64,000 nt of DNA from Barnesiella viscericola DSM 18177. GTDB taxonomy: Bacteria > Bacteroidota > Bacteroidia > Bacteroidales > Barnesiellaceae. A program made the position numbers and the translations under genes. The DNA is taken from assembly GCF_000512915.1 (NCBI RefSeq), contig NZ_CP007034.1, positions 1,612,001 through 1,676,000 on the forward strand, read 5' to 3'. Shown here one piece after another: positions 1 through 64,000 of the stretch. A model generated the notes under the pieces. The model was given only the letters and a program-made list of their open reading frames with translations. It was not told where the DNA came from and did not search any database. Positions within the stretch are counted from its first letter, which is position 1, and every line of letters starts with the position of its first letter.

Positions 1-84
1 CAAACTCATACCTATACCAATCCTATCATTAAATGGGAAACCGAGCAGTGGGGCGAAATCCCGGCCGACTTCGGTCGCAAATAA
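1..84 (+). CDS. C-terminal end of an unidentified protein (partial)
   Basis: The first 27 codons form an open frame ending in TAA at 82-84, with the last residues reading PADFGRK. The start lies outside the window. A strong hairpin with a T-run follows 34 bases later, as expected for the end of a transcription unit. The piece is too short to assign to a family, and no function is proposed. Confidence 0.5.
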   Translation, partial: QTHTYTNPIIKWETEQWGEIPADFGRK

Positions 85-117
85 TCCGCGGCTCGATTAT
101 TCTCCTTCTCTACATAG

Positions 118-160
118 ACAAGGGCTGCCCCAACGCGAGGCAGCCCTTGTTTGTTTTTTT
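118..160 (+). terminator. Rho-independent terminator
   Basis: A perfect 12-bp stem (118-129 with 139-150) encloses a 9-base loop and is followed by TTGTTTTTTT. It closes the rightward gene ending at 84. The convergent GH84 gene ends at 182. There is no matching A-run on the left, so termination of the leftward transcript here is less clear. Confidence 0.85.
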
Positions 161-181
161 CTGGCACAGAGGCCGAGGGAA

Positions 182-3100
182 TCAATGACGCACAACCTTG
201 GCCGTAGTCACGACGCCCGACTCGTCGACAACCTGAACAATCATGATGGCCGGAGCAGAAGCATCGAGATCGAGCATGAAGCTGGTTGCATTGGGAGTCG
301 ACTGACTGAGCAACCGTCCGTAAAGGTCATAGACGCGAACGGCGCTTAGCATCGTCTGACCGCGCACGACAAGCCGACCTCCATAGGTATAAATCGAGAC
401 GACATCGCCGCTCTCCTCGACCGACTCCATGACGCTGCTGACTTGTGGTTCCTCATACTCGCCCGCCGGGATAATCTCATAGAGCGTCGGTATATTATTC
501 TCGTTCCACTCGATGCGCACGGCTGTCACCATGTCGTAACCACGCGTGTCGATAACTGTACAAAGATGATCGAGTGTACCGGCTTTCACCCATTGATTGC
601 CATCATAGAGCGAGATAGCGGGCAACTCGTAGGTGGGATCGAAAGTGGTGTTGTGATAAATCTCAACAGCCTCAATATCGATATTCTCGATGAACGTGTG
701 CTCCACGAATCCTGCCTCGCCGGCACGATAGCTGGTAATCATGTTCTTGTCGGACAAAGCCGAAATCATCGCCTGGTTGTGATCGGTAGTCTGCGTCACG
801 CGGTCGGCCATGACACAGCTGAACTCGGCCACTTTGAGCCAATAGCTACCGACCACATTGGTGATATAGAGACGGAGATACTTGCCCGTAGCGCCATTGG
901 CGTTGGTGGTGAAGGTGCGGGTGTTGGCGTTGATACCTCCGCTGTCATAGGCCGCCACCTTCGTCCAGCTCTGCCCGTCCAACGACACCTGGAACTCGCC
1001 GCTGCCGATGAGTTGGTCGTTCTCCATGAAAGTAACCGTTATCTCAAAAATCGAGTGCGGCTCGGCATATTCCAATTGCAACCAGTCGCCCACCTGAGGC
1101 TCGGTGTTGCTCCAGAAATGCGTGCCGGTATTGCCGTCCACAACATTGCTGATATTGTAGCTCTGGTAGGTGCCGAGCGAAGTGCTGGGTGTGGGCGTGC
1201 CTATCTCTGCCGTGGCACCGGCCACGGTGCAGGAGAATTCGGCCAGCTGTATCCAGAACGAACCCTCGACGCTAGTCACCATCAGGCGGACATAACGAGC
1301 GTTGGCACCATTGGCCGCACAGGTATAGCGGTTGTTGACCAGGTTACCGTGGCTGTATTGGGCTATGGTATTCCAGTTGCTTCCATCGGTAGAGAGTTGA
1401 ATATCTGCCGTACCCGAAAGAATATCTTTGCCGGTGAAGACGAGGGTAACGTTGTCGATAGAATAGACATCGCCATAGTCCAGTTGGATATAGTGCCCCT
1501 TAGCCGTGTTCTCACCACTCCAGAAGAAGGTCCCGGTGTTACCATCAACAGCCAGTTCGAGAGGATAAGAGGTGTTGTCCTCGGTGTAGACCTTCAAGTT
1601 GGACGAAATGGTCGGGGTAGGTACAACGGTTGAACCAGACGAGAAAGAGACAGTCAGGACATCAAAGCCAAGCGATTCCGTCTCACCGTCGGCACCACTG
1701 CGAACCAGACGGACGTAAGCCGCATTCTGCGACGACACGGGCAGAGTTGCGGGAGTCCATATCTTGCCATTGATCGAGGTTTCGAAGGTCACGCCTTCGG
1801 GCAAAGTCATCTCCTCTACCGTCACCTTCTCAATCGACCCGAGGTAGAGACCAACGTAATCGCCGTCAGCCAACTCGACACCGCTCAGCCCCGTGAGTGT
1901 AGCTGCGGCATCCGTCACAGTCAGGTTGAATGTAGACGGGTCCAGGTTGGTGACCACTTGCGGTTGCTCGGGTGCCGGCCAGTCACCGGGAAGTTCAGCG
2001 CCCAGAGTCTCATACAGATAGTCCACAAACGGGCGGGTGTAGGAATTGGCGGGGTGAACCTCATAGCCCACTACATGCGAGTCGGTACCGTAGCCTTCGA
2101 GCTCGGAGATAAAGTACTGCGGATCGATACCCAGACCCGTGTAGAGTGAAATGATGCTTGCGAACGATGACCACGACTCGGAGCGGCTCATCGACGCTCC
2201 GTTTTCAAGCAGGTCAAGCGACTTCTGGATAATGATTGCATAAGCCTTTATCTTTGCACACCAGGCCTTGACATCGGTAGCGAACAAGCGATAGTCGCTG
2301 TTCTCGCTGTTTGCCATCACGGTTTCGATATATTCGCAAGCGGCTTGCAACCGGGCCATCTCTTCACGAATGGCAGTACCCTCTGCCGGGAAATTGCCAG
2401 CACTGTATTTTGACTTGAAGGCCTCGTAAAGATCGATAATCTCCTGATCCTCATAAATAGCATCGGTATAGCGGGCGAACAACCGAATCTGTTCCGCCGT
2501 CTCCGTGTCGCCAGCCTCGGCCAGGTAGTCGAAGCAGTCATACCAGTTTTGCGACACGTCAAACCGATCGGGATTCCAGCAATAGTCGGCCAGACCGAAC
2601 AGACCCACCTTGGCCGCCTGTGCCTGCTTTTCGGGGTTGAGGATCACACCACCCAAGGTGCTGATGCCGCCCGTCTCGGGGACGAGGGCATAGTGTGCGG
2701 TGAGTTCGCGCATATAGAGGCGGTCGTCGTTGTTGTCGTTGACCGTAGCGTTCCACCAGAACAACGGGTTGCGCCCTATGTAGCCGGCCATCGCATCGCA
2801 ATCCTTCTTGTCGAGGTCGCCGCATACGGCATAACCGGTGAAACCGATAACCACGTCCTTGTCGACAGTTGCCATCTGGCTCAGATAGGAAGATGCTCCT
2901 GAATACATGAGAGCGTATGTGGCAGGGACATAGAAAAGGGGCGCAATCTTCTCGTCCTCGGCCTGGCTGGGGAACTCCTCCTTCAACCGCTTCTGCGTCT
3001 GGTCGGGCAGATGCGCCTGCATCTGTGCCGACGGATTGCGATCCATGTCGTCGATACATACACTGAAAGCACGCACGCCAAGGTCATACATGTGATGGTA

Positions 3101-3961
3101 TTTCTCCATCAGCAACTCGACCCCTGCATCTACCGTCGACGTGTTGGAAAAGTCCATCGACACCTGACCGCCGGGAGCAAGACCCGGGTGGGCTGCCCAA
3201 ACAAAGTGTACGTTGCAGGCACGAGCGGTCTCGGCCATGCGGCGCACGTCATCTTGCGTGATCCACCCCATGCGACGTTGCTCTTCGGTAATCTCGGTCG
3301 GATACTCTTCGGTCCAGTAGCCCAGGTGATAGGGGTCCATCTTGGGCGCATAGATGAAGACGTTCATCTTGAATCGTTTGAAGAACTCGAACAGGCTGCA
3401 ATGGGCATCGACCGAGTAAGGATTGCCATAGAATCCCTCAATCGCACCACGCCACTGGCAGTGAGAGTAGTCCTCATAAGTCACCTCATGCAGCGCAGCC
3501 CCTGCCGCCTGATCCAAAATCTGCTCCAAGGTAGCGAAAGCATAGTATTCCGAACGCTCGCCATTGCCCAGCACCACAATATTGCCGTCGGCAATCTGCA
3601 TCACATGGGAGTCGAAACGGTTAGGAGCCTCGGTGAACACCTCCTTGGAGATGCCTTGGCTCGTGGCATAGGTATCAGCCACATCGCCAGAACCGGCCAC
3701 ACCCACATACAGGTTGGTCAATTCGGACGAAGCCGACTCACCCGGTTGGTAGACGTAACCAGCCTCTTCCAGCACCTCCTGGATACGATCCTTAGTCACA
3801 TGACCGATGCCAGCGCCGCACACCACATTGATGGTCTGCGTCAGCTCCACCGTACCACTACCCTCGGTCGTCCGCTGGGGAATGGGATAAATGGTATAGC
3901 TCTGGGCATTAGCCACAACCATACCAATCAAACATACAATTAGTAATAAGCCTTTTCTCAT
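182..3961 (-). CDS. Secreted beta-N-acetylglucosaminidase, GH84 family, with CBM32-like domains and T9SS tail
   Basis: This 1259-residue protein has an N-terminal signal peptide ending near residue 19 (ANAQ). A GH20b-like domain (about 22-160) is followed by the GH84 catalytic barrel (about 168-450). The barrel holds the family signature RGAIEGFYGNPYS (171-183) and the paired catalytic aspartates in CIDDMD (D304 and D305). After a helical region come two F5/8 type C (CBM32-like) modules, each with DGNTGT and a closing AEFSC motif (about 820-1090). The last 75 residues resemble a Por/type IX secretion sorting domain. The expected role is release of terminal GlcNAc from host glycans or mucin outside the cell. 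The assignment rests on motif and domain order; substrate preference is inferred. Confidence 0.9.
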   Translation of the reverse strand: MRKGLLLIVCLIGMVVANAQSYTIYPIPQRTTEGSGTVELTQTINVVCGAGIGHVTKDRIQEVLEEAGYVYQPGESASSELTNLYVGVAGSGDVADTYATSQGISKEVFTEAPNRFDSHVMQIADGNIVVLGNGERSEYYAFATLEQILDQAAGAALHEVTYEDYSHCQWRGAIEGFYGNPYSVDAHCSLFEFFKRFKMNVFIYAPKMDPYHLGYWTEEYPTEITEEQRRMGWITQDDVRRMAETARACNVHFVWAAHPGLAPGGQVSMDFSNTSTVDAGVELLMEKYHHMYDLGVRAFSVCIDDMDRNPSAQMQAHLPDQTQKRLKEEFPSQAEDEKIAPLFYVPATYALMYSGASSYLSQMATVDKDVVIGFTGYAVCGDLDKKDCDAMAGYIGRNPLFWWNATVNDNNDDRLYMRELTAHYALVPETGGISTLGGVILNPEKQAQAAKVGLFGLADYCWNPDRFDVSQNWYDCFDYLAEAGDTETAEQIRLFARYTDAIYEDQEIIDLYEAFKSKYSAGNFPAEGTAIREEMARLQAACEYIETVMANSENSDYRLFATDVKAWCAKIKAYAIIIQKSLDLLENGASMSRSESWSSFASIISLYTGLGIDPQYFISELEGYGTDSHVVGYEVHPANSYTRPFVDYLYETLGAELPGDWPAPEQPQVVTNLDPSTFNLTVTDAAATLTGLSGVELADGDYVGLYLGSIEKVTVEEMTLPEGVTFETSINGKIWTPATLPVSSQNAAYVRLVRSGADGETESLGFDVLTVSFSSGSTVVPTPTISSNLKVYTEDNTSYPLELAVDGNTGTFFWSGENTAKGHYIQLDYGDVYSIDNVTLVFTGKDILSGTADIQLSTDGSNWNTIAQYSHGNLVNNRYTCAANGANARYVRLMVTSVEGSFWIQLAEFSCTVAGATAEIGTPTPSTSLGTYQSYNISNVVDGNTGTHFWSNTEPQVGDWLQLEYAEPHSIFEITVTFMENDQLIGSGEFQVSLDGQSWTKVAAYDSGGINANTRTFTTNANGATGKYLRLYITNVVGSYWLKVAEFSCVMADRVTQTTDHNQAMISALSDKNMITSYRAGEAGFVEHTFIENIDIEAVEIYHNTTFDPTYELPAISLYDGNQWVKAGTLDHLCTVIDTRGYDMVTAVRIEWNENNIPTLYEIIPAGEYEEPQVSSVMESVEESGDVVSIYTYGGRLVVRGQTMLSAVRVYDLYGRLLSQSTPNATSFMLDLDASAPAIMIVQVVDESGVVTTAKVVRH

Positions 3962-4110
3962 TGGGTTATAGAATTTAAGTTAACACGGATTGACAGAGTA
4001 TAAATATCTGCAAATTTTTACATTTAACAAAAATCGTTACGCATTTATTACACTGAAATACAATATAATACAGAATAATGCGAGCAATAATCGCTATAAT
4101 TATTAAAAAA

Positions 4111-4118
4111 CAAAGTTA
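4111..4118 (-). promoter_or_regulatory. Probable -7 box of the GH84 gene
   Basis: The minus strand reads TAACTTTG, a match to the Bacteroidetes -7 consensus TAnnTTTG. It would start transcription near 4104 and leave a leader of about 140 bases before the ATG at 3961. No convincing -33 TTTG lies 19-21 bases upstream, so this is tentative. The rest of 3962-4424 is AT-rich and holds no gene I can support. Confidence 0.4.
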
Positions 4119-4424
4119 ATAAATTATTTTGCATAAACGATGATTTCGGTCAGTTTTTTGACATCATGACAGGGTAATAGGGCCCGGAAACGAATCTCAT
4201 CGCCAACTTCGGCCTCATCGACCGAACCGGGCGGCGTTTGCACACACCTGCACCACCCTACATCGTCAAACGGTAGATTCGAGCCGTGCAACAAAATTTC
4301 AGCCGATTTCAACCGGCTGAAAAATGATTGTAGCCCCTTTCCCCACAGCTTTTTCCCTCAATTTCTTCCAACCATAATGAGCAAAAAAAAGCCTCATGTA
4401 GCATAAAAATTATATAGGAAATTA

Positions 4425-4455
4425 TTTGAATCTTTTACTTTTATTTATACTTTTG
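4425..4455 (+). promoter_or_regulatory. Bacteroidetes-type promoter of the structured RNA
   Basis: TTTG at 4425-4428 is separated by exactly 19 bases from TACTTTTG at 4448-4455, a full match to the -33/-7 consensus of Bacteroidetes sigma-ABfr promoters. Transcription should begin near 4461, at the start of a long structured stretch and 360 bases before the next open frame. Confidence 0.75.
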
Positions 4456-4460
4456 CAGTG

Positions 4461-4757
4461 AATTGCCACTGAGCCGGACGCAATGCAAGCCGGCCCGAAG
4501 GGGGGCTTTAACATATCAAAAGGCGTTTACTTGACGCTATTGTTCTTGACAATCCTGAATCTCGCAAATTCAAATTCCTGTCAAAGACATAGCAACAGTA
4601 GATGCCCCGCTGATATGTTATGGTATCGAATTTGTTATAATAGATACTATACATATCGGCGTGGGAATCTGTGTTGCTCGCCCCGACAGGAAGGCAATGC
4701 GAGAGCCTAGGATTGTGGGACGGGCAACGAGTACAGACTCCCACGTCTTTTGTTTTT
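4461..4757 (+). ncRNA. Candidate structured non-coding RNA or long leader, unassigned
   Basis: Between a consensus promoter and a T-run lie several strong helices. Bases 4537-4544 pair with 4594-4601, and 4546-4551 with 4579-4584. Bases 4607-4617 pair with 4652-4662, continued by 4622-4627 with 4643-4648. Bases 4660-4672 pair with 4733-4745 with one mismatch. The last helix is followed at once by TCTTTTGTTTTT, so it works as an intrinsic terminator. The 5' part holds a GC-rich hairpin around 4473-4496. I looked for hallmarks of RNase P, tmRNA, SRP RNA and common riboswitches and found none. It may be a stand-alone small RNA or an attenuated leader for the export operon that starts at 4821. 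Confidence 0.5.
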
Positions 4758-4820
4758 ACATAAGGATAATGTTTCTTGAAAGAGGGGGGACCTTTCAAGG
4801 CAAAAAATTCTTCACATAAA

Positions 4821-5594
4821 ATGAAACACGTTTTGTTATTCGTGAGCCTGTTGCTCTTCTCGCTCTCATCGTATGCAGCTCGCGAAAGTGTACTCGTCAA
4901 ACCTTTTACCCACGGTACAAATGTTAGCGAAAATTACAGTAACTCCGTGCGTAACAAAGTCATGGAAGGCATCAACAGCAAAGGCCGCGTAAAAGTGCTC
5001 GACAGCGCTACCGACGACGGAGCCGAAGCCGACTATACGCTCGACGGACAAGTAGTTTCGATTACCATTACCAAAGGCAGTGACGACAAAGGGGCTACCT
5101 ATTCGGCCAAAATCAACTATCAGTTGAAAGTGACCCGCATCAGCGACAACGAAATCATCGCCACACAAACGTTCGACGCTTCGAGCACCTCACTCTTCTC
5201 GAAATTCCGCACCGAGCTCGATGCTGTCAATTCGGCAGTCGATTACATCGACGCCCAAATCCCCGACTTTGTAGACGAGGTATTCAAATCCTACGGTAAA
5301 GTCATCGAAATCGCCGAGGTAAAGAAAGAAAATGCCAAAAAATTATACATCACCCTCGGTAGCGAGGACGGTATCCTCAAAGGTCAAAAACTCGATGTGC
5401 GCGTACAGAAATCGATTGGTGGCCGTACCATCTACAAAGTAATCGGCGAAATCAAGGTTGAATCGGTTGAAGGGGCTGATATCTCGCTCTGCAAAGTGAC
5501 CAAGGAGGGAAAAGAGATCTACAAGGCCATGACCGAAACCCCCGACGACGTATCGGTTGTCACCAAAGTAAACCAAAACATTCTGGGCCTTTAA
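4821..5594 (+). CDS. Exported CsgG/LpoB-like protein with FlgT-type C-terminal domain
   Basis: This 257-residue protein has a clear signal peptide (MKHVLLFVSLLLFSLSSYAA). The first mature residues (SVLVKPFTHGTNVS...) resemble the start of CsgG/LpoB/TolB-like domains, which open with a conserved hydrophobic-PF strand. The C-terminal third, with GSEDGILKGQKLDV, resembles the small beta domain ending FlgT-like proteins. An ATG at 4776 is in frame, but the signal peptide begins at the ATG at 4821, so I use that. It is the first of four exported proteins of related architecture. The exact role is unknown; an envelope-assembly function is inferred from the family. Confidence 0.6.
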   Translation: MKHVLLFVSLLLFSLSSYAARESVLVKPFTHGTNVSENYSNSVRNKVMEGINSKGRVKVLDSATDDGAEADYTLDGQVVSITITKGSDDKGATYSAKINYQLKVTRISDNEIIATQTFDASSTSLFSKFRTELDAVNSAVDYIDAQIPDFVDEVFKSYGKVIEIAEVKKENAKKLYITLGSEDGILKGQKLDVRVQKSIGGRTIYKVIGEIKVESVEGADISLCKVTKEGKEIYKAMTETPDDVSVVTKVNQNILGL

Positions 5595-5628
5595 TCCCCT
5601 TTATTTAAACACATTACAATCAGCACTT

Positions 5629-5664
5629 CCATAAAGGAGAGGCATGACGCCCTCTCCTTTATGG
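5629..5664 (+). promoter_or_regulatory. Perfect 14-bp inverted repeat between operon genes
   Basis: Bases 5629-5642 are the exact reverse complement of 5651-5664, with an 8-base loop. No T-run follows, and the next gene starts 25 bases later. It is more likely an mRNA-stabilising or processing hairpin, or a partial terminator that lowers expression of the downstream genes, than a full terminator. Confidence 0.55.
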
Positions 5665-5689
5665 AACTATCATCACACACAAAAATTCC

Positions 5690-6955
5690 ATGAAGAAATT
5701 TACCTGGCTACTCCTTTTTTCCCTCTCGGTAGCTACATTGCAAGCACAAGATAATTTTTCAAGAGATGTCATCTATCTCAGCGGTGAAGGCACAATCACA
5801 TTGAAGTCGACCGCATCGTCTTCCGAAAAGAAACAGGCCATTCCCATGGCAGTAAAATCGGCCATCGACACCTATCTGTTTGCAGGAATCCAGGGAGTTG
5901 ACGATGGTAAACCTATCCTGAAAGAGTCAGACCGTTCAACCCACTCCTACTATTTCGACCGCCTGTACGAGAACAACCGTTACGCCGTATTTGCCAAACC
6001 CACCGACTCGCCCAAGCCCAAGAAGAATGCTCTCGGCCTGTGGGAGGTTACCGTCACCGTGCTGCTGTACAAAGATGCTCTCGACCGGGATCTTCTGCAA
6101 AACGACATGCGCCAACCCGAAGCCTCGGAAATGTCAGCCGAAGAGGTCTCCGACAACGGCATCAACCCCTCAATCATGGTGGTTCCTTACAAACAAGATA
6201 ATGAAACTTACCAACAGATACTCTCACGCGATTCGGACAAACGTATAGCCATCAGCAAAGTACAGGAAGAGTTCCGCTCGATAGGCGTGACCACCGTCGA
6301 TTTCGAGGCCAAATACAATGCCGCCCTGCGCTCCAATGAGTTTGAATATGAAAACGCCGGCTCCTTCGACGACCAACTTATCAAGAGCAGTGGAGCCGAC
6401 ATCTACGTCAGCGTCGATATCATCAAACGCAACACCGGGTCGAAAGGCAGCGTATCGCTCACCCTCAAAGCCTACGAAACGGCAACCGGTAATCTGTTGT
6501 CGTCCAAAATATCCAACTACTCGGGTACGACCTCGTTCGACCGCCTGTGTGTAGGAGCCATTCACAAAGTATCGGAAGAGTTTCTGGCCGAAGTGGTCGA
6601 GAGTCTGGCCAAAACCATAGACCGGGGTACCTCGGTTACACTGCGCGTTGGCATTGCCGAAGGCTCGTACCGCACGCTCAACGACGAGGTAGGCAACGAC
6701 GGATTATTCGTCATCTCGGACTATATCCGCACCTGGATACGCAAGAATGCCGTCGGCGGTGTATTCCATCAACAGGGTAAAACCGACCTATCAATGATTC
6801 TCGACAACATACAAATTCCCAACAAAGACGAGAACGGGATTCTGCAAGATGCCAACGACTTTGCCGTGCGGCTGACCCGCTATCTGAAAAAGCTGGGTAT
6901 CAATGCGTCGAACCGTCTCGACGGAAATACCATCTACCTAACCATTGAAGATTAA
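5690..6955 (+). CDS. Exported DUF6175-like protein
   Basis: This 421-residue protein has a signal peptide ending near residue 19 (LQAQ). The N-terminal part (about 25-135) has an ISGEG-like start and a long helix (SEKKQAIPMAVKSAID) typical of LPP20-type domains. Positions about 160-320 look like a TolB/CsgG-like alpha-beta domain, starting SIMVVPYKQD. Two bases separate its stop from the next ATG, so it is co-transcribed with the LPP20 protein downstream. I recall this layout from DUF6175 proteins of Bacteroidales, whose function is not established. Membrane or cell-surface assembly is inferred from neighbours only. Confidence 0.6.
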   Translation: MKKFTWLLLFSLSVATLQAQDNFSRDVIYLSGEGTITLKSTASSSEKKQAIPMAVKSAIDTYLFAGIQGVDDGKPILKESDRSTHSYYFDRLYENNRYAVFAKPTDSPKPKKNALGLWEVTVTVLLYKDALDRDLLQNDMRQPEASEMSAEEVSDNGINPSIMVVPYKQDNETYQQILSRDSDKRIAISKVQEEFRSIGVTTVDFEAKYNAALRSNEFEYENAGSFDDQLIKSSGADIYVSVDIIKRNTGSKGSVSLTLKAYETATGNLLSSKISNYSGTTSFDRLCVGAIHKVSEEFLAEVVESLAKTIDRGTSVTLRVGIAEGSYRTLNDEVGNDGLFVISDYIRTWIRKNAVGGVFHQQGKTDLSMILDNIQIPNKDENGILQDANDFAVRLTRYLKKLGINASNRLDGNTIYLTIED

Positions 6956-6957
6956 TC

Positions 6958-8379
6958 ATGAAACGAGTTCTTATACTTATATACGTGGTTACACTTACCT
7001 CTTTGACCTTTGCCGGGAATCCGCCGGCATGGGTCAAAGCCAAACCGGTAGACAATGACTACTACATCGGCATCAGTTCGGCACTAACTACCGAAAAGAA
7101 TTTCCAACAGGTGGCCCGCGACAAGGCCTTGGGCGACCTCATCGGCGAAATCAACATCGAAATCGAGAGCTCCTCGCTGCTGAACCGGCAGGAGATCGAC
7201 GAGCAATACAGCGAGTCGTTCCGCCAGGACATCAAGAGCACAGCCGTTGCTCAGTTGGAAGGTCACGAAATGGTCGACAGCTACAACGACGGCGAGCGCT
7301 ACTGGGTCTACTACCGACTGAATAAAGCCGAATATGAAAAGCTGATGCAGAAACGGCTCTCCGATGCCATCAACCAGGCCTACGGCTATTGGGTAAAGGG
7401 CCTTCAAGCCGAAAAGGCGGGACAGCTGGTCGACGCCATGGATCTCTATCTCTCGGGGCTGTCGACCATCGAGGAGTATGCCAACCGACGCCTTCCCGTC
7501 GACCACCAGGGGAAGAGTACCGACGTAGGCATCGAGCTCTACACGTCGCTCAAACTGCTCTTCTTCGACCTCACGATTCGCACCAATCCGCAAAAGATAA
7601 CGGCACAATCGTTCAGCAAAGAGCCCTCAATCGTGCAGATTGAGGTTCTCCGTGGAGAGACTCCCGCCGTAGGGCTCCCCCTGAAAGCACGTTTCTCGAT
7701 AGGCGAAGGCTCGGTATCGCTTGACTCCAAGACTCAGAACGACGGTTCGGCAACGCTCACCCTCACCAACATCACCTCGAAACTCACCTATCAGGAGATA
7801 GAACTTCGTGTCGACGTGAAGGTACCCACCCGTTTCAACACCTCGTTCATGAAGCAACTCACCGACGACCTGTTCGACCATATCCCCGTCATCAAATTAC
7901 CCGTAGAGGTGGAGCAATCCCCGCTCAAAGTCATTCTCTACACCAAAGACCATGACACCAATACAAGCCTGCTCAACATGATTTCGAGCTACCTGAACGA
8001 CTATTTCGACATCGTATCCGACCGGGAAAGCGCCGACCTTTCCATCTGGGTCACTCCCTCTATCCGCAAGGGGGGTATCGTCAAGAGCGAGATGTATGAC
8101 CTTTACGAAATATTCGCCTCGTGCGACCTCACAATCACCGATTTGGCCACGGGCAATATCGTCGCCAACTTCGGGCTGCAAGATGTGCGTTCGCTGGTTC
8201 CCGAGAACAGCTCCAATTCCAAGATTCGGTCTACCGCACAGCGCGACCTGTTCAAGAAACTGCGTCCGGTCATCGAACGGAACCTGCAAAAGGCCCACTT
8301 CTCACGAAAGGCGCAATCGGCCACCGACCTCTCCCCCGAGGACTACGATGACACCTCGATGCCCGAAATTATCGAATAG
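6958..8379 (+). CDS. Exported LPP20-domain protein
   Basis: This 473-residue protein has a signal peptide of about 19 residues. The LPP20 domain follows (about 20-140), with its usual opening PPAWVKAKP, then YYIGISSA and a long helix carrying A-R-D-K-A-L-G-D-L. Next come a helical stretch (145-205), an Ig-like beta region (about 215-310) and a C-terminal TolB-like domain (about 325-455). It lies 2 bases after its upstream neighbour and 43 bases before the lipoprotein gene. The combination LPP20 plus TolB-like fold is that of FlgT, although no flagellar gene is present here. The function is not known. Confidence 0.65.
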   Translation: MKRVLILIYVVTLTSLTFAGNPPAWVKAKPVDNDYYIGISSALTTEKNFQQVARDKALGDLIGEINIEIESSSLLNRQEIDEQYSESFRQDIKSTAVAQLEGHEMVDSYNDGERYWVYYRLNKAEYEKLMQKRLSDAINQAYGYWVKGLQAEKAGQLVDAMDLYLSGLSTIEEYANRRLPVDHQGKSTDVGIELYTSLKLLFFDLTIRTNPQKITAQSFSKEPSIVQIEVLRGETPAVGLPLKARFSIGEGSVSLDSKTQNDGSATLTLTNITSKLTYQEIELRVDVKVPTRFNTSFMKQLTDDLFDHIPVIKLPVEVEQSPLKVILYTKDHDTNTSLLNMISSYLNDYFDIVSDRESADLSIWVTPSIRKGGIVKSEMYDLYEIFASCDLTITDLATGNIVANFGLQDVRSLVPENSSNSKIRSTAQRDLFKKLRPVIERNLQKAHFSRKAQSATDLSPEDYDDTSMPEIIE

Positions 8380-8422
8380 CAGAAACAATTCAATTATTTA
8401 CTAATCTATAACATCAATCAAC

Positions 8423-8989
8423 ATGAAAGCAATCAAATTGTTTGTGATATCACTGGTCGTGATGTCTTTAGCATCTTGTTCTTCGGCCAAACAGGCTACG
8501 GTCAACAACGGTGAACAAGAAATTGAGCAACTGTGCCATTTCCTCACCAACGAAGAGTATTTCTATGCCAACGCCACGGCCGAAAGCACCGACATGCAGA
8601 TGGCCAAGGACAAAGCCGTCAACTCGGCTCGGGCTGCTATCGCCGCCTCCATATCGACGGCCGTAGAGAACTTCTCCAAACGCTACCGTAACGATGTAAA
8701 CAACGAGTTGAACGAGAAGACCGAAGAGCGTCTGCAAATCCTCACCAAACAGACTATTTCGGGCTCGACCGTCGTTTGCGACCGCATCGTTCGCACCGTC
8801 GATGGCAAATACAGATCCTACATCTCGGTAGGTCTCTCGAAAAATCAGATTACCGACGCCATCGAAAGAGCTATCATGGAAGATGAGAAGTTGAAACTCG
8901 ATTATCAACAAGCTCAATTCGACAAGGTAGCCGATGCCGAGATTACCAAAGCCGACGTTCAAGGCCAAGGTACTCAAAGTGCTCAATAA
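8423..8989 (+). CDS. LPP20-like lipoprotein
   Basis: This 188-residue protein starts with a lipoprotein signal whose lipobox is LASC (cysteine at residue 19), so it should be lipid-anchored. The mature part has the LPP20 pattern: a strand with FYANATAESTD, then a helix MAKDKAVNSARAAIAASIS, a strand with VVCDRIVR and a final strand YRSYISVGLSK. A charged helical tail follows. It is the last gene of the operon and is closed by the terminator at 9032-9065. The predicted site is the outer-membrane inner leaflet or periplasm; the partner is unknown. Confidence 0.65.
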   Translation: MKAIKLFVISLVVMSLASCSSAKQATVNNGEQEIEQLCHFLTNEEYFYANATAESTDMQMAKDKAVNSARAAIAASISTAVENFSKRYRNDVNNELNEKTEERLQILTKQTISGSTVVCDRIVRTVDGKYRSYISVGLSKNQITDAIERAIMEDEKLKLDYQQAQFDKVADAEITKADVQGQGTQSAQ

Positions 8990-9031
8990 TTCTGCTATCA
9001 AAAAAAGGGACCAGACTAATAGTACAACAAC

Positions 9032-9065
9032 AGGGGGGCCGAACAGTCGGTACCCCCTATTTTTA
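9032..9065 (+). terminator. Terminator of the LPP20 operon
   Basis: AGGGGG and CCGA on the left arm (9032-9042) pair with TCGG and CCCCCT on the right (9047-9059) around an ACAG loop, followed by ATTTTT. It sits 43 bases after the stop codon of the lipoprotein gene. Confidence 0.8.
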
Positions 9066-9188
9066 TGCCTGCAAATCGACGATTCCTCCCGAAGCAAGCA
9101 TTACTCTTCGCCCAACCATACAAACGGCCGTGGGACGCCACGGCTCCCCGCTCCTATCTCTCTCCTTCTCCCCCCCCCTAAAAACAGC

Positions 9189-9221
9189 CGGGGCTGCTCT
9201 CCTGCATGGAGAGCAGCCCCG
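9189..9221 (-). terminator. Terminator of the serS/division operon
   Basis: A perfect 14-bp stem (9189-9202 with 9208-9221) has a 5-base loop. On the minus strand it is followed by GCTGTTTTTAG, which gives the T-run. It lies 26 bases after the serS stop and ends the long leftward operon; it can also act as a barrier to rightward read-through. Confidence 0.8.
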
Positions 9222-9246
9222 ATTATATTCCTATTCAACCGACCGT

Positions 9247-10518
9247 TTAGTCGATGATGTCAAAACCGCAGTAGGGCACCAGCACCTTCGGGATCTTGAT
9301 ACCCTCGGGGGTCTGGTTGTTTTCGAGCAATGCAGCCACGATACGGGGCAATGCCAAGGCACTGCCGTTGAGCGTGTGGCACAGGTGCATCTTCTTGTCG
9401 GCACCGCGGTAGCGGCAGTGCAGACGGTTGGCCTGATAGCTCTCGAAGTTGGATACGGAGCTCACTTCGAGCCAGCGTTTCTGGGCGGCCGAGAATACCT
9501 CGAAGTCGAAGGTGATGGCCGAGGTGAAACTCATGTCGCCACCGCACAGACGCAGGATATGCCAGGGCAATTCAAGGCGTTCTACCAAGCTCTGCACGTG
9601 GTCCTTCATCTCTTCCAGAGCCTCGTAAGAGTGGTCGGGGTGTTGTATTTGCACAATCTCCACCTTGTCGAACTGGTGCAGACGGTTCAATCCGCGCACG
9701 TCTTTGCCGTACGAACCGGCTTCGCGACGGAAGCAGGCCGAGTAGGCGGTATTCTTGATGGGGAGGTCGCTCTCGTTGAAAATCACGTCGCGGTAGAGGT
9801 TGGTCACCGGTACCTCGGCGGTAGGAATCAGGTAGAGGTCGTCCTCGTTGCAGTGGTACATCTGACCCTCTTTATCGGGCAGCTGTCCCGTGCCGTAACC
9901 CGATGCAGCGTTGACTACATAAGGCGGCTGTATTTCGAGGTATCCGGCCTCGCGGGCGGCATCGAGGAAGAACGAAATCAGGGCACGTTGCAGGCGGGCA
10001 CCTTTCCCTTTGTAGACGGGGAATCCGGCACCGGTAATCTTCACACCCAGTTCAAAGTCAATCAAATCGTATTTCTTGGCCAGCTCCCAGTGCGGCAGGG
10101 CATCTTCGGGCAGATTGGGCATAACGCCACCGGTCTTCTCGACAATGTTGTCGGCAGCGGTACGGCCCTCGGGCACCCCGGCATAAGGCAGGTTGGGGAC
10201 GGTTAACAGAATATCGGTAATCTCTTTCTCGGCCGATACCATCGACTCTTCGAGTGTTTTGGTCGACTCCTTGATGGCAGCCGTCTGAGCTTTCACGGCC
10301 TCGGCCTCCTCTTTCTTTCCGGCTTTCATGAGTTGCCCGGTCTGGGCGGCCAAGCCCTTCAACTCGGCCAGTTTCCCGTCGAGTTCGGCTTGCGAAGCAC
10401 GACGTATCTTATCCAGTTCGAGCACCCGGGTGATAGCCTCTCTCCCGTCGAAATGCTTGATAGCCAACCGGCGTATCACATCTTCGGGATTCTCTTTAAT
10501 GACACTTAATGTAAGCAT
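9247..10518 (-). CDS. serS: Serine--tRNA ligase
   Basis: This 423-residue protein is collinear with bacterial SerRS. An N-terminal helical hairpin (about 1-105) would grip the long variable arm of tRNA-Ser. The class II core follows, with motif 2 around CFRREAGSYGKDVRGLNRLHQF and motif 3 near the end (LNGSALALPRIVAALLENNQ). It charges tRNA-Ser with serine in the cytoplasm. The ATG start matches the family length. It is last in the leftward run, 29 bases after the YqeY-like gene. Confidence 0.97.
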   Translation of the reverse strand: MLTLSVIKENPEDVIRRLAIKHFDGREAITRVLELDKIRRASQAELDGKLAELKGLAAQTGQLMKAGKKEEAEAVKAQTAAIKESTKTLEESMVSAEKEITDILLTVPNLPYAGVPEGRTAADNIVEKTGGVMPNLPEDALPHWELAKKYDLIDFELGVKITGAGFPVYKGKGARLQRALISFFLDAAREAGYLEIQPPYVVNAASGYGTGQLPDKEGQMYHCNEDDLYLIPTAEVPVTNLYRDVIFNESDLPIKNTAYSACFRREAGSYGKDVRGLNRLHQFDKVEIVQIQHPDHSYEALEEMKDHVQSLVERLELPWHILRLCGGDMSFTSAITFDFEVFSAAQKRWLEVSSVSNFESYQANRLHCRYRGADKKMHLCHTLNGSALALPRIVAALLENNQTPEGIKIPKVLVPYCGFDIID

Positions 10519-10547
10519 AGTCTAAATTTCGTATATTGTATTCTCGT

Positions 10548-10997
10548 TTACGACAACAGTTCCTTTACTTTGGTCGAGATGGCACGACCGTCGGCACGAC
10601 CGGCCAGCTGCTTGGTGGCGACACCCATCACCTTGCCCATCTCCTGCGGGGTCTTGGCACCCACCTGGGCGATGATGGCTTTGAGGGCTTCGGTCAACTC
10701 CTCGTCGGTCATCTGCTTGGGCAGATAGGTTTCGATAACGGCAGCCTCGGCCAGTTCGGGTTCGGCCAGATCGGGACGGTTCTGCTCCGAGTAGATCTGA
10801 GCGCTCTCCTTGCGTTGTTTCACCATCTTGGCCAATATCTTCATCGCCGTCTCGTCCGACAGTTCGCCGTCGGCACCCTTGGCGGTTTTAGCTTCGAGAA
10901 ACTCTTTCTTGATACCCCGCAGGGCTTCGAGTCTTACCTTGTCTTTTGCCAGCATGGCACTTTTTATGTCGTTGCTGACCTGATCAAATAAATTCAT
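10548..10997 (-). CDS. GatB/YqeY domain-containing protein
   Basis: This 149-residue protein matches the stand-alone YqeY family. It opens with an N-terminal helical domain (LFDQVSNDIKSAMLAKDKVRLEALRGI). A C-terminal part with TYLPKQMTDEEL and GKVMGVATKQLAGRADGR corresponds to the tRNA-binding-like tail domain of GatB. It lacks the GatB catalytic core. The role in Bacteroidetes is not defined; an amidotransferase-like or RNA-linked role is only inferred. It is 26 bases after ftsZ and 29 before serS. Confidence 0.9.
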   Translation of the reverse strand: MNLFDQVSNDIKSAMLAKDKVRLEALRGIKKEFLEAKTAKGADGELSDETAMKILAKMVKQRKESAQIYSEQNRPDLAEPELAEAAVIETYLPKQMTDEELTEALKAIIAQVGAKTPQEMGKVMGVATKQLAGRADGRAISTKVKELLS

Positions 10998-11023
10998 CTT
11001 CTTCTATATTTTACAGGTTTCTA

Positions 11024-12259
11024 TCAAAATTTTATGGTGCGGCGACCACCGTTGCCGCTATCCTCGCGCTTCTCGCCCCCCTCGAAATTGTCGCGGAAGT
11101 CTTTGGGGCGGTCATAGGCGGGAGCCTTCTCGAGCTTGTCGATGAGCTCGTCGTTGTCGAGCTGGTCGGGACGCAACACGATGTATTGCGACTGGGCGAT
11201 GTGCTCGTCGGCATCGCCTCCGTACTCGCCTTTGAAGGTCAGGTCCGAGACCTCGAAACCGGTGGCCAGAATGGTAATCTTCACCTTCTTGCCCAGCGAA
11301 GAGTCGTGGGTGTAGCCCCAGATTACCTTCACCCGTTTCTTGAAGCGGGTCATGAAGGCACTCAACTCTTTCGACTCCTGAATGCGCAGCTCGTCCGACT
11401 CCTCGGGCGAGAAATAGAGGTTGAACAGCACCCGCTCCGAATCGTAGATGTCGCTCTCTTTGAGCAGCGGCGAAATCAAGGCATTCTGTATGGCCTTGCT
11501 CATGCGGTGTTCGCCTTCGCCCTCGCCGGTACTGATTACGGCAGCACCTCCGTTTTTAAGGGTGGTGCGCACATCGGCAAAGTCGAGGTTTATCTTACCG
11601 TTCTTCGACACCAGTTCGGCAATACTGCGGGCCGCGTTGGCCAAGGCGTCGTCGGCCTTGGAGAAGGCGTTGGTCCAGGAGAGGTCGGGATAGATTTTGC
11701 ACAACCGCTCGTTGTTGATGACCAGCAGGGCGTCGACGTGCTTGCGCATCTCCTCGACACCGGCAAAGGCCTGCAAAATCTTGGGCTCGCCCTCGAAGAG
11801 GAAAGGTATCGTGACGATACCCACCGTGAGCATGCCCTTCTCTTTGGCGATACGGGCCACGACGGGTCCGGCACCGGTACCGGTACCACCACCCATACCG
11901 GCGGTGATGAATACCATGCGGGTCTCGTCCTCGAACAGGGCCGAGATGCGGCCGTCCTTTTGCTCATACTCCTCGGCCAGGCGCTTTCCCTCTTCGGGTT
12001 CGCCCCCGGCACCTTCGTCGCCGATAGCCACCTTGATGGGCACCGGCGAGTCGCTCATGGCTTGGGGGTCGGTATTGCAAAGAGCCAGGCTCACTCCCTG
12101 GATATTCTGACGGTACATGTAATTGACGGCATTACCACCGCCGCCGCCTACACCCACTACCTTTATCTTGATAGGCTCGTCCTTCTTCTGTTCAACTCCG
12201 GGGACGATGAAGTCGGGTAACTGAGAGTTATTTATATCCATATCGTTCATGGCGTTCAT
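11024..12259 (-). CDS. ftsZ: Cell division protein FtsZ
   Basis: This 411-residue tubulin homologue polymerises with GTP into the division ring. Visible motifs are the N-terminal VVGVGGGGGNAVNYM loop, the tubulin signature GMGGGTGTGAGP and the NLDFADV T7 loop that completes the GTPase site of the neighbouring subunit. A variable linker rich in charged residues leads to a C-terminal peptide (RRTIKF) that would bind FtsA. In-frame ATGs at codons 1, 4 and 7 make the exact start uncertain by a few residues. The gene starts 3 bases after ftsA ends, consistent with coupled expression. Confidence 0.98.
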   Translation of the reverse strand: MNAMNDMDINNSQLPDFIVPGVEQKKDEPIKIKVVGVGGGGGNAVNYMYRQNIQGVSLALCNTDPQAMSDSPVPIKVAIGDEGAGGEPEEGKRLAEEYEQKDGRISALFEDETRMVFITAGMGGGTGTGAGPVVARIAKEKGMLTVGIVTIPFLFEGEPKILQAFAGVEEMRKHVDALLVINNERLCKIYPDLSWTNAFSKADDALANAARSIAELVSKNGKINLDFADVRTTLKNGGAAVISTGEGEGEHRMSKAIQNALISPLLKESDIYDSERVLFNLYFSPEESDELRIQESKELSAFMTRFKKRVKVIWGYTHDSSLGKKVKITILATGFEVSDLTFKGEYGGDADEHIAQSQYIVLRPDQLDNDELIDKLEKAPAYDRPKDFRDNFEGGEKREDSGNGGRRTIKF

Positions 12260-12262
12260 CTT

Positions 12263-13696
12263 TTAAAAATTATCGTTTTCATCATCGAGCAGCGTCTCGG
12301 CCTTCCGCAGCATGTCTTTCCACTTGCCGAAGAGACCGGGCCCTTTGGACTTTTCCTTCTCCTGTTTCTCCTTCTCCTTGCGCTCTTTCTCGCGCTTCTT
12401 CGCCTCCTCGGCTTCGCGCTTGCGCTGCTCTTTCTCCTCGCGTTTGCGACGTTCCTGCTCCTCGCGCTCCCGAGCCTTCTGCTCTTTCGGGTCGACCGGT
12501 TTTACCTCCTCTTCCGGAGCCTCGTCGTGCGGCTCGTCGACAGCCTTGGGCAGTACCGTCACGCAGTTCTCCCGGCCGCAATAGAGCAGACCCAGAATTT
12601 GCAGATAGTCGGCGCTCTTCGATTGCGAAGCCACGTCGAGCAGCATGTCTTGCCGCAGAGCTCCTTTGCGCACCCGAATGTCGCACTTCTCGGCCAGCAG
12701 TTCGGCCAGATTGGAGAGTTTGGCCGCGCCACCCACAATCACCATGCCGGCGCCCAGACTCTTGCGGTCGCACTTGGCATAATCGAAGTGGGCGTTGACG
12801 TTGGCCACAATCTCCTCGATACGGGCCTTGACCACCTTCGAGAGGTCGAGGCTCTTGATTTCGGAGAGGTTCTCGCCGCGCAGCGTGATGTTCGACTCCT
12901 CGCCCATCACCTTGGCCGAACCCAACCGCACCTTGAACGACTCGGCCTCGGGGCCGGTCACTTTGAGCGTCATGATGTCGCGCGTGATGTTCTGCCCGCC
13001 CAGCGGTATGGTCGAGAGGTAGCGCAGCAGTCCGTCCTTGTAAATCGATACGGTAGTCGTCTCGGCGCCGAAATCGACCAGCATGACACCGGCCTGACGG
13101 TCCTCGTTGCTCAGTGCCACATAGGCGGTCGAGAGGGCCGTGGGGATATAGCGAATGACCGAGGGTTCTCCCCGGAAGCATTGGGCTACGCTCCGTTTGA
13201 GTTCGTCGCGGGCGACAATCAGTTTCAGCCCCATTTTCAGGTTCGAGCCTTCCAGCTCCTCCCGTCCCGTGCGCAACTGGTCGTCGACCGTCACCTCGGT
13301 GCGGACCACCTCCAAGATGTCGGCCCCGGCGATAGGCATCTCGCGGGCCTCCTCCTGCAAGTGGCGGATTATCTCCTCGGTAATAATCGTACCCTCGGGA
13401 TAGTCGCGGCTGATCATGTGGTCCTCGGCATGCAGCGACTGACCGCCGATACCGACATAGACCTGTTTGATTTTTTTCGAGGTACTTATCCGGTTGTTCA
13501 GTTTCCGGATCAAGCGTTTTATCTTAGACGAAACATCGTCGGCATTGACCACGAAGCCTCGTTTCACACTGCCATTCAACGGTTCGGTATCTATGCCAAG
13601 CACAGTAACCACACCTTTCAGAGAGCGGGTTGCTATCGCGCCCGTAATCTTCGAGCTCCCGATCTCAATAGCTACTATGTATCTATCCGTATCCAT
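12263..13696 (-). CDS. ftsA: Cell division protein FtsA, with a long charged linker
   Basis: This 477-residue actin-like protein tethers FtsZ filaments to the inner membrane. The actin core spans about 5-385, with the phosphate loop YIVAIEIGSSKITG at the start, a SHS2 subdomain, VDFGAETTTVSIY and VIVGGAAKLSNL. Residues 388-452 form a run of Lys, Arg and Glu, probably a long single helix. The amphipathic membrane-targeting helix GLFGKWKDMLRKA (454-466) follows. Most FtsA proteins have a far shorter linker. The gene lies between ftsQ and ftsZ with 21- and 3-base gaps. Confidence 0.97.
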   Translation of the reverse strand: MDTDRYIVAIEIGSSKITGAIATRSLKGVVTVLGIDTEPLNGSVKRGFVVNADDVSSKIKRLIRKLNNRISTSKKIKQVYVGIGGQSLHAEDHMISRDYPEGTIITEEIIRHLQEEAREMPIAGADILEVVRTEVTVDDQLRTGREELEGSNLKMGLKLIVARDELKRSVAQCFRGEPSVIRYIPTALSTAYVALSNEDRQAGVMLVDFGAETTTVSIYKDGLLRYLSTIPLGGQNITRDIMTLKVTGPEAESFKVRLGSAKVMGEESNITLRGENLSEIKSLDLSKVVKARIEEIVANVNAHFDYAKCDRKSLGAGMVIVGGAAKLSNLAELLAEKCDIRVRKGALRQDMLLDVASQSKSADYLQILGLLYCGRENCVTVLPKAVDEPHDEAPEEEVKPVDPKEQKAREREEQERRKREEKEQRKREAEEAKKREKERKEKEKQEKEKSKGPGLFGKWKDMLRKAETLLDDENDNF

Positions 13697-13717
13697 ATTG
13701 TTATATTGTTATTTATT

Positions 13718-14455
13718 TCACCATTTTTTCCGGCGGGTACAAACCACCTGGTCCTTGAACTTCAACGAGACGGTGTCGTACATCGACCAGCCCGTCTGGT
13801 TGAAGACCTGTCGATAGACCTGCATCAGGTTATCGAGTTTCGCCTCATAATCCTGTGCCGAGCCCAACAGAATCGTCTGCCGTCCCACCCGGGGAATCAA
13901 CTCTATTTCATGACGCTCATTGACATAGATTTGTTCAATCTGAGCGTTCCAAAACGAGTCGTTGTAAATGTACCGGGCCAGCGGCAGCAGGTCGCTGTAA
14001 GTCATCACGCTGTCCACACACCCGGTGACCAGAGGCAAGTGAGCCCGATATTGAGCCCGGGCCACCATGCGACGCCCCTCGGTATCGACGTAGTAGTTGC
14101 CACCATTGGCCATGACCCGCATCACGGGCACGCGCTGGGTGACCTCGACACACACGATGCCCCCCGCTTTCTTATAACATTCGACCGAACCCAACACGCC
14201 GTTCAGCCGCAGGGTCCGCTCCATCTTCTCGGTGTCGATCTGGCTCAACGGTTTGCCGCAGGGATCCAAATCGTACTCCTCGATATATCCATACACATCG
14301 GCCGGTGAGACATAGTGCAGGGCAGCACTGTCGAGTATCTCGACCTGCAAGTCCCGGCACTTGTCTTCTGCCGCGTAGGAGCGGAGAATAAAGAACGAAA
14401 CAAACAGGTAGACAACGAGTACTACCATGAACAAAAATCTCAACAATACCTTCAT
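13718..14455 (-). CDS. ftsQ: Cell division protein FtsQ
   Basis: This 245-residue bitopic protein has one N-terminal membrane segment (about 5-25). A POTRA-type region starts near residue 33 (VEILDSAALHYVSPADVYGYI), and a beta-rich periplasmic domain carries VTQRVPVMRVMANGGNYYVDTEGR. This is the Bacteroidetes form of FtsQ/DivIB, which links early and late divisome proteins. Its ATG overlaps the murC stop by 4 bases. Sequence similarity in this family is low, so position between murC and ftsA is part of the evidence. Confidence 0.9.
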   Translation of the reverse strand: MKVLLRFLFMVVLVVYLFVSFFILRSYAAEDKCRDLQVEILDSAALHYVSPADVYGYIEEYDLDPCGKPLSQIDTEKMERTLRLNGVLGSVECYKKAGGIVCVEVTQRVPVMRVMANGGNYYVDTEGRRMVARAQYRAHLPLVTGCVDSVMTYSDLLPLARYIYNDSFWNAQIEQIYVNERHEIELIPRVGRQTILLGSAQDYEAKLDNLMQVYRQVFNQTGWSMYDTVSLKFKDQVVCTRRKKW

Positions 14456-15822
14456 TTCGCCTCCACAATCGACGCTATCTGGGGCAGCAGACGGTCTATG
14501 TCACCGGCCCCCATGGTCAATAAAACGTCAAAGTTACACTCTTTTATCCGTTCTAACAACTTTTCGCGCAAACAAAGTTCTTTCTCTCTGCACGTTATCT
14601 TGTCGAAAATAATCTGCGAGGTGACTCCCGGTATGGGCTGCTCGCGGGCCGGGTAGATATCAAGCAGGATAACCTGGTCGGCCATCGAGAGGGCCTCGGC
14701 AAACTGAGGGGCAAAGTCGCGGGTGCGGCTGTACAGATGGGGCTGGAAGATGACCGTGAGCTTGCGCCCGGGATAGAGCGCCCGCACCGAACGGATACTG
14801 GCCTTCAACTCGTCGGGGTGGTGGGCATAGTCGTCGATCATCACGCGGTCGTCGCGTTTCACCCAGAACTCAAACCGCCGTTTGGCTCCGCGGAACGAGG
14901 CCATGGCCCGGCGCATGTCGTCGTCGGTCACACCGTTCAACCGGGCAATCGCCATGGCGGCTACGGCATTCTCGATGTTGATGTCGACGGGGACTCCCAG
15001 CTCCACATCGGCCACCACGCCGTCGGGGGCCACGAAGTCGAACACGATGGTGCCGTTGCCTACCCGGATATTCCCGGCATGGAAATCGCCGCCGTCGCGG
15101 GCCGAATAGGAATAGACCTTAACCCCCTCCTGCACGCGAGGCACCAGCTTGATGCCCCGCTTCATGACCAGGCAGCCGCCCGGCTGTATGAGCGAGGTAA
15201 AGTGGGTGAAACTTTCGAGGTAGGCCTCCTCGGTACCGTAGATGTCGAGGTGGTCGGGGTCGGTAGCCGTCACCACGGCCATATAGGGGTGCAACCAGTG
15301 GAACGAGCGGTCATACTCGTCGGCCTCGATGACCGTGAAGGGCGAGTGGTCCGACAAGATGAGGTTGCTGTCGTAGTTGCGCAAGATACCGCCCAGAAAG
15401 GCGTTGCAGCCGATGGGCGACTCGTGGAAGATGTGGGCCGCCATACTCGACGTGGTGGTCTTGCCATGCGTTCCCGAGAAGCAGAGGCCCTTGCTCGACT
15501 GGGTGATGAGTCCCAGCAGCTCGGCCCGCTTGATTACCCGGAAACCCTGCTCCCTGAAATAGACCAGACCGACATGGGTGGCGGGAATGGCCGGCGTGTA
15601 CACGACCAGCGTCGTGGCCGGGTCGCGACAGTAATCGGGAATGAGGTCGACCGACTCGTCATAGACAATCTCCAACCCCTCGGCTTGGAGTTCGGCCGTC
15701 AGCGGCGAAGGGGTGCGGTCGTAACCGGCCACCCGGTAGCCCTTGGCCAGGAAATAACGCACCAGCGCACTCATACCGATACCGCCGGCGCCTATGAAAT
15801 AGAGTGAGGTATATGATTTCAT
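14452..15822 (-). CDS. murC: UDP-N-acetylmuramate--L-alanine ligase
   Basis: This 456-residue cytoplasmic Mur ligase adds L-Ala to UDP-MurNAc, the first step of stem-peptide synthesis. The N-terminal Rossmann loop YFIGAGGIGMSALVRY, the ATP loop SGTHGKTTTSSM (around 118), the EADEYDRSF segment and the YAHHPDELKASI motif of the C-terminal domain are all present. It overlaps murG by 4 bases at its start and ftsQ by 4 at its end. Length is normal for the family. Confidence 0.97.
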   Translation of the reverse strand: MKSYTSLYFIGAGGIGMSALVRYFLAKGYRVAGYDRTPSPLTAELQAEGLEIVYDESVDLIPDYCRDPATTLVVYTPAIPATHVGLVYFREQGFRVIKRAELLGLITQSSKGLCFSGTHGKTTTSSMAAHIFHESPIGCNAFLGGILRNYDSNLILSDHSPFTVIEADEYDRSFHWLHPYMAVVTATDPDHLDIYGTEEAYLESFTHFTSLIQPGGCLVMKRGIKLVPRVQEGVKVYSYSARDGGDFHAGNIRVGNGTIVFDFVAPDGVVADVELGVPVDINIENAVAAMAIARLNGVTDDDMRRAMASFRGAKRRFEFWVKRDDRVMIDDYAHHPDELKASIRSVRALYPGRKLTVIFQPHLYSRTRDFAPQFAEALSMADQVILLDIYPAREQPIPGVTSQIIFDKITCREKELCLREKLLERIKECNFDVLLTMGAGDIDRLLPQIASIVEAK

Positions 15823-16931
15823 TTCTTATCGACTATATCAAAGATTATATCGGCAATGCGCGCTGCCGAATCGCGCTGGGCCAGCAGGGCAATCTGCCGG
15901 CTCATCGACTGCAACTGCTCCTCGTCGTGCACGACCGAAAGGGCACAGGGCATCAACCGCTGACGGGCTTCGGCGTCGCGCACCAAGATAGCGGCCCCTT
16001 TCGACGAGAGGGCCTGGGCATTCTTGGTCTGATGGTCCTCGGCCACATTGGGCGACGGTACCAGAATCACCGGCTTGCCCAGCAGGCAGAGTTCCGAGAT
16101 AGAGCTGGCCCCGGCTCTCGAAATGACCAGGTCGGCTGCCTTGTAGGCCAGGTCCATGCGGGCGATAAAGGGCATCTGCTTGATGCAGGCTGGATTGCCC
16201 GCCGCGTCGAGCGCGGCACGAGCCCGCTGGTCAAACCGCTTGCCACACTGCCACACGAGTTGTACCCCGCTCTTCACAATCTCGGGAATCGACTCGACCA
16301 CGGCCGTGTTGAGCGTGAGGGCGCCCAGACTGCCGCCTATCAGCAGGATTGTCTTCTTGTGGGGGTCCAGTCCGAAAAATTCGCACGCCTCGTCGCGGGT
16401 CAACCGGTCGTCACACAAGTCCTGCCGCACCGGGTTGCCGGTGAGCACGATTTTATCGGCCGGAAAGAAGCGCTCCATACCCTCGTAGGCCACGCAGATG
16501 GCGCGAGCCTTCGAGGCCAGCAGCTTGTTGGTGACACCCGCATAGGAGTTCTGCTCCTGAATGAGAGTGGGTACTCCCCGGTGGGCTGCCGCCCACAGCG
16601 TGGGACCGCTGGCATAGCCACCTACCCCCACGGCCACGTCGGGGTTGAACTTGCGCACAATGCCCCGAGCCAGGCGCAGACTCTTGCCCAGACGCCACAG
16701 CACCTTGAAGTTGGCCAACAGGTTACTGCGGTTGAAACCGCTCACGGGCAGCCCCTCGATGGGGTATCCCGCCGCCGGCACCTTCTCCATCTCCATGCGG
16801 TTCTCGGCCCCGACAAACAGGATTTCGGCCTCGGGGCACCGGGCCTTTATCGCGTTGGCAATGGATATGGCGGGGAAGATATGTCCTCCCGTTCCACCGC
16901 CGCTAATCAATACTCTTATTGCTCGTTTCAT
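15819..16931 (-). CDS. murG: Lipid II synthase MurG (GlcNAc transferase)
   Basis: This 370-residue GT28 glycosyltransferase attaches GlcNAc from UDP-GlcNAc to lipid I on the inner face of the membrane. The N-terminal ISGGGTGGHIFPA loop, GVGGYASGP, and the donor-site motifs LLIGGSLGA and ISRAGASSISEL are intact. It lies 11 bases after ftsW and overlaps murC by 4. Confidence 0.97.
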   Translation of the reverse strand: MKRAIRVLISGGGTGGHIFPAISIANAIKARCPEAEILFVGAENRMEMEKVPAAGYPIEGLPVSGFNRSNLLANFKVLWRLGKSLRLARGIVRKFNPDVAVGVGGYASGPTLWAAAHRGVPTLIQEQNSYAGVTNKLLASKARAICVAYEGMERFFPADKIVLTGNPVRQDLCDDRLTRDEACEFFGLDPHKKTILLIGGSLGALTLNTAVVESIPEIVKSGVQLVWQCGKRFDQRARAALDAAGNPACIKQMPFIARMDLAYKAADLVISRAGASSISELCLLGKPVILVPSPNVAEDHQTKNAQALSSKGAAILVRDAEARQRLMPCALSVVHDEEQLQSMSRQIALLAQRDSAARIADIIFDIVDKK

Positions 16932-16942
16932 ACGACTGGTTA

Positions 16943-18223
16943 TTATGCTAAGTTGGTCGGATTCGCAGCCTGCAAATCCTCCGGCAAATCGGTTTCGCGT
17001 TCCGACTTGATATTATTTCCCGTATCCTTGACGGCATATCGGCTCACGCTGAGCATGACACCGAAGCCGAAACTCATCATCCAGATGGAGGTACCTCCCT
17101 TGCTGATCAGCGGCAACGGCTGACCCGAAACGGGGAATACCCCTACCACGATGGCCATGTTGAACAGGGCCTGCAACACAATCATCACCGCCATTCCCAT
17201 CACCAACAGGGCCGGGAAGGCTTTGGTACACCGCCGGGCGATGAGGCCGGCCCGCGCCAGAATCATGAGATAGACCAGCAACAGGCCCACACCACCGACA
17301 ACGAAACCCAGGTCCTCGATGATGATGGCATAGATGTAGTCGGAGAAGGCCAACGGCAATCGCGACGACTCCCGGCTGTTGCCGGGCCCTACGCCCGTGA
17401 TGCCGCCGTGAGCCATGGCCATGGCGGCCCGATGCTCCTGCAAGTTCTGCGGGGTGGTCTCCTTCTCATACTCGGGAGTGGGGTCGAAGAAGTCCTCCAA
17501 CCGGCTTTCCCAGGTAGACGAACGGGCTATCACCTTACCCCCCTTCTCCTCACCCGCGGCGGCAACGGCCTCGGTCTCGGCCGGCGCCTTCATCTCGGTG
17601 ATGAGGTCTTTGGCCTGCATCACCGCCAGAGCCAAGATGACATAGACCAGGAAGATACCTATCAGCTTGTACCACTCTACACCGCCGATGAGCATCATGC
17701 ACACGCTTATCCCGATGAACAGCAGGGTGTTGGTCAATCCCTGGGTAAAGAGCAGGCCGCTGAAAACCGTCACCAGCCCCACCACCCACAGGACGCCCTT
17801 CATGTTCACGCCCCGTTTGATCTGCGACTTGGCCAGCACCGTGGCCATGGCCAGCACGATGGTCACCTTGGCCACCTCCGACCCCTGCAACGAGATGCCC
17901 AGCACCGAGATGGTGCGCTTGGCACCGTTGATGGTATCGCCCCAAAAGAGGATACACACCAGCAGCAAGATGGCCAGCGGTATCATCACATAGGCCAGCA
18001 CCTTGAACCACTTGTAGTGAATCTTCGAGGTGACATAGGTAATGAGGAATCCCGAGAAGAGAAGCATCACATGCTTGATGATGGGCGAATAGACATCGCC
18101 TCCCGTAATCTCGCGGCTGATGGCGCTGTACACCTCAATCACCGAGACGATATACAAGATGATGATGATACCCCAAATATAGGGATCGCTTCGCCTGGAT
18201 TTCTCTACCGATTCGACATTCAT
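16943..18223 (-). CDS. ftsW: Lipid II polymerase FtsW (SEDS family)
   Basis: This 426-residue multi-pass membrane protein matches SEDS glycosyltransferases. The hydrophobic segments begin near residue 17, a large extracytoplasmic loop carries HGGITGVGPGNSRES, and the C-terminal part holds FPVSGQPLPLISKGGTS. It polymerises lipid II at the septum with the class B PBP encoded by ftsI in the same operon. A loop of about 55 residues with charged sequence (about 215-270) precedes the HGGITGVG motif. Spacing to murD is 17 bases. Confidence 0.96.
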   Translation of the reverse strand: MNVESVEKSRRSDPYIWGIIIILYIVSVIEVYSAISREITGGDVYSPIIKHVMLLFSGFLITYVTSKIHYKWFKVLAYVMIPLAILLLVCILFWGDTINGAKRTISVLGISLQGSEVAKVTIVLAMATVLAKSQIKRGVNMKGVLWVVGLVTVFSGLLFTQGLTNTLLFIGISVCMMLIGGVEWYKLIGIFLVYVILALAVMQAKDLITEMKAPAETEAVAAAGEEKGGKVIARSSTWESRLEDFFDPTPEYEKETTPQNLQEHRAAMAMAHGGITGVGPGNSRESSRLPLAFSDYIYAIIIEDLGFVVGGVGLLLVYLMILARAGLIARRCTKAFPALLVMGMAVMIVLQALFNMAIVVGVFPVSGQPLPLISKGGTSIWMMSFGFGVMLSVSRYAVKDTGNNIKSERETDLPEDLQAANPTNLA

Positions 18224-18240
18224 ATTCTCTTATCCTTATT

Positions 18241-19584
18241 TTATAAAGCCCTTACACAAGCCTTGAACTGGTCGCCCCGGTCTTCGTAGCTCTTGAACAG
18301 GTCGAAGCTGGCACAGCAGGGCGACAGCAATACCGTATCGCCCGGCGAGGCGAGGGCATACGACTTGTCGACAGCCTCCTTCATCGAACGGGCCTCGGTG
18401 ATGTAGGGCACCTTGCCCTCGAAGAAGGCGTGCAACTTGCTGTTGTCGACCCCGAGGAATACTAGGGCCTTCACCTTGTCACGCACCAGCTGCTCGATTT
18501 CGGTATAGTCGTTGCCTTTGTCTTTCCCGCCCAAGATGAGGACTACGGGGGTCTTCATGCTCTCCAAGGCATACCAGCACGAGTTGACATTCGTCGCCTT
18601 GGAATCGTTGATAAACTGCACGCCCCGCACCGAAGCAACCCGTTCGAGACGATGCTCCACCGACTCGAAGTCGCTCAATGCCTTGCGGATAGCCTCTTTC
18701 TTGACATTCAGCAGGCAGGCCGACAGACCGGCCGCCATCGAGTTGTAGAGGTTGTGACGGCCGAGCAGCGACAGTTCGTCGGTCTTCATCGTGAGAGTCT
18801 CCTCGGGAGTATCGATGGTCAGCTCGCCGTGGTCGGTATAGGCCTGGGTGCCGGGCTCGTGTGTCTCGGCAAAGGGATAGCGCTGCGATTTGAGGGTGAG
18901 TTTCGACAGCTTCTCGTTGATGACGGGGTCGTCGTTCCAGTAGATAAAGGCATCGTCCTCAGTCTGGTTGCGGACAATGCGGAACTTGGCATCGACGTAG
19001 TTCTCCATCTTGTAGTCGTAGCGGTCGAGATGGTCGGGCGTGATGTTGAGCAGGACGGCGATATTGGCCTTGAAGTCATACATGTTGTCGAGCTGGAAAC
19101 TGCTCAACTCAATCACGTAGTAGTCGTAGTCGCAGGTAGCCACCTGCAAGGCCAGACTCTTGCCCACGTTCCCGGCCAACCCCACCTTCAACCCGGCGCT
19201 CTTCAAGATGTGGTAGGTGAGCAGGGTCGTGGTGGTCTTGCCGTTGCTGCCGGTGATGCAGATCATGCGGGCATGGGTATAGCGGCCGGCAAACTCGATT
19301 TCGGAGATGACGGGGATATTCCGCTTGCGCAACTCCACAATCATGGGGGCGGTCAAGGGTATGCCGGGACTTTTGATTACCTCGTCGGCATTCAGAATCA
19401 GTTCGGGCGTGTGATGCCCCTCTTCCCAGGCAATGCCATACCGGTCGAGTTGCTCCTTGTATTTATCCTTAATCGACGACGTGTCCGAAACAAACACGTC
19501 GAATCCCTTCACTTGGGCCAGCACGGCGGCTCCGGCACCGCTCTCGCCGGCTCCCAATACTACAATTCTCTTTTTCTTTTCCAT
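18241..19584 (-). CDS. murD: UDP-N-acetylmuramoylalanine--D-glutamate ligase
   Basis: This 447-residue cytoplasmic Mur ligase adds D-Glu to UDP-MurNAc-L-Ala. It shows the N-terminal VVLGAGESGAGAAVLA loop, KSPGIP, the ATP loop ITGSNGKTTTTLLTYHI (around 110), the LSSFQLD segment and the C-terminal NDSKATN and LILGGKDKGND motifs. The gene is 15 bases after mraY and 17 before ftsW. Confidence 0.97.
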   Translation of the reverse strand: MEKKKRIVVLGAGESGAGAAVLAQVKGFDVFVSDTSSIKDKYKEQLDRYGIAWEEGHHTPELILNADEVIKSPGIPLTAPMIVELRKRNIPVISEIEFAGRYTHARMICITGSNGKTTTTLLTYHILKSAGLKVGLAGNVGKSLALQVATCDYDYYVIELSSFQLDNMYDFKANIAVLLNITPDHLDRYDYKMENYVDAKFRIVRNQTEDDAFIYWNDDPVINEKLSKLTLKSQRYPFAETHEPGTQAYTDHGELTIDTPEETLTMKTDELSLLGRHNLYNSMAAGLSACLLNVKKEAIRKALSDFESVEHRLERVASVRGVQFINDSKATNVNSCWYALESMKTPVVLILGGKDKGNDYTEIEQLVRDKVKALVFLGVDNSKLHAFFEGKVPYITEARSMKEAVDKSYALASPGDTVLLSPCCASFDLFKSYEDRGDQFKACVRAL

Positions 19585-19599
19585 ATCGAAACAACCTTT

Positions 19600-20865
19600 C
19601 TATCGCATTTTGAGCGTAACTATGGTTATCGCTGCCAGCATGAGGCAGACAATCCAGAACCGAACGACGATTTTGGATTCGGGCACAGCCTGCAACGGTT
19701 TTTGTATCAAAGCATTAATACCGGCATTCCCCGGTTTCTGGAAGTGGTGATGCAACGGGGTCATCTTGAAGACCCGTCGCCCCTCGCCATACTTGCGCTT
19801 GGTAATCTTGAAGTAGGCCACCTGTATCATCACCGAGAGGTCCTCGACAAAGAAGATGGCACACAAGATGGGTATGAGCAGCTCCTTGTGTATGCACAGC
19901 GCAAAGACGGCGATGATACCGCCCAACGTGAGGCTGCCCGTGTCGCCCATGAACACCTGAGCCGGGTAGGCGTTGTACCACAGGAAGCCGATGGTCGCCC
20001 CCATGAAGGCACAGGCAAATACCACCAGCTCTTCACTGCCCGGTATGTACATAATATTTAAATAGGAGGCATAGGCGATGTGACCCGACAGATAGGCCAG
20101 GATACCCAACGTGAGTCCTATGATGGCCGACGTTCCCGTGGCCAGACCGTCGAGACCGTCGGTGAGGTTGGCCCCGTTGGAGACGGCCGTGACGACAAAT
20201 ATCGTGAGCAGTATGAAGATAATCCAACCGCCGGTCTGGGCATGTTCGCCCAGGAAGGGCACCAGGTCGGCATAGTCGAGGTTATTGTTCTTGAAGAAGG
20301 GAATGGTCGTCTGGGTCGACTTGATATTCTCGGACTCGTACTTGACCACCTCGGTCGTCGTGCCGGGAGCCTGTACGGCCACATTCTCGCGGATCACCAC
20401 CTCGGGACTCAGATAGAGCGTCAGCCCCACGATAAGACCGAGACCCACCTGCCCTACGATCTTGAACCGTCCGTGCAGCCCCTCCTTATCCTTTTTAAAT
20501 ACCTTGATATAGTCGTCGAGGAAACCGATGGCTCCCAGCCACACGGTCGTGACCAGCATCAATATCATGTAGATATTGCCCAACCGGCCCACCAGCAGAC
20601 AGGGTACCAGTATGGCGATGATGATGATGATACCGCCCATCGTGGGGGTACCCTTCTTGGCCATTTGCCCTTCGAGCCCCAAGTCGCGTACCAGCTCGCC
20701 GATTTGCCGTATCTGCAACCGGTTGATGATGCGCCGCCCGATGATGGTGGCAATGAACAGCGACAGGATAAAGGCAGCCATCGACCGGAACGAGATATAG
20801 GAGAACAACCGCGCTCCCGGTATATCGAACATCGATTCGAGGTATTGAAACAGATAATACAACAT
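19600..20865 (-). CDS. mraY: Phospho-N-acetylmuramoyl-pentapeptide transferase
   Basis: This 421-residue polytopic enzyme moves phospho-MurNAc-pentapeptide onto undecaprenyl phosphate to make lipid [27 protein letters not shown] and the cytoplasmic histidine-rich loop (MTPLHHHFQ) are present. An insertion of about 50 residues (about 168-220, with [14 protein letters not shown]) makes it longer than the usual 360 residues; I recall this as common in Bacteroidetes MraY. It lies between murE (27 bases) and murD (15 bases). Confidence 0.97.
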
Positions 20866-20892
20866 ATTGCGTTCTTCTTTTATCGGTTAATA

Positions 20893-22356
20893 TCAAGCCT
20901 GCTCTTCGGCAAACAGTTTCTCGACCTCCTCCTTGTCGTCGAAGTGGTGTTTCACCCCTTCGATTTCCTGATAATCCTCGTGCCCCTTGCCGGCAATCAG
21001 AATCACGTCGCCCGGCTGGGCAAACTGGGTGGCCATGCGAATCGCTTCGCGGCGGTCGACCTGCAACAGGGCCTTGCGGCGCTGCTCGGCATCGAGCCCG
21101 GCCACCATATCGTTGAGTATATCGTTGGGATTTTCAAAGCGGGGATTGTCGGAGGTGAGAATCACCCGGTCGCTCAGGTTCACCGCCTCGCGGGCCATCA
21201 TGGGGCGCTTGCCCTTGTCGCGGTTACCGCCGGCACCCACCACGGTAATGATGTGGCCTTTGCCTTCGAGCACCCCGTGAATCGTGTTGAGTACATTGTT
21301 CAGCGCATCGGGGGTGTGAGCGTAATCGACAATCACGGTATATCCGCGCGAGGAGTGCAGCGTCTGGAACCGACCGGCTACCGGCACCAGCAGGCTCATC
21401 TTGCGCAGCACCTCGTCGGGGTCCTGTCCCAACAGGCAGGTGGCGCCATAGACGGCCAGCAGGTTGTAGGCGTTGAAGCGGCCCACGAACCGCACCTCGA
21501 CCTCCTTGCCGTTGATTTCGAGCGACATGCCGTCCATACGGCTCTCGATGATACGGGCCTTGAAGTCGGCCATCGTGCGCAACGAATAGGTGTGCTTTTC
21601 GGCGCGGGTATTCTGCAACATCACCATACCGGCCTTATCGTCGATGTTGGTCAAGGCAAAGGCCCCCTTGGGCAGGCCGTCGAAGAACGACTTCTTGGCT
21701 TTCAGATAGGCCTCGACCGTCTTGTGGTAGTCGATGTGGTCGCGGGTGAGGTTGGTGAAGATAGCCCCGTTGAAGTCGAGCCCGGCAATGCGGTGCTGGG
21801 CTGCCGAGTGCGAACTCACCTCCATGAAGGCATAGTCGCACCCTGCATCGACCATCTCGCGCAACAGGCGGTGCAGATGCAGCGGGTCGGGGGTCGTGTG
21901 GGTAGCAGGCACCCTCACCGTGTCGATGTAGTTGCACACGGTCGAGAGGAGCCCCGCCTTGTATCCGAAGGAGCGGAACATTTCATACAGCAGCGTGGCC
22001 GTGGTGGTCTTGCCGTTGGTCCCGGTCACCCCCACCAGCGTCAACTCGCGCGAGGGGTTTCCATACCAGGCCGAGGCCAGCAGCCCGAAGGCAATCGAAC
22101 TGTCGGCTACCTTCACATACATCACCCCGTCGGCCAACTCGGACGGGAACTCTTCGCACACCACCACCCGGGCACCCTGGGCAATAGCCTGGGGTATAAA
22201 GGTGTGGCCGTCGACCGAGACTCCGCGAACGGCGACAAACAGATAGTCGGCCTTCACCTGACGGGAGTCCGACTCCACGCCCGACACTTCGTTCACGACA
22301 GCGCCCTTACGCTCTGTCACTACAATTTCCGATAATAACTCTTCTACTTTCTTCAT
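20893..22356 (-). CDS. murE: UDP-N-acetylmuramoyl-tripeptide synthetase, meso-DAP type
   Basis: This 487-residue Mur ligase adds the third stem residue. The ATP loop [18 protein letters not shown] (around 110), the [11 protein letters not shown] segment and [10 protein letters not shown] are visible. The motif DNPR (in [11 protein letters not shown]) marks the meso-diaminopimelate-adding form rather than the lysine form, so the peptidoglycan should contain meso-DAP. It starts 10 bases after ftsI. No murF is present in the run, so that step is encoded elsewhere. Confidence 0.96.
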
Positions 22357-22366
22357 ATCATCGTAT

Positions 22367-24436
22367 TCATTTCAATTTCAAAATCACCGTCGTGCCGGGT
22401 TGCAGCGCCGCTCCCCGAGGTATCGACTGTTCATAGACCCGACCGCGTCCCTGAATGCTCACATTCAGTCCGGCCTGTTCCAGCAGGTAAAGGGCATCGC
22501 GAGCCCCCATGCCGCTCACGTCGGGCATGCTGTCGCAATAGGTCTCAATGTTGTAGCAATCGCTCACATCGCCCCGTACACCCAGGCGTTGGAGCACCTG
22601 CCGCGTCTCGGCAATATCGCCCTTCATAATCGACGGAGCAAAGGTCTGCGTCGAGTCCGAAGGCATCGCCATGGGCACATCGAGACGGCCCATCGAGTAG
22701 AGCGTCTCGGCAATCTTCTTCAACACCCCGCCACAATAGCGACCGGCCGAAGGCATACCCGGCAGATCGGGTTTTCCCAGCAGGACGATGCACGAGTATT
22801 GCGGTTTCTCATAGGGGAAGAATCCACAGAAGGTGATGCGGTAGCGGCTCTCATACTTGCCGTCGGCACCGATGTTCCGCACCGTACCCGTTTTCCCGGC
22901 GATGGTCACCTTTTTCGAGCGAGCCAGCCGTCCCGTACCGTCATCGTCGTTCACCACGGCATAGAGCATTTGCCGCAGGGCACGGGCCGTCTCGGGCTTA
23001 CAGGCGTGCTCCCTGATGTAGCTGATGTCGAAAACCTTTTCGGGCTTCCCGTTGCGCAACAGCTCCTTGACCAGACGGGGCTTGACAAACTTGCCGTCGT
23101 TGGCTATGGTGTTATAGAGCGCCAGCGTATAGATGGGCGGTATCTTGGTGGTATAGCCATAGGACATGCGCGTGAGGTTGATGCGGTCCTGTACCGTCGC
23201 TTTCAAATGGCGTATCGTGGGTCGGGCCGTTCCAGGAATACCCAGGTCGAAGGGTTCCATGAAGCCCACCTCGTAGATGCGTTGCACAAAGCGATCGGGG
23301 TCGCGCTCATATCCCCGCAGGATAATTTCGGACAGACCGATGTTCGACGAGTACTTCATCGCCTCGATGGCGGTCATCGACGCTCGACCGTGGGTATCGG
23401 TAATGGGGCGCACCCGGGCTCCGGCTGGATAGCGGAACACGCCGTTGTGACCGTTGATCACATCGTTCGGACGCACCACCCCGTCGTCGAGGGCAATCAT
23501 CATCGACAGGGGCTTGACTACCGAACCCGGCTCGTACCCCTGCACGGCATTGTTCACCGTTTCGAGATACTCCCCGCCGGGCAGACGCGAGAGGTTGGAC
23601 ATGGCTTTAATCTCGCCCGTAGCCACCTCCATGACGATGGCCACGGCAAACTCGGGCTGCGTCTCTTCGATGGTTTGCAGCAGGGCTTGTTCGGTAATAT
23701 CCTGTATGTCAATATCAATAGTAGTCTTCACGTCGAGACCCCGTTGGGGCGGATCGGATACCCAGTCGACGATACCCGACGGAATCTGCTTCTTGATGGT
23801 CCGCCCCGGAATACCGTAGAGCAGCGAGTCGAGCGCCTTTTCCAGTCCGCTGTTGCCGTGGAAGGTCTCGTCCAACCCGCCGATGGCTCGCGAGGCCATG
23901 GTTCCGTAGGGCTTCTCGCGCTTGATGATTTTCTCGCGGTTAGGGTCGATATAGAAGCCCGAATAGGGTGTCGAATAGCGCAGGAAGGGGAAGGTCTTCA
24001 ACAGTTCATAGTCGTGCCCCGTCACCTCACGCACCAGAACATAATAGCGTTTCTTGCGCAAAAAGGCACTGCGCATACCCTTCTCATAGGCGGCAGCCGT
24101 CTTGTTGGGGAAATATTTCGCCAGCATCTGGCTCAGAATCTTCACACTGTCGTTAAACTCCCTGGCCTTGAACTTGGGCACTCCAAAGTCAATCAAGGCC
24201 CGGTAATAGGTCATGTTGGTTGCCATCACCTCGCCGTTCTGGGCCAGAATGTCGCCCCGTTCGGGCATCACCTCGTGGGTAACCGACAGCATCTGAGCCG
24301 CCTTCTCGTTCCACTTGTCGGCATGAATGATGCAGGTATCGGCCGCCTTCTTGACAATGGCGATACTGAACAGCAGCACCCCGACGATGACCAGGGCATA
24401 TCGCAACAATATGTGTCGTTTATTCCTTGTCTCCAT
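22367..24436 (-). CDS. ftsI: Septal class B penicillin-binding protein (FtsI/PBP3)
   Basis: This 689-residue transpeptidase has an N-terminal membrane anchor (about 10-28), a dimerisation/pedestal region starting [16 protein letters not shown], and the penicilloyl-serine transpeptidase domain. The catalytic boxes are SVVK (S305-K308), SSN (S363-N365) and KTGT (K515). A PASTA domain closes the protein (about 625-689, [16 protein letters not shown]). It cross-links septal peptidoglycan with FtsW. Its start overlaps the ftsL end by 17 bases. Confidence 0.96.
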
Positions 24437-24782
24437 CTGTCGGTCTCAATTTTACAGGAGGAGTATCGGGTATTTCGAGGCCCAACCGGTTCTCGTTCAC
24501 CAGGGTGACAATGCGCGAGTGGCGCACCAACCCCATGTAGCGGGCAGCAGCACGCACCCGCTCGGTCTTGGCGTTGGTGAGTTCGAACCGCAGCTCTTTA
24601 ATCGTCTCCAACTTGGTCTGGCACACATACCGGTTGGCAATCGACAGGCAAAAAAGAAAAACCACCGAAGCGATGAAGCCCCAGTGCGACCTGAAAAAAT
24701 CCAGGGAGAAGATGCGTCCCTGAACCGCCATTTTCAGATACTTGATGAATCCTATCTTTTCGTCCTTTGTTTTCTTAGCCAT
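24420..24782 (-). CDS. ftsL: FtsL-like cell division protein
   Basis: This 120-residue bitopic protein has a basic cytoplasmic N-terminus, one membrane segment (about 34-52, GFIASVVFLFCLSIANRYV) and a periplasmic helix (LETIKELRFELTNAKTERVRAAARYMGL) typical of the FtsL coiled coil. Length and position between rsmH and ftsI support the call, since sequence conservation is low. It matches the Bacteroidetes FtsL-like family. Gaps are 4 bases to rsmH and an overlap with ftsI. Confidence 0.85.
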   Translation of the reverse strand: MAKKTKDEKIGFIKYLKMAVQGRIFSLDFFRSHWGFIASVVFLFCLSIANRYVCQTKLETIKELRFELTNAKTERVRAAARYMGLVRHSRIVTLVNENRLGLEIPDTPPVKLRPTDGDKE

Positions 24783-24786
24783 ACGG

Positions 24787-25701
24787 TTATACCCTCTCTG
24801 CTATTCTCAATTTGGCACTGCGCGACCGGGGATTGCGTTCGATTTCGGCCTCGTCGGGCACAATCACCTTGTGGTTGACCGCCCGGAACGGAGCCTCTAT
24901 GCGGCCGAAGAAATCCTGCTCGGCACGCCCCTCGACATTTCCCGTGCGAATGAAGTTCTTGACCATGCGGTCTTCCAGCGAGTGGTAGGTAAGTATTACC
25001 AGCCGTCCCCCGGGAGGGAGCAATTCGACCGACTGCTCCAACAGGCGGCGCAAGCTCTCCATCTCGCGGTTCACCTCGATGCGCAGAGCCTGGAAGAGTT
25101 GGGCCAACTCTTTCTTCTCCTGCTTGCGGTTGACATAGGGGCGCACCACTTCGAGCAACTGCTCGGTTGTCGTAAGGGGCGACGTGGCCCGGGCCGACAC
25201 GATGGCCGAGGCGATGCGACGGGCGCTCTTCAACTCGCCATACAGAAAAAAGAGGTCGGCCAGCTGCTCCTCGCTATACGAGGCCACCACTTGGGCGGCC
25301 GTCTGCAAAGCCCGCTGGTTCATACGCATGTCGAGCGGACCCTCGAACCGGAACGAGAATCCCCGCTCCGAGTCGTCGAAATGGTGAAACGAGACACCCA
25401 AATCGGCCAAAATCCCGTCGACCTGCTCCACGCCATAGTAGCGCATGAAGTTTTTCAGATACCTGAAATTGCTGTGGACAAACGTGAACCGCTCATCGTC
25501 GAGACTGTTGCGCCGGGCATCCTCGTCCTGGTCGAGCGAGAAGAGCCGTCCCCCTTCGCCCAGACGTGACAAAATCGCGCGCGAATGGCCTCCCCCGCCG
25601 AAAGTGACATCGACATAGGTTCCGTCGGGTTTGACAGCCAATCCGTCGATGCACTCTTCGAGAAGTGCAGGTATATGATACACAGCCGATTGCAGTTCCA
25701 T
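24787..25701 (-). CDS. rsmH: 16S rRNA (cytosine1402-N4)-methyltransferase
   Basis: This SAM-dependent enzyme methylates N4 of C1402 in 16S rRNA. The N-terminal motif YHIPALLEECIDGL, the SAM loop VDVTFGGGGHSRAILSRL, LADLGVSFHHFDDSERGFSF and LTYHSLEDRMVKNF are intact. I start at the ATG at 25701, 304 residues, which has GGAGG 11 bases upstream and fits family N-termini. A GTG at 25725 would add eight residues (312 in all). It opens the division/cell-wall run. The usual mraZ gene is not found upstream; the next gene is divergent. Confidence 0.95.
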   Translation of the reverse strand: MELQSAVYHIPALLEECIDGLAVKPDGTYVDVTFGGGGHSRAILSRLGEGGRLFSLDQDEDARRNSLDDERFTFVHSNFRYLKNFMRYYGVEQVDGILADLGVSFHHFDDSERGFSFRFEGPLDMRMNQRALQTAAQVVASYSEEQLADLFFLYGELKSARRIASAIVSARATSPLTTTEQLLEVVRPYVNRKQEKKELAQLFQALRIEVNREMESLRRLLEQSVELLPPGGRLVILTYHSLEDRMVKNFIRTGNVEGRAEQDFFGRIEAPFRAVNHKVIVPDEAEIERNPRSRSAKLRIAERV

Positions 25702-25897
25702 TCGCAACTTGTCCTCCAACTTCACTTTTTTGCAGGGTAAAGATAGGCATTAATCCCCAATCCCGCAGTGCTCTTCTCCACTTTTTTCTCTATTTTTTTC
25801 TGCTGAGGCTCAACGGCTCCCGCCCGCCACAAACACGAAGAGATACCACCCCGTAATAAAAGCCCCGTTCCCCTCTATAAAAATAAAAAAAATAGCG

Positions 25898-25905
25898 TAT
25901 TTTTG
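25898..25905 (+). promoter_or_regulatory. -7 box upstream of the glycine-lipid genes
   Basis: TATTTTTG matches TAnnTTTG and would start transcription near 25911, 17 bases before the ATG at 25928. A -33 element at the expected distance is weak. It lies in the divergent region shared with rsmH. Confidence 0.5.
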
Positions 25906-25927
25906 TACACACTTTTTATGAATAGTC

Positions 25928-26779
25928 ATGAGTTCCGAACCTCTGAAAATCGATATTGAGAAAGTAGTCAGGGAAAAGACGCCCAAATATGCCAAGAGAA
26001 TCCCGGGATTCCTTTTCCGTTATCTGAAACGGACCATTCACCAGGACGAGATAAACTACGTCCTCAGCACCTACAAGGATAGTACCGGTGTACAGTTTGC
26101 CGACGACCTGCTCGACTACATGAACGTACATGCCAACGTCATCGGCATCGAGAACATTCCGGCCGAGGGACGTTTCATCTTTGCCTCGAACCACCCGCTG
26201 GGGGCCCTCGACGGAGTCACTCTCATTCGGTTTTTCGGCCACTACTACAACGGGAAAATCAAATTTCTCGTCAACGACCTGTTGATGAATATCAAGCCGT
26301 TGGAGCCGGTATTCCTGCCCATCAACAAATACGGGTCACAGGCCAAGGAGTCGAGCGTACAGATTAACAAGGCCTACGAGTCGGACGAGCAGATGCTCAT
26401 CTTCCCCGCCGGACTCTGCTCCCGCCTGCAACACGGGCAGATACGGGATTTGGAGTGGAAAAAGACCTTTATCGCCAAGGCAATCCAATCGCAACGAGAC
26501 ATTATCCCCATCTATTTCGAGGGCCAAAATTCAGCCTTTTTTTATCGATTTGCTAAAATACGTAAATCGCTCGGCATAAAATTCAACATAGAATTGATAT
26601 ATTTGCCCGACGAAATGTTCAGTAGCAAAAACAAAACGTTCAACATATACATTGGCAAGCCTATCCCCTGGCAAACCTTCGACAAATCCAAGAGTCTTCA
26701 AGAGTGGGCCCAGGTGGTGAAAGAGCAAGTCTATCAGATTAAAAACCAATCTCATGGAACCGATTATCGCGCCCGTTGA
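25928..26779 (+). CDS. glsA: PlsC-type acyltransferase, probable glycine-lipid O-acyltransferase
   Basis: This 283-residue lysophospholipid-acyltransferase-like protein has the motif SNHPLGALDG (H89, D95), the variant of the HX4D acyltransferase motif found in this group, and IFPAGLCSR as the second conserved block. It overlaps the next gene, a GNAT/OlsB-like acyltransferase, by 26 bases. The pair corresponds in type and order to the Bacteroides thetaiotaomicron glycine-lipid genes (GlsA is the O-acyltransferase). It would add a second fatty acid to N-acylglycine at the inner membrane. Family and neighbours support this; the substrate is inferred. Confidence 0.8.
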   Translation: MSSEPLKIDIEKVVREKTPKYAKRIPGFLFRYLKRTIHQDEINYVLSTYKDSTGVQFADDLLDYMNVHANVIGIENIPAEGRFIFASNHPLGALDGVTLIRFFGHYYNGKIKFLVNDLLMNIKPLEPVFLPINKYGSQAKESSVQINKAYESDEQMLIFPAGLCSRLQHGQIRDLEWKKTFIAKAIQSQRDIIPIYFEGQNSAFFYRFAKIRKSLGIKFNIELIYLPDEMFSSKNKTFNIYIGKPIPWQTFDKSKSLQEWAQVVKEQVYQIKNQSHGTDYRAR

Positions 26780-27701
26780 CAAAGAGCTAATCAAATCGGA
26801 GTTGACCCCCGAACGATTCATGCGGGATACCCGCAAGGGCGGCAACAAAATATATATTGTCGATTGCAACAACGCACCCAACACCATGCGCGAGATAGGA
26901 CGGCTGCGCGAAATAGCCTTCCGCTATCCGGGAGGCGGTACGGGCAAAGCGCTGGACATCGACGAGTTTGACACGATGGACCCGCCGTGCCAGCAACTCA
27001 TCGTATGGAACCCCGATGCTGAGGAGATCATAGGCGGCTACCGGTTCATTTTGGGCGAGAACATTCGTCAGGACGAGCAGGGACGTCCCCGCATCGCCAC
27101 CTCGCACCTCTTCGAGTTCTCCGACAAGTTCCTGCACGAATACCTGCCCCGCACCATCGAGCTGGGACGCTCGTTCGTCACCCTCGAATACCAGTCGTCA
27201 CGGGCCGGTGCCAAGGGGCTCTTCGCCCTCGACAACCTGTGGGACGGATTAGGCGCACTCACCATCGACTATCCCCAGACCGAATATTTCTTCGGGAAGG
27301 TGACCATGTACCCCACCTACTCGCACGAGGGGCGCAACATGATTCTCTATTTCCTCAACAAGCACTTCCCCGACCCCGAGCACCTCGTGTGGCCACGTCA
27401 CCCGCTGGAAACCAATACCGACGAGGAGAAGATGAGTCGTCTCTTTATCCACGACGACTTCAAGGAGGACTACAAGATTCTGAACCAGGAGGTACGCAAG
27501 CTCGGCTACAACATTCCCCCGCTGGTCAACGCCTACATGGGACTGTCGCCCACGATGAAGATGTTCGGCACGGCCATCAACGACGAGTTCGGCAACGTAG
27601 AGGAGTCGGGTATCCTCATCGCGATAAAAGAGATTATCGAGGAGAAACGAAGCCGCTACATCGAGACCTACGACAAACTGCCTCCGATCAAGATATCGTA
27701 G
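26754..27701 (+). CDS. glsB: GNAT/hemolysin-like N-acyltransferase, probable glycine N-acyltransferase
   Basis: This 315-residue protein is an OlsB-like GNAT enzyme, often annotated as putative hemolysin. Conserved elements are REIAFRYPGGGTG, an acceptor region with IVWNPDAEEIIGGYR and the block TIELGRSFVTLEYQ. In Bacteroides the homologous GlsB makes N-acyl-3-hydroxy-palmitoyl glycine, the precursor of glycine lipids important for stress tolerance. Overlap with the upstream PlsC-type gene implies coupled translation. Confidence 0.82.
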   Translation: MEPIIAPVDKELIKSELTPERFMRDTRKGGNKIYIVDCNNAPNTMREIGRLREIAFRYPGGGTGKALDIDEFDTMDPPCQQLIVWNPDAEEIIGGYRFILGENIRQDEQGRPRIATSHLFEFSDKFLHEYLPRTIELGRSFVTLEYQSSRAGAKGLFALDNLWDGLGALTIDYPQTEYFFGKVTMYPTYSHEGRNMILYFLNKHFPDPEHLVWPRHPLETNTDEEKMSRLFIHDDFKEDYKILNQEVRKLGYNIPPLVNAYMGLSPTMKMFGTAINDEFGNVEESGILIAIKEIIEEKRSRYIETYDKLPPIKIS

Positions 27702-27749
27702 CGGCAACACCGCTCTCGTTTCTGTCGGGGAGATAAACTGATACAGGCC

Positions 27750-28853
27750 ATGAAAATGTGTTCTCTCCTGTCCGCCGCACTGCTCCTTCTTTTCTGTCAA
27801 TGCGGCGGCAATGATTCGTATATACTCACCGAGACCGACTGCATACCGGCTTTCGCCGGCGACTCCTGCCTCTACATCGACCGCGACGACGAGCCCCGTT
27901 TCGTAGGCCCGTATGCCGACGCCTCGCTCTTCTACGACGACCTGGCGCTGGTGCGTCATGCAGCCGACGGGAAATGGGGCTATATCGACGACTCGGGCGA
28001 ACTGGTCTACCCAGCCGTCTACACCGCTGCCACCATCTTCCACGAAAACCGGGCCTGGGTGGTGCGCCCCGACGAGGCCCCTTGTGCCATCGACACCAAA
28101 GGACGTCTGCAACTCACCCTCACCCAAGCCTCCAAAGTCATGATTTTCTGCGAAGGAATGGCCGCTTTTGCCCAAAAGGGGAAACGCGGCGAACGATGGG
28201 GTTTCATCGACAAGAGCGGGAAGGCGGTTATCAAACCTATCTATCGGGCGGTAAAACCTTTTGCTCACGGACTGGCTGCCGTACAGGACGAGAAGGGCCG
28301 ATGGGGCTATGTCGACCCACTGGGGGTTGAGACAATACCACCGCATTACGAGGCTGCCGAGTCGTTCTCGGCTCACCGCCAGGCTGTCGTGCAAGTTCAG
28401 GAGGGTGTTTTCCGGGTCATCGACCTGCAAGGCGACTCCATCTGGCAGACCGACTGCGAGGAGCTGGTCTCCGACGGCACCCTCTTCCGCATCAAGCGGG
28501 CAGGACAATGGGGCTGGTGCGACGCCAAGGGCAAAGAGATGATCGCCCCCGCCTTCGACGACAGCCGGGCATTCGGGCAGGCCGACCTGGCACCCGTGAA
28601 GCAACAGGGAAAATGGGGATATATCGACCGCAAAGGTCACTGGAAAATCAAGCGTCAGTTCACCGATGCGCAACCCTTCTTCGACGGATTGGCTCTCGTG
28701 CAGGCCGGGACCTTCTACGGCTTTATCGACCCCGACGGGCATTACCGCATCAACCCGCAATACGACCGCATAGCCGCCGATTACCGACAGCAGGCGCTGG
28801 GTGCAGGCAGTGCCTTCACCACCGTGAGCAGCGACCACGCCCGCTACAAATAG
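27750..28853 (+). CDS. WG-repeat lipoprotein
   Basis: This 367-residue protein has a short hydrophobic N-terminus ending in FCQCGG, which may be a non-canonical lipobox, so outer-membrane or periplasmic location is likely. It then has about six WG repeats, each of the form K/R-W-G-Y/F-I-D-x-x-G. Examples are KWGYIDDSGE, RWGFIDKSGK, RWGYVDPLG, QWGWCDAKGK, KWGYIDRKGH and FYGFIDPDGH. WG repeats build a beta-rich binding surface. No enzymatic domain is visible and the function is unknown. It follows glsB by 48 bases and may be read from the same promoter. Confidence 0.75.
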   Translation: MKMCSLLSAALLLLFCQCGGNDSYILTETDCIPAFAGDSCLYIDRDDEPRFVGPYADASLFYDDLALVRHAADGKWGYIDDSGELVYPAVYTAATIFHENRAWVVRPDEAPCAIDTKGRLQLTLTQASKVMIFCEGMAAFAQKGKRGERWGFIDKSGKAVIKPIYRAVKPFAHGLAAVQDEKGRWGYVDPLGVETIPPHYEAAESFSAHRQAVVQVQEGVFRVIDLQGDSIWQTDCEELVSDGTLFRIKRAGQWGWCDAKGKEMIAPAFDDSRAFGQADLAPVKQQGKWGYIDRKGHWKIKRQFTDAQPFFDGLALVQAGTFYGFIDPDGHYRINPQYDRIAADYRQQALGAGSAFTTVSSDHARYK

Positions 28854-28934
28854 CAGCCCGGACACTCAAACGAGGAGGAAGGGGGGGTGTGAGAAAAACA
28901 GCCCCCGAAACGAAAGAGATACGGCCCCGACGGA

Positions 28935-29645
28935 TTATTTCCCTTCGAGCGAACGCACGGAGAGTTCGCCCAGCGAGTTCTTCTTGATTTCGGGCGTTCC
29001 CCGGTAATAGACCTCGCCGTTACCGGTAGCCCAGGCCGACAACTTCTCACGGGCATGACAACCAATCACCCCGTTGCCCATGATGCGGCAGTTCACGTCG
29101 CGGGCCTCCAAACCGTCGGCCTCGATTTGTCCGGAACCGGTTACCGACAACTCGGCCTCCCGACATTTGCCCGTGAGCGACACCTTGCCACTGCCGGTCA
29201 ATACCGAAGCTTTCACGATTCCGTAGTCGATTTGCCGACCCATAATCGAGCCGTTCCCTATCACCTTGGCCTGAAACGCGGCGCCGGTAATGGGCGACAC
29301 AATCTGCACCAGACCGATGCCGTTATTCTCGACATACTCCAACGCGGTGGAGTAGACGATGACCGAGCCCTGCATTTGATTCTTGTCGCACGAGCCCTTG
29401 TACTTGATCGTGAGCACGCCCTTCTTGGAAGCAACCTCGATGTTGTCCAGGTCGCCGGTTGCCGCCATCACGACGACAACCCCGGCCGAATCGGCATTCT
29501 GCCGGTACGACACGTCGAAATTGTTATATACCTTCATCTTGTAGAAATCATCGACCGAGAGTTGTCTCACCGAGGTCTCCACGGCCTGCGCTCCCACAAC
29601 CGTGGCAAGGCATACGGCCAGCATGGCAAATATCTTCTTCATCAT
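28935..29645 (-). CDS. Exported DUF2807 (head GIN domain) protein
   Basis: This 236-residue protein has a signal peptide ending near residue 20 (GAQA). Repeating beta-strand units typical of DUF2807 follow, including FDVSYRQNADSAGVVVV, GVLTIKYKG, TGSGKVSLTGKCREAELSVTGSGQIEADGL and MGNGVIGCHA. These form a beta-helix-like fold. The family is common in Bacteroidetes envelopes and no activity is established. It lies 12 bases after dusB in the same direction. Confidence 0.8.
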   Translation of the reverse strand: MMKKIFAMLAVCLATVVGAQAVETSVRQLSVDDFYKMKVYNNFDVSYRQNADSAGVVVVMAATGDLDNIEVASKKGVLTIKYKGSCDKNQMQGSVIVYSTALEYVENNGIGLVQIVSPITGAAFQAKVIGNGSIMGRQIDYGIVKASVLTGSGKVSLTGKCREAELSVTGSGQIEADGLEARDVNCRIMGNGVIGCHAREKLSAWATGNGEVYYRGTPEIKKNSLGELSVRSLEGK

Positions 29646-29657
29646 CTTTTCTCCTGT

Positions 29658-30653
29658 TTATACGGGTTGATTGGGTAATATTTCATATTCTATCCGGTCG
29701 AGAATCGCCGTGAGCGACTCCACCGTATCGGCCTGCAACATGGCGATGCGAGTCTCCCTGAAATTGGGAATCCCCTTGAACAGGGGGGTAGCCGCCAAAT
29801 GTCGACGAATGTGCAGGATACCCCGGTGTTCGTCGAGCCGGGCCACACTCTCGAGCATCTGCCGGCGCAGCGCCTCCATCTTCTCGTGTATCGTGAGCGG
29901 TGGCAACAGTTCGCCGGTGAGCAGATAGTGTTTCATCTCCTTGAAAATCCAGGGGCACCCGAAGCTGGCACGTCCCACCATCACGGCATCGACCCCGTAG
30001 CGGTCGAACTTCTCCTTGGCAATCTGCGGGGTGGTCACATCGCCGTTCCCGATAATGGGAATGTGCATGCGGGGGTTGTTCTTCACCTCGCCGATAAGTG
30101 TCCAGTCGGCCTCGCCGGTGTACATCTGACTGCGAGTGCGGCCGTGTATGGTCAGGGCGGCAATACCGCAATCCTGCAACTGCTCGGCCAGCTCGACGAT
30201 GATGCGCGAGTCCTGATCCCACCCCAGACGGGTCTTCACCGTGACAGGTATCTTCACCGCATCGACCACGGCCCGGGTGATTTTGAGCATGAGCGGTATA
30301 TCCCTCAACATGCCGGCACCAGCCCCCTTGCCGGCCACCTTCTTGACCGGGCAGCCGAAATTAATGTCGAGCACATCGGGGTGAGCCGCTTCACACAAGC
30401 GGGCAGCCTCGACCATCGCGTCGACAAAACGGCCATAAATCTGAATGGCCACGGGACGCTCCTCGTCGTGAATGTTCAATTTGCGGGTGGTGCTATTGAT
30501 ATTCCGCACCAGCGCATCGCTCGACACAAACTCCGTGTAGACCATATCGGCGCCGAACTCCTTGCACATCAGCCGGAAAGACTCATCGGTCACATCTTCC
30601 ATCGGTGCCAGGAACAGCGGATATTGTCCAAAATCGAGATTACCTATTTTCAT
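29658..30653 (-). CDS. dusB: tRNA-dihydrouridine synthase
   Basis: This 331-residue flavoenzyme reduces uridines in the tRNA D-loop. The FMN barrel opens with PLFLAPMEDVTDESFR. The catalytic cysteine is in INFGCPVKK (C101), and TVKTRLGWD, LTIHGRTRSQMYTG and IGNGDVTTP follow in order. A small helical tRNA-binding domain ends the protein. The subfamily fits DusB-type enzymes. The next gene downstream is the DUF2807 protein. Confidence 0.93.
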   Translation of the reverse strand: MKIGNLDFGQYPLFLAPMEDVTDESFRLMCKEFGADMVYTEFVSSDALVRNINSTTRKLNIHDEERPVAIQIYGRFVDAMVEAARLCEAAHPDVLDINFGCPVKKVAGKGAGAGMLRDIPLMLKITRAVVDAVKIPVTVKTRLGWDQDSRIIVELAEQLQDCGIAALTIHGRTRSQMYTGEADWTLIGEVKNNPRMHIPIIGNGDVTTPQIAKEKFDRYGVDAVMVGRASFGCPWIFKEMKHYLLTGELLPPLTIHEKMEALRRQMLESVARLDEHRGILHIRRHLAATPLFKGIPNFRETRIAMLQADTVESLTAILDRIEYEILPNQPV

Positions 30654-30733
30654 GCCTGCATCTGAATTGAGATGACGAATATATAAAAAACTCTCTGTTC
30701 CGCCGTCGTATAGTTGTAAAAATTAACAAACGG

Positions 30734-31957
30734 CTACTCATAAATTAACATCGACAGCTGCTCCTCCGACAACAGGTCGTTGGCCACAGCCAGCAAATCG
30801 TCGGCCGTAATCTGCTCGACCCGACGGGCTATCTCGGCCAACGAATCGAACCGGCCGTAACGCAGGAAGCTCTTGCCCAAGGCCAAAGCCACATTCTCCG
30901 AGTTGTCGGTCGACACCTCGATTTGCCCGATAAACTGGCGCTTGGCGGCAGCCAGTTTGGCCGGCGAGAGCCGCTGTTCGCGCAACCGTTTCAACTCGCG
31001 GCGCACCAGGTCGATACACCGGCGGGTGTCGTGATGGTCGGTACCGAAATAGATGGTAAACACTCCCGTGTCGGTATAGGAAGTGACCGACGACTCGACC
31101 GTATAGACATAGCCGCGTTTCTCCCGCAGGCTCACATTCAGCACACTGTTCATGCCGGGACCACCCAGCAAGTTGTTGAGCAACAGCAACGCGCGGCGAC
31201 GCGGGTCGTGCAGGTCGTAAGCCCGGGCCCCGATGATAACATGCGACTGGTGTGTGTCGCGGCCGATTGTGCGCGTGAATGCCGGCACCGGCGAGGGTAA
31301 CCGACGATTCATCGCCTTCGTGGGACGGGTGAGCCCGCCCAAATAGCGCTCGGCCAACGCCTTCACTCGGGCAAAAGGGGTAGCCCCCATGAAGAAAAAG
31401 ACCATGTTCCCGGGAGTATAGTAGTCGGTAAGGAACCGGCGGGCCACCGCCGAGGTCATGCCGTTGAGCGACTCGACCGAGCCCAGAATATTGCGTCCCA
31501 GCGAGCACCCCTCGAAGAGCAGCGACTCGAACTCGTCGTATATCAGCTCGGTAGGGGTATCGAGATAGAGATTGATTTCGTCGGCCACCACCTCGCGCTC
31601 CTTGGCCAACTCCCGCTCGGGAAATTGAGAGTCGGCCACCAGGTCGCCCAGCAGCTCCATGGCCCGGGGCAGATGCACGCCCGGGAAAATCGTGTAGACC
31701 ACCGTCTCCTCCTTGGCCGTGTAGGCATTCAGCTCGCCCCCCACCACCTCCATGCGGTTGAGGATATGCGACGCCCGCCGGTGGGTCGTACCCTTGAACA
31801 GCGTGTGTTCCACAAAATGGGCCAGCCCGTTGTAAGCCTCGTCCTCATCGCGGGTACCGGCATTGACCGTAAACCCGCAATACGAAACGGCCGACTGCGT
31901 GGGCCGGTGAATGAGTCGCAGACCGTTGGGCAACGTACAAATCTGATATTCTTCCAT
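30734..31957 (-). CDS. M16 family zinc metallopeptidase (insulinase-like)
   Basis: From the ATG at 31957 this is a 407-residue protein. An in-frame start at 31987 would add ten residues, but the later ATG has AGGAGG about ten bases upstream. The inverted zinc motif HFVEH (H47, E50, H51) lies in GLAHFVEHTLFKGT, and a downstream glutamate is in the region TIFPGVHLPRAMELLGDLV. The C-terminal half is the second M16 lobe (GGPGMNSVLNVSLREKRGYVYTVES). It likely degrades peptides in the cytoplasm or periplasm; no signal peptide is visible. Confidence 0.9.
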   Translation of the reverse strand: MEEYQICTLPNGLRLIHRPTQSAVSYCGFTVNAGTRDEDEAYNGLAHFVEHTLFKGTTHRRASHILNRMEVVGGELNAYTAKEETVVYTIFPGVHLPRAMELLGDLVADSQFPERELAKEREVVADEINLYLDTPTELIYDEFESLLFEGCSLGRNILGSVESLNGMTSAVARRFLTDYYTPGNMVFFFMGATPFARVKALAERYLGGLTRPTKAMNRRLPSPVPAFTRTIGRDTHQSHVIIGARAYDLHDPRRRALLLLNNLLGGPGMNSVLNVSLREKRGYVYTVESSVTSYTDTGVFTIYFGTDHHDTRRCIDLVRRELKRLREQRLSPAKLAAAKRQFIGQIEVSTDNSENVALALGKSFLRYGRFDSLAEIARRVEQITADDLLAVANDLLSEEQLSMLIYE

Positions 31958-32122
31958 AAAAAAACGCCCTCCTGTTAGGAGCTGCAAAAATACGACATTC
32001 CCGCCCGTTCCACAAAAAACGGCGATATTATTCTACCCTTGTACAGGCTAACCGCCTTTCGATATCTTTTTTGAATAAGAAAGACAAGGGACTGTTCGTA
32101 GAAAGGAATTTATTAGCGGTCT

Positions 32123-32821
32123 TCAACGGTAATGAAACACATAACCGATTGACAGGAAAACACTCTGGCTCAACTCTCGCTTGGGCACATAGAATTTCTG
32201 CCCATTGTCCAACGTAATATTCCTCCGCCCGGAATAATAGTCAAGATTCGAGATAGAATACCCGCCCTTGAATATAAAACGCCCAACGGCAAAGTTGATC
32301 GAGGCCCTTGCATTCCAGTAGAACCATTGGAGCCCTTTATTGGGAAATGTGCGATAATCTACGGTCTGGCTGACGGCCCCCGAAAACTGTTTGATTTCAT
32401 AGGTCAAAGAGTTTCGGAACGGACACGCCAGACTAAGCCCAGGCTCTACCTGAGCCCAAAGGCAACAATCGTTATCCGCACGCTTCCAGATAGCCGGAGA
32501 TTTAATAATCACCGAAGGTTTCAATATCAACCACCCGATATTCCTTTCATTGTCTGTAAGCTCAGCCTCACGCCCGTCAATAATAGTCTGGCGACACGGC
32601 TGATTATATTGCCTTGTCAATTCCAATCCGAAAGCCACCCCAAGATTCTTATGGAAAAGCCAACTGATAGAGGGTTCCAATTGCCAGGCTTGCTCATTAT
32701 TCAGATATACTCCTCCGTATAAGTTCGCAACAAAAGCAGTCTCTTTATCTTGAGCATACACACCGACAGTACCGTAACTCCATATCAAAACAGCTAAAAT
32801 TACAAAATAGAACGTCCTCAT
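32123..32821 (-). CDS. Small outer-membrane beta-barrel-like protein
   Basis: This 232-residue protein has a signal peptide ending near residue 23 (GVYAQD). Alternating hydrophobic and polar strands follow (FVANLYGGVYL, LEPSISWLFHKNLGVAFGLEL, WLILKPSVIIKS, LWAQVEPGLSLACP, SVFLSIGYVFHYR), ending in an aromatic-rich final strand as in outer-membrane barrels. Base composition is lower in GC than its neighbours, so it may be a more recent arrival. No family name can be given. Confidence 0.6.
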   Translation of the reverse strand: MRTFYFVILAVLIWSYGTVGVYAQDKETAFVANLYGGVYLNNEQAWQLEPSISWLFHKNLGVAFGLELTRQYNQPCRQTIIDGREAELTDNERNIGWLILKPSVIIKSPAIWKRADNDCCLWAQVEPGLSLACPFRNSLTYEIKQFSGAVSQTVDYRTFPNKGLQWFYWNARASINFAVGRFIFKGGYSISNLDYYSGRRNITLDNGQKFYVPKRELSQSVFLSIGYVFHYR

Positions 32822-32986
32822 AACTCAAATTCTCTCATGGGGTCATACATAGCAAAGATATAGAAAGTCTGCATCTTTTTCACTTCTCTATAAACATTTG
32901 TAGCAGACATAGCGACATTTCCCGACAAAAGCATCGATATCCGGGTAAGTTTCTCTTTACAGAAAATAGAAAACTTTGTTCCTTTT

Positions 32987-33018
32987 TTTGCCGCTGCTCT
33001 TACCATTCCCTATATTTG
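32987..33018 (+). promoter_or_regulatory. Bacteroidetes-type promoter of the LOG/adenosyltransferase pair
   Basis: TTTG at 32987-32990 and TATATTTG at 33011-33018 are 20 bases apart, a full match to the consensus. The predicted start of transcription is near 33024, about 13 bases before the ATG at 33037. Confidence 0.75.
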
Positions 33019-33036
33019 TAAAAAATAGGCAACACT

Positions 33037-33582
33037 ATGCAAAGCATTACTGTATTCTGTTCGGCCTCCGACGCCATCGCCCCCGACTACAAGCACGAGG
33101 CCGAGGTGCTGGGCCGATGGATAGGAACCCACGGCTACCGGCTGGTCTACGGCGGGGCCAACGGCGGACTCATGGAGATTGTGGCCCGGTGCGCCCGCGA
33201 AAACGGAAGCCCCGTACTGGGCATCATCACCCGGCACATCATCGAGCTGGGACGGTCGAGCCAGCAACCTACCGAGCTGATTACCACCAACAACATGGGC
33301 GACCGCAAACGCCACCTCATCGAACAGGGCGACATCATCGTGGCTCTGCCCGGCGGCATCGGCACCATCGACGAACTATTCGACGCCATCACCACCAAGA
33401 TGCTCGGCAGCCACGACAAGCCCGTCATCATCTGCAACACCGGGGGGCTGTTCGACCCCCTCATTCAACAGTTCGATCGGCTGCGCCAGCAGGGCTTCCT
33501 GCGCTACGACCGGCCCGACCTCTACCGGGTCGTGCCCGACGCCCGTGCCTGCTGCGAACTACTCGGCCACGAAAACCGTTAA
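33037..33582 (+). CDS. LOG-family Rossmann-fold protein (TIGR00730)
   Basis: This 181-residue protein carries both family motifs: GGANGGLMEIVA near the N-terminus and PGGIGTIDELF, the PGGxGTxxE signature. Characterised members hydrolyse nucleoside 5'-monophosphates, with cytokinin riboside monophosphate as the best known substrate, releasing ribose 5-phosphate. The bacterial role here is inferred. It lies 20 bases upstream of the adenosyltransferase gene and probably shares its promoter. Confidence 0.88.
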   Translation: MQSITVFCSASDAIAPDYKHEAEVLGRWIGTHGYRLVYGGANGGLMEIVARCARENGSPVLGIITRHIIELGRSSQQPTELITTNNMGDRKRHLIEQGDIIVALPGGIGTIDELFDAITTKMLGSHDKPVIICNTGGLFDPLIQQFDRLRQQGFLRYDRPDLYRVVPDARACCELLGHENR

Positions 33583-33602
33583 TAACCCAAACAACCGACC
33601 AT

Positions 33603-34163
33603 ATGAAAAAAAGCAACCTCTACACCCTCACCGGTGACAAAGGCATCACCTCGCTGGTGGGCGGCCTGCGCATCTCGAAAAACGACCCGCGGCTCGAAGC
33701 CTACGGTACCATCGACGAACTCAACGCCCACATCGGCCTGCTGCGCCAGATGGGCAACGACCCCGACGACGATGCCCTGCTTCGCTTCATACAGAACAAA
33801 CTCTTTGTCGTAGGCTCCTATCTGGCCACCGACACCTCCTTCACCCAGCTGCGCGAAGCCAGCCGCCTGCACCCCGCCGACATCACCCACATCGAAGAGC
33901 GCATCGACACCCTCGACTCCATCGTGCCGCCCCTCAACGCCTTCCTGCTGCCCGGCGGGACAGCCGCTGCCGCACAAGCCCATGTGTGCCGCACCGTATG
34001 CCGCCGCGCCGAACGCCGCATCTGCCAGGTCGCACAAGAGGTACTGGTCGACGAAAACATCATGAAATTTGTCAACCGCCTCTCGGACTACTTCTTTGTT
34101 TTAGCGCGATTTAACAATTATCGTCAAAAACAAGACGAAATTTTTTGGGATAAAGATTGCTAA
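33603..34163 (+). CDS. Cob(I)yrinic acid a,c-diamide adenosyltransferase, PduO type
   Basis: This 186-residue cytoplasmic enzyme attaches the 5'-deoxyadenosyl group of ATP to Co(I) corrinoid to give coenzyme B12. The ATP-binding N-terminus YTLTGDKGITSLVGG, the YGTIDELNAHIGLLR segment, LPGGTAAAAQAHVCRTVCRRAER and the C-terminal NRLSDYFFVLAR motif are present. The ATG at 33603 fits the family start. A much longer open frame upstream in this frame is only a shadow of the LOG gene. Confidence 0.92.
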   Translation: MKKSNLYTLTGDKGITSLVGGLRISKNDPRLEAYGTIDELNAHIGLLRQMGNDPDDDALLRFIQNKLFVVGSYLATDTSFTQLREASRLHPADITHIEERIDTLDSIVPPLNAFLLPGGTAAAAQAHVCRTVCRRAERRICQVAQEVLVDENIMKFVNRLSDYFFVLARFNNYRQKQDEIFWDKDC

Positions 34164-34186
34164 TGCAAATAAATGAGCTATTTTTG
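34156..34186 (+). promoter_or_regulatory. Promoter of the DUF2795 gene
   Basis: ATTG at 34156-34159 and TATTTTTG at 34179-34186 are 19 bases apart. The start of transcription would be near 34192, 42 bases before the ATG. The -33 element lies over the 3' end of the upstream coding region. Confidence 0.65.
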
Positions 34187-34233
34187 CGAAAATTTTAGAG
34201 AAAGACCTATCAACAAGTTAAAATTTTAACACT

Positions 34234-34455
34234 ATGTACTGGACATTGGAATTAGCATCGAAACTCGAAGACGCACCTTGGCCTGCAACAAAAGAGGAGT
34301 TGATCGACTACGCTATGCGTTCCGGAGCACCTCTTGAAGTCATCGAGAACTTGCAGGAGATGGAAGACGAAGGGGAGACCTATGAATGTATCGAAGATAT
34401 TTGGCCCGATTACCCCAGCAAAGAAGATTTCTTCTTCAACGAGGAGGAATATTAA
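34234..34455 (+). CDS. DUF2795 domain protein; integration target gene
   Basis: This 73-residue acidic protein has the DUF2795 pattern LEDAPWPATKEELIDYAMRSGAPLEVIENL, a small helical fold of unknown function, and ends FFFNEEEY. Its last 22 coding bases, up to the first base of the stop codon, are repeated exactly at 62112-62133, where the next bases give TGA instead of TAA. It therefore serves as the attachment gene of the element to its right and stays intact after integration. Confidence 0.85.
   Translation: MYWTLELASKLEDAPWPATKEELIDYAMRSGAPLEVIENLQEMEDEGETYECIEDIWPDYPSKEDFFFNEEEY
34432..34453 (+). repeat. attL: 22-bp direct repeat, left copy
   Basis: These bases are the 3' end of the DUF2795 gene and are identical to 62112-62133. 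They extend from TTCTTCAAC through GAGGAGGAATATT. The base before differs (C here, T at the right copy), and so does the base after. Confidence 0.85.
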
Positions 34456-34486
34456 CAGCCTTTATTTAGGTTAAATAACTGAATAT

Positions 34487-34530
34487 CAGCGCGATGAACA
34501 ATGAGAATTTGTTTGTCGCGCTGGTGTTTT
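34487..34530 (+). terminator. Hairpin at element left end, terminator-like
   Basis: CAGCGCGA at the left (from 34487) pairs with TCGCGCTG ending at 34523 as part of a 15-bp stem containing two G-U pairs, followed by GTGTTTT. The same stem recurs at 62168-62204 with different bases at two positions that still pair. It would end the DUF2795 transcript. Confidence 0.65.
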
Positions 34531-34600
34531 ATAGTCTCAAACGGTGCGATTTGTTTGTCTAAATTACGGTTTTTTCGCTCAAAATCGGAGTTTGTTTGTC
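34508..34600 (+). repeat. Three TTTGTTTGTC direct repeats (left end)
   Basis: Copies lie at 34508-34517, 34550-34559 and 34591-34600. The second is preceded by CGGTGCGA. Matching copies lie at the right end (61998-62007, 62052-62061) and again after it (62189-62198, 62231-62240). Their position on both sides of the core repeat suggests arm-type binding sites for the integrase. Confidence 0.6.
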
Positions 34601-34610
34601 TAAAATACAT

Positions 34611-34618
34611 TACCTTTG
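34611..34618 (+). promoter_or_regulatory. -7 box upstream of the integrase
   Basis: TACCTTTG matches TAnnTTTG. It lies just after the third TTTGTTTGTC repeat and 41 bases before the integrase ATG. Integrase bound to the repeat would overlap this promoter, so autoregulation is plausible. Confidence 0.5.
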
Positions 34619-34658
34619 TTTCTCCTCGGGAATATTAAAAAAAGGAGGAAAAAAGCGT

Positions 34659-36014
34659 ATGGGAAGACCAAAAAGACTATATCCACTTGGCAGATACCGG
34701 CTCCGTGTCCCCAAAGATGCGGAAGCGGACAAAGCTTACCCTGTAGTTTTGGAATATACCTGGAACAGGGAGATTATCCGCAAAACGACAAATGTCTTTG
34801 CAAAAATTGCTGACTGGAATCAGAACGGCAATCAGGGACGAGGCGAATTGCGAGTCAGTTACGGAAGCGAGTATAAACGTCTTAATCAGCTTCTGCTGGC
34901 CCGTGTTGAACGGATTGACAGTCTACTTGCGGAGTATAATGAGAGGAATCCGAATCAGATTACAGCCGAAGTTGTGGCGGGCTTCCTTGCGGACAAGCCG
35001 CTTGCACGGCGAGACCAAGGGAAGGATTTTGTGGAATTTACTTTGGAGCGCCTTTCGTCCGATTACTCCCGAAACAGGATTGGCAGGAGCCGTTATGAAA
35101 ACGGCAAGAGTTGCATGAATATCTTCCAGACCTTTCTACGGGCAACCAAACAAGGGTCCTATCGACCCGATGCAATCTATGTAGGCGATATGACTCCGGA
35201 ACTGCTGGACAGCTACATAGCTTGGCGTAGAGACGTAAAGTTGAACAGTGATGCGACAATTAACCATGCCTTGACGCCGATATTGAAAGCTTGTGCTTAT
35301 GCGAGCGAGATGGGCATGATGGAACCTGCAGTCAATGCCAGGATTCAGGATATGCGTATCGTGTCAAAAGTTTCGCTTTCGGAAGAAGAAGCTGAGTTTG
35401 ATGGCAAAAGTCTGTCCAAAGAGCAAATGTTATCTCTTCTTGAATATTACAAGACATGTCTTGAACCTCGCCGCAAGGAGTTTCTGGAAATGTTCTTATT
35501 TGCTTTCCATGCCTGCGGACTCCGTGTTGTCGATGTGATGACATTACAATGGAAACATATCGATTTTTCCAGGAAAGAGTTGCGGAAAATCATGATTAAG
35601 ACGAACAAACGTCACGTGATTCCACTAACGGAACCTGCCTTGCATATACTGCAGCGGTGGCAGGAGAAACGTGCCGGATGCCGGTATGTATTCAACTTAG
35701 TAAAGGACGATATGGATCTTGATGATGCAGAAGCTCTGTACAAAGCCCGTAACAATGCAACGAAATGTATCAATCAGTCGCTGGCGGTTGTCGGAGAACA
35801 GATAGGACTTCCGTTTACCCTCTCAATGCATGTGGCCCGGCATTCGTTTGCGGTCTTTGCACTGAATAAGGGACTTTCCATGTCGGTTGTCAGTCGTTTG
35901 CTCGGTCATGGAAGTACGGATATCACCGAAAAGGTTTATGCCAAATTCCTGCCCGAAACGCTGTCTGCGGAGATTGCAAAACTAGATGGAGAATTAAGTA
36001 ATCTGACCATATAA
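34659..36014 (+). CDS. int: Tyrosine recombinase, element integrase
   Basis: This 451-residue integrase starts at the ATG at 34659, which has GGAGG ten bases upstream; an in-frame start at 34596 is not supported by a ribosome site. An N-terminal arm-binding domain and a SAM-like core-binding domain precede the catalytic domain. The catalytic residues fall in ACGLRVVDVMTL (Arg), HVARHSFAV (His-x-x-Arg), LLGHGSTDITEKVYAKF (His and nucleophile Tyr). It is next to attL and is expected to integrate and excise the element at the DUF2795 gene. Confidence 0.92.
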   Translation: MGRPKRLYPLGRYRLRVPKDAEADKAYPVVLEYTWNREIIRKTTNVFAKIADWNQNGNQGRGELRVSYGSEYKRLNQLLLARVERIDSLLAEYNERNPNQITAEVVAGFLADKPLARRDQGKDFVEFTLERLSSDYSRNRIGRSRYENGKSCMNIFQTFLRATKQGSYRPDAIYVGDMTPELLDSYIAWRRDVKLNSDATINHALTPILKACAYASEMGMMEPAVNARIQDMRIVSKVSLSEEEAEFDGKSLSKEQMLSLLEYYKTCLEPRRKEFLEMFLFAFHACGLRVVDVMTLQWKHIDFSRKELRKIMIKTNKRHVIPLTEPALHILQRWQEKRAGCRYVFNLVKDDMDLDDAEALYKARNNATKCINQSLAVVGEQIGLPFTLSMHVARHSFAVFALNKGLSMSVVSRLLGHGSTDITEKVYAKFLPETLSAEIAKLDGELSNLTI

Positions 36015-36232
36015 TTATCACAAAAATATAAAGAAATATGATATCATTACCTTTTAGAGTCGCATGCATCCTGATAGCAGGATTCTTCATTGTATTGATT
36101 CACTGCTGTCCGGAGAAGATTCTCCAAAGCAGCTATTATTAATTAATACTCAACTGGTTACGAGGATAATAAAATTTTTCGATTAGAAATCATAGTTTTG
36201 CAAGAAGGTATAAACAGCCAATTCTGCAAACT

Positions 36233-36337
36233 ATGAACAAAGGAAAAACAATATTTGCACAGGTTATGTCTCTTATAAACACATACGAATTCACTAGTGT
36301 CCGGAGAAAAATTCTCCGACAAGGGTTTAATTATTAA
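36233..36337 (+). pseudogene. Transposase N-terminal remnant inside the IS left end
   Basis: The first 20 codons (MNKGKTIFAQVMSLINTYEF) match the start of the full transposase with a few changes. They then run into the second IS left end and stop 15 codons later. It has its own TAGTTTTG box just upstream. This is the relic of a related IS into which the present one inserted. Confidence 0.7.
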
Positions 36338-36424
36338 ACATCAATAATGTTATAAGCATTAGAAAATTTTTCGATTAGAACATCAGTAACTTTGCGGTAG
36401 CCATCAAGAGGTTATCCGCAAGCC

Positions 36425-37594
36425 ATGAACAAAGGAAAAACAATCTTCGCTCAGATTATGTCTCTCATTAACGAATACGAGTTCAAGAAATGTGTCGACC
36501 GCTACAAAGGTGACCGGCATGCTATCAAATTCAATTGTCGTGACCAGTTCATGGTGATGAGTTTTGCACAGTTCACTGACAGAGCTGGTTTGAGAGATAT
36601 AGAGACTACACTTAACCTCTGCGGCGACCTCTATCGCTCCGGAATCAAGGCAATACCTCGATCCACGCTTGCGGAGGCCAATGAGAAGAAGGATTGGCGT
36701 ATATATCAAGACTTTGCGATGACTTTGGTAAAGGAAGCCACGATGCTTTACAAGGATGAAAAGCTGCGAATTGGTCTTGAGGAGATGATATATGCGTTTG
36801 ACAGCAGTACCATTGAACTGTGTCTTAAGTTGTGTCCATGGGCCGAGTTTCATCATGGTAAGGGCGCGTTCAAGATACATACACTGATGGATCTGCGAGG
36901 CTCGATTCCCACATTTGTCATGCTCACGCCAGGCAAGGTTAACGATGCCAGGATGATGGACAAGATTCCTGTTGAAGCAGGTGCTTTCTACCTGATGGAT
37001 AGGGGATATGTTGCCTTTGAGAAACTTTACAAGCATTTCCAGCAAAAGGGCGCCTACTTTGTTACACGCGCCAAGGACAATATGTCTTATGAGGTTATTG
37101 AGTCCAGACCTGTCAATAAAGACTCGGGCGTTCTTTCGGATGAGACTATCAGACTTGCTGGATATTACTCTACCAGAAAGTATCCAGACACATTGAGACT
37201 TGTTGTGTATGAAGACTTTGAGACTGGAAGAGTATATCGATTTCTGACCAGCAACTTTGCGATTGACGATCCGCTGACTATTGCGGAACTCTACCGTGAA
37301 CGCTGGCTGATAGAACTGTTCTTCAAATGGATCAAGCAGCATCTTCACATCAGGACTTTCTACGGCACTTCCAAGAACGCCGTGTACACGCAGATATGGA
37401 TAGCCATTTGTGACTATCTGCTGCTCATCATTGCGAAGAAGCGATACGGGTTGGATCCAAGTCTTCATTCTATCTCTAACTCAATCGGACAAGTCCTCTT
37501 CCAGAGGGCGGATATCCGTGAAATTTATAATCAGCCGACAACTCCCGTTTGTGTTCCGGAGGCGGGTTCTGTCGAGCAACCTACTTTATGGTAA
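36425..37594 (+). CDS. IS4-family transposase, copy A
   Basis: This 389-residue DDE transposase has the first catalytic Asp in YAFDSSTIEL, the second in FYLMDRGYVAF and the Y-(2)-R-(3)-E-(6)-K signature in YRERWLIELFFKWIK. A TAACTTTG box lies upstream. The translated sequence is identical to copy B, which points to recent transposition. Confidence 0.92.
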   Translation: MNKGKTIFAQIMSLINEYEFKKCVDRYKGDRHAIKFNCRDQFMVMSFAQFTDRAGLRDIETTLNLCGDLYRSGIKAIPRSTLAEANEKKDWRIYQDFAMTLVKEATMLYKDEKLRIGLEEMIYAFDSSTIELCLKLCPWAEFHHGKGAFKIHTLMDLRGSIPTFVMLTPGKVNDARMMDKIPVEAGAFYLMDRGYVAFEKLYKHFQQKGAYFVTRAKDNMSYEVIESRPVNKDSGVLSDETIRLAGYYSTRKYPDTLRLVVYEDFETGRVYRFLTSNFAIDDPLTIAELYRERWLIELFFKWIKQHLHIRTFYGTSKNAVYTQIWIAICDYLLLIIAKKRYGLDPSLHSISNSIGQVLFQRADIREIYNQPTTPVCVPEAGSVEQPTLW

Positions 37595-38315
37595 AATTTC
37601 TCCGGACAGCAGTGGTATTGATTGTAACCTATACATATAAATTCAACAATCGCAAAGTATTTTGGGGTGTAGGGCTCACTACCATTGTAAGTATTCTTAT
37701 CCTTCTTGGATTAGGAATACTTCGTCCATCTTGGGGAACAGAAACCGGCATGGCAGTCATTGTAGGAATCTGTACAGCCATAGGATGTGCAATAACACTG
37801 ATATATGCAGCTGAGGACTTGCATCAAAAGAAGCAAACTAAGGGGAAGAATATTGCAGCAACTGGAAATGAACCTCTACAAGAAATTGCAGATTCTGAAC
37901 ACGACAAAATAACTTTATCCCCTCGTCTTGATACAGAATTGGCAAGAAAGATCTTTGCTAAAGCCATTGAAGCAGGATATATGGAAGAGGTCGGTTCTCA
38001 TTATGAGTGGATTTTGAACAAAGTTCTTCTTGCATATATGTGTGGACGTATCTATTGCGAAGATTATCCTGAAAAAACCAAGTATGATGATAAGGTATTC
38101 TGGATGCCTGGCAGAGTGGAACTATTCCCGGGAACAGAACTAGATAAGTTATTTAACATGAAGGATCTGACTCAATCAAGACATTCAAGAAAAAACAAAG
38201 CAGCACCTGTAGGATCCGAGAAAATTGACAAGTTATTTGAGTAGCCAATGTGCTACTCTTTTTTTATTTAATCCACAATGAGTTACAAACGAATTTATTT
38301 CCTGTTATATACAAC

Positions 38316-38367
38316 TCTAACACGTCTCTAACACAATTCTAACTTACTATATAATTCATTCTAACAC
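38316..38367 (+). repeat. TCTAACAC direct repeats at 11-bp phasing
   Basis: TCTAACAC starts at 38316, 38327 and 38360, with a partial copy (TCTAAC) at 38338. All offsets are multiples of 11, so the copies face one side of the helix. They lie in the 253-base gap upstream of the excisionase-like and helicase genes and may bind a regulator or replication protein. Confidence 0.5.
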
Positions 38368-38497
38368 CCAATTCCCTAAGGAGTTTAAATCTTTGCATCG
38401 TGATTCTGGTGCGATGTGCACAATCGTACCATATCGTATAATCAGGCTGATGGTCTGAGTGTGCATCAAGACTGTTCGGCCATAATCTGAGAAAAAT

Positions 38498-38827
38498 ATG
38501 GCAAAGAACACGAATGTAGAGAAGCTATGCGACCGGGAATTGCTTGAAAAGATTCTCAGCATAGTGGAGAGACAAGAGAAACTGCCGCCTCCGGCTCATG
38601 AAGGCGGACACCGTCTATATGACAATAAGTCTTTGATGGAGAAATTGAACATCAAAGAAAAGTATCTGAAAAAGTTGCGAGACAACGGCTATCTCGGCTA
38701 CTCGCGTGAAGGTGATAAATACTGGTACACGCAGGAAGACGTAGACCGCTTTCTGCGTCGTTTCCATTATGAAGCTTTCGCTATTGGTGATGAACTTCCC
38801 AAACAGGAAGGAGGTGGCTATGTTTGA
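38498..38827 (+). CDS. Excisionase-like helix-turn-helix protein
   Basis: This 109-residue basic protein has the MerR/HTH_17-type pattern: YDNKSLMEKLNIKEKYLKKLRDNGYLGYSREGDKYWYTQEDVDRFLRR, a helix-turn-helix followed by a wing. Small proteins of this type upstream of DUF3987 genes are common in Bacteroidales mobile elements and may control excision or replication. Its end overlaps the next ATG by 8 bases. Confidence 0.78.
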   Translation: MAKNTNVEKLCDRELLEKILSIVERQEKLPPPAHEGGHRLYDNKSLMEKLNIKEKYLKKLRDNGYLGYSREGDKYWYTQEDVDRFLRRFHYEAFAIGDELPKQEGGGYV

Positions 38828-40319
38828 CACCGTTCATTTGACCAACATGCTTCGTTCGGAAGTGGAAGGCATTCCGGAAACAGGTCTTCCGTTAGATGCC
38901 TTCCCGGACAAGATACAGGAGATTATCCTCAATCTTGCCAGATACGAAAATTTCAATGTGGAATATACTGCGTCTATTGTTCTTTCTGCTGTTGCTACTG
39001 CAATAGGCAACTCTTGTCATATTCGTATAAAGGGCGAGTGGAAAACTTGCCCATCCCTTTACATGATGCTGGTCGGACGTCCTGGGCTCGGAAAGACTCC
39101 TCCCCTCGGTTTTATCTATAAGCCGATTAATGAGTATGATGACCGGCTGCATGAGAAATATAACGAGGAATATGACGAATATGAAAGAGCCATGTCAGCA
39201 GGCAAGCACGGAAGTGACGGGGAAGAACAACTGCTCAAGAAACCGAATTTTGTAACGACGGTCATTTATGACTCCACCCCGGAGGCGATGATGAATATTC
39301 ATCAGCATAATCAGCGTGGGATAACATTGGTAGTCGATGAGATCCTGGCTTTGTTCAATTCCGTCAAAAGGTACAACAGCAAGAACAACCTCATTGAAGA
39401 TCTGTTGACAGCTTATAGCGGACAGCCGTTAAAGATTATCCGCAAATCAGAATCACGCCCTGTTCTAATCAAGAATCCATGTATAAATGTCATCGGTTCA
39501 GTACAGACGAATATGCTGCAGGAAGTATTCCGTGCAGAGTTCCTTGCCAACGGATTGCTTGACCGTTTTCTGTTTGTCTATCCCAAAAACAGAAAGATAT
39601 CCGGATGGAGGCGGGAAGAGCGGAATACAGCCCGTCCTGACATCATGAATCAATGGAGGACAATAATCAACAGAATCCTAAGTATCCCCTGTATCCTTGA
39701 TGACAAGGGTACAACGGTCAATCCCCGTATCCTTACAATGTCTGACGATGCGGAAGAATACTTTTATGAATGGTACAATGGAATTATCGATGCAGTAAAT
39801 GCCATTGAGAATGATGCGGATGTTGAAAGCCGCAAGATGAAACTCAACGGCCATGTAGCACGTCTTGCCCTGTTGTTTCAGGTAATGAAATGGGCTACTG
39901 ATAGTGGAGATATGCAATATATTGAGCGGGACTCCGTAGAATCGGCAATCCGTATGATTGATTATTATGAGGAAACATACAGGAGGATTCAGGAAACCAT
40001 TGTCATAAACAGTATCGGCGAAACGAAAGAAGTCTGGCTCTCCCTGCTAGAAGAGAGATTTACTTCCGGTGATGCTGTTATTGCCGGCAGAAAAGTTGAT
40101 ATGTCCCGACGTACCGTCTATTATGCGCTTGACCAATTATGCCGGCTTAAGCACCCTCTTATAGAAAAGCTTCAGCATGGAGTCTATCGCAAACTTATGA
40201 CAGAAAATACTGATGCACCTTACACTATTGCACTTTCATCTTGTCAAGATACCGTGCAGTCTTCTCAAAGTGCAAAAGTGCAGAGTGCAACCACACTAAA
40301 ATCAGAAGACCATGAGTGA
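38820..40319 (+). CDS. DUF3987 helicase/primase-like protein
   Basis: From the ATG at 38820, with GGAGG just upstream, this is a 499-residue protein. It has the family motif CHIRIKGEWKTCPSLYMMLVGRPGLGKT, where the last part is a Walker A loop, a Walker B-like TLVVDEILALF and a sensor region around NPCINVIGSVQTNML. A winged-helix-like C-terminus (SRRTVYYALDQLCRLKHPLI) ends it. Such proteins accompany mobilisable elements and are thought to help replicate them. It overlaps its neighbours on both sides. Confidence 0.85.
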   Translation: MFDTVHLTNMLRSEVEGIPETGLPLDAFPDKIQEIILNLARYENFNVEYTASIVLSAVATAIGNSCHIRIKGEWKTCPSLYMMLVGRPGLGKTPPLGFIYKPINEYDDRLHEKYNEEYDEYERAMSAGKHGSDGEEQLLKKPNFVTTVIYDSTPEAMMNIHQHNQRGITLVVDEILALFNSVKRYNSKNNLIEDLLTAYSGQPLKIIRKSESRPVLIKNPCINVIGSVQTNMLQEVFRAEFLANGLLDRFLFVYPKNRKISGWRREERNTARPDIMNQWRTIINRILSIPCILDDKGTTVNPRILTMSDDAEEYFYEWYNGIIDAVNAIENDADVESRKMKLNGHVARLALLFQVMKWATDSGDMQYIERDSVESAIRMIDYYEETYRRIQETIVINSIGETKEVWLSLLEERFTSGDAVIAGRKVDMSRRTVYYALDQLCRLKHPLIEKLQHGVYRKLMTENTDAPYTIALSSCQDTVQSSQSAKVQSATTLKSEDHE

Positions 40320-41340
40320 ATACAGATTCCATTTGCAGAAATACTGTCCTGGAAGCAAGACTACTTGTCCGAACTGTGGTAAAAGCCGGTGTTTTGTCAG
40401 GTATATTGATGAACAAGGCAGCATTAGCTTTCCCGCTAATGTCGGTAAGTGTGATCATGAAAACAGTTGTGGCTACCACTATACACCTAAGGAATACTTC
40501 AAGGATAATCCTGATGTATTGGAAATGGATGAGGGAAGCGGCAAGTCACTTCTTTCTGCCCCTTATAAGACGGCAGATAAAACTCCGTCTTGTATTCTCC
40601 CTTCGTATATTCCTTCATCTTATGTGTTAAGGAGTTTGTCACATTATTTAATCAACCCCTTATATCAGTATTTCTGTCATGTATTTGGTGAAAATGAGGC
40701 AAGCAGATTGTTTAAAATGTATCGCATAGGGACATCTTCAAAATGGGGAGGCGCAACGGTTTTCTGGCAGACAGATATAAATGGGCAGGTAAGAACCGGC
40801 AAGGTAATGTGCTATAATGCCGAAACAGGCCATCGGGTTAAAGAGCCTAAGGCTTTTGTCAGCTGGGCGCATTCCGAGTTGAAGTTGCAGGATTTCCATT
40901 TGAAGCAATGTCTGTTTGGAGAACATCTTCTGAAAAATTCATCGTCTCCGGTAATGCTGGTGGAAAGTGAAAAGACCGCTGTTGTAATGAGCCATTTTAT
41001 CCCCGATTTTATATGGCTGGCAACAGGTGGAAAGAACGGTTGTTTCAACAGTGAAGCCATGCAGGTTCTCAAAGGCAGGGAGGTTACTCTCATCCCTGAT
41101 TTAGGAGCGACCGAACAATGGAAAGAAAAGTCTGCTTTGTTGTCTGGAATATGCAAACGGGTTGTTGTGTCCAGTGTCTTGGAATGTACATCCGATGAAG
41201 AGCAACGCAGCCAAGGATTGGACATTGCAGACTTCTTTCTGTATTCACCATCAAAGAGACAGATACTCCATCAGATGATACAACGTAATCCAGCATTGCA
41301 GTTGCTCATTGATGAACTGGATCTGGAACTTATTGAATAG
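40312..41340 (+). CDS. Zinc-finger and TOPRIM-like protein (DUF6371-like)
   Basis: This 342-residue protein has an N-terminal zinc ribbon (CPNCGKSRCF, then CDHENSCGYH), as in DnaG-type primases. A middle part carries YRIGTSSKWGGATVFWQ, and a TOPRIM-like core has VMLVESEKTAVVMSHF and TLIPDLGA. These features suggest a primase-related protein that works with the DUF3987 partner encoded just upstream (8-base overlap). Primase activity is inferred. Confidence 0.78.
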   Translation: MSEYRFHLQKYCPGSKTTCPNCGKSRCFVRYIDEQGSISFPANVGKCDHENSCGYHYTPKEYFKDNPDVLEMDEGSGKSLLSAPYKTADKTPSCILPSYIPSSYVLRSLSHYLINPLYQYFCHVFGENEASRLFKMYRIGTSSKWGGATVFWQTDINGQVRTGKVMCYNAETGHRVKEPKAFVSWAHSELKLQDFHLKQCLFGEHLLKNSSSPVMLVESEKTAVVMSHFIPDFIWLATGGKNGCFNSEAMQVLKGREVTLIPDLGATEQWKEKSALLSGICKRVVVSSVLECTSDEEQRSQGLDIADFFLYSPSKRQILHQMIQRNPALQLLIDELDLELIE

Positions 41341-41369
41341 TAAAGGAACTTGTTCCGAGGATTTATAGA

Positions 41370-41397
41370 AAGTCCTTAACACAATAAGGACTTTTTG
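41370..41397 (+). terminator. Terminator after the replication genes
   Basis: AAGTCCTTA (41370-41378) pairs with TAAGGACTT (41385-41393) and is followed by TTT. It separates the helicase/primase genes from the relaxase gene. Confidence 0.75.
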
Positions 41398-41490
41398 CCT
41401 GGCGGCAATAAAATCCGGTCATTGTCCCGAAGAGCGGACTGGCACAAGAGCAAGCTCAAATATTAATCATTTATCAAAAGAATACCCTAT
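41398..41490 (+). other. Possible oriT region upstream of the relaxase
   Basis: MobV-type relaxases usually nick in the short region just upstream of their own gene. This stretch (with GGCGGCAATAAAATCCGG and GAAGAGCGGACTGG) is the only intergenic DNA there. No nick site is recognised with certainty, so this is a positional suggestion. Confidence 0.3.
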
Positions 41491-43038
41491 ATGAATACAG
41501 ATATTAAACAGGCCATGCATGTCGAAGCCGGGAAGTCATTCGGCACAGCAGAGGCGAATGAAAACGAAAGGCATTGGAATGACGACAAGATTGACAGAAA
41601 GAATCAGGATCCGACCAATCACTATGACAAGACCCGAATGAAACTGAATTTCGAGATTGGGCCCGATGGGAAAGTTCATCCGTTAGGCTATCAAGAGAAA
41701 TCGCTTGAAGTACGTTTGCAGGAACGGTTGACTGAACTGGGCTGGAAACCCTTCAAGCCGGACAGCAAAATTCAACCAAACTGTTGTGCGAAATTTATTT
41801 TTGGAGGCAATCATGACCGTACACTTGAGATGGCATTTGGAACCCAAACCGTAAATCTGGGAAAGGGTGCAGATAACAGTCATCTCCAGCGATGTCCGGA
41901 AATCGAACAATGGGCAAAAGATGTCTATGACTGGTGCGCCAAACGGTACGGACAGGAAAACATCATCGGCTTCCAGATTCATCTTGATGAGAGCAGCCCG
42001 CATATCCATGCCTTGATCGTTCCTATAGGCCAACGAGCCAAAAGCGGACGCGAATGCGTCATGTGGTCGGCAAAGTTCGGCAAGAGCCGTTATGGGTATG
42101 GCCATATTCTTCGGGAAATGCACACCTCACTATATGAAGAGGTAGGGAGCAAGTACGGGCTGGAACGTGGGGACAGTATTGAAGGACGGAACGTCAGCCA
42201 TCTTAGTAAACGCGATTATATCCGGAAACTGTCCAAAGATGCTAAACAGGCGGAAAAAGCAGTCAAGGGACTGCAGACTATGACACGGAGGTTGGAAGCA
42301 CAGATATTCAGGTCTCAATCCCAACTTGAAGAAATAGAGAAGTCTCTGGCTTCCGGCAAAATCGCTCTTCAGGAATATGAAATTCAAAAGACCAGGATAC
42401 AAAAACAGATTTCCGAATACCAGTCCAAACTTGAAGACAAGGCGTGTAAGCTTCAAGAAAAGGAGCAGAAACTGGAGCAGATGACAAAGAATATAGACCG
42501 TGTCAGTAGAGTGGCGCAACCTTTCCGCAATCACAAGATAGATTTTGAGCCGCCACGGATCACTGGCAAACCTCCGATATTCGGTGTTGACAAATGGATT
42601 GAGGAGCAGAACAGGTCTATCGCCAGCCGATTCGTAAAGATTGTCCGTCAGATTGAAGAACTGTATCGTAAGGATGCCGAACAGCAAATACAGGCGGTGC
42701 GGAATAATACGTTGCTGGACTATCGGGAGCTTAAATGGCTACAACAGGAGTATGCACGACTGACGGATCTCAACGATAATCAGACTGAACAAATGCAGAC
42801 GTTTCTTGACCAGCTGGCTGAGCCTTCTTTGCGGGAACGAATCTTTTCTATCGCTGATGCTTTGATTGGTGGGCAACCTGTCGCTGTTTCATCCGGCGGA
42901 GGTGGTGGTAACTCCGATTCAGACCTCCGCTGGGACGGAAGAAGGCCAGATGAGGAGGAAGAGGCGTATAAACGACGATGTATAAAAACCGCATTAGAGG
43001 TGTCAATGAAAAATAAACATAGTTACCGAAGAAGATAA
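41491..43038 (+). CDS. mob: MobV/Pre-type relaxase
   Basis: This 515-residue mobilisation protein has the MobV N-terminus (HVEAGKSFG, then RHWNDDKIDRKNQDPTNHYD) and the metal-binding motif HLDESSPHIHALIVPI (H164, D166, E167, H171, H173). A long coiled coil follows (about 250-330). It would cut one strand at oriT and lead it into a helper conjugation channel. The ATG lies 150 bases after the TOPRIM-like gene. It ends just before the silent hsdS cassette. Confidence 0.92.
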   Translation: MNTDIKQAMHVEAGKSFGTAEANENERHWNDDKIDRKNQDPTNHYDKTRMKLNFEIGPDGKVHPLGYQEKSLEVRLQERLTELGWKPFKPDSKIQPNCCAKFIFGGNHDRTLEMAFGTQTVNLGKGADNSHLQRCPEIEQWAKDVYDWCAKRYGQENIIGFQIHLDESSPHIHALIVPIGQRAKSGRECVMWSAKFGKSRYGYGHILREMHTSLYEEVGSKYGLERGDSIEGRNVSHLSKRDYIRKLSKDAKQAEKAVKGLQTMTRRLEAQIFRSQSQLEEIEKSLASGKIALQEYEIQKTRIQKQISEYQSKLEDKACKLQEKEQKLEQMTKNIDRVSRVAQPFRNHKIDFEPPRITGKPPIFGVDKWIEEQNRSIASRFVKIVRQIEELYRKDAEQQIQAVRNNTLLDYRELKWLQQEYARLTDLNDNQTEQMQTFLDQLAEPSLRERIFSIADALIGGQPVAVSSGGGGGNSDSDLRWDGRRPDEEEEAYKRRCIKTALEVSMKNKHSYRRR

Positions 43039-43108
43039 TTTATCAAGGTGTGCCGTATCGAATATTTATAGCGCACCTTATTTTTATTATGATTAAAATT
43101 TACATTAC

Positions 43109-43140
43109 ATACGCCCCATTATGAGAATGTGCCGTTTGAA
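43109..43140 (+). repeat. Inversion repeat 1 (silent copy) of the hsdS switch
   Basis: This stretch (ATACGCCCCATTATG then GTGCCGTTTGAA) matches 48448-48479 in inverted orientation with only two or three differences. In both places it encodes TPHY-x-NVPFE, the junction between the conserved HsdS N-terminus and the first target-recognition domain. Recombination here would move a new pair of domains behind the expressed start. Confidence 0.75.
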
Positions 43141-44313
43141 GTGCCTGAAGGATGGGTATGGTGTAAACTTGGAGATCTGGCCTTTTATAAGAAAGGTCCA
43201 TTTGGAAGTAGCCTTACAAAATCAATGTTTGTTGCTCAAAGTGATAATACTTATAAAGTATACGAACAAAAGAATGCTATTCAAAAGGATCATAAGCTTG
43301 GTTCGTATTTTATTTCCAAAGAAAAATATGAATCTTTAATAAGCTTTGCTGTTCAGCCCAACGATATTATCGTCAGTTGCGCAGGAACTATCGGAGAAAC
43401 ATATGTTTTGCCTGAGAATATTCGGGAGGGAATTATCAATCAAGCACTAATGCTAATTCGTTTGTATCATCGAGATATAGAACGCTTCTATTTGCTTTAT
43501 TTTGATTTCATTCTCAAAGAAGAAGCTTATAAAGAAAGTAAAGGTACAGCTATTAAGAATATTCCTCCTTTTGATATTCTTAAAAATTTCTATATACCAC
43601 TTCCTCCACTTGCAGAACAGCAGAGGATTTTAGATGAAGTGGACAATTGGATGTCGTTAGTTGATTCTATTGATAGTAATAAAGAGCATTTAGAGAGCAT
43701 CATCAAGCAAACCAAAAGTAAGATTCTTGACCTTGCCATACATGGAAAACTAGTACCACAAGACCCTAATGACGAGCCTGCTTTGGATCTGCTTAAACGT
43801 ATAAATCCTAACTTCACACCTTGTGATAACGGGCATTATACGCAGTTACCTGTAGGATGGTGCAAATGTCTATTAGAAGACATAGTTAAATACGAACAAC
43901 CTCAAGCCTATATTGTCAATTCAACTGATTATAATGACAGCTATTTGACTCCTGTTTTAACTGCCGGGAAGTCTTTTATTATAGGATACACTAATGAGAC
44001 AGAAGGTATTTATCAGAATACGCCTTGTATCATTTTTGATGACTTTACCACAGATTCCAAACTTGTTGATTTTCCCTTTAAGGTAAAATCATCTGCCATG
44101 AAAATCCTAAAAGTGACAGACGATATAGAAATTGAATATGTTGCTATGTTTATGAGCATAAAACGACTTATTGGCGATACTCATAAACGTTATTGGATTT
44201 CAGAATACTCTAAACTTTGCATACCAATACCACCAAAAGAAGAACAAAAGCGTATAATCAATATTGTAAAGATGGCGTTTAAAAAACTTGACGCAATAAT
44301 GGAGAACTTATAA
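43129..44313 (+). CDS. hsdS: Silent HsdS specificity cassette with two recognition domains
   Basis: This open frame lacks the conserved HsdS N-terminal region and any start signal, beginning mid-protein at PHYENVPFEVPEGW. It encodes a first target-recognition domain (to about residue 165, ending PLPPLAEQQRIL), the central spacer helix (IIKQTKSKILDLAIHGKLVPQDPNDEP), a second domain starting NGHYTQLPVGW and a final helix ending LDAIMENL. It is oriented opposite to the expressed hsdS and would be read only after inversion at 43109-43140 and 48448-48479. Confidence 0.82.
   Translation: MPFEVPEGWVWCKLGDLAFYKKGPFGSSLTKSMFVAQSDNTYKVYEQKNAIQKDHKLGSYFISKEKYESLISFAVQPNDIIVSCAGTIGETYVLPENIREGIINQALMLIRLYHRDIERFYLLYFDFILKEEAYKESKGTAIKNIPPFDILKNFYIPLPPLAEQQRILDEVDNWMSLVDSIDSNKEHLESIIKQTKSKILDLAIHGKLVPQDPNDEPALDLLKRINPNFTPCDNGHYTQLPVGWCKCLLEDIVKYEQPQAYIVNSTDYNDSYLTPVLTAGKSFIIGYTNETEGIYQNTPCIIFDDFTTDSKLVDFPFKVKSSAMKILKVTDDIEIEYVAMFMSIKRLIGDTHKRYWISEYSKLCIPIPPKEEQKRIINIVKMAFKKLDAIMENL
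43819..43845 (+). repeat. Second recombination site (GATAACGGGCATTATACG)
   Basis: The sequence at the start of the second recognition domain recurs inverted at 44782-44796 (silent half cassette) and, with two changes, at 46243-46260 in the interrupted hsdS. It is placed to exchange only the second domain. Confidence 0.65.
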
Positions 44314-44331
44314 AATCTCCATTATTGTATC
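44296..44331. repeat. Inverted repeat where two hsdS cassettes converge
   Basis: CAATAATGGAGA and TCTCCATTATTG meet around the overlapping stop codons of the rightward (LDAIMENL) and leftward (LDTIMEIL) cassettes. It follows from the shared 3' ends of hsdS and could serve as a terminator or as a third recombination site. Confidence 0.55.
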
Positions 44332-44800
44332 CAGTCTGCTATACATTGAATTTATTGCAGCAACGATTCTTACTTGTTCCTTATAAGGAGGTACAGGTAC
44401 TTCTATTGCCTTAAATAGTTTTTTATCTAGGTGAGGTATTGCCGAACCTACTTTATTCTCTCGCAATGCTTTACGATGTAGATTTATAACATGTAAGATA
44501 TATTCTGCAAACATGTTTTTATTGATATGTAGTTGCTTGAATGTGCTACCTTGATAACCTTCAATCTGCGTTCTGAACACTTCTCCAGAGTTTTCTCCAT
44601 CAACTAAAATCAATAGGCTATTGGCTACTACATATCGTCCATTTGTCAAGGTCTTAAAGTCCCGTTCTCCTCTTAGATATTTTACGTCAAGGTTTGGCAT
44701 TTCTTTACCATCAAGTTTTTCTCCATCCGTCAAAGAACATAGCATTTGCATTGGAGCTACTACCCACCCAATAGGCAAGTTCGTATAATGCCCGTTAGGT
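44308..44800 (-). pseudogene. Silent half HsdS cassette (one recognition domain)
   Basis: A leftward open frame encodes one target-recognition domain. It starts within NGHYTNLPIGW at the recombination site, continues through a domain with SLTDGEKLDGKEM and PVPPYKEQVRIVAAINSMY, and ends LDTIMEIL. It has no start codon context or promoter. It is a donor for the second domain position of HsdS. Confidence 0.75.
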
Positions 44801-44844
44801 TGCGCTTTATATTGTTATCGTATTCATCAAAAACAAAAACTGAT

Positions 44845-45648
44845 ATGATAACAAAATTTAATGACTATCTTGCCAAAACAAACTTGGCAAAGAACACAGT
44901 GGCTTCGTATGTATGGACAGTGAACTACTTTTTCAGTCACTATGGGGAAGTGAACAAGAAAAACCTGTTGGCATACAAAGGATACTTGGTTGAAAACTTT
45001 AAGCCTCAAACCGTAAACCTTCGGCTACAGGGTATTAATAAGTATTTGGAATTTTCCAAGCATGATAGACTGAAGGTAAAGTTTGTCAAAGTGCAGCAAA
45101 AGAACTTCTTAGAGAATGTTATCAGCGATGCCGACTACAAGTTTCTGAAAGCACAGTTAAAGGCCGATGGTTATGAAGATTGGTATTTCGTGGTATGGTT
45201 TATGGCGGCGACAGGTGCACGGGTAAGTGAACTGTTGCACATAAAGGTTGAACATGTGAAGGTGGGTTATCTAGACCTTTATAGTAAAGGTGGTAAGGTG
45301 CGTCGTTTATACATCCCCAAAAACTTGCGAAGCGAGGCTTTGCAATGGTTGAAAACGAAAGGTATTACAAGCGGTTATCTTTTTCTCAATCGTTTCGGAC
45401 AACGCATTACAACACGAGGTATTGCCCAGCAACTTAAACATTTTGCCGATAAGTATGGACTGAACCGTGATGTTGTTTATCCTCATTCTTTCCGCCACCG
45501 CTTTGCCAAGAACTTTCTTGACCGTTTCAACGACCTTGCATTACTTGCCGACCTTATGGGGCATGAAAGTATTGAAACTACTCGCATCTATCTGCGGCGT
45601 ACAGCTAGCGAACAACAAAAGATTGTTGACAAGGTTGTAAATTGGTAG
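44845..45648 (+). CDS. Tyrosine recombinase of the hsdS switch
   Basis: From the ATG at 44845 this is a 267-residue protein. It has a SAM-like N-terminal domain (NLAKNTVASYVWTVNYFFSHYG) and a catalytic domain with ATGARVSELLHIKVEH (Arg), PHSFRHRFAKNF (His-x-x-Arg) and MGHESIETTRIYLRR (Tyr). It is much smaller than the element integrase and lies between hsdS cassettes, the usual place of the invertase in Bacteroidales type I shufflons. It should catalyse inversion between the repeats at both hsdS copies. Confidence 0.88.
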   Translation: MITKFNDYLAKTNLAKNTVASYVWTVNYFFSHYGEVNKKNLLAYKGYLVENFKPQTVNLRLQGINKYLEFSKHDRLKVKFVKVQQKNFLENVISDADYKFLKAQLKADGYEDWYFVVWFMAATGARVSELLHIKVEHVKVGYLDLYSKGGKVRRLYIPKNLRSEALQWLKTKGITSGYLFLNRFGQRITTRGIAQQLKHFADKYGLNRDVVYPHSFRHRFAKNFLDRFNDLALLADLMGHESIETTRIYLRRTASEQQKIVDKVVNW

Positions 45649-46393
45649 CATAAGATCTTAGAAGCGTATTTTCCTACGCTTCTAAGGCTTTTTGAATGTT
45701 GTCAAGAGTTGAAAATAACTCTTCTATTCTTGCAACGATACGTTGCTGTTCTGCAAGAGGAGGTAAGAAGATTTGCATCTTTTCTAAACCCCCAATATAT
45801 AATTCTTTTTGGTTTGTACTTCCTGCAAGGTTCTTTTCCATATACTGTTGTATAGAATCAGAAGATATATAAGCATAAATATACTGAGGACAAATACTTT
45901 TTAACACTCTTACGACAGAAACATGTGAATCAGGAACTACAAATGGATAGTTGCCCAAGCAATTTGTATTAAACAATCTTGTTCTTCCAACAGTGCCAGT
46001 ACCCGTTGAATTTACAAGGATATCCCCAGTTTGTAATTTGTAAACTTCATTCCACTTGTTGATAGTAGAAGGATCTAAAAATCTTGCTTGCTCTAATGAT
46101 ACGTCACCATCTTTTAGATTACATTTTTGAGCAAATACTGGGTATGTTTTATCGTCTTCCGAGTATTTGGGTGATTTTCCTCTTGACAAGAAAGAACATA
46201 TATCAACCAATTTGCAGGCACACCAATTTTTAGGAATATTCCTATACTGCCCGTTATCACAAGGTGTGAAGTCAGGATTTATGCGTTTCAATAGCTTGAT
46301 AGCTGGTTCTTCGTTCGGGTCTTGTGATACGAGTTTACCGTGAATGGCGATGTCAAGAACTTTGCTCTTGGTTTGCTTGATTATGGTTTGTAA

Positions 46394-47907
46394 CACTGCT
46401 GTCCGGAGAAGATTCTCCAAAGCAGCTATTATTAATTAATACTCAACTGGTTACGAGGATAATAAAATTTTTCGATTAGAAATCATAGTTTTGCAAGAAG
46501 GTATAAACAGCCAATTCTGCAAACTATGAACAAAGGAAAAACAATATTTGCACAGGTTATGTCTCTTATAAACACATACGAATTCACTAGTGTCCGGAGA
46601 AAAATTCTCCGACAAGGGTTTAATTATTAAACATCAATAATGTTATAAGCATTAGAAAATTTTTCGATTAGAACATCAGTAACTTTGCGGTAGCCATCAA
46701 GAGGTTATCCGCAAGCCATGAACAAAGGAAAAACAATCTTCGCTCAGATTATGTCTCTCATTAACGAATACGAGTTCAAGAAATGTGTCGACCGCTACAA
46801 AGGTGACCGGCATGCTATCAAATTCAATTGTCGTGACCAGTTCATGGTGATGAGTTTTGCACAGTTCACTGACAGAGCTGGTTTGAGAGATATAGAGACT
46901 ACACTTAACCTCTGCGGCGACCTCTATCGCTCCGGAATCAAGGCAATACCTCGATCCACGCTTGCGGAGGCCAATGAGAAGAAGGATTGGCGTATATATC
47001 AAGACTTTGCGATGACTTTGGTAAAGGAAGCCACGATGCTTTACAAGGATGAAAAGCTGCGAATTGGTCTTGAGGAGATGATATATGCGTTTGACAGCAG
47101 TACCATTGAACTGTGTCTTAAGTTGTGTCCATGGGCCGAGTTTCATCATGGTAAGGGCGCGTTCAAGATACATACACTGATGGATCTGCGAGGCTCGATT
47201 CCCACATTTGTCATGCTCACGCCAGGCAAGGTTAACGATGCCAGGATGATGGACAAGATTCCTGTTGAAGCAGGTGCTTTCTACCTGATGGATAGGGGAT
47301 ATGTTGCCTTTGAGAAACTTTACAAGCATTTCCAGCAAAAGGGCGCCTACTTTGTTACACGCGCCAAGGACAATATGTCTTATGAGGTTATTGAGTCCAG
47401 ACCTGTCAATAAAGACTCGGGCGTTCTTTCGGATGAGACTATCAGACTTGCTGGATATTACTCTACCAGAAAGTATCCAGACACATTGAGACTTGTTGTG
47501 TATGAAGACTTTGAGACTGGAAGAGTATATCGATTTCTGACCAGCAACTTTGCGATTGACGATCCGCTGACTATTGCGGAACTCTACCGTGAACGCTGGC
47601 TGATAGAACTGTTCTTCAAATGGATCAAGCAGCATCTTCACATCAGGACTTTCTACGGCACTTCCAAGAACGCCGTGTACACGCAGATATGGATAGCCAT
47701 TTGTGACTATCTGCTGCTCATCATTGCGAAGAAGCGATACGGGTTGGATCCAAGTCTTCATTCTATCTCTAACTCAATCGGACAAGTCCTCTTCCAGAGG
47801 GCGGATATCCGTGAAATTTATAATCAGCCGACAACTCCCGTTTGTGTTCCGGAGGCGGGTTCTGTCGAGCAACCTACTTTATGGTAAAATTTCTCCGGAC
47901 AGCAGTG
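46394..47907 (+). mobile_element. IS4-family element, copy B, inside hsdS
   Basis: The element has the same 1514-bp composite structure as copy A, with the same inverted ends. It is flanked by the 9-bp duplication GGTTTGTAA (46385-46393 and 47908-47916). It is inserted antisense to hsdS within the central spacer-helix region. Confidence 0.9.
46718..47887 (+). CDS. IS4-family transposase, copy B
   Basis: This 389-residue transposase is identical in translation to copy A, with the same DDE and Y-(2)-R-(3)-E-(6)-K motifs. An antisense open frame of 354 codons runs over it in both copies and is a shadow. Confidence 0.92.
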   Translation: MNKGKTIFAQIMSLINEYEFKKCVDRYKGDRHAIKFNCRDQFMVMSFAQFTDRAGLRDIETTLNLCGDLYRSGIKAIPRSTLAEANEKKDWRIYQDFAMTLVKEATMLYKDEKLRIGLEEMIYAFDSSTIELCLKLCPWAEFHHGKGAFKIHTLMDLRGSIPTFVMLTPGKVNDARMMDKIPVEAGAFYLMDRGYVAFEKLYKHFQQKGAYFVTRAKDNMSYEVIESRPVNKDSGVLSDETIRLAGYYSTRKYPDTLRLVVYEDFETGRVYRFLTSNFAIDDPLTIAELYRERWLIELFFKWIKQHLHIRTFYGTSKNAVYTQIWIAICDYLLLIIAKKRYGLDPSLHSISNSIGQVLFQRADIREIYNQPTTPVCVPEAGSVEQPTLW

Positions 47908-48447
47908 GGTTTGTAAGTCTAATTTTTCCTTTTCTATTTGGTCTAGTAAAGCAAACCAATGTTCAATCTCGGTAACTATGCGTTGCTGTTCAGTTAAAGG
48001 TGGCAAAGGAAAATACATCTGTTCTAAATTGTATTTTGGCAAACCTTCACGACCACTACCCGTAATCTTCATAGATTTAGTAAAGTATGAAGATAAAACT
48101 AACGCATGGAAATATTCAGGTTCAACTAAAACAGAACGCATAATACAAACGTGTTGACTGACATTGCCACAATTAAAATCAGCAGGAACTACGGCACATC
48201 TTCCCAATGAACCTCCAGTAATATTCAACAACAAGTCGTTAGCAAGAACTTCCGTACCTTTCATCTTCTGATGAACTTCTTCGGAAATATACTTGATGTC
48301 ATCATAAACAAGCCTGTCATTATATACATTTTGCGATCGGAAAAAAGGAATCCCTTTCACAGAATAGTTACTTCCTCTTGGTGTACTACCGGAACCTATC
48401 TTTGAGCATATTTCTTCAATTGTTGTCCACACCCAATTATCGGGTAT

Positions 48448-48479
48448 TTCAAACGGCACGTTCCCATAATGGGGCGTAT
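48448..48479 (-). repeat. Inversion repeat 1 (expressed copy) of the hsdS switch
   Basis: This is the inverted partner of 43109-43140, at the boundary between the constant HsdS N-terminus and the first recognition domain. The 5.3 kb between the two contains both silent cassettes, the recombinase and IS copy B. Confidence 0.75.
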
Positions 48480-48688
48480 CAGAAGTCTTTGCAGACTTCT
48501 TGCTCCGCTTGATTTTGCCTTCCTTTATCAGTCGTTCTTTTTCAGCCTTGATTCGTTCGAGCAGAATTGATGCAGGCTCATCATTTGGATCCTGCGGTAC
48601 GAGTTTGCCGCGAATGGCAAGATCTAGTATTTTTTGACGTAATATTTTGGTATCCACTACTCTTTAATTTCTTGCGGTTTGTTAAATA

Positions 48689-49720
48689 ACGTGAGTTCGA
48701 TATAAATTAAAACATCGTGAGTTGTCCGTCTTTGACAAAACGTACGTCAATGGCGGGCTTCTTTTCAAAGAAGCAGTATGCAGCTATGGCAGAGAGCGAG
48801 TTGGCAATAAAGTTATTGAAGGAACGGTGTCTGGAGTGTTCAATCTGGGCGATGTTCTTTAACTCGTCATTGACTGTTTCAATCAAAGCACGTTTTCTCA
48901 GCAGGATTTTGTCCGCTATGCTCATCAGGGAGTTCTTCATGTTGTTCTTCACTTTGGTTATCAACTGTATGCCGTTAAGAAATAGGTTCTCGAACAAGGT
49001 TTGCCCGATATACCCCTTGTCCGCACACAGTTTGCCCTTGATGTTCTTCAGGAACTTTGTCTGTTTCAGCGGTTCACGGTCATCCACATTTCCCGGAGTA
49101 AACATGAAATTGAGAATTTCACCCTTATCGTTGATGATCAGGTGAAGCTTAAACCCGAAGAACCATCCCATGGAGCATTTTCCACGTTCGGCGAGACCCT
49201 TAAAAGTCTTGTGAATCAATATGCGTTGGTTTCGGCATACACGCAGCGGTGTGGAATCCACAAAGCTGATACCGGTACAAGTACCCAACAGGACTTCCTT
49301 GATGAAAATGGTCAGCTGCAGCAGGACTTCCTTTTCCAGTTCTACAAAACGGTTATAGGACACACGTCTGGGAAAGAGATGCGTCAGATGTTTGCATACA
49401 TATTCTTTGTAGTAATGCTTGAAACATCTGAAGCCTCCCGAGTGGAACAGGACTAGGATGACCATGATTTCCGCATCACTCATCCGGTTCGGCTTATTCC
49501 GATGCTTATGATTCTTGTCTTCAACCATATATTTTTCCTGTGTTTTGGCAAATTCCTTGCAAAAATCATCCGCCATACAAAAAATCTCCGTAACTTTAGC
49601 CTCTGAGAACATAGTGGTAGTCGCTTAAATGTTATAATTGAGCACTATAAATTTAATGCTTTTATCGCTATGTTCCTAATTTTCAAACTGATAATTTCAA
49701 TCTTTATATCGAACTCACGT
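48689..49720 (-). mobile_element. IS982-family element (1032 bp)
   Basis: Ends read ACGTGAGTTCGATATAAA and its reverse complement, flanked by the direct repeat TAAATA (48683-48688 and 49721-49726; an adjoining T makes 7 bp possible). It lies between the GmrSD-like gene and hsdS. Reading across the gap without it joins IFN to KPQEIKE and a stop that overlaps the hsdS GTG. Confidence 0.87.
48707..49612 (-). CDS. IS982-family transposase
   Basis: This 301-residue DDE transposase has the family pattern RMSDAEIMVILVLFHSGGFRCFKHYY, the first Asp in ISFVDSTPLRVC, the second in KLCADKGYIGQ and the final Glu in KRALIETVNDELKNI. It appears complete and so the element may be active. Confidence 0.92.
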   Translation of the reverse strand: MFSEAKVTEIFCMADDFCKEFAKTQEKYMVEDKNHKHRNKPNRMSDAEIMVILVLFHSGGFRCFKHYYKEYVCKHLTHLFPRRVSYNRFVELEKEVLLQLTIFIKEVLLGTCTGISFVDSTPLRVCRNQRILIHKTFKGLAERGKCSMGWFFGFKLHLIINDKGEILNFMFTPGNVDDREPLKQTKFLKNIKGKLCADKGYIGQTLFENLFLNGIQLITKVKNNMKNSLMSIADKILLRKRALIETVNDELKNIAQIEHSRHRSFNNFIANSLSAIAAYCFFEKKPAIDVRFVKDGQLTMF

Positions 49721-51509
49721 TAAATATAAAATTACAGATTCTATCGGCTGCTTTCCGATTTGCAAATTCGATATCATTCTTTCCCCATGAATCAGATGGA
49801 TATGAAGACAAGGATGTTGCTATACCAAAACTACTTCCAACATATCCTTTTTTGTCTTGCACAAGTGTTCCTTTCTTTGTTTTAAACCAATCCCTCCCAA
49901 TATACTTATTGATATCTTCCTCCAATAAAATTTTGTTTCCTAGAAGGTTGACCATATCATCAAATTCCTCTAATGTCATCTGGGCATCAGCACGAATAGC
50001 GTCTATGTTATGCCCACTTGCAGGCATAATGTGCTCTACATTGACTTTATCTTGGACAAAGTCAAAATGTAATTTATGTTCCCTAGCATAAATATATTCA
50101 TTAAGGTAAACCAAAATATTTTTATCGTATTCTTTAAGGTCTGCAATTACATCTTCTTCTTTCCAAACAGAATTAATATGGGAATCGAAATCTTCGATAA
50201 TTTTGTCTATCGAATAATTTGGATCAACTAATTTAAAATTTTCATTGAAAAGGAATGTTTTGAAATAACGTGAGGAGAAACCAAAATCTCCAACTTCAAG
50301 AAGTGCGAACAACCGAAGCAAGCATTCCATGATTGGCGTGATATCACGCTCTGATATTTTTTCCTCAGGAATTCTATAAAGGTAAGAAATAAGAAACAAT
50401 TTGAAGTTTTCATTAAACTTCAACAGTAGTTTTGTAATTGGAAACCCTTGGATCTTGTCCCATATCCTTAAAATTTTGCTGAAATTATTGCATATTTTGA
50501 TAGGATCTTCTAAAAGCTCTGGATACAGGACTGTATAGTATTTTCTTACACCTGGCGTTGTCAGCTGGCCTTCCTCATATTGATGTTCTTTGGAACGATT
50601 TATATACATAAATTGTTGAAGCACACTATCAATATTGACGATTCTCTTTTGGCTTAATTCGTCAGCTTTATGTATTATAGGCTCCCAAATTTCTTTAAAG
50701 TTCGCTTTATTGGGTGCATGAGAAAAAAGGTGTGCAGATATGATATCTGCATCAGACAAAGGCATGCCAGTTGAATTCAGTGAATTAAACATCGTTATAG
50801 CTTGCTCAATCTGCCAACTTTTAATTTCTATGATCTGACACTTATTTAGGAAGCCATTGGCCAATACATCAAGATTTGATTCTTGATAAACGAGCAAACG
50901 CTCATAGAATGATTTAAAATTACGGAAAAAATTGGTGTATTTATTGTCTTTTTGTTTTCGAGGAAACTTATAAACCATTTTTTCTGCATCAGCAAAAGTC
51001 TTGGCTTCGATTATATTTTTCAATTCATTTTTATGAAGTTCGTTGATGGATACATTTTCTATGATTTGCACTCCTTTGGCTTTATCCCAGTTTTTCTCAA
51101 TTTCTATCTGTTTTCTCACATCTGCCCGATATAAAATTTCAAATATTGAATCCAAACTTTGCTGTAAACTTCTCCTAAGTCCTGCAGCCTCTTCGGTGTC
51201 AGCCATATTGTTTAGAATTTCAGTTATTCTCAAATGCATGGCTTTGAGAAGGAGTAGAAACGTTGTCGTTCTTTGTTGCCCATCTATTAGATTCAGGTAA
51301 CCTTTCATTGAACAATCAATAATGATTGTTCCAAAAAAATACGGATCTTCAGCGTCTTGATCTATATAAGATTCGATATCTTGCCACAACTTATCGCAAT
51401 TTGATATATTCCAAGAATATGCTCTTTGATATTCAGGAATACGAAAAATGTCTGTTTTTTTCAGATAAGCTCCAATAGTTTGTAGTTTCGGTTCTATTTC
51501 TTTTGCCAT
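49704..51509 (-). CDS. GmrSD-like DUF262/DUF1524 protein with C-terminus altered by IS982
   Basis: This 601-residue protein has the DUF262 (ParB-like) N-terminal domain with IPEYQRAYSW (24-33) and the nucleotide-binding signature DGQQR (76-80). A C-terminal DUF1524 HNH-type nuclease follows, with VEHIMPASG (H493) and LLGNKILLEE. Such fusions form type IV enzymes that cut modified phage DNA. The last four residues (VSSI) are encoded by the IS982 end; the original ended NKPQEIKE, with its stop overlapping the hsdS start. The change affects only the tail, so activity may remain. Confidence 0.85.
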   Translation of the reverse strand: MAKEIEPKLQTIGAYLKKTDIFRIPEYQRAYSWNISNCDKLWQDIESYIDQDAEDPYFFGTIIIDCSMKGYLNLIDGQQRTTTFLLLLKAMHLRITEILNNMADTEEAAGLRRSLQQSLDSIFEILYRADVRKQIEIEKNWDKAKGVQIIENVSINELHKNELKNIIEAKTFADAEKMVYKFPRKQKDNKYTNFFRNFKSFYERLLVYQESNLDVLANGFLNKCQIIEIKSWQIEQAITMFNSLNSTGMPLSDADIISAHLFSHAPNKANFKEIWEPIIHKADELSQKRIVNIDSVLQQFMYINRSKEHQYEEGQLTTPGVRKYYTVLYPELLEDPIKICNNFSKILRIWDKIQGFPITKLLLKFNENFKLFLISYLYRIPEEKISERDITPIMECLLRLFALLEVGDFGFSSRYFKTFLFNENFKLVDPNYSIDKIIEDFDSHINSVWKEEDVIADLKEYDKNILVYLNEYIYAREHKLHFDFVQDKVNVEHIMPASGHNIDAIRADAQMTLEEFDDMVNLLGNKILLEEDINKYIGRDWFKTKKGTLVQDKKGYVGSSFGIATSLSSYPSDSWGKNDIEFANRKAADRICNFIFNVSSI

Positions 51510-51569
51510 ACAGATTCTATTTAATTTAGAGATTGGTTATTTAAAGTTTTTCCATCTGATTTTTTTGAA

Positions 51570-54815
<3,246 letters not shown>

Positions 54816-54817
54816 TA

Positions 54818-57522
54818 TTATGCTGCTTTTCTTAAAACTACAAATGTGTATAGAGAGTGTAAAGCTTCGTTAGCTTTCTGCATATTGCCAAAGGCACGGA
54901 TCATCTGTGCAGCCTGAGTTGCATCATCTTCACGAATCTCTTTGATTGTACAAGCTCCGTTGGAAGCAATATAATCTACAATACGACTGATGACTTCACG
55001 TTGTTTATCTGTTATTTCGCGCTGGTTTTGTCCTAACCATAGATTGAAATACTGTTTAGATGTAGAAACAACACTATCTAACCGCTCAATTTGGTGTAAA
55101 GCAAAACGTACAAGCTGTATGATATTAGTCAAAGCATCGCTCTCCTCTTTTGTAGAAGAACGTCGAACGCTATTTGGATTCAGAATGGCATATGAGTTCC
55201 ATAATTGCTTGGAAGTAAAATGATTGTTAGCCATCTTGAGTTTGTTTTCCAAATCTTTTAGCATTGAATAGGTAATTGGCTCACCTTCATTATTATAAAT
55301 TATACGTAGAGCTTCTATTTCATCACTATGTTCTTTGCAAAAATCTTCAAAGGCTTCTGTGGTACTTTTAGCTTCTTCTATTGAAAAACCTTTAGATATA
55401 AGCGTGTCTTCACCAGGCATTAGTGTGTTGACAAACCCGGCAGCAAGAATAAGCAGATATCGACGCGCATCTGCATGATTTGCAAGCGGAGCTACTAAAC
55501 CTTTCCGTTCGTTATTAGGCTCTTTAGTACTTATGAATGGCGGCAGAATATTGTTTTCAAATGCTTCGTAAATCCTTGAAGCAAGTTCTTTCATGTCGTC
55601 ATTTGCTAAACGTACGAACTCAGTTCGCTGTGAATTATCAGCTTTGTTATATATTCTGGAAAGTGTTGCAGCAAGACGTTTCAGATGCTCGTCAGGAAGG
55701 TAACCATGGGTAATCTGTTCCAACAGCTCTTTAAGAGTAATAATCTTTGTAGTCGGCTCATCAGTTATCGTAGGTATTGTTTTTTCGTGTTCAGTAACAC
55801 CTACGGCATCTATCAAATAGAAACAATCTTTACTAAACGCATTTGGGGTAACATTCCGTAACTGCTCATCTCCAATTGTGCGTACACCACGTCCTTTCAT
55901 CTGTATATAGAGCGGTAAAGATTCTACATCACGCATGAAAATCAATACTTCAAGAGGCTTAACATCTGTACCAGTTGCTACCAATGTGCAAGTTACGGCA
56001 ATTCTGAAATCCTTATCATTCCGGAACTGACGTATCAATTCATTACTATCGCCCGCGGAATAAGTTATTTTTTGCACGAAACGGTCATCTGTATGTCCAA
56101 ATACCTCTTTAGTTATCTGTACGATATTACTGGCATGAGTCTCATTTAGAGCAAAGATCAAAGTCTTTGGCAGATAGTCAAAATTTGCTTCTCGCTGTGG
56201 ATCATTGAACAACTCGGTATAGACGACATCGCGATAAGTGGAGAGAATAAGTTTTATTTGCGCAGGGTTAATGACACTTCTGTTTAGCTCTTTATTGGTA
56301 TATGTTTTCGTTTCTTTATTGGAAATGGTTTTTACATCTCCGGTATAACGTGTTTCTTCTTTGATTTTTTCTCCTTCTAATATAGCTCCGCCATTTTCTG
56401 TAACCTGAGTTTTGATTCGATATACGCGGCAATCTACATTTACACCATCAACGATACTTTTCTCCAATGTGTAGTTGACTATGCGATTATTGTTAAAGAA
56501 TGCCATTGTTTCAGGAATTGGCGTGGCTGTCAGTCCTACAAGTCTGGCTGTATCAAAATATTCCAATACCTTACGCCAATTCCCATAAATGGAGCGGTGA
56601 CACTCATCTATGATAATCAAATCAAAGTAATCATGTGGTAAATTGGGATTAGGAGGCAATACAACTTCTTCTGTAGGCTCATTATCATCGTCGTTGTCAT
56701 TATCCTCAATAGAATCTCCTTTCAGAAAAGAAAAAAGACGCTGTATTGTTGAAATAACGACATTACTATCAGATGGTATAGAAGAGGAACGAAGACGATT
56801 CACTGTAAATATTGTATTGAATGCATCTCCATTTTCTGTCAGTCGAAAAGTTCCAAATTCTCCCTCTGCCTGTTTCCCGAGGTTATTTCTGTCCACAAGA
56901 AATAACACTCTTCTCATTGGAGTATATGAAAGAAGACGATATGCAGCAAGACATGCGGTATATGTTTTACCTGCACCTGTAGCCAAAACCATCAAGGCGC
57001 GATTCTGCCCACTCCTGAAACTTTTTTCCAGTTCAGTAACTGCCTCATACTGACAATCACGTAATCCTTTTTTTCGCAAAGTTGGGAGTCCGGCAAAATA
57101 ATCATTTATTCCCAACAGCTTAACCAATTCATGAGGAGTTGGAATCGTCATAATTTGCTTGAAACAAGAATCCTGTTTACGAAAGTCACAGAAGTACAAG
57201 TCTTTCCCATTTGAAGTAAATATGAAAGGCAAAGGCTTTTGGTATACTTGATAGATATTAGGAACATTCCGGGCATATAAAACAGCCTGTTCGCACACAG
57301 TATTGGAAAAAGGATCTATCTCTTCTCTTTTGGCCTCAAGCACACCTACAGCTTTTCCATTAATAAAAAGAAAATAGTCAGCCTCTAGGTTACCTTTTAA
57401 AAGTCCTTCCCTTATGGCTACAGCAGTACAGTTTGGTTCGTAGTTGTCTCTATCAACCACTTTCCATCCAGCATCAGTAAACCACTGATCTATTTTTGCC
57501 TCGCTTTTTCTTCTGGTGTCAT
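54818..57522 (-). CDS. hsdR: Type I restriction subunit HsdR, with a frameshift near its start
   Basis: The main frame (from a GTG at 57460, 880 residues) has the nuclease motif ADYFLFINGKAVGVLEAKRE (Asp, E-x-K), the helicase loop LATGAGKTYTA, DECHRSIYG, TATP and later helicase motifs. Upstream, an ATG at 57522 with AGGA before it starts MTPEEKARQK, the usual HsdR N-terminus, but the frame hits TAG at once. One extra A in the five-A run at 57493-57497 would join it to IDQWFTDAGWKVVDRDNY. The gene is therefore out of frame by one base, or starts late and lacks about 21 residues. Confidence 0.88.
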
Positions 57523-57587
57523 ATATTCCTATATTTTTATATTATCGGAAGTTGCATACTAGAAAAATAACATCTACAAAGAACGAA

Positions 57588-57794
57588 CTATTGACGTTCA
57601 TCCTTGTCTGTTATCAAATCTTTTAGGTCAACTTGAAGAATTTCAGCAATTTGCTGTAAGGTTTCCAAATTAGGCTGGATTCTGTTACAAGCATACGCAT
57701 TGACCATGCTAAAACTTTTATCCAGTTTTTTTGCTAACCACGTTTGTGAAATGCCCTTCTCCGATAAAACAACCTTTATTCTATTTAATTTCAT
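57588..57794 (-). CDS. XRE-family transcriptional regulator
   Basis: From the ATG at 57794 this is a 68-residue protein (72 if from 57806). It has the HTH pattern IKVVLSEKGISQTWLAKKLDKSFSMVNAYACNRIQPNLETLQQIAEIL followed by a short acidic tail. It precedes hsdR by 65 bases in the same direction and probably controls the restriction operon, like controller proteins of other restriction systems. Confidence 0.85.
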   Translation of the reverse strand: MKLNRIKVVLSEKGISQTWLAKKLDKSFSMVNAYACNRIQPNLETLQQIAEILQVDLKDLITDKDERQ

Positions 57795-57816
57795 TTTTAG
57801 ATGCAATTATATTACG

Positions 57817-57824
57817 CAAATGTA
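57817..57824 (-). promoter_or_regulatory. -7 box for the XRE/hsdR operon
   Basis: The minus strand reads TACATTTG, matching TAnnTTTG, 22 bases before the ATG at 57794. The -33 position falls close to the IS end at 57857 and shows no good TTTG, so the insertion may have weakened this promoter. Confidence 0.4.
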
Positions 57825-57856
57825 GTGAATTATACTTGATATTTTATATATTTGTT

Positions 57857-59181
57857 CACTACTGTCCCGTAAAAGTGGATAAATAGTTCTTTGAAATTAT
57901 TGAAATATAGTCAATTACACGGTCTTTTGAAATGAAACGGACTTGATTTTGCAACTTTGCAGTCTAATACAAATGGCTGCTATGTTCCAAGACAAATACG
58001 TATTCTCTCAATTAACCGCTTTTCTGAACAGGACTCAGTTCAACAACTATGTTCGCAAGTATGATGGCAACAGATATGTGAAACATTTCACTTGCTGGAA
58101 TCAGATGCTCGCGATGATGTTTGGACAACTGAGTAACCGTGAGAGCCTGCGAGACTTAATCGTTGCTTTCGAGGCGCATAGGGCCAAGCAATATCATCTT
58201 GGTTTAGGACGTGAACCGATAGCCAAGACAACTCTTGCGACAGCGAACCAGAACCGTGATTACAGAATCTTCGAAGATTTTGCATTCTATATGATGAAGG
58301 AAGCCTGCGAGAAGCGGACGACCAACATCCTTGACATTTCCGGAAAGAAATATGCGTTTGATTCAACAACGATTCCGTTGTGTCTTGCAACATTCCCATG
58401 GGCAAAGTTCCGAAGCAAGAAAGGAGGGGTGAAAGCTCATGTCTTATACGACATTGAAGCACAAGTTCCTGCCTTCTATACTGTAACCACTGCATCAAAG
58501 CACGATTCCACAGCAATGTCTTCAATCCATTATGAACCAAATACTTATTATATATTCGACAGGGCTTATGACTCCTTTAAAGAACTCTATAGGATACATC
58601 TTACAGACTCTTTCTTTGTTGTCAGAGCCAAGACGAACTTAAAGTATAAGACAGTCAAATGGAAGCGAAGAATGCCAAAGAACATAATGACAGATGCGGA
58701 AGTGAAACTGACCGGATATCTCTCCGAGAAAAAATATCCTGACTCATTCAGACTCGTCCGATATTACGACGAAGAGGATGACCGTGAGTTCACTTTCTTG
58801 ACGAATGCAAAACAACTTTCTGCACTGGATGTCGCCAATCTTTATAAGAAAAGATGGTTAATCGAGCTGTTCTTCAAATGGCTCAAGCAGCATCTCAAGA
58901 TAAAGAAATTCTGGGGCACAACAGAGAACGCTGTTCGCATACAAATCAGTGTGGCTATTATCACGTACTGTCTTGTGGCTATTGTCCAACATGATATGAA
59001 GTTGAAACGTTCAACCTATGAAGTTTTGCAAATTCTCAGTATATCATTGACTGACAAAACCCACTTGCGTGACCTGTTCGACAAGACTAATTTCAATGAT
59101 GTCAAAGATCTAAATGATCCCCTGATTCCGGGGCTTTTTGATTAATTGTTTAACTCGTCCCATTTTAACGGGACACTAATG
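57857..59181 (+). mobile_element. Second type of IS4-family element (1325 bp)
   Basis: Ends are CACTACTGTCCCGT and the reverse complement of CATTAGTGTCCCGT, flanked by the 9-bp duplication ATATTTGTT (57848-57856 and 59182-59190). It separates the leftward restriction operon from the rightward S1-repeat cassette. Confidence 0.87.
57973..59145 (+). CDS. IS4-family transposase (second type)
   Basis: From the ATG at 57973 this is a 390-residue protein. An in-frame ATG at 57943 would add ten residues, and one at 57982 is also possible. It shows the catalytic Asp in YAFDSTTIPL, the second in YYIFDRAYDSF and the Y-(2)-R-(3)-E-(6)-K block in YKKRWLIELFFKWLK. It is clearly related to copies A and B but diverged from them. 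Confidence 0.92.
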   Translation: MAAMFQDKYVFSQLTAFLNRTQFNNYVRKYDGNRYVKHFTCWNQMLAMMFGQLSNRESLRDLIVAFEAHRAKQYHLGLGREPIAKTTLATANQNRDYRIFEDFAFYMMKEACEKRTTNILDISGKKYAFDSTTIPLCLATFPWAKFRSKKGGVKAHVLYDIEAQVPAFYTVTTASKHDSTAMSSIHYEPNTYYIFDRAYDSFKELYRIHLTDSFFVVRAKTNLKYKTVKWKRRMPKNIMTDAEVKLTGYLSEKKYPDSFRLVRYYDEEDDREFTFLTNAKQLSALDVANLYKKRWLIELFFKWLKQHLKIKKFWGTTENAVRIQISVAIITYCLVAIVQHDMKLKRSTYEVLQILSISLTDKTHLRDLFDKTNFNDVKDLNDPLIPGLFD

Positions 59182-59215
59182 ATATTTGTTATTGAATTAA
59201 TTCAGGAACAACGAT

Positions 59216-59461
59216 ATGGTAGAAAATAAACAATCAAACATAAAAGCCATTCTGGACACTGATCTGGAAAAATTACTAAAAGAAACTAAGCAGTACAATG
59301 CTTTTGTGGATGGTGAGTTACAATGTGCATATTGCGGAACAACAATCACTATTGATAATTTAAGTATAATTATTCCAATAATAAAAGAAGGACACACAAC
59401 TTTAAATTTTTGTTGTGACAATGCTGTTTGTTTAGCTAAATTTAGAAAGGACTATGAATGA
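59216..59461 (+). CDS. Small zinc-binding protein of unknown function
   Basis: This 81-residue protein has a helical N-terminal half (KAILDTDLEKLLKETKQYN) and four to five cysteines in CAYCGTTI and FCCDNAVC, the spacing of a treble-clef or zinc-ribbon site. It overlaps the start of the large downstream gene by 8 bases, so the two are translated together. No family is recognised. It may regulate or partner the S1-repeat protein. Confidence 0.6.
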   Translation: MVENKQSNIKAILDTDLEKLLKETKQYNAFVDGELQCAYCGTTITIDNLSIIIPIIKEGHTTLNFCCDNAVCLAKFRKDYE

Positions 59462-61976
59462 TATTGAACAGTTTGTAAATAAATTTGGATTGACTCCATT
59501 CTGGTCTGTTGTTATCATTTTGCTTATTGTTTGCATATGGCAATATGATAAAGTTAGAGTTATTGTGACAGATATATATTGTATTGTTGCAAAAACTATC
59601 GGTTGGTTCAAACGAGAAGCAACAAAAAGAAAACTCGAAGAAATATGTAATAAAGGTCTTACTTCAATTTCACAGGAAATATCTGAATTGAATCTGCCAA
59701 ATTTAAAAATAAATTGGATTGCAAAAGGCTCGCAAGATATAACCTTGAAGGATAAAGAGGTTATTGTGTTTTTGAAATTCAACACAGATAACACACAAAA
59801 TATAATAAACACAACATCGGCATATGTAAAAAAAACACTTTTGCCAATACCTAAAACATATATGTCTCCTCAGGTACGAGATGCTATTGACTATACTGTT
59901 ATCAGAAAATGTCTGTTAGAAATACCCGAATACCGCCTTGCTGTAAACGATTTTATTAAAAATAGCCAAGATATTTGTATTGAGAATCAAGCTATAATTG
60001 ATAAAGTATGTAATATAGATGATGCTGGCTTGATGTCAAGAATACTATTTCGTGAGTACTTTGAATGGGGAAATCGAATTGCCGGACGAAATATAGATAA
60101 TAAGTACCAAAAGGAAGCGTCTGATTTTTTAGATTTCTTATATGACATCACGGCTCGCGGATATGATGATAATACAAGACTTCAGTACATTTCTGAGAAC
60201 ATAAAAGTTGGAGTTTTGTTAGTCGCAAAATTGGATACCTTTTCTGCACAAGGCGAAACGCCTTACGTAAGACGTATAAAAGAAGGATTTGCTAAAGGTA
60301 TTAGAACCTTTTATCTTTTAGCCAGAAATGAAAAATTAGACATCGTTGAAGATGTATATGGCAAGCTTATACAGACCGGAAATTATAATCTATTAAATGG
60401 CCCTAAAGCATATAAAGATGCTCAAGGTCGTGAAAATATTTGCTATTGCATTGAAATTAACAGTGAGGGAAATATGGCTCAAACGTTTAATCGTCTTTCT
60501 GATGCAATGGAGAAAAACACCACACTTGAAGCTGTAGTTCATTCTATATATGCGGATAAAATACTGTGTCAAATTAACGATGTAAAAATTATTATTCCTC
60601 ATAATAAAATAACAGACGTACCAGATTTGAAGTTATACTATTACTTTCAGGTAGGTATGTCAATTGAATTTATTCCAGAAGAATATGACAAACATGGAAA
60701 TGTGTTAGGTAGTTTGCTTCAGACAAATAGTAATCCACAAAGAATGATGGATAATAAATTCTGTGTAGGAAACGAAGTCGAGGCCATTGTTGAGCAAGCA
60801 CTTGACGATTGTCTATTTTTAAGAATAAAAGATTCTGATATTAAGGGTGTTGCTTTAAGAAAAGATATAACTTACAGTCATTATATATTTTTACACCAGC
60901 ACTTCCCAGTAGGAAGTGAATATTTATTTAGGATTATTGAAATAGATTACATTTCTAATAGATTACACCTTCAATTAGCGAATTTATGTGACCCGTGGGA
61001 AAATTTAAAATATTCAGAAGGGCAAAAACTTATTTGTACAGTATACCAAAAAAAGGAAAACTGTGTAATTACTGAGATAGAAGAGGGAGTAAAGGCTATT
61101 CTTCCTTTTACTGAAATAACTTGGTTCACTCCTGAATCATCTCAAATTAAAAAATTAAAAAATAATGTAACATTTGAATGTCGGATAAAAAGTATCAATC
61201 AAGACCGCCGATTAGTTATATTAACAATGAAATCGGCAGAATCTCCATATTTAAATTATTATAAAAGAATAGAAGAGAATGAATATATTGTTGATGCAAA
61301 AGTTATTGCCTCTGATGCAAAGGGTTTAGTTTGCCTTGCGGATGAAAAATATCGTATTTTTATTCCGCAAAGTGAAACTCATATTGGAGCAAACAAATAT
61401 AAGTGTAAGATTAAAGATCAAATTAAGGTATATATTAAAGATATCAGTAATGACAAACGATCCTTTATAGGCTCTCTAAAACCATTCATAAAACACCCTA
61501 TGCAGTGGTTTGCTGATAACTACGCACCGGGGATTGCTCTATCCAATTTGACAATAAATACGATTAATGAAAAAAGTGTGCTATTTAATATTCTTCGAAA
61601 TAATAAACTGTATTGTTTAGGACTATTACCTATTGGGGAGATTACCAACTTGTGTCATATAGAGTCAATAGAGCAGATATATAAAGATGGAATAAAATTT
61701 CCACTTATAATCACAGAAATTGATATGGAACGCTGTATTGTAAAACTTAGCTTGAAAAAGTTATTAGCAAATAATAAAGATAAGGTTAAATCGCTCGATT
61801 ATTATACAAGGTATTCTGCACATATCATAGGAAAACGTGATAATGATTCCATTATAATTGTCGACAAAATATGGATAGAGGGTATTTTGATTGAATCAAA
61901 GAATTCTAAAATTGGTGACAAAGTGTCTGTGAGGGCAATTTCTTTGGGGGAAATTCCTGAATTTAGTGGGGATTAA
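59454..61976 (+). CDS. Membrane-anchored protein with about six S1-like domains
   Basis: This 840-residue protein has one N-terminal membrane helix (about 16-31, FWSVVIILLIVCIWQY), then an unassigned cytoplasmic region (35-350). About six beta-rich units resembling S1/OB RNA-binding domains follow (roughly 355-425, 438-510, 522-594, 609-677, 690-768, 785-835). Typical pieces are VGNEVEAIVEQALDDCLFLRI, GVKAILPFTEI and IKSINQDRRLVILTMKS. It is coupled to the zinc protein upstream and is the last gene before the right attachment repeat. AT-rich composition fits cargo. A role in RNA binding at the membrane, perhaps in phage defence, is inference; no known system matches. Confidence 0.6.
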   Translation: MNDIEQFVNKFGLTPFWSVVIILLIVCIWQYDKVRVIVTDIYCIVAKTIGWFKREATKRKLEEICNKGLTSISQEISELNLPNLKINWIAKGSQDITLKDKEVIVFLKFNTDNTQNIINTTSAYVKKTLLPIPKTYMSPQVRDAIDYTVIRKCLLEIPEYRLAVNDFIKNSQDICIENQAIIDKVCNIDDAGLMSRILFREYFEWGNRIAGRNIDNKYQKEASDFLDFLYDITARGYDDNTRLQYISENIKVGVLLVAKLDTFSAQGETPYVRRIKEGFAKGIRTFYLLARNEKLDIVEDVYGKLIQTGNYNLLNGPKAYKDAQGRENICYCIEINSEGNMAQTFNRLSDAMEKNTTLEAVVHSIYADKILCQINDVKIIIPHNKITDVPDLKLYYYFQVGMSIEFIPEEYDKHGNVLGSLLQTNSNPQRMMDNKFCVGNEVEAIVEQALDDCLFLRIKDSDIKGVALRKDITYSHYIFLHQHFPVGSEYLFRIIEIDYISNRLHLQLANLCDPWENLKYSEGQKLICTVYQKKENCVITEIEEGVKAILPFTEITWFTPESSQIKKLKNNVTFECRIKSINQDRRLVILTMKSAESPYLNYYKRIEENEYIVDAKVIASDAKGLVCLADEKYRIFIPQSETHIGANKYKCKIKDQIKVYIKDISNDKRSFIGSLKPFIKHPMQWFADNYAPGIALSNLTINTINEKSVLFNILRNNKLYCLGLLPIGEITNLCHIESIEQIYKDGIKFPLIITEIDMERCIVKLSLKKLLANNKDKVKSLDYYTRYSAHIIGKRDNDSIIIVDKIWIEGILIESKNSKIGDKVSVRAISLGEIPEFSGD

Positions 61977-61997
61977 AAATAGATGTGAGTAAAACAG

Positions 61998-62061
61998 TTT
62001 GTTTGTCCTCCCTTTTCCACCCATCGCCTCAGACCGTCTCAGACGGTGCGGTTTGTTTGCG
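61998..62061 (+). repeat. Right-end TTTGTTTG repeats and palindrome
   Basis: TTTGTTTGTC at 61998-62007 and TTTGTTTGCG at 62052-62061 match the left-end repeats. The second is preceded by CGGTGCGG as at the left. Between them ACCGTCT-C-AGACGGT (62033-62047) is a perfect palindrome. These are likely arm sites for integrase or an excision factor. Confidence 0.55.
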
Positions 62062-62111
62062 CAAATTTCATTGATTATTGCATAATATATTGATAATCAA
62101 TATAGATAAAT

Positions 62112-62133
62112 TTCTTCAACGAGGAGGAATATT
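62112..62133 (+). repeat. attR: 22-bp direct repeat, right copy
   Basis: This stretch is identical to 34432-34453. The next bases make TGA, so the DUF2795 reading frame would also end correctly if this copy were joined to the gene. Confidence 0.85.
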
Positions 62134-62167
62134 GATTCCCCTTTCGCATAAACCAAGAGATTAATAT

Positions 62168-62210
62168 CAGCGCGACAGACAACGAAAATTTGTTTGTCGC
62201 GCTGATGTTT
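62168..62210 (+). terminator. Conserved left-end hairpin, second copy
   Basis: A 15-bp stem with a single G-U pair (62168-62182 with 62190-62204) is followed by ATGTTTTATT. Differences from 34487-34523 keep the pairing, which supports a function as RNA. Confidence 0.65.
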
Positions 62211-62348
62211 TATTGCCTTATATAGTGCGGTTTGTTTGTCTAAAATACATTACCTTTGTTTATCATCGAAAAAGCAGGACCTTCTATGCAGGAACTGACT
62301 AGATATGGCGAAAAACTATGTAAAGAAAATTCAGAAGATCCAAGTTTT

Positions 62349-62380
62349 ATTGGGTAAATGGACTGTTATAGTTACTTTTG
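62349..62380 (+). promoter_or_regulatory. Promoter of the Dam-family methyltransferase
   Basis: ATTG (62349-62352) and TACTTTTG (62373-62380) are 20 bases apart. The expected start of transcription is within a base or two of the ATG at 62386, so the message may be leaderless. A second -7 box (TACCTTTG, 62251-62258) lies in the repeated left-end sequence. Confidence 0.6.
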
Positions 62381-62385
62381 CATAT

Positions 62386-63297
62386 ATGAAAAGATTAGAT
62401 AAATATTCAGCAAAACCATTTATCAAATGGGTCGGGGGAAAAACCCAACTTCTTGACGATATCAAGAATACCCTACCTCATGATTTATTACAACGTGGAG
62501 AAATGGTTTACGTTGAACCTTTTGTTGGTGGAGGAGCTGTTTTGTTCTGGATTCTACAAGAATATCCCAACATAACAAAAGCTGTAATTAATGATATAAA
62601 TGAAGAGTTAATTTGTACATATCGTGTCATAAAATCAGATGTTGAAAAATTAATTCTTGAATTAACCCGAATCCAAACAGAGTATCTTGCACTAGATAAT
62701 ATTGCGAGGAAAGATTATTATTTATCTCAGCGTGAGCGTTATAATAAAAAAAATATTTCAGATATTGAAACAGCTGCATTATTCATTTTCCTAAATCGGA
62801 CTTGCTTTAATGGACTATATCGTGTAAATTCCAAAGGAATGTTTAATGTACCACATGGGAGATATACGAATCCTAAAATTTGCGATGAAAAAACATTAAG
62901 AGCTGATTCTGCTGTTCTACAGAGAGTTGAAATTCTTTGTGGCGATTTTGCACAAACAGGTAAATATGCAGATGATAATGTCTTGTATTATTTTGATCCA
63001 CCATATCGCCCTTTAACAGAGACTTCTGCATTTACTTCTTATGCAAAAGATGGTTTTGATGATACTGAACAGATGCGCTTACGTGATTTTTGTGAGCAGA
63101 TAGCAACTCACAAATCTTTATTTGTGGCAAGCAATTCAGACCCGCAAAATGTAAATAATGATGATGATTTCTTTGATCATCTTTACAAGAGATTTTCCAT
63201 CAAACGAGTTTCTGCTGCGAGAATGATAAATTCAAAAGGAAATGGACGTGGAGCTATTTCTGAAATAATGATTTCTAATGTTACCAAAGCTTACTGA
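62386..63297 (+). CDS. dam: Dam/DpnM-family adenine-N6 DNA methyltransferase
   Basis: From the ATG at 62386 this is a 303-residue protein. An in-frame start at 62305 adds a 27-residue tail not seen in the family. Motifs are FIKWVGGKTQLL, the SAM-binding VYVEPFVGGGAVLFWIL, FNGLYRVNSKGMFNVPHG and the catalytic YYFDPPYRP (DPPY). Family members methylate adenine in GATC. It is one base from the endonuclease gene and would protect host DNA from it. Confidence 0.93.
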   Translation: MKRLDKYSAKPFIKWVGGKTQLLDDIKNTLPHDLLQRGEMVYVEPFVGGGAVLFWILQEYPNITKAVINDINEELICTYRVIKSDVEKLILELTRIQTEYLALDNIARKDYYLSQRERYNKKNISDIETAALFIFLNRTCFNGLYRVNSKGMFNVPHGRYTNPKICDEKTLRADSAVLQRVEILCGDFAQTGKYADDNVLYYFDPPYRPLTETSAFTSYAKDGFDDTEQMRLRDFCEQIATHKSLFVASNSDPQNVNNDDDFFDHLYKRFSIKRVSAARMINSKGNGRGAISEIMISNVTKAY

Positions 63298-63298
63298 T

Positions 63299-64000
63299 AT
63301 GAGAAACTTTGATACTTGGCTTGCTGGTTTTAGACCTTCTATTGCCGATTATAAATATTACGTTGATTTCGATAAGGTTTTCAATAACGTGGACGCTATT
63401 AGAATTCCACTTAATATCTTGAATTCTCTTATTAGATCCAAGAATATAGAGAATGACTTCAAAAATATTTTGGTACAATATCCAGAAACTCTAAGATGTA
63501 TTCCTATCCTTTTAGCCAAGCGAGAACTTGATATTAAGGCTATGGATGAAGAGGGACAGATTGATTTTCATTTTGATAAACCAAATTGCACTAATGAAGA
63601 TTATGTAAAATTCATGAGAAAGACCGGTCTTTTTGATTTGATGGAGAATCATATTGTCAATAATCTTGTGGATTACGTGACTGGTATAGAAACTGGTCTT
63701 GATTCCAACGGACGCAAGAATCGTGGTGGTCATCTTATGGAGAATCTTGTAGAGAATTTCCTTTGCAAAGCTGGACTTGTGAAAGGAGTTGACTATTTCA
63801 AGGAAATGTATATCCATGAAATAGAGGTCAAGTGGAAAATTGATTTGTCTTCGATTTCCAATAACGGTAGCTCAGAGAAAAGATTTGATTTTGTCGTAAA
63901 AGGAGAAAAAACCATTTATGGAATAGAAACGAACTTTTATACCAGTAGTGGTTCCAAGTTGAACGAAACAGCCCGTAGCTATAAAACCATCACCATGGAA
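63299..64000 (+). CDS. DpnII-family restriction endonuclease (partial, runs off the window)
   Basis: The open frame from the ATG at 63299 continues to the window end (234 codons). The family block TGLDSNGRKNRGGHLMENLVE is followed by the nuclease core KRFDFVVKGEKTIYGIETNFY, with the Asp and the Glu of the active site. DpnII enzymes cut unmethylated GATC. The immediate Dam-family partner supports the call. The C-terminus is missing only because the sequence stops. Confidence 0.9.
   Translation, partial: MRNFDTWLAGFRPSIADYKYYVDFDKVFNNVDAIRIPLNILNSLIRSKNIENDFKNILVQYPETLRCIPILLAKRELDIKAMDEEGQIDFHFDKPNCTNEDYVKFMRKTGLFDLMENHIVNNLVDYVTGIETGLDSNGRKNRGGHLMENLVENFLCKAGLVKGVDYFKEMYIHEIEVKWKIDLSSISNNGSSEKRFDFVVKGEKTIYGIETNFYTSSGSKLNETARSYKTITME

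Follow-up and report, generated by a model that had tools for sequence, protein, structure and literature searches.

A probable inverting hsdS system of PsrA type within a putative integrative element of Barnesiella viscericola

A type I restriction–modification locus in Barnesiella viscericola DSM 18177 probably belongs to the PsrA-type inverting hsdS systems and is carried by a putative integrative element. The locus lies within the 64,000-nucleotide stretch of DNA analyzed here (the window), to which all coordinates refer. Specifically, at least two hsdS sets stand in opposite sense with inverted repeats before and between their target-recognition domains, a tyrosine recombinase of the PsrA family adjoins them, and hsdR and hsdM, judging by co-orientation, share one operon. 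The inverted configurations are seen by comparing relatives, not within this strain. The expression site holds no whole hsdS, a feature we treat as a condition for working and not as one that defines the family. A preliminary description of the locus was largely right about the repeats, right about the position of the recombinase, and wrong about an intact “expressed” set: an insertion sequence (IS) splits hsdS, and the region where relatives start hsdR is not in frame in this genome. Its central claim, an inverting hsdS with a dedicated tyrosine recombinase, is supported at the level of sequence by inverted relatives, by an hsdS start found on either side of the recombinase, and by identity of the site cores within loci.

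Anatomy of the hsdS locus and its element

The splits and reading frames of the expression-site gene can be read directly from the minus strand. Its first half-subunit module (47908-48657) comprises the start, the conserved head, the first target-recognition domain, and the following helix, and is 88% identical to the uninterrupted protein of relative L044. Its second module (45674-46393) comprises the central conserved region and the second target-recognition domain. At the boundary between the two modules sits a 1,514-bp IS4-like element (46394-47907; transposase 46718-47887, plus strand) with the 17-bp terminal repeat CACTGCTGTCCGGAGAA, flanked by the 9-bp target duplication TTACAAACC at 47908-47916 and 46385-46393. 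Because this element splits the gene, the expression site does not encode a full-length HsdS. Of 45 sequences, the window included, 37 keep a frame of 370 amino acids or more at that site; the window is not among them. An IS5-like element (48678-49731, outer limits approximate), absent from the corresponding place in relative L037, lies between hsdS and a GmrSD-like gene; it encodes a DDE transposase (48707-49612, minus strand) and has 29-bp ends with 86% complementarity. Both family names were assigned by judgment. The genome carries six full copies of the IS4-like element and eight near-identical copies of the IS5-like element, those at this locus included. Such repetition could mislead an assembler into misjoining the IS elements or one inversion state, but the clean 9-bp duplication and exact element ends make an assembly error highly improbable.

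The stored sets are unequal, so the earlier picture of one expressed and two silent sets in opposite orientation holds in outline only, the “expressed” set also being split. By open reading frame and domain comparison, a silent cassette (43109-44313, plus strand) possesses both domains and lacks the conserved head, and a half cassette (44308-44797, minus strand) possesses a second domain only. The first-domain site, IR1, occurs, at the coordinates given earlier, in a silent copy (43109-43140, plus strand) and an expression copy (48448-48479, minus strand); the two match at 30 of 32 bases and include an uninterrupted run of 15. The second-domain site, IR2, occurs three times: L in the silent cassette (43811-43842, plus strand; ATAA-CGGGCA-TTAT), H in the half cassette (44782-44797, minus strand), and R in the expression copy (46241-46272, minus strand), which has the same core and a right arm of GTAT, not TTAT. 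Regarding the second-domain repeat put forward earlier, 43827-43842 and 44782-44797 match exactly over all 16 bases, but the wider pair 43819-43845/44779-44805 matches at 18 of 27 only. Overlooked at that time was a stretch of 25 bases at 43811-43835/46248-46272, where exact inverted matching of the hsdS copies is longest; it is the one exact run of that length within L and R conserved regions that match at 133 of 173 bases. Codon phase is consistent among the IR1 copies and likewise among the IR2 copies. By rough estimate, an exact inverted 15-mer would be expected by chance well below once in the stretch; since conserved coding sequence alone could yield such matches, the covariation test presented below is the better control.

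Between the sets, as the preliminary description placed it, lies a small tyrosine recombinase of 267 amino acids (44848-45648, plus strand; PF00589, E 1.5e-23). The protein is 100% identical to that of L037 and, over residues 5-267, 67% identical to that of Streptococcus pneumoniae locus L105, which from its place and 15-bp repeat is presumably psrA. Of 58 sequences, 44 have the recombinase between the cassettes. At 11 of the 58 loci, recombinase relatives lack an hsdS match by query, and one of these (L111) has hsdS by Pfam. The idea that such relatives shuffle other genes was rejected: 10 neighbor proteins at seven loci without an hsdS match revealed no other shuffled family, seven belonging to families other than hsdS (such as an efflux pair, an rRNA methylase, a kinase, a CoA-transferase, and an amidohydrolase), two to none, and one to hsdS (L111).

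The remaining operon genes also lie on the minus strand. The hsdR frame (54818-57460; Pfam ResIII, EcoEI_R_C, and HSDR_N) opens at an internal GTG. In 35 of 37 sequences (window counted), hsdR starts at least 15 codons further upstream, the exceptions being the window and L065; no long phase-variable repeat tract was seen on reading the sequence at the hsdR start. The hsdM gene (52723-54153) matches NCBIfam methyltransferase models, including TIGR00497 hsdM (E 2e-19) and NF047738 (E 2e-30), all below curated cut-offs. Additional operon members are a DUF1016/YhcG nuclease gene (51570-52733; PF06250, E 3e-49, and PF17761) and the GmrSD-like gene (49704-51509; PF03235, E 3e-35, and PF07510). The whole is contained in a putative integrative element of 27.7 kb (34590-62261) with 32-bp direct repeats at 34590-34621 and 62230-62261, an integrase (34596-36014), and a MobV relaxase (41491-43038). 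Full-length relatives occur in none of the eight other genomes of the genus and in five of 393 sampled genomes of the order Bacteroidales, this one included. This rarity disfavors vertical descent, and horizontal gain is thus the preferred reading.

Inverted arrangements among relatives

Inversions are seen directly when related loci are aligned. Specifically, the flanks of the window and L037 run in the same sense at 96-99% identity (38399-43163, 96.2%; 49719-54156, 98.9%), the integrase end matches at 82%, and the comparison stops at 54156. Between these collinear flanks, the inner region 43700-46362 (97-98%) runs in the opposite sense; given that the first domains of the two loci are unrelated, an IR1 inversion and an L x R inversion look alike in this pair. 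Relative to L042, 43827-44797 is inverted at 88.6% identity, and the endpoints are the 16-bp repeats of the window. Between L057 and L058, the outer parts are 99.9% and 99.3% identical, the inner part (97.0%) is inverted, and the break lies within a 50-base exact inverted match whose end falls in the IR2 core. L056 and L115 differ by both kinds of inversion simultaneously. Consistent with these alignments, the hsdS start lies only left of the recombinase in 17, only right in 16, and on both sides in two of 35 sequences.

The slots of individual second domains were counted as well. T2b occupies L in 10 and H in eight of 20 slots, the remaining two lying right of the recombinase in an ambiguous slot, and T2c occupies L in eight and H in nine of 17, the interrupted T2c of L037 falling below the coverage limit. 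T2a occupies R in all five of its second-domain slots. The window's first domain, T1a, initially came out as a second-domain slot because of the IS between it and its central region; it is taken here as a right first-domain slot.

Could general homologous recombination or gene conversion between conserved regions produce these arrangements, leaving the recombinase irrelevant? The similarity of the L and R regions with their exact run of 25 bases is compatible with that view, as is an L057/L058 break located somewhere inside 50 exact bases, and recombination at spnIII has been described as independent of all known pneumococcal site-specific recombinases (PMC6620402). We nonetheless regard it as very unlikely: the L x H inversion relative to L042 ends on a 16-bp match, the recombinase is retained between cassettes in most loci, and H and R, similar beyond shuffled expectation at offsets 4-8 only, have identical cores in 30 of 33 loci. 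Catalysis by this recombinase, presumably the driver of inversion, is the reading we prefer.

Site cores and proposed mechanism

The four bases preceding the right arm agree between copies of one locus and differ between loci, a covariation visible directly in the aligned sites. For IR2, L equals H in 29 of 33 loci (four misses; shuffled mean 7.0), H equals R in 30 of 33 (three misses; shuffled mean 5.9), and L equals R in 34 of 35 (one miss; shuffled mean 5.8); these shuffles ignore the relatedness of loci. For this test, nine of 46 H candidates were excluded because their arms were missing. One earlier choice of H relied partly on the core and could favor agreement; it was replaced by a core-blind choice from the arms alone, which located H in 37 of 48 loci, nine of them with more than one candidate, and left the counts unchanged. 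At IR1, six bases are identical within the locus in 24 of 26 cases (shuffled 9.7), nine of 35 loci having been excluded for want of a matching silent site, and the IR1 core differs from the IR2 core in all 26. L and H also agree better than shuffled on the downstream side of the core, as L and R do on its upstream side; hence, the core is the sole common part for H and R alone. The right arm of R is often altered, with CATTAT present in 16 of 42 R sites versus 38 of 41 L sites. A dead R site (TAGT or GTAT for TTAT), which would leave three states, was ruled out by the 34 of 35 matching L and R cores and by the L x R inversion between L057 and L058. These patterns fit a core that would be the strand-exchange region and would also separate the two reactions.

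The notion is that the recombinase would act on short sites consisting of TA on the left, a variable core, and usually TTAT on the right; IR1 sites lie at the first domain's head, and IR2 sites at the second's. With its one hsdS start in place, the locus would trade one complete pair of domains for another by inversion at IR1. L x H inversion would swap the stored second domains, and L x R inversion would give a first domain a new second-domain partner. From two first and three second domains, six specificities could thereby arise, with corresponding consequences for methylation, and because the cores of IR1 and IR2 differ, one enzyme would run two separate reactions. Inversion may continue in this strain.

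Several described systems are close to this one. The S. pneumoniae cod/SpnIII locus (Spn556II), with its recombinase PsrA/CreX, shares with the locus here hsdR–hsdM, one hsdS with a start, and oppositely oriented silent hsdS copies, including one with just a second domain (PMC4948785). L105 contains an exact inverted repeat of 15 bp with the same ATAA-N6-TTAT layout, and a 15-bp PsrA repeat has been reported for the pneumococcal locus (PMC4948785, PMC7096588). By contrast, the half-cassette site of L105 (9838) lies on the other side of its recombinase (9001-9786), and the pneumococcal IR2 and IR3 span 298 and 85 bp, whereas the repeats here are short. The putative integrative element, the GmrSD-like and DUF1016 genes, and the IS-split expression gene further set the present locus apart. 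Among REBASE entries, inverting hsdS loci, 3.9% of type I systems, likewise have hsdS in duplicate, inverted repeats ahead of the domains and between them, and in some cases a recombinase (Atack et al. 2020; PMC7394358). The Bacteroides fragilis NCTC 9343 shufflon (BF1839-1842) also has inverted hsdS domains beside a tyrosine integrase, and eight combinations are reported; it uses four repeat sets, one a 38-bp repeat that by eye is unlike the sites here (PMC3090145). Prevotella intermedia ATCC 25611 is described as inverting hsdS, with fragments and several motifs; there, fragmentation comes from frameshifts and not from an IS, and the words recombinase and integrase are absent from the paper's main text (PMC5608340).

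Fate of the split expression-site gene

With a broken hsdS and an hsdR deprived of its usual start, the locus may be in decay: once an inverting system, it would have become fixed and inactive when two IS elements inserted and the hsdR start was lost. An IS5-like element just upstream of hsdS and the missing expression-site frame that most relatives keep point the same way. We consider this possible but doubtful given that the recombinase is full length and identical to that of L037, the stored cassette is open, and the IR1 and L x H site cores are intact. Moreover, both IS elements are 100% identical to other genomic copies, and the insertions therefore look recent. We favor a locus that may still invert. 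Because the stored cassette is uninterrupted and reads in frame from the start through IR1, an IR1 inversion would put a whole gene in place of the split one.

Given that the IS lies on the half-subunit boundary, the split gene could instead be active: the first module could pair with itself on a new palindromic target, or the two halves could pair with each other. Both halves are open frames, and the break falls about 1-2 residues before the second module, as judged from L044, whose intact protein has an internal repeat. In a single-chain model, pLDDT is mostly above 90 for the recognition domain of the first module, which also matches solved HsdS chains; it is only about 57-76 for the conserved head of that half, and the 28-residue IS-coded tail is of low confidence. 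Precedents include an EcoR124I deletion, EcoDXXI with Tn5, and NgoAV, in the latter two of which a transposon or a natural break leaves half an HsdS, as here, and EcoDXXI was restored by co-expressed halves (PMC3874165). All are type IC according to that review, and EcoDXXI and NgoAV have measured activity; in the present gene, the break is at the module boundary. We consider active half-subunits unlikely. Still more speculative, and in our judgment quite unlikely, is that the IS is not lethal but adds a state: it would supply free half-specificity subunits, and the store could restore a whole subunit and silence the split one, so that the system switches between one-chain and split-chain specificity proteins. 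A search of titles and abstract openings yielded no report of an IS-split inverting hsdS.

Switching of type I specificity alters both the sites that receive methylation and the foreign DNA that is kept out. Here, the specificity switch would be placed on a putative mobile element, and the types of inversion are revealed by comparison across species. The recombination site narrows to a short core, different in each of the two site classes, and the core rule offers a simple, testable account of how one recombinase could avoid scrambled products. Finally, the IS-split copy is a natural experiment on the rescue of a broken active gene by a stored cassette.

Architecture of the hsdS locus

The window spans 1612001-1676000 of a 3.08-Mb genome assembled as one contig. 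On its minus strand lie, in order, hsdR, a small gene, hsdM, a DUF1016/YhcG nuclease gene, a GmrSD-like gene, an IS5-like element, and hsdS; the GmrSD-like and DUF1016 nuclease genes occupy 49704-52733, between hsdM and hsdS. The small gene between hsdR and hsdM has no family in Pfam or NCBIfam. The start of hsdR lies well upstream in 35 of 37 sequences, the exceptions being the window and locus L065. Specifically, the start region used in relatives (57440-57560) is out of frame in the window, so that an internal GTG is the only opening of the hsdR frame.

The expression-site hsdS (minus strand) starts at 48657, and its second part ends at 45674, with an IS4-like element in between. Beyond it come the recombinase gene (plus strand), a half cassette containing a single second domain (minus strand), and a full silent cassette (plus strand) that starts at the first-domain repeat and lacks the conserved head. 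The first-domain repeat, IR1, is identical at 30 of 32 bases, with one exact run of 15. The second-domain repeat, IR2, exists in three copies, named L (silent full cassette), H (half cassette), and R (expression site): L and H match exactly over 16 bases, and L and R over 25. The preliminary description had correctly recognized IR1 and the L/H match; it lacked the L/R match. Both IR1 copies are in the same codon phase, as are all three IR2 copies.

Inverted arrangements among relatives

A recombinase search of the genome_contigs collection yielded 136 stretches matching the pattern, 96 of which code for relatives; the best 80 of these 96, which were used here, come, going by their record titles, mostly from Bacteroidales, plus Treponema and Streptococcus. 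In 44 of the 58 sequences with both flanks (window included), hsdS is on the plus strand left of the recombinase and on the minus strand right of it; in 11 of the remaining 14, the hsdS queries found no match. Loci of recombinase relatives at which the queries found no hsdS include L064, L070, L072, L073, L082, L093, and L103. Of 35 sequences, 17 have the hsdS start to the left of the recombinase, 16 have it to the right, and 2 have one on each side, so the orientation of the segment with the recombinase is not fixed relative to the operon.

Comparison of six selected locus pairs at the DNA level shows this directly, except for the window and L038. Relative to L037 (Muribaculum sp. An289), the window has flanks of the same sense at 96-99% identity, and its inner 43700-46362 is in the opposite sense at 97-98%; since the first domains are unrelated, an inversion at IR1 and an L x R inversion are indistinguishable in this pair. 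The window and L042 differ by inversion of 43827-44797 (88.6% identity), the ends of which are the 16-bp repeats. In L057 versus L058, the inner part is inverted between outer parts that are 99.9% and 99.3% identical, and the break falls in a 50-base exact inverted match whose end is in the second-domain core. Two inversions separate L056 from L115. The operon side and the recombinase side have opposite relative sense in the window and L044, and the window and L038 share mixed short matches.

Recombination site core and domain slots

Offsets 5-8 of GATAACGGGCATTAT, four bases in all, differ among loci (CGGG, CGCG, CGAG, CGGA, ATCG, CTCA, CAGG, CCCA). Within a locus, the IR2 core agrees in 29/33 cases for L and H, 30/33 for H and R, and 34/35 for L and R, versus means of 7.0, 5.9, and 5.8, respectively, in shuffles that ignore relatedness; with that same proviso, 0 of 5000 shuffles attained the observed base count in each comparison. 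Choosing H by its arms alone left 29/33 (L=H) and 30/33 (H=R) unchanged; because H sites are so chosen, the constancy of their arms is uninformative. Between H and R, agreement above shuffled is confined to offsets 4-8. Beyond the core, L/H agreement extends downstream and L/R agreement upstream, better than shuffled, as expected because the coding sequences are related. CATTAT is the right arm of 38 of the 41 L sites and of 16 of the 42 R sites. The six bases preceding TTAT at IR1 are the same within a locus in 24/26 cases versus 9.7 shuffled (relatedness ignored), and in both misses the site picked by the search was an IR2 site. The IR1 core is unlike the IR2 core in 26/26. Together, the core agreement within loci and the inverted inner segments of relatives argue for the inversion mechanism that the preliminary description proposed.

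The site layout, ATAA-N6-TTAT, presumably resembles that of the Xer dif site. The pneumococcal locus L105 carries a 15-bp exact inverted repeat with the same layout as the window sites. PMC4948785 and PMC7096588 describe a PsrA repeat of 15 bp, plus IR1-like sequences inside longer repeats. The present analysis adds to the preliminary description a site core that is not the same in the two site classes.

Domains were surveyed by slot at an identity of at least 60%, with one slot label corrected by hand. The second-domain type T2b occupies 10 L and 8 H slots, plus 2 on the right in a slot not assigned, and T2c occupies 8 L and 9 H slots. For T2a, a second-domain type of the window, 5 of 5 second-domain slots are R. 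The first-domain types T1a, the one at the window's expression site, and T1b are found 2 left and 4 right, and 5 left and 2 right, respectively. The same distribution would result if the recombinase-carrying segment inverted by L x H and by L x R. T2a relatives also occur in 2 first-domain slots (L038 7069 and L049 7618), hinting that domains may move from slot to slot.

The split hsdS and its putative carrier element

The preliminary description took the expressed hsdS to be intact. We find it split by the 1,514-bp IS4-like element, which is flanked by a 9-bp target duplication. The expression-site frame is 277 aa in the window and at least 370 aa in 37 of 45 sequences, and the window's expression site encodes no full-length HsdS. 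The split falls ~1-2 residues ahead of the second half-subunit module, a placement based on the intact protein of L044 and the repeat within it. The predicted structure of the first half (mean pLDDT 77.5, pTM 0.63) scores mostly >90 in the recognition domain and 57-76 in the conserved head, and it matches 14 PDB chains at E <= 0.001, most of which are specificity subunits, type I or related; three of the chains are named Esub1. Type IC systems provide precedents for half-subunit activity (PMC3874165); for the split hsdS, such activity is at most a possibility.

The genome contains 6 full copies of the IS4-like element, including the one in hsdS, and 8 near-identical copies of the IS5-like element, including the one in the locus. 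Within the IS4-like element, the start of the transposase is partly repeated at 46516-46586 (83% over 71 bases); this repeat falls in the part common to all 6 full copies, and two more copies of the element (99%) begin right after it. In L037 (~6074-8708), the second domain of the half cassette is broken by ~2.6 kb, with a 7-base overlap between both matches; therefore, stored cassettes also take insertions. The split active copy next to an intact store is a further addition to the preliminary description.

A 32-bp direct repeat (34590-34621 and 62230-62261), whose copies we infer to be attachment sites, encloses 27,672 bp. An integrase occupies the left end of the putative integrative element so delimited (34590-62261), a MobV relaxase and a PG0870-related gene lie inside it, and its 38399-54156 portion is largely common to L037 (96-99%). 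It also contains a gene of 840 aa (59454-61976) with S1-like matches below cut-offs; just beyond its right end, an ORF (62305-63297) resembles a Dam-type methylase by eye.

Judged from sequence comparison, the locus is well supported as a known kind of system, an inverting hsdS with its recombinase. None of the 8 other genomes of the genus yielded a full-length relative of the recombinase, and of 393 genomes sampled from the order, 5 did, this one counted. Thus, the switch probably came in with the putative integrative element.
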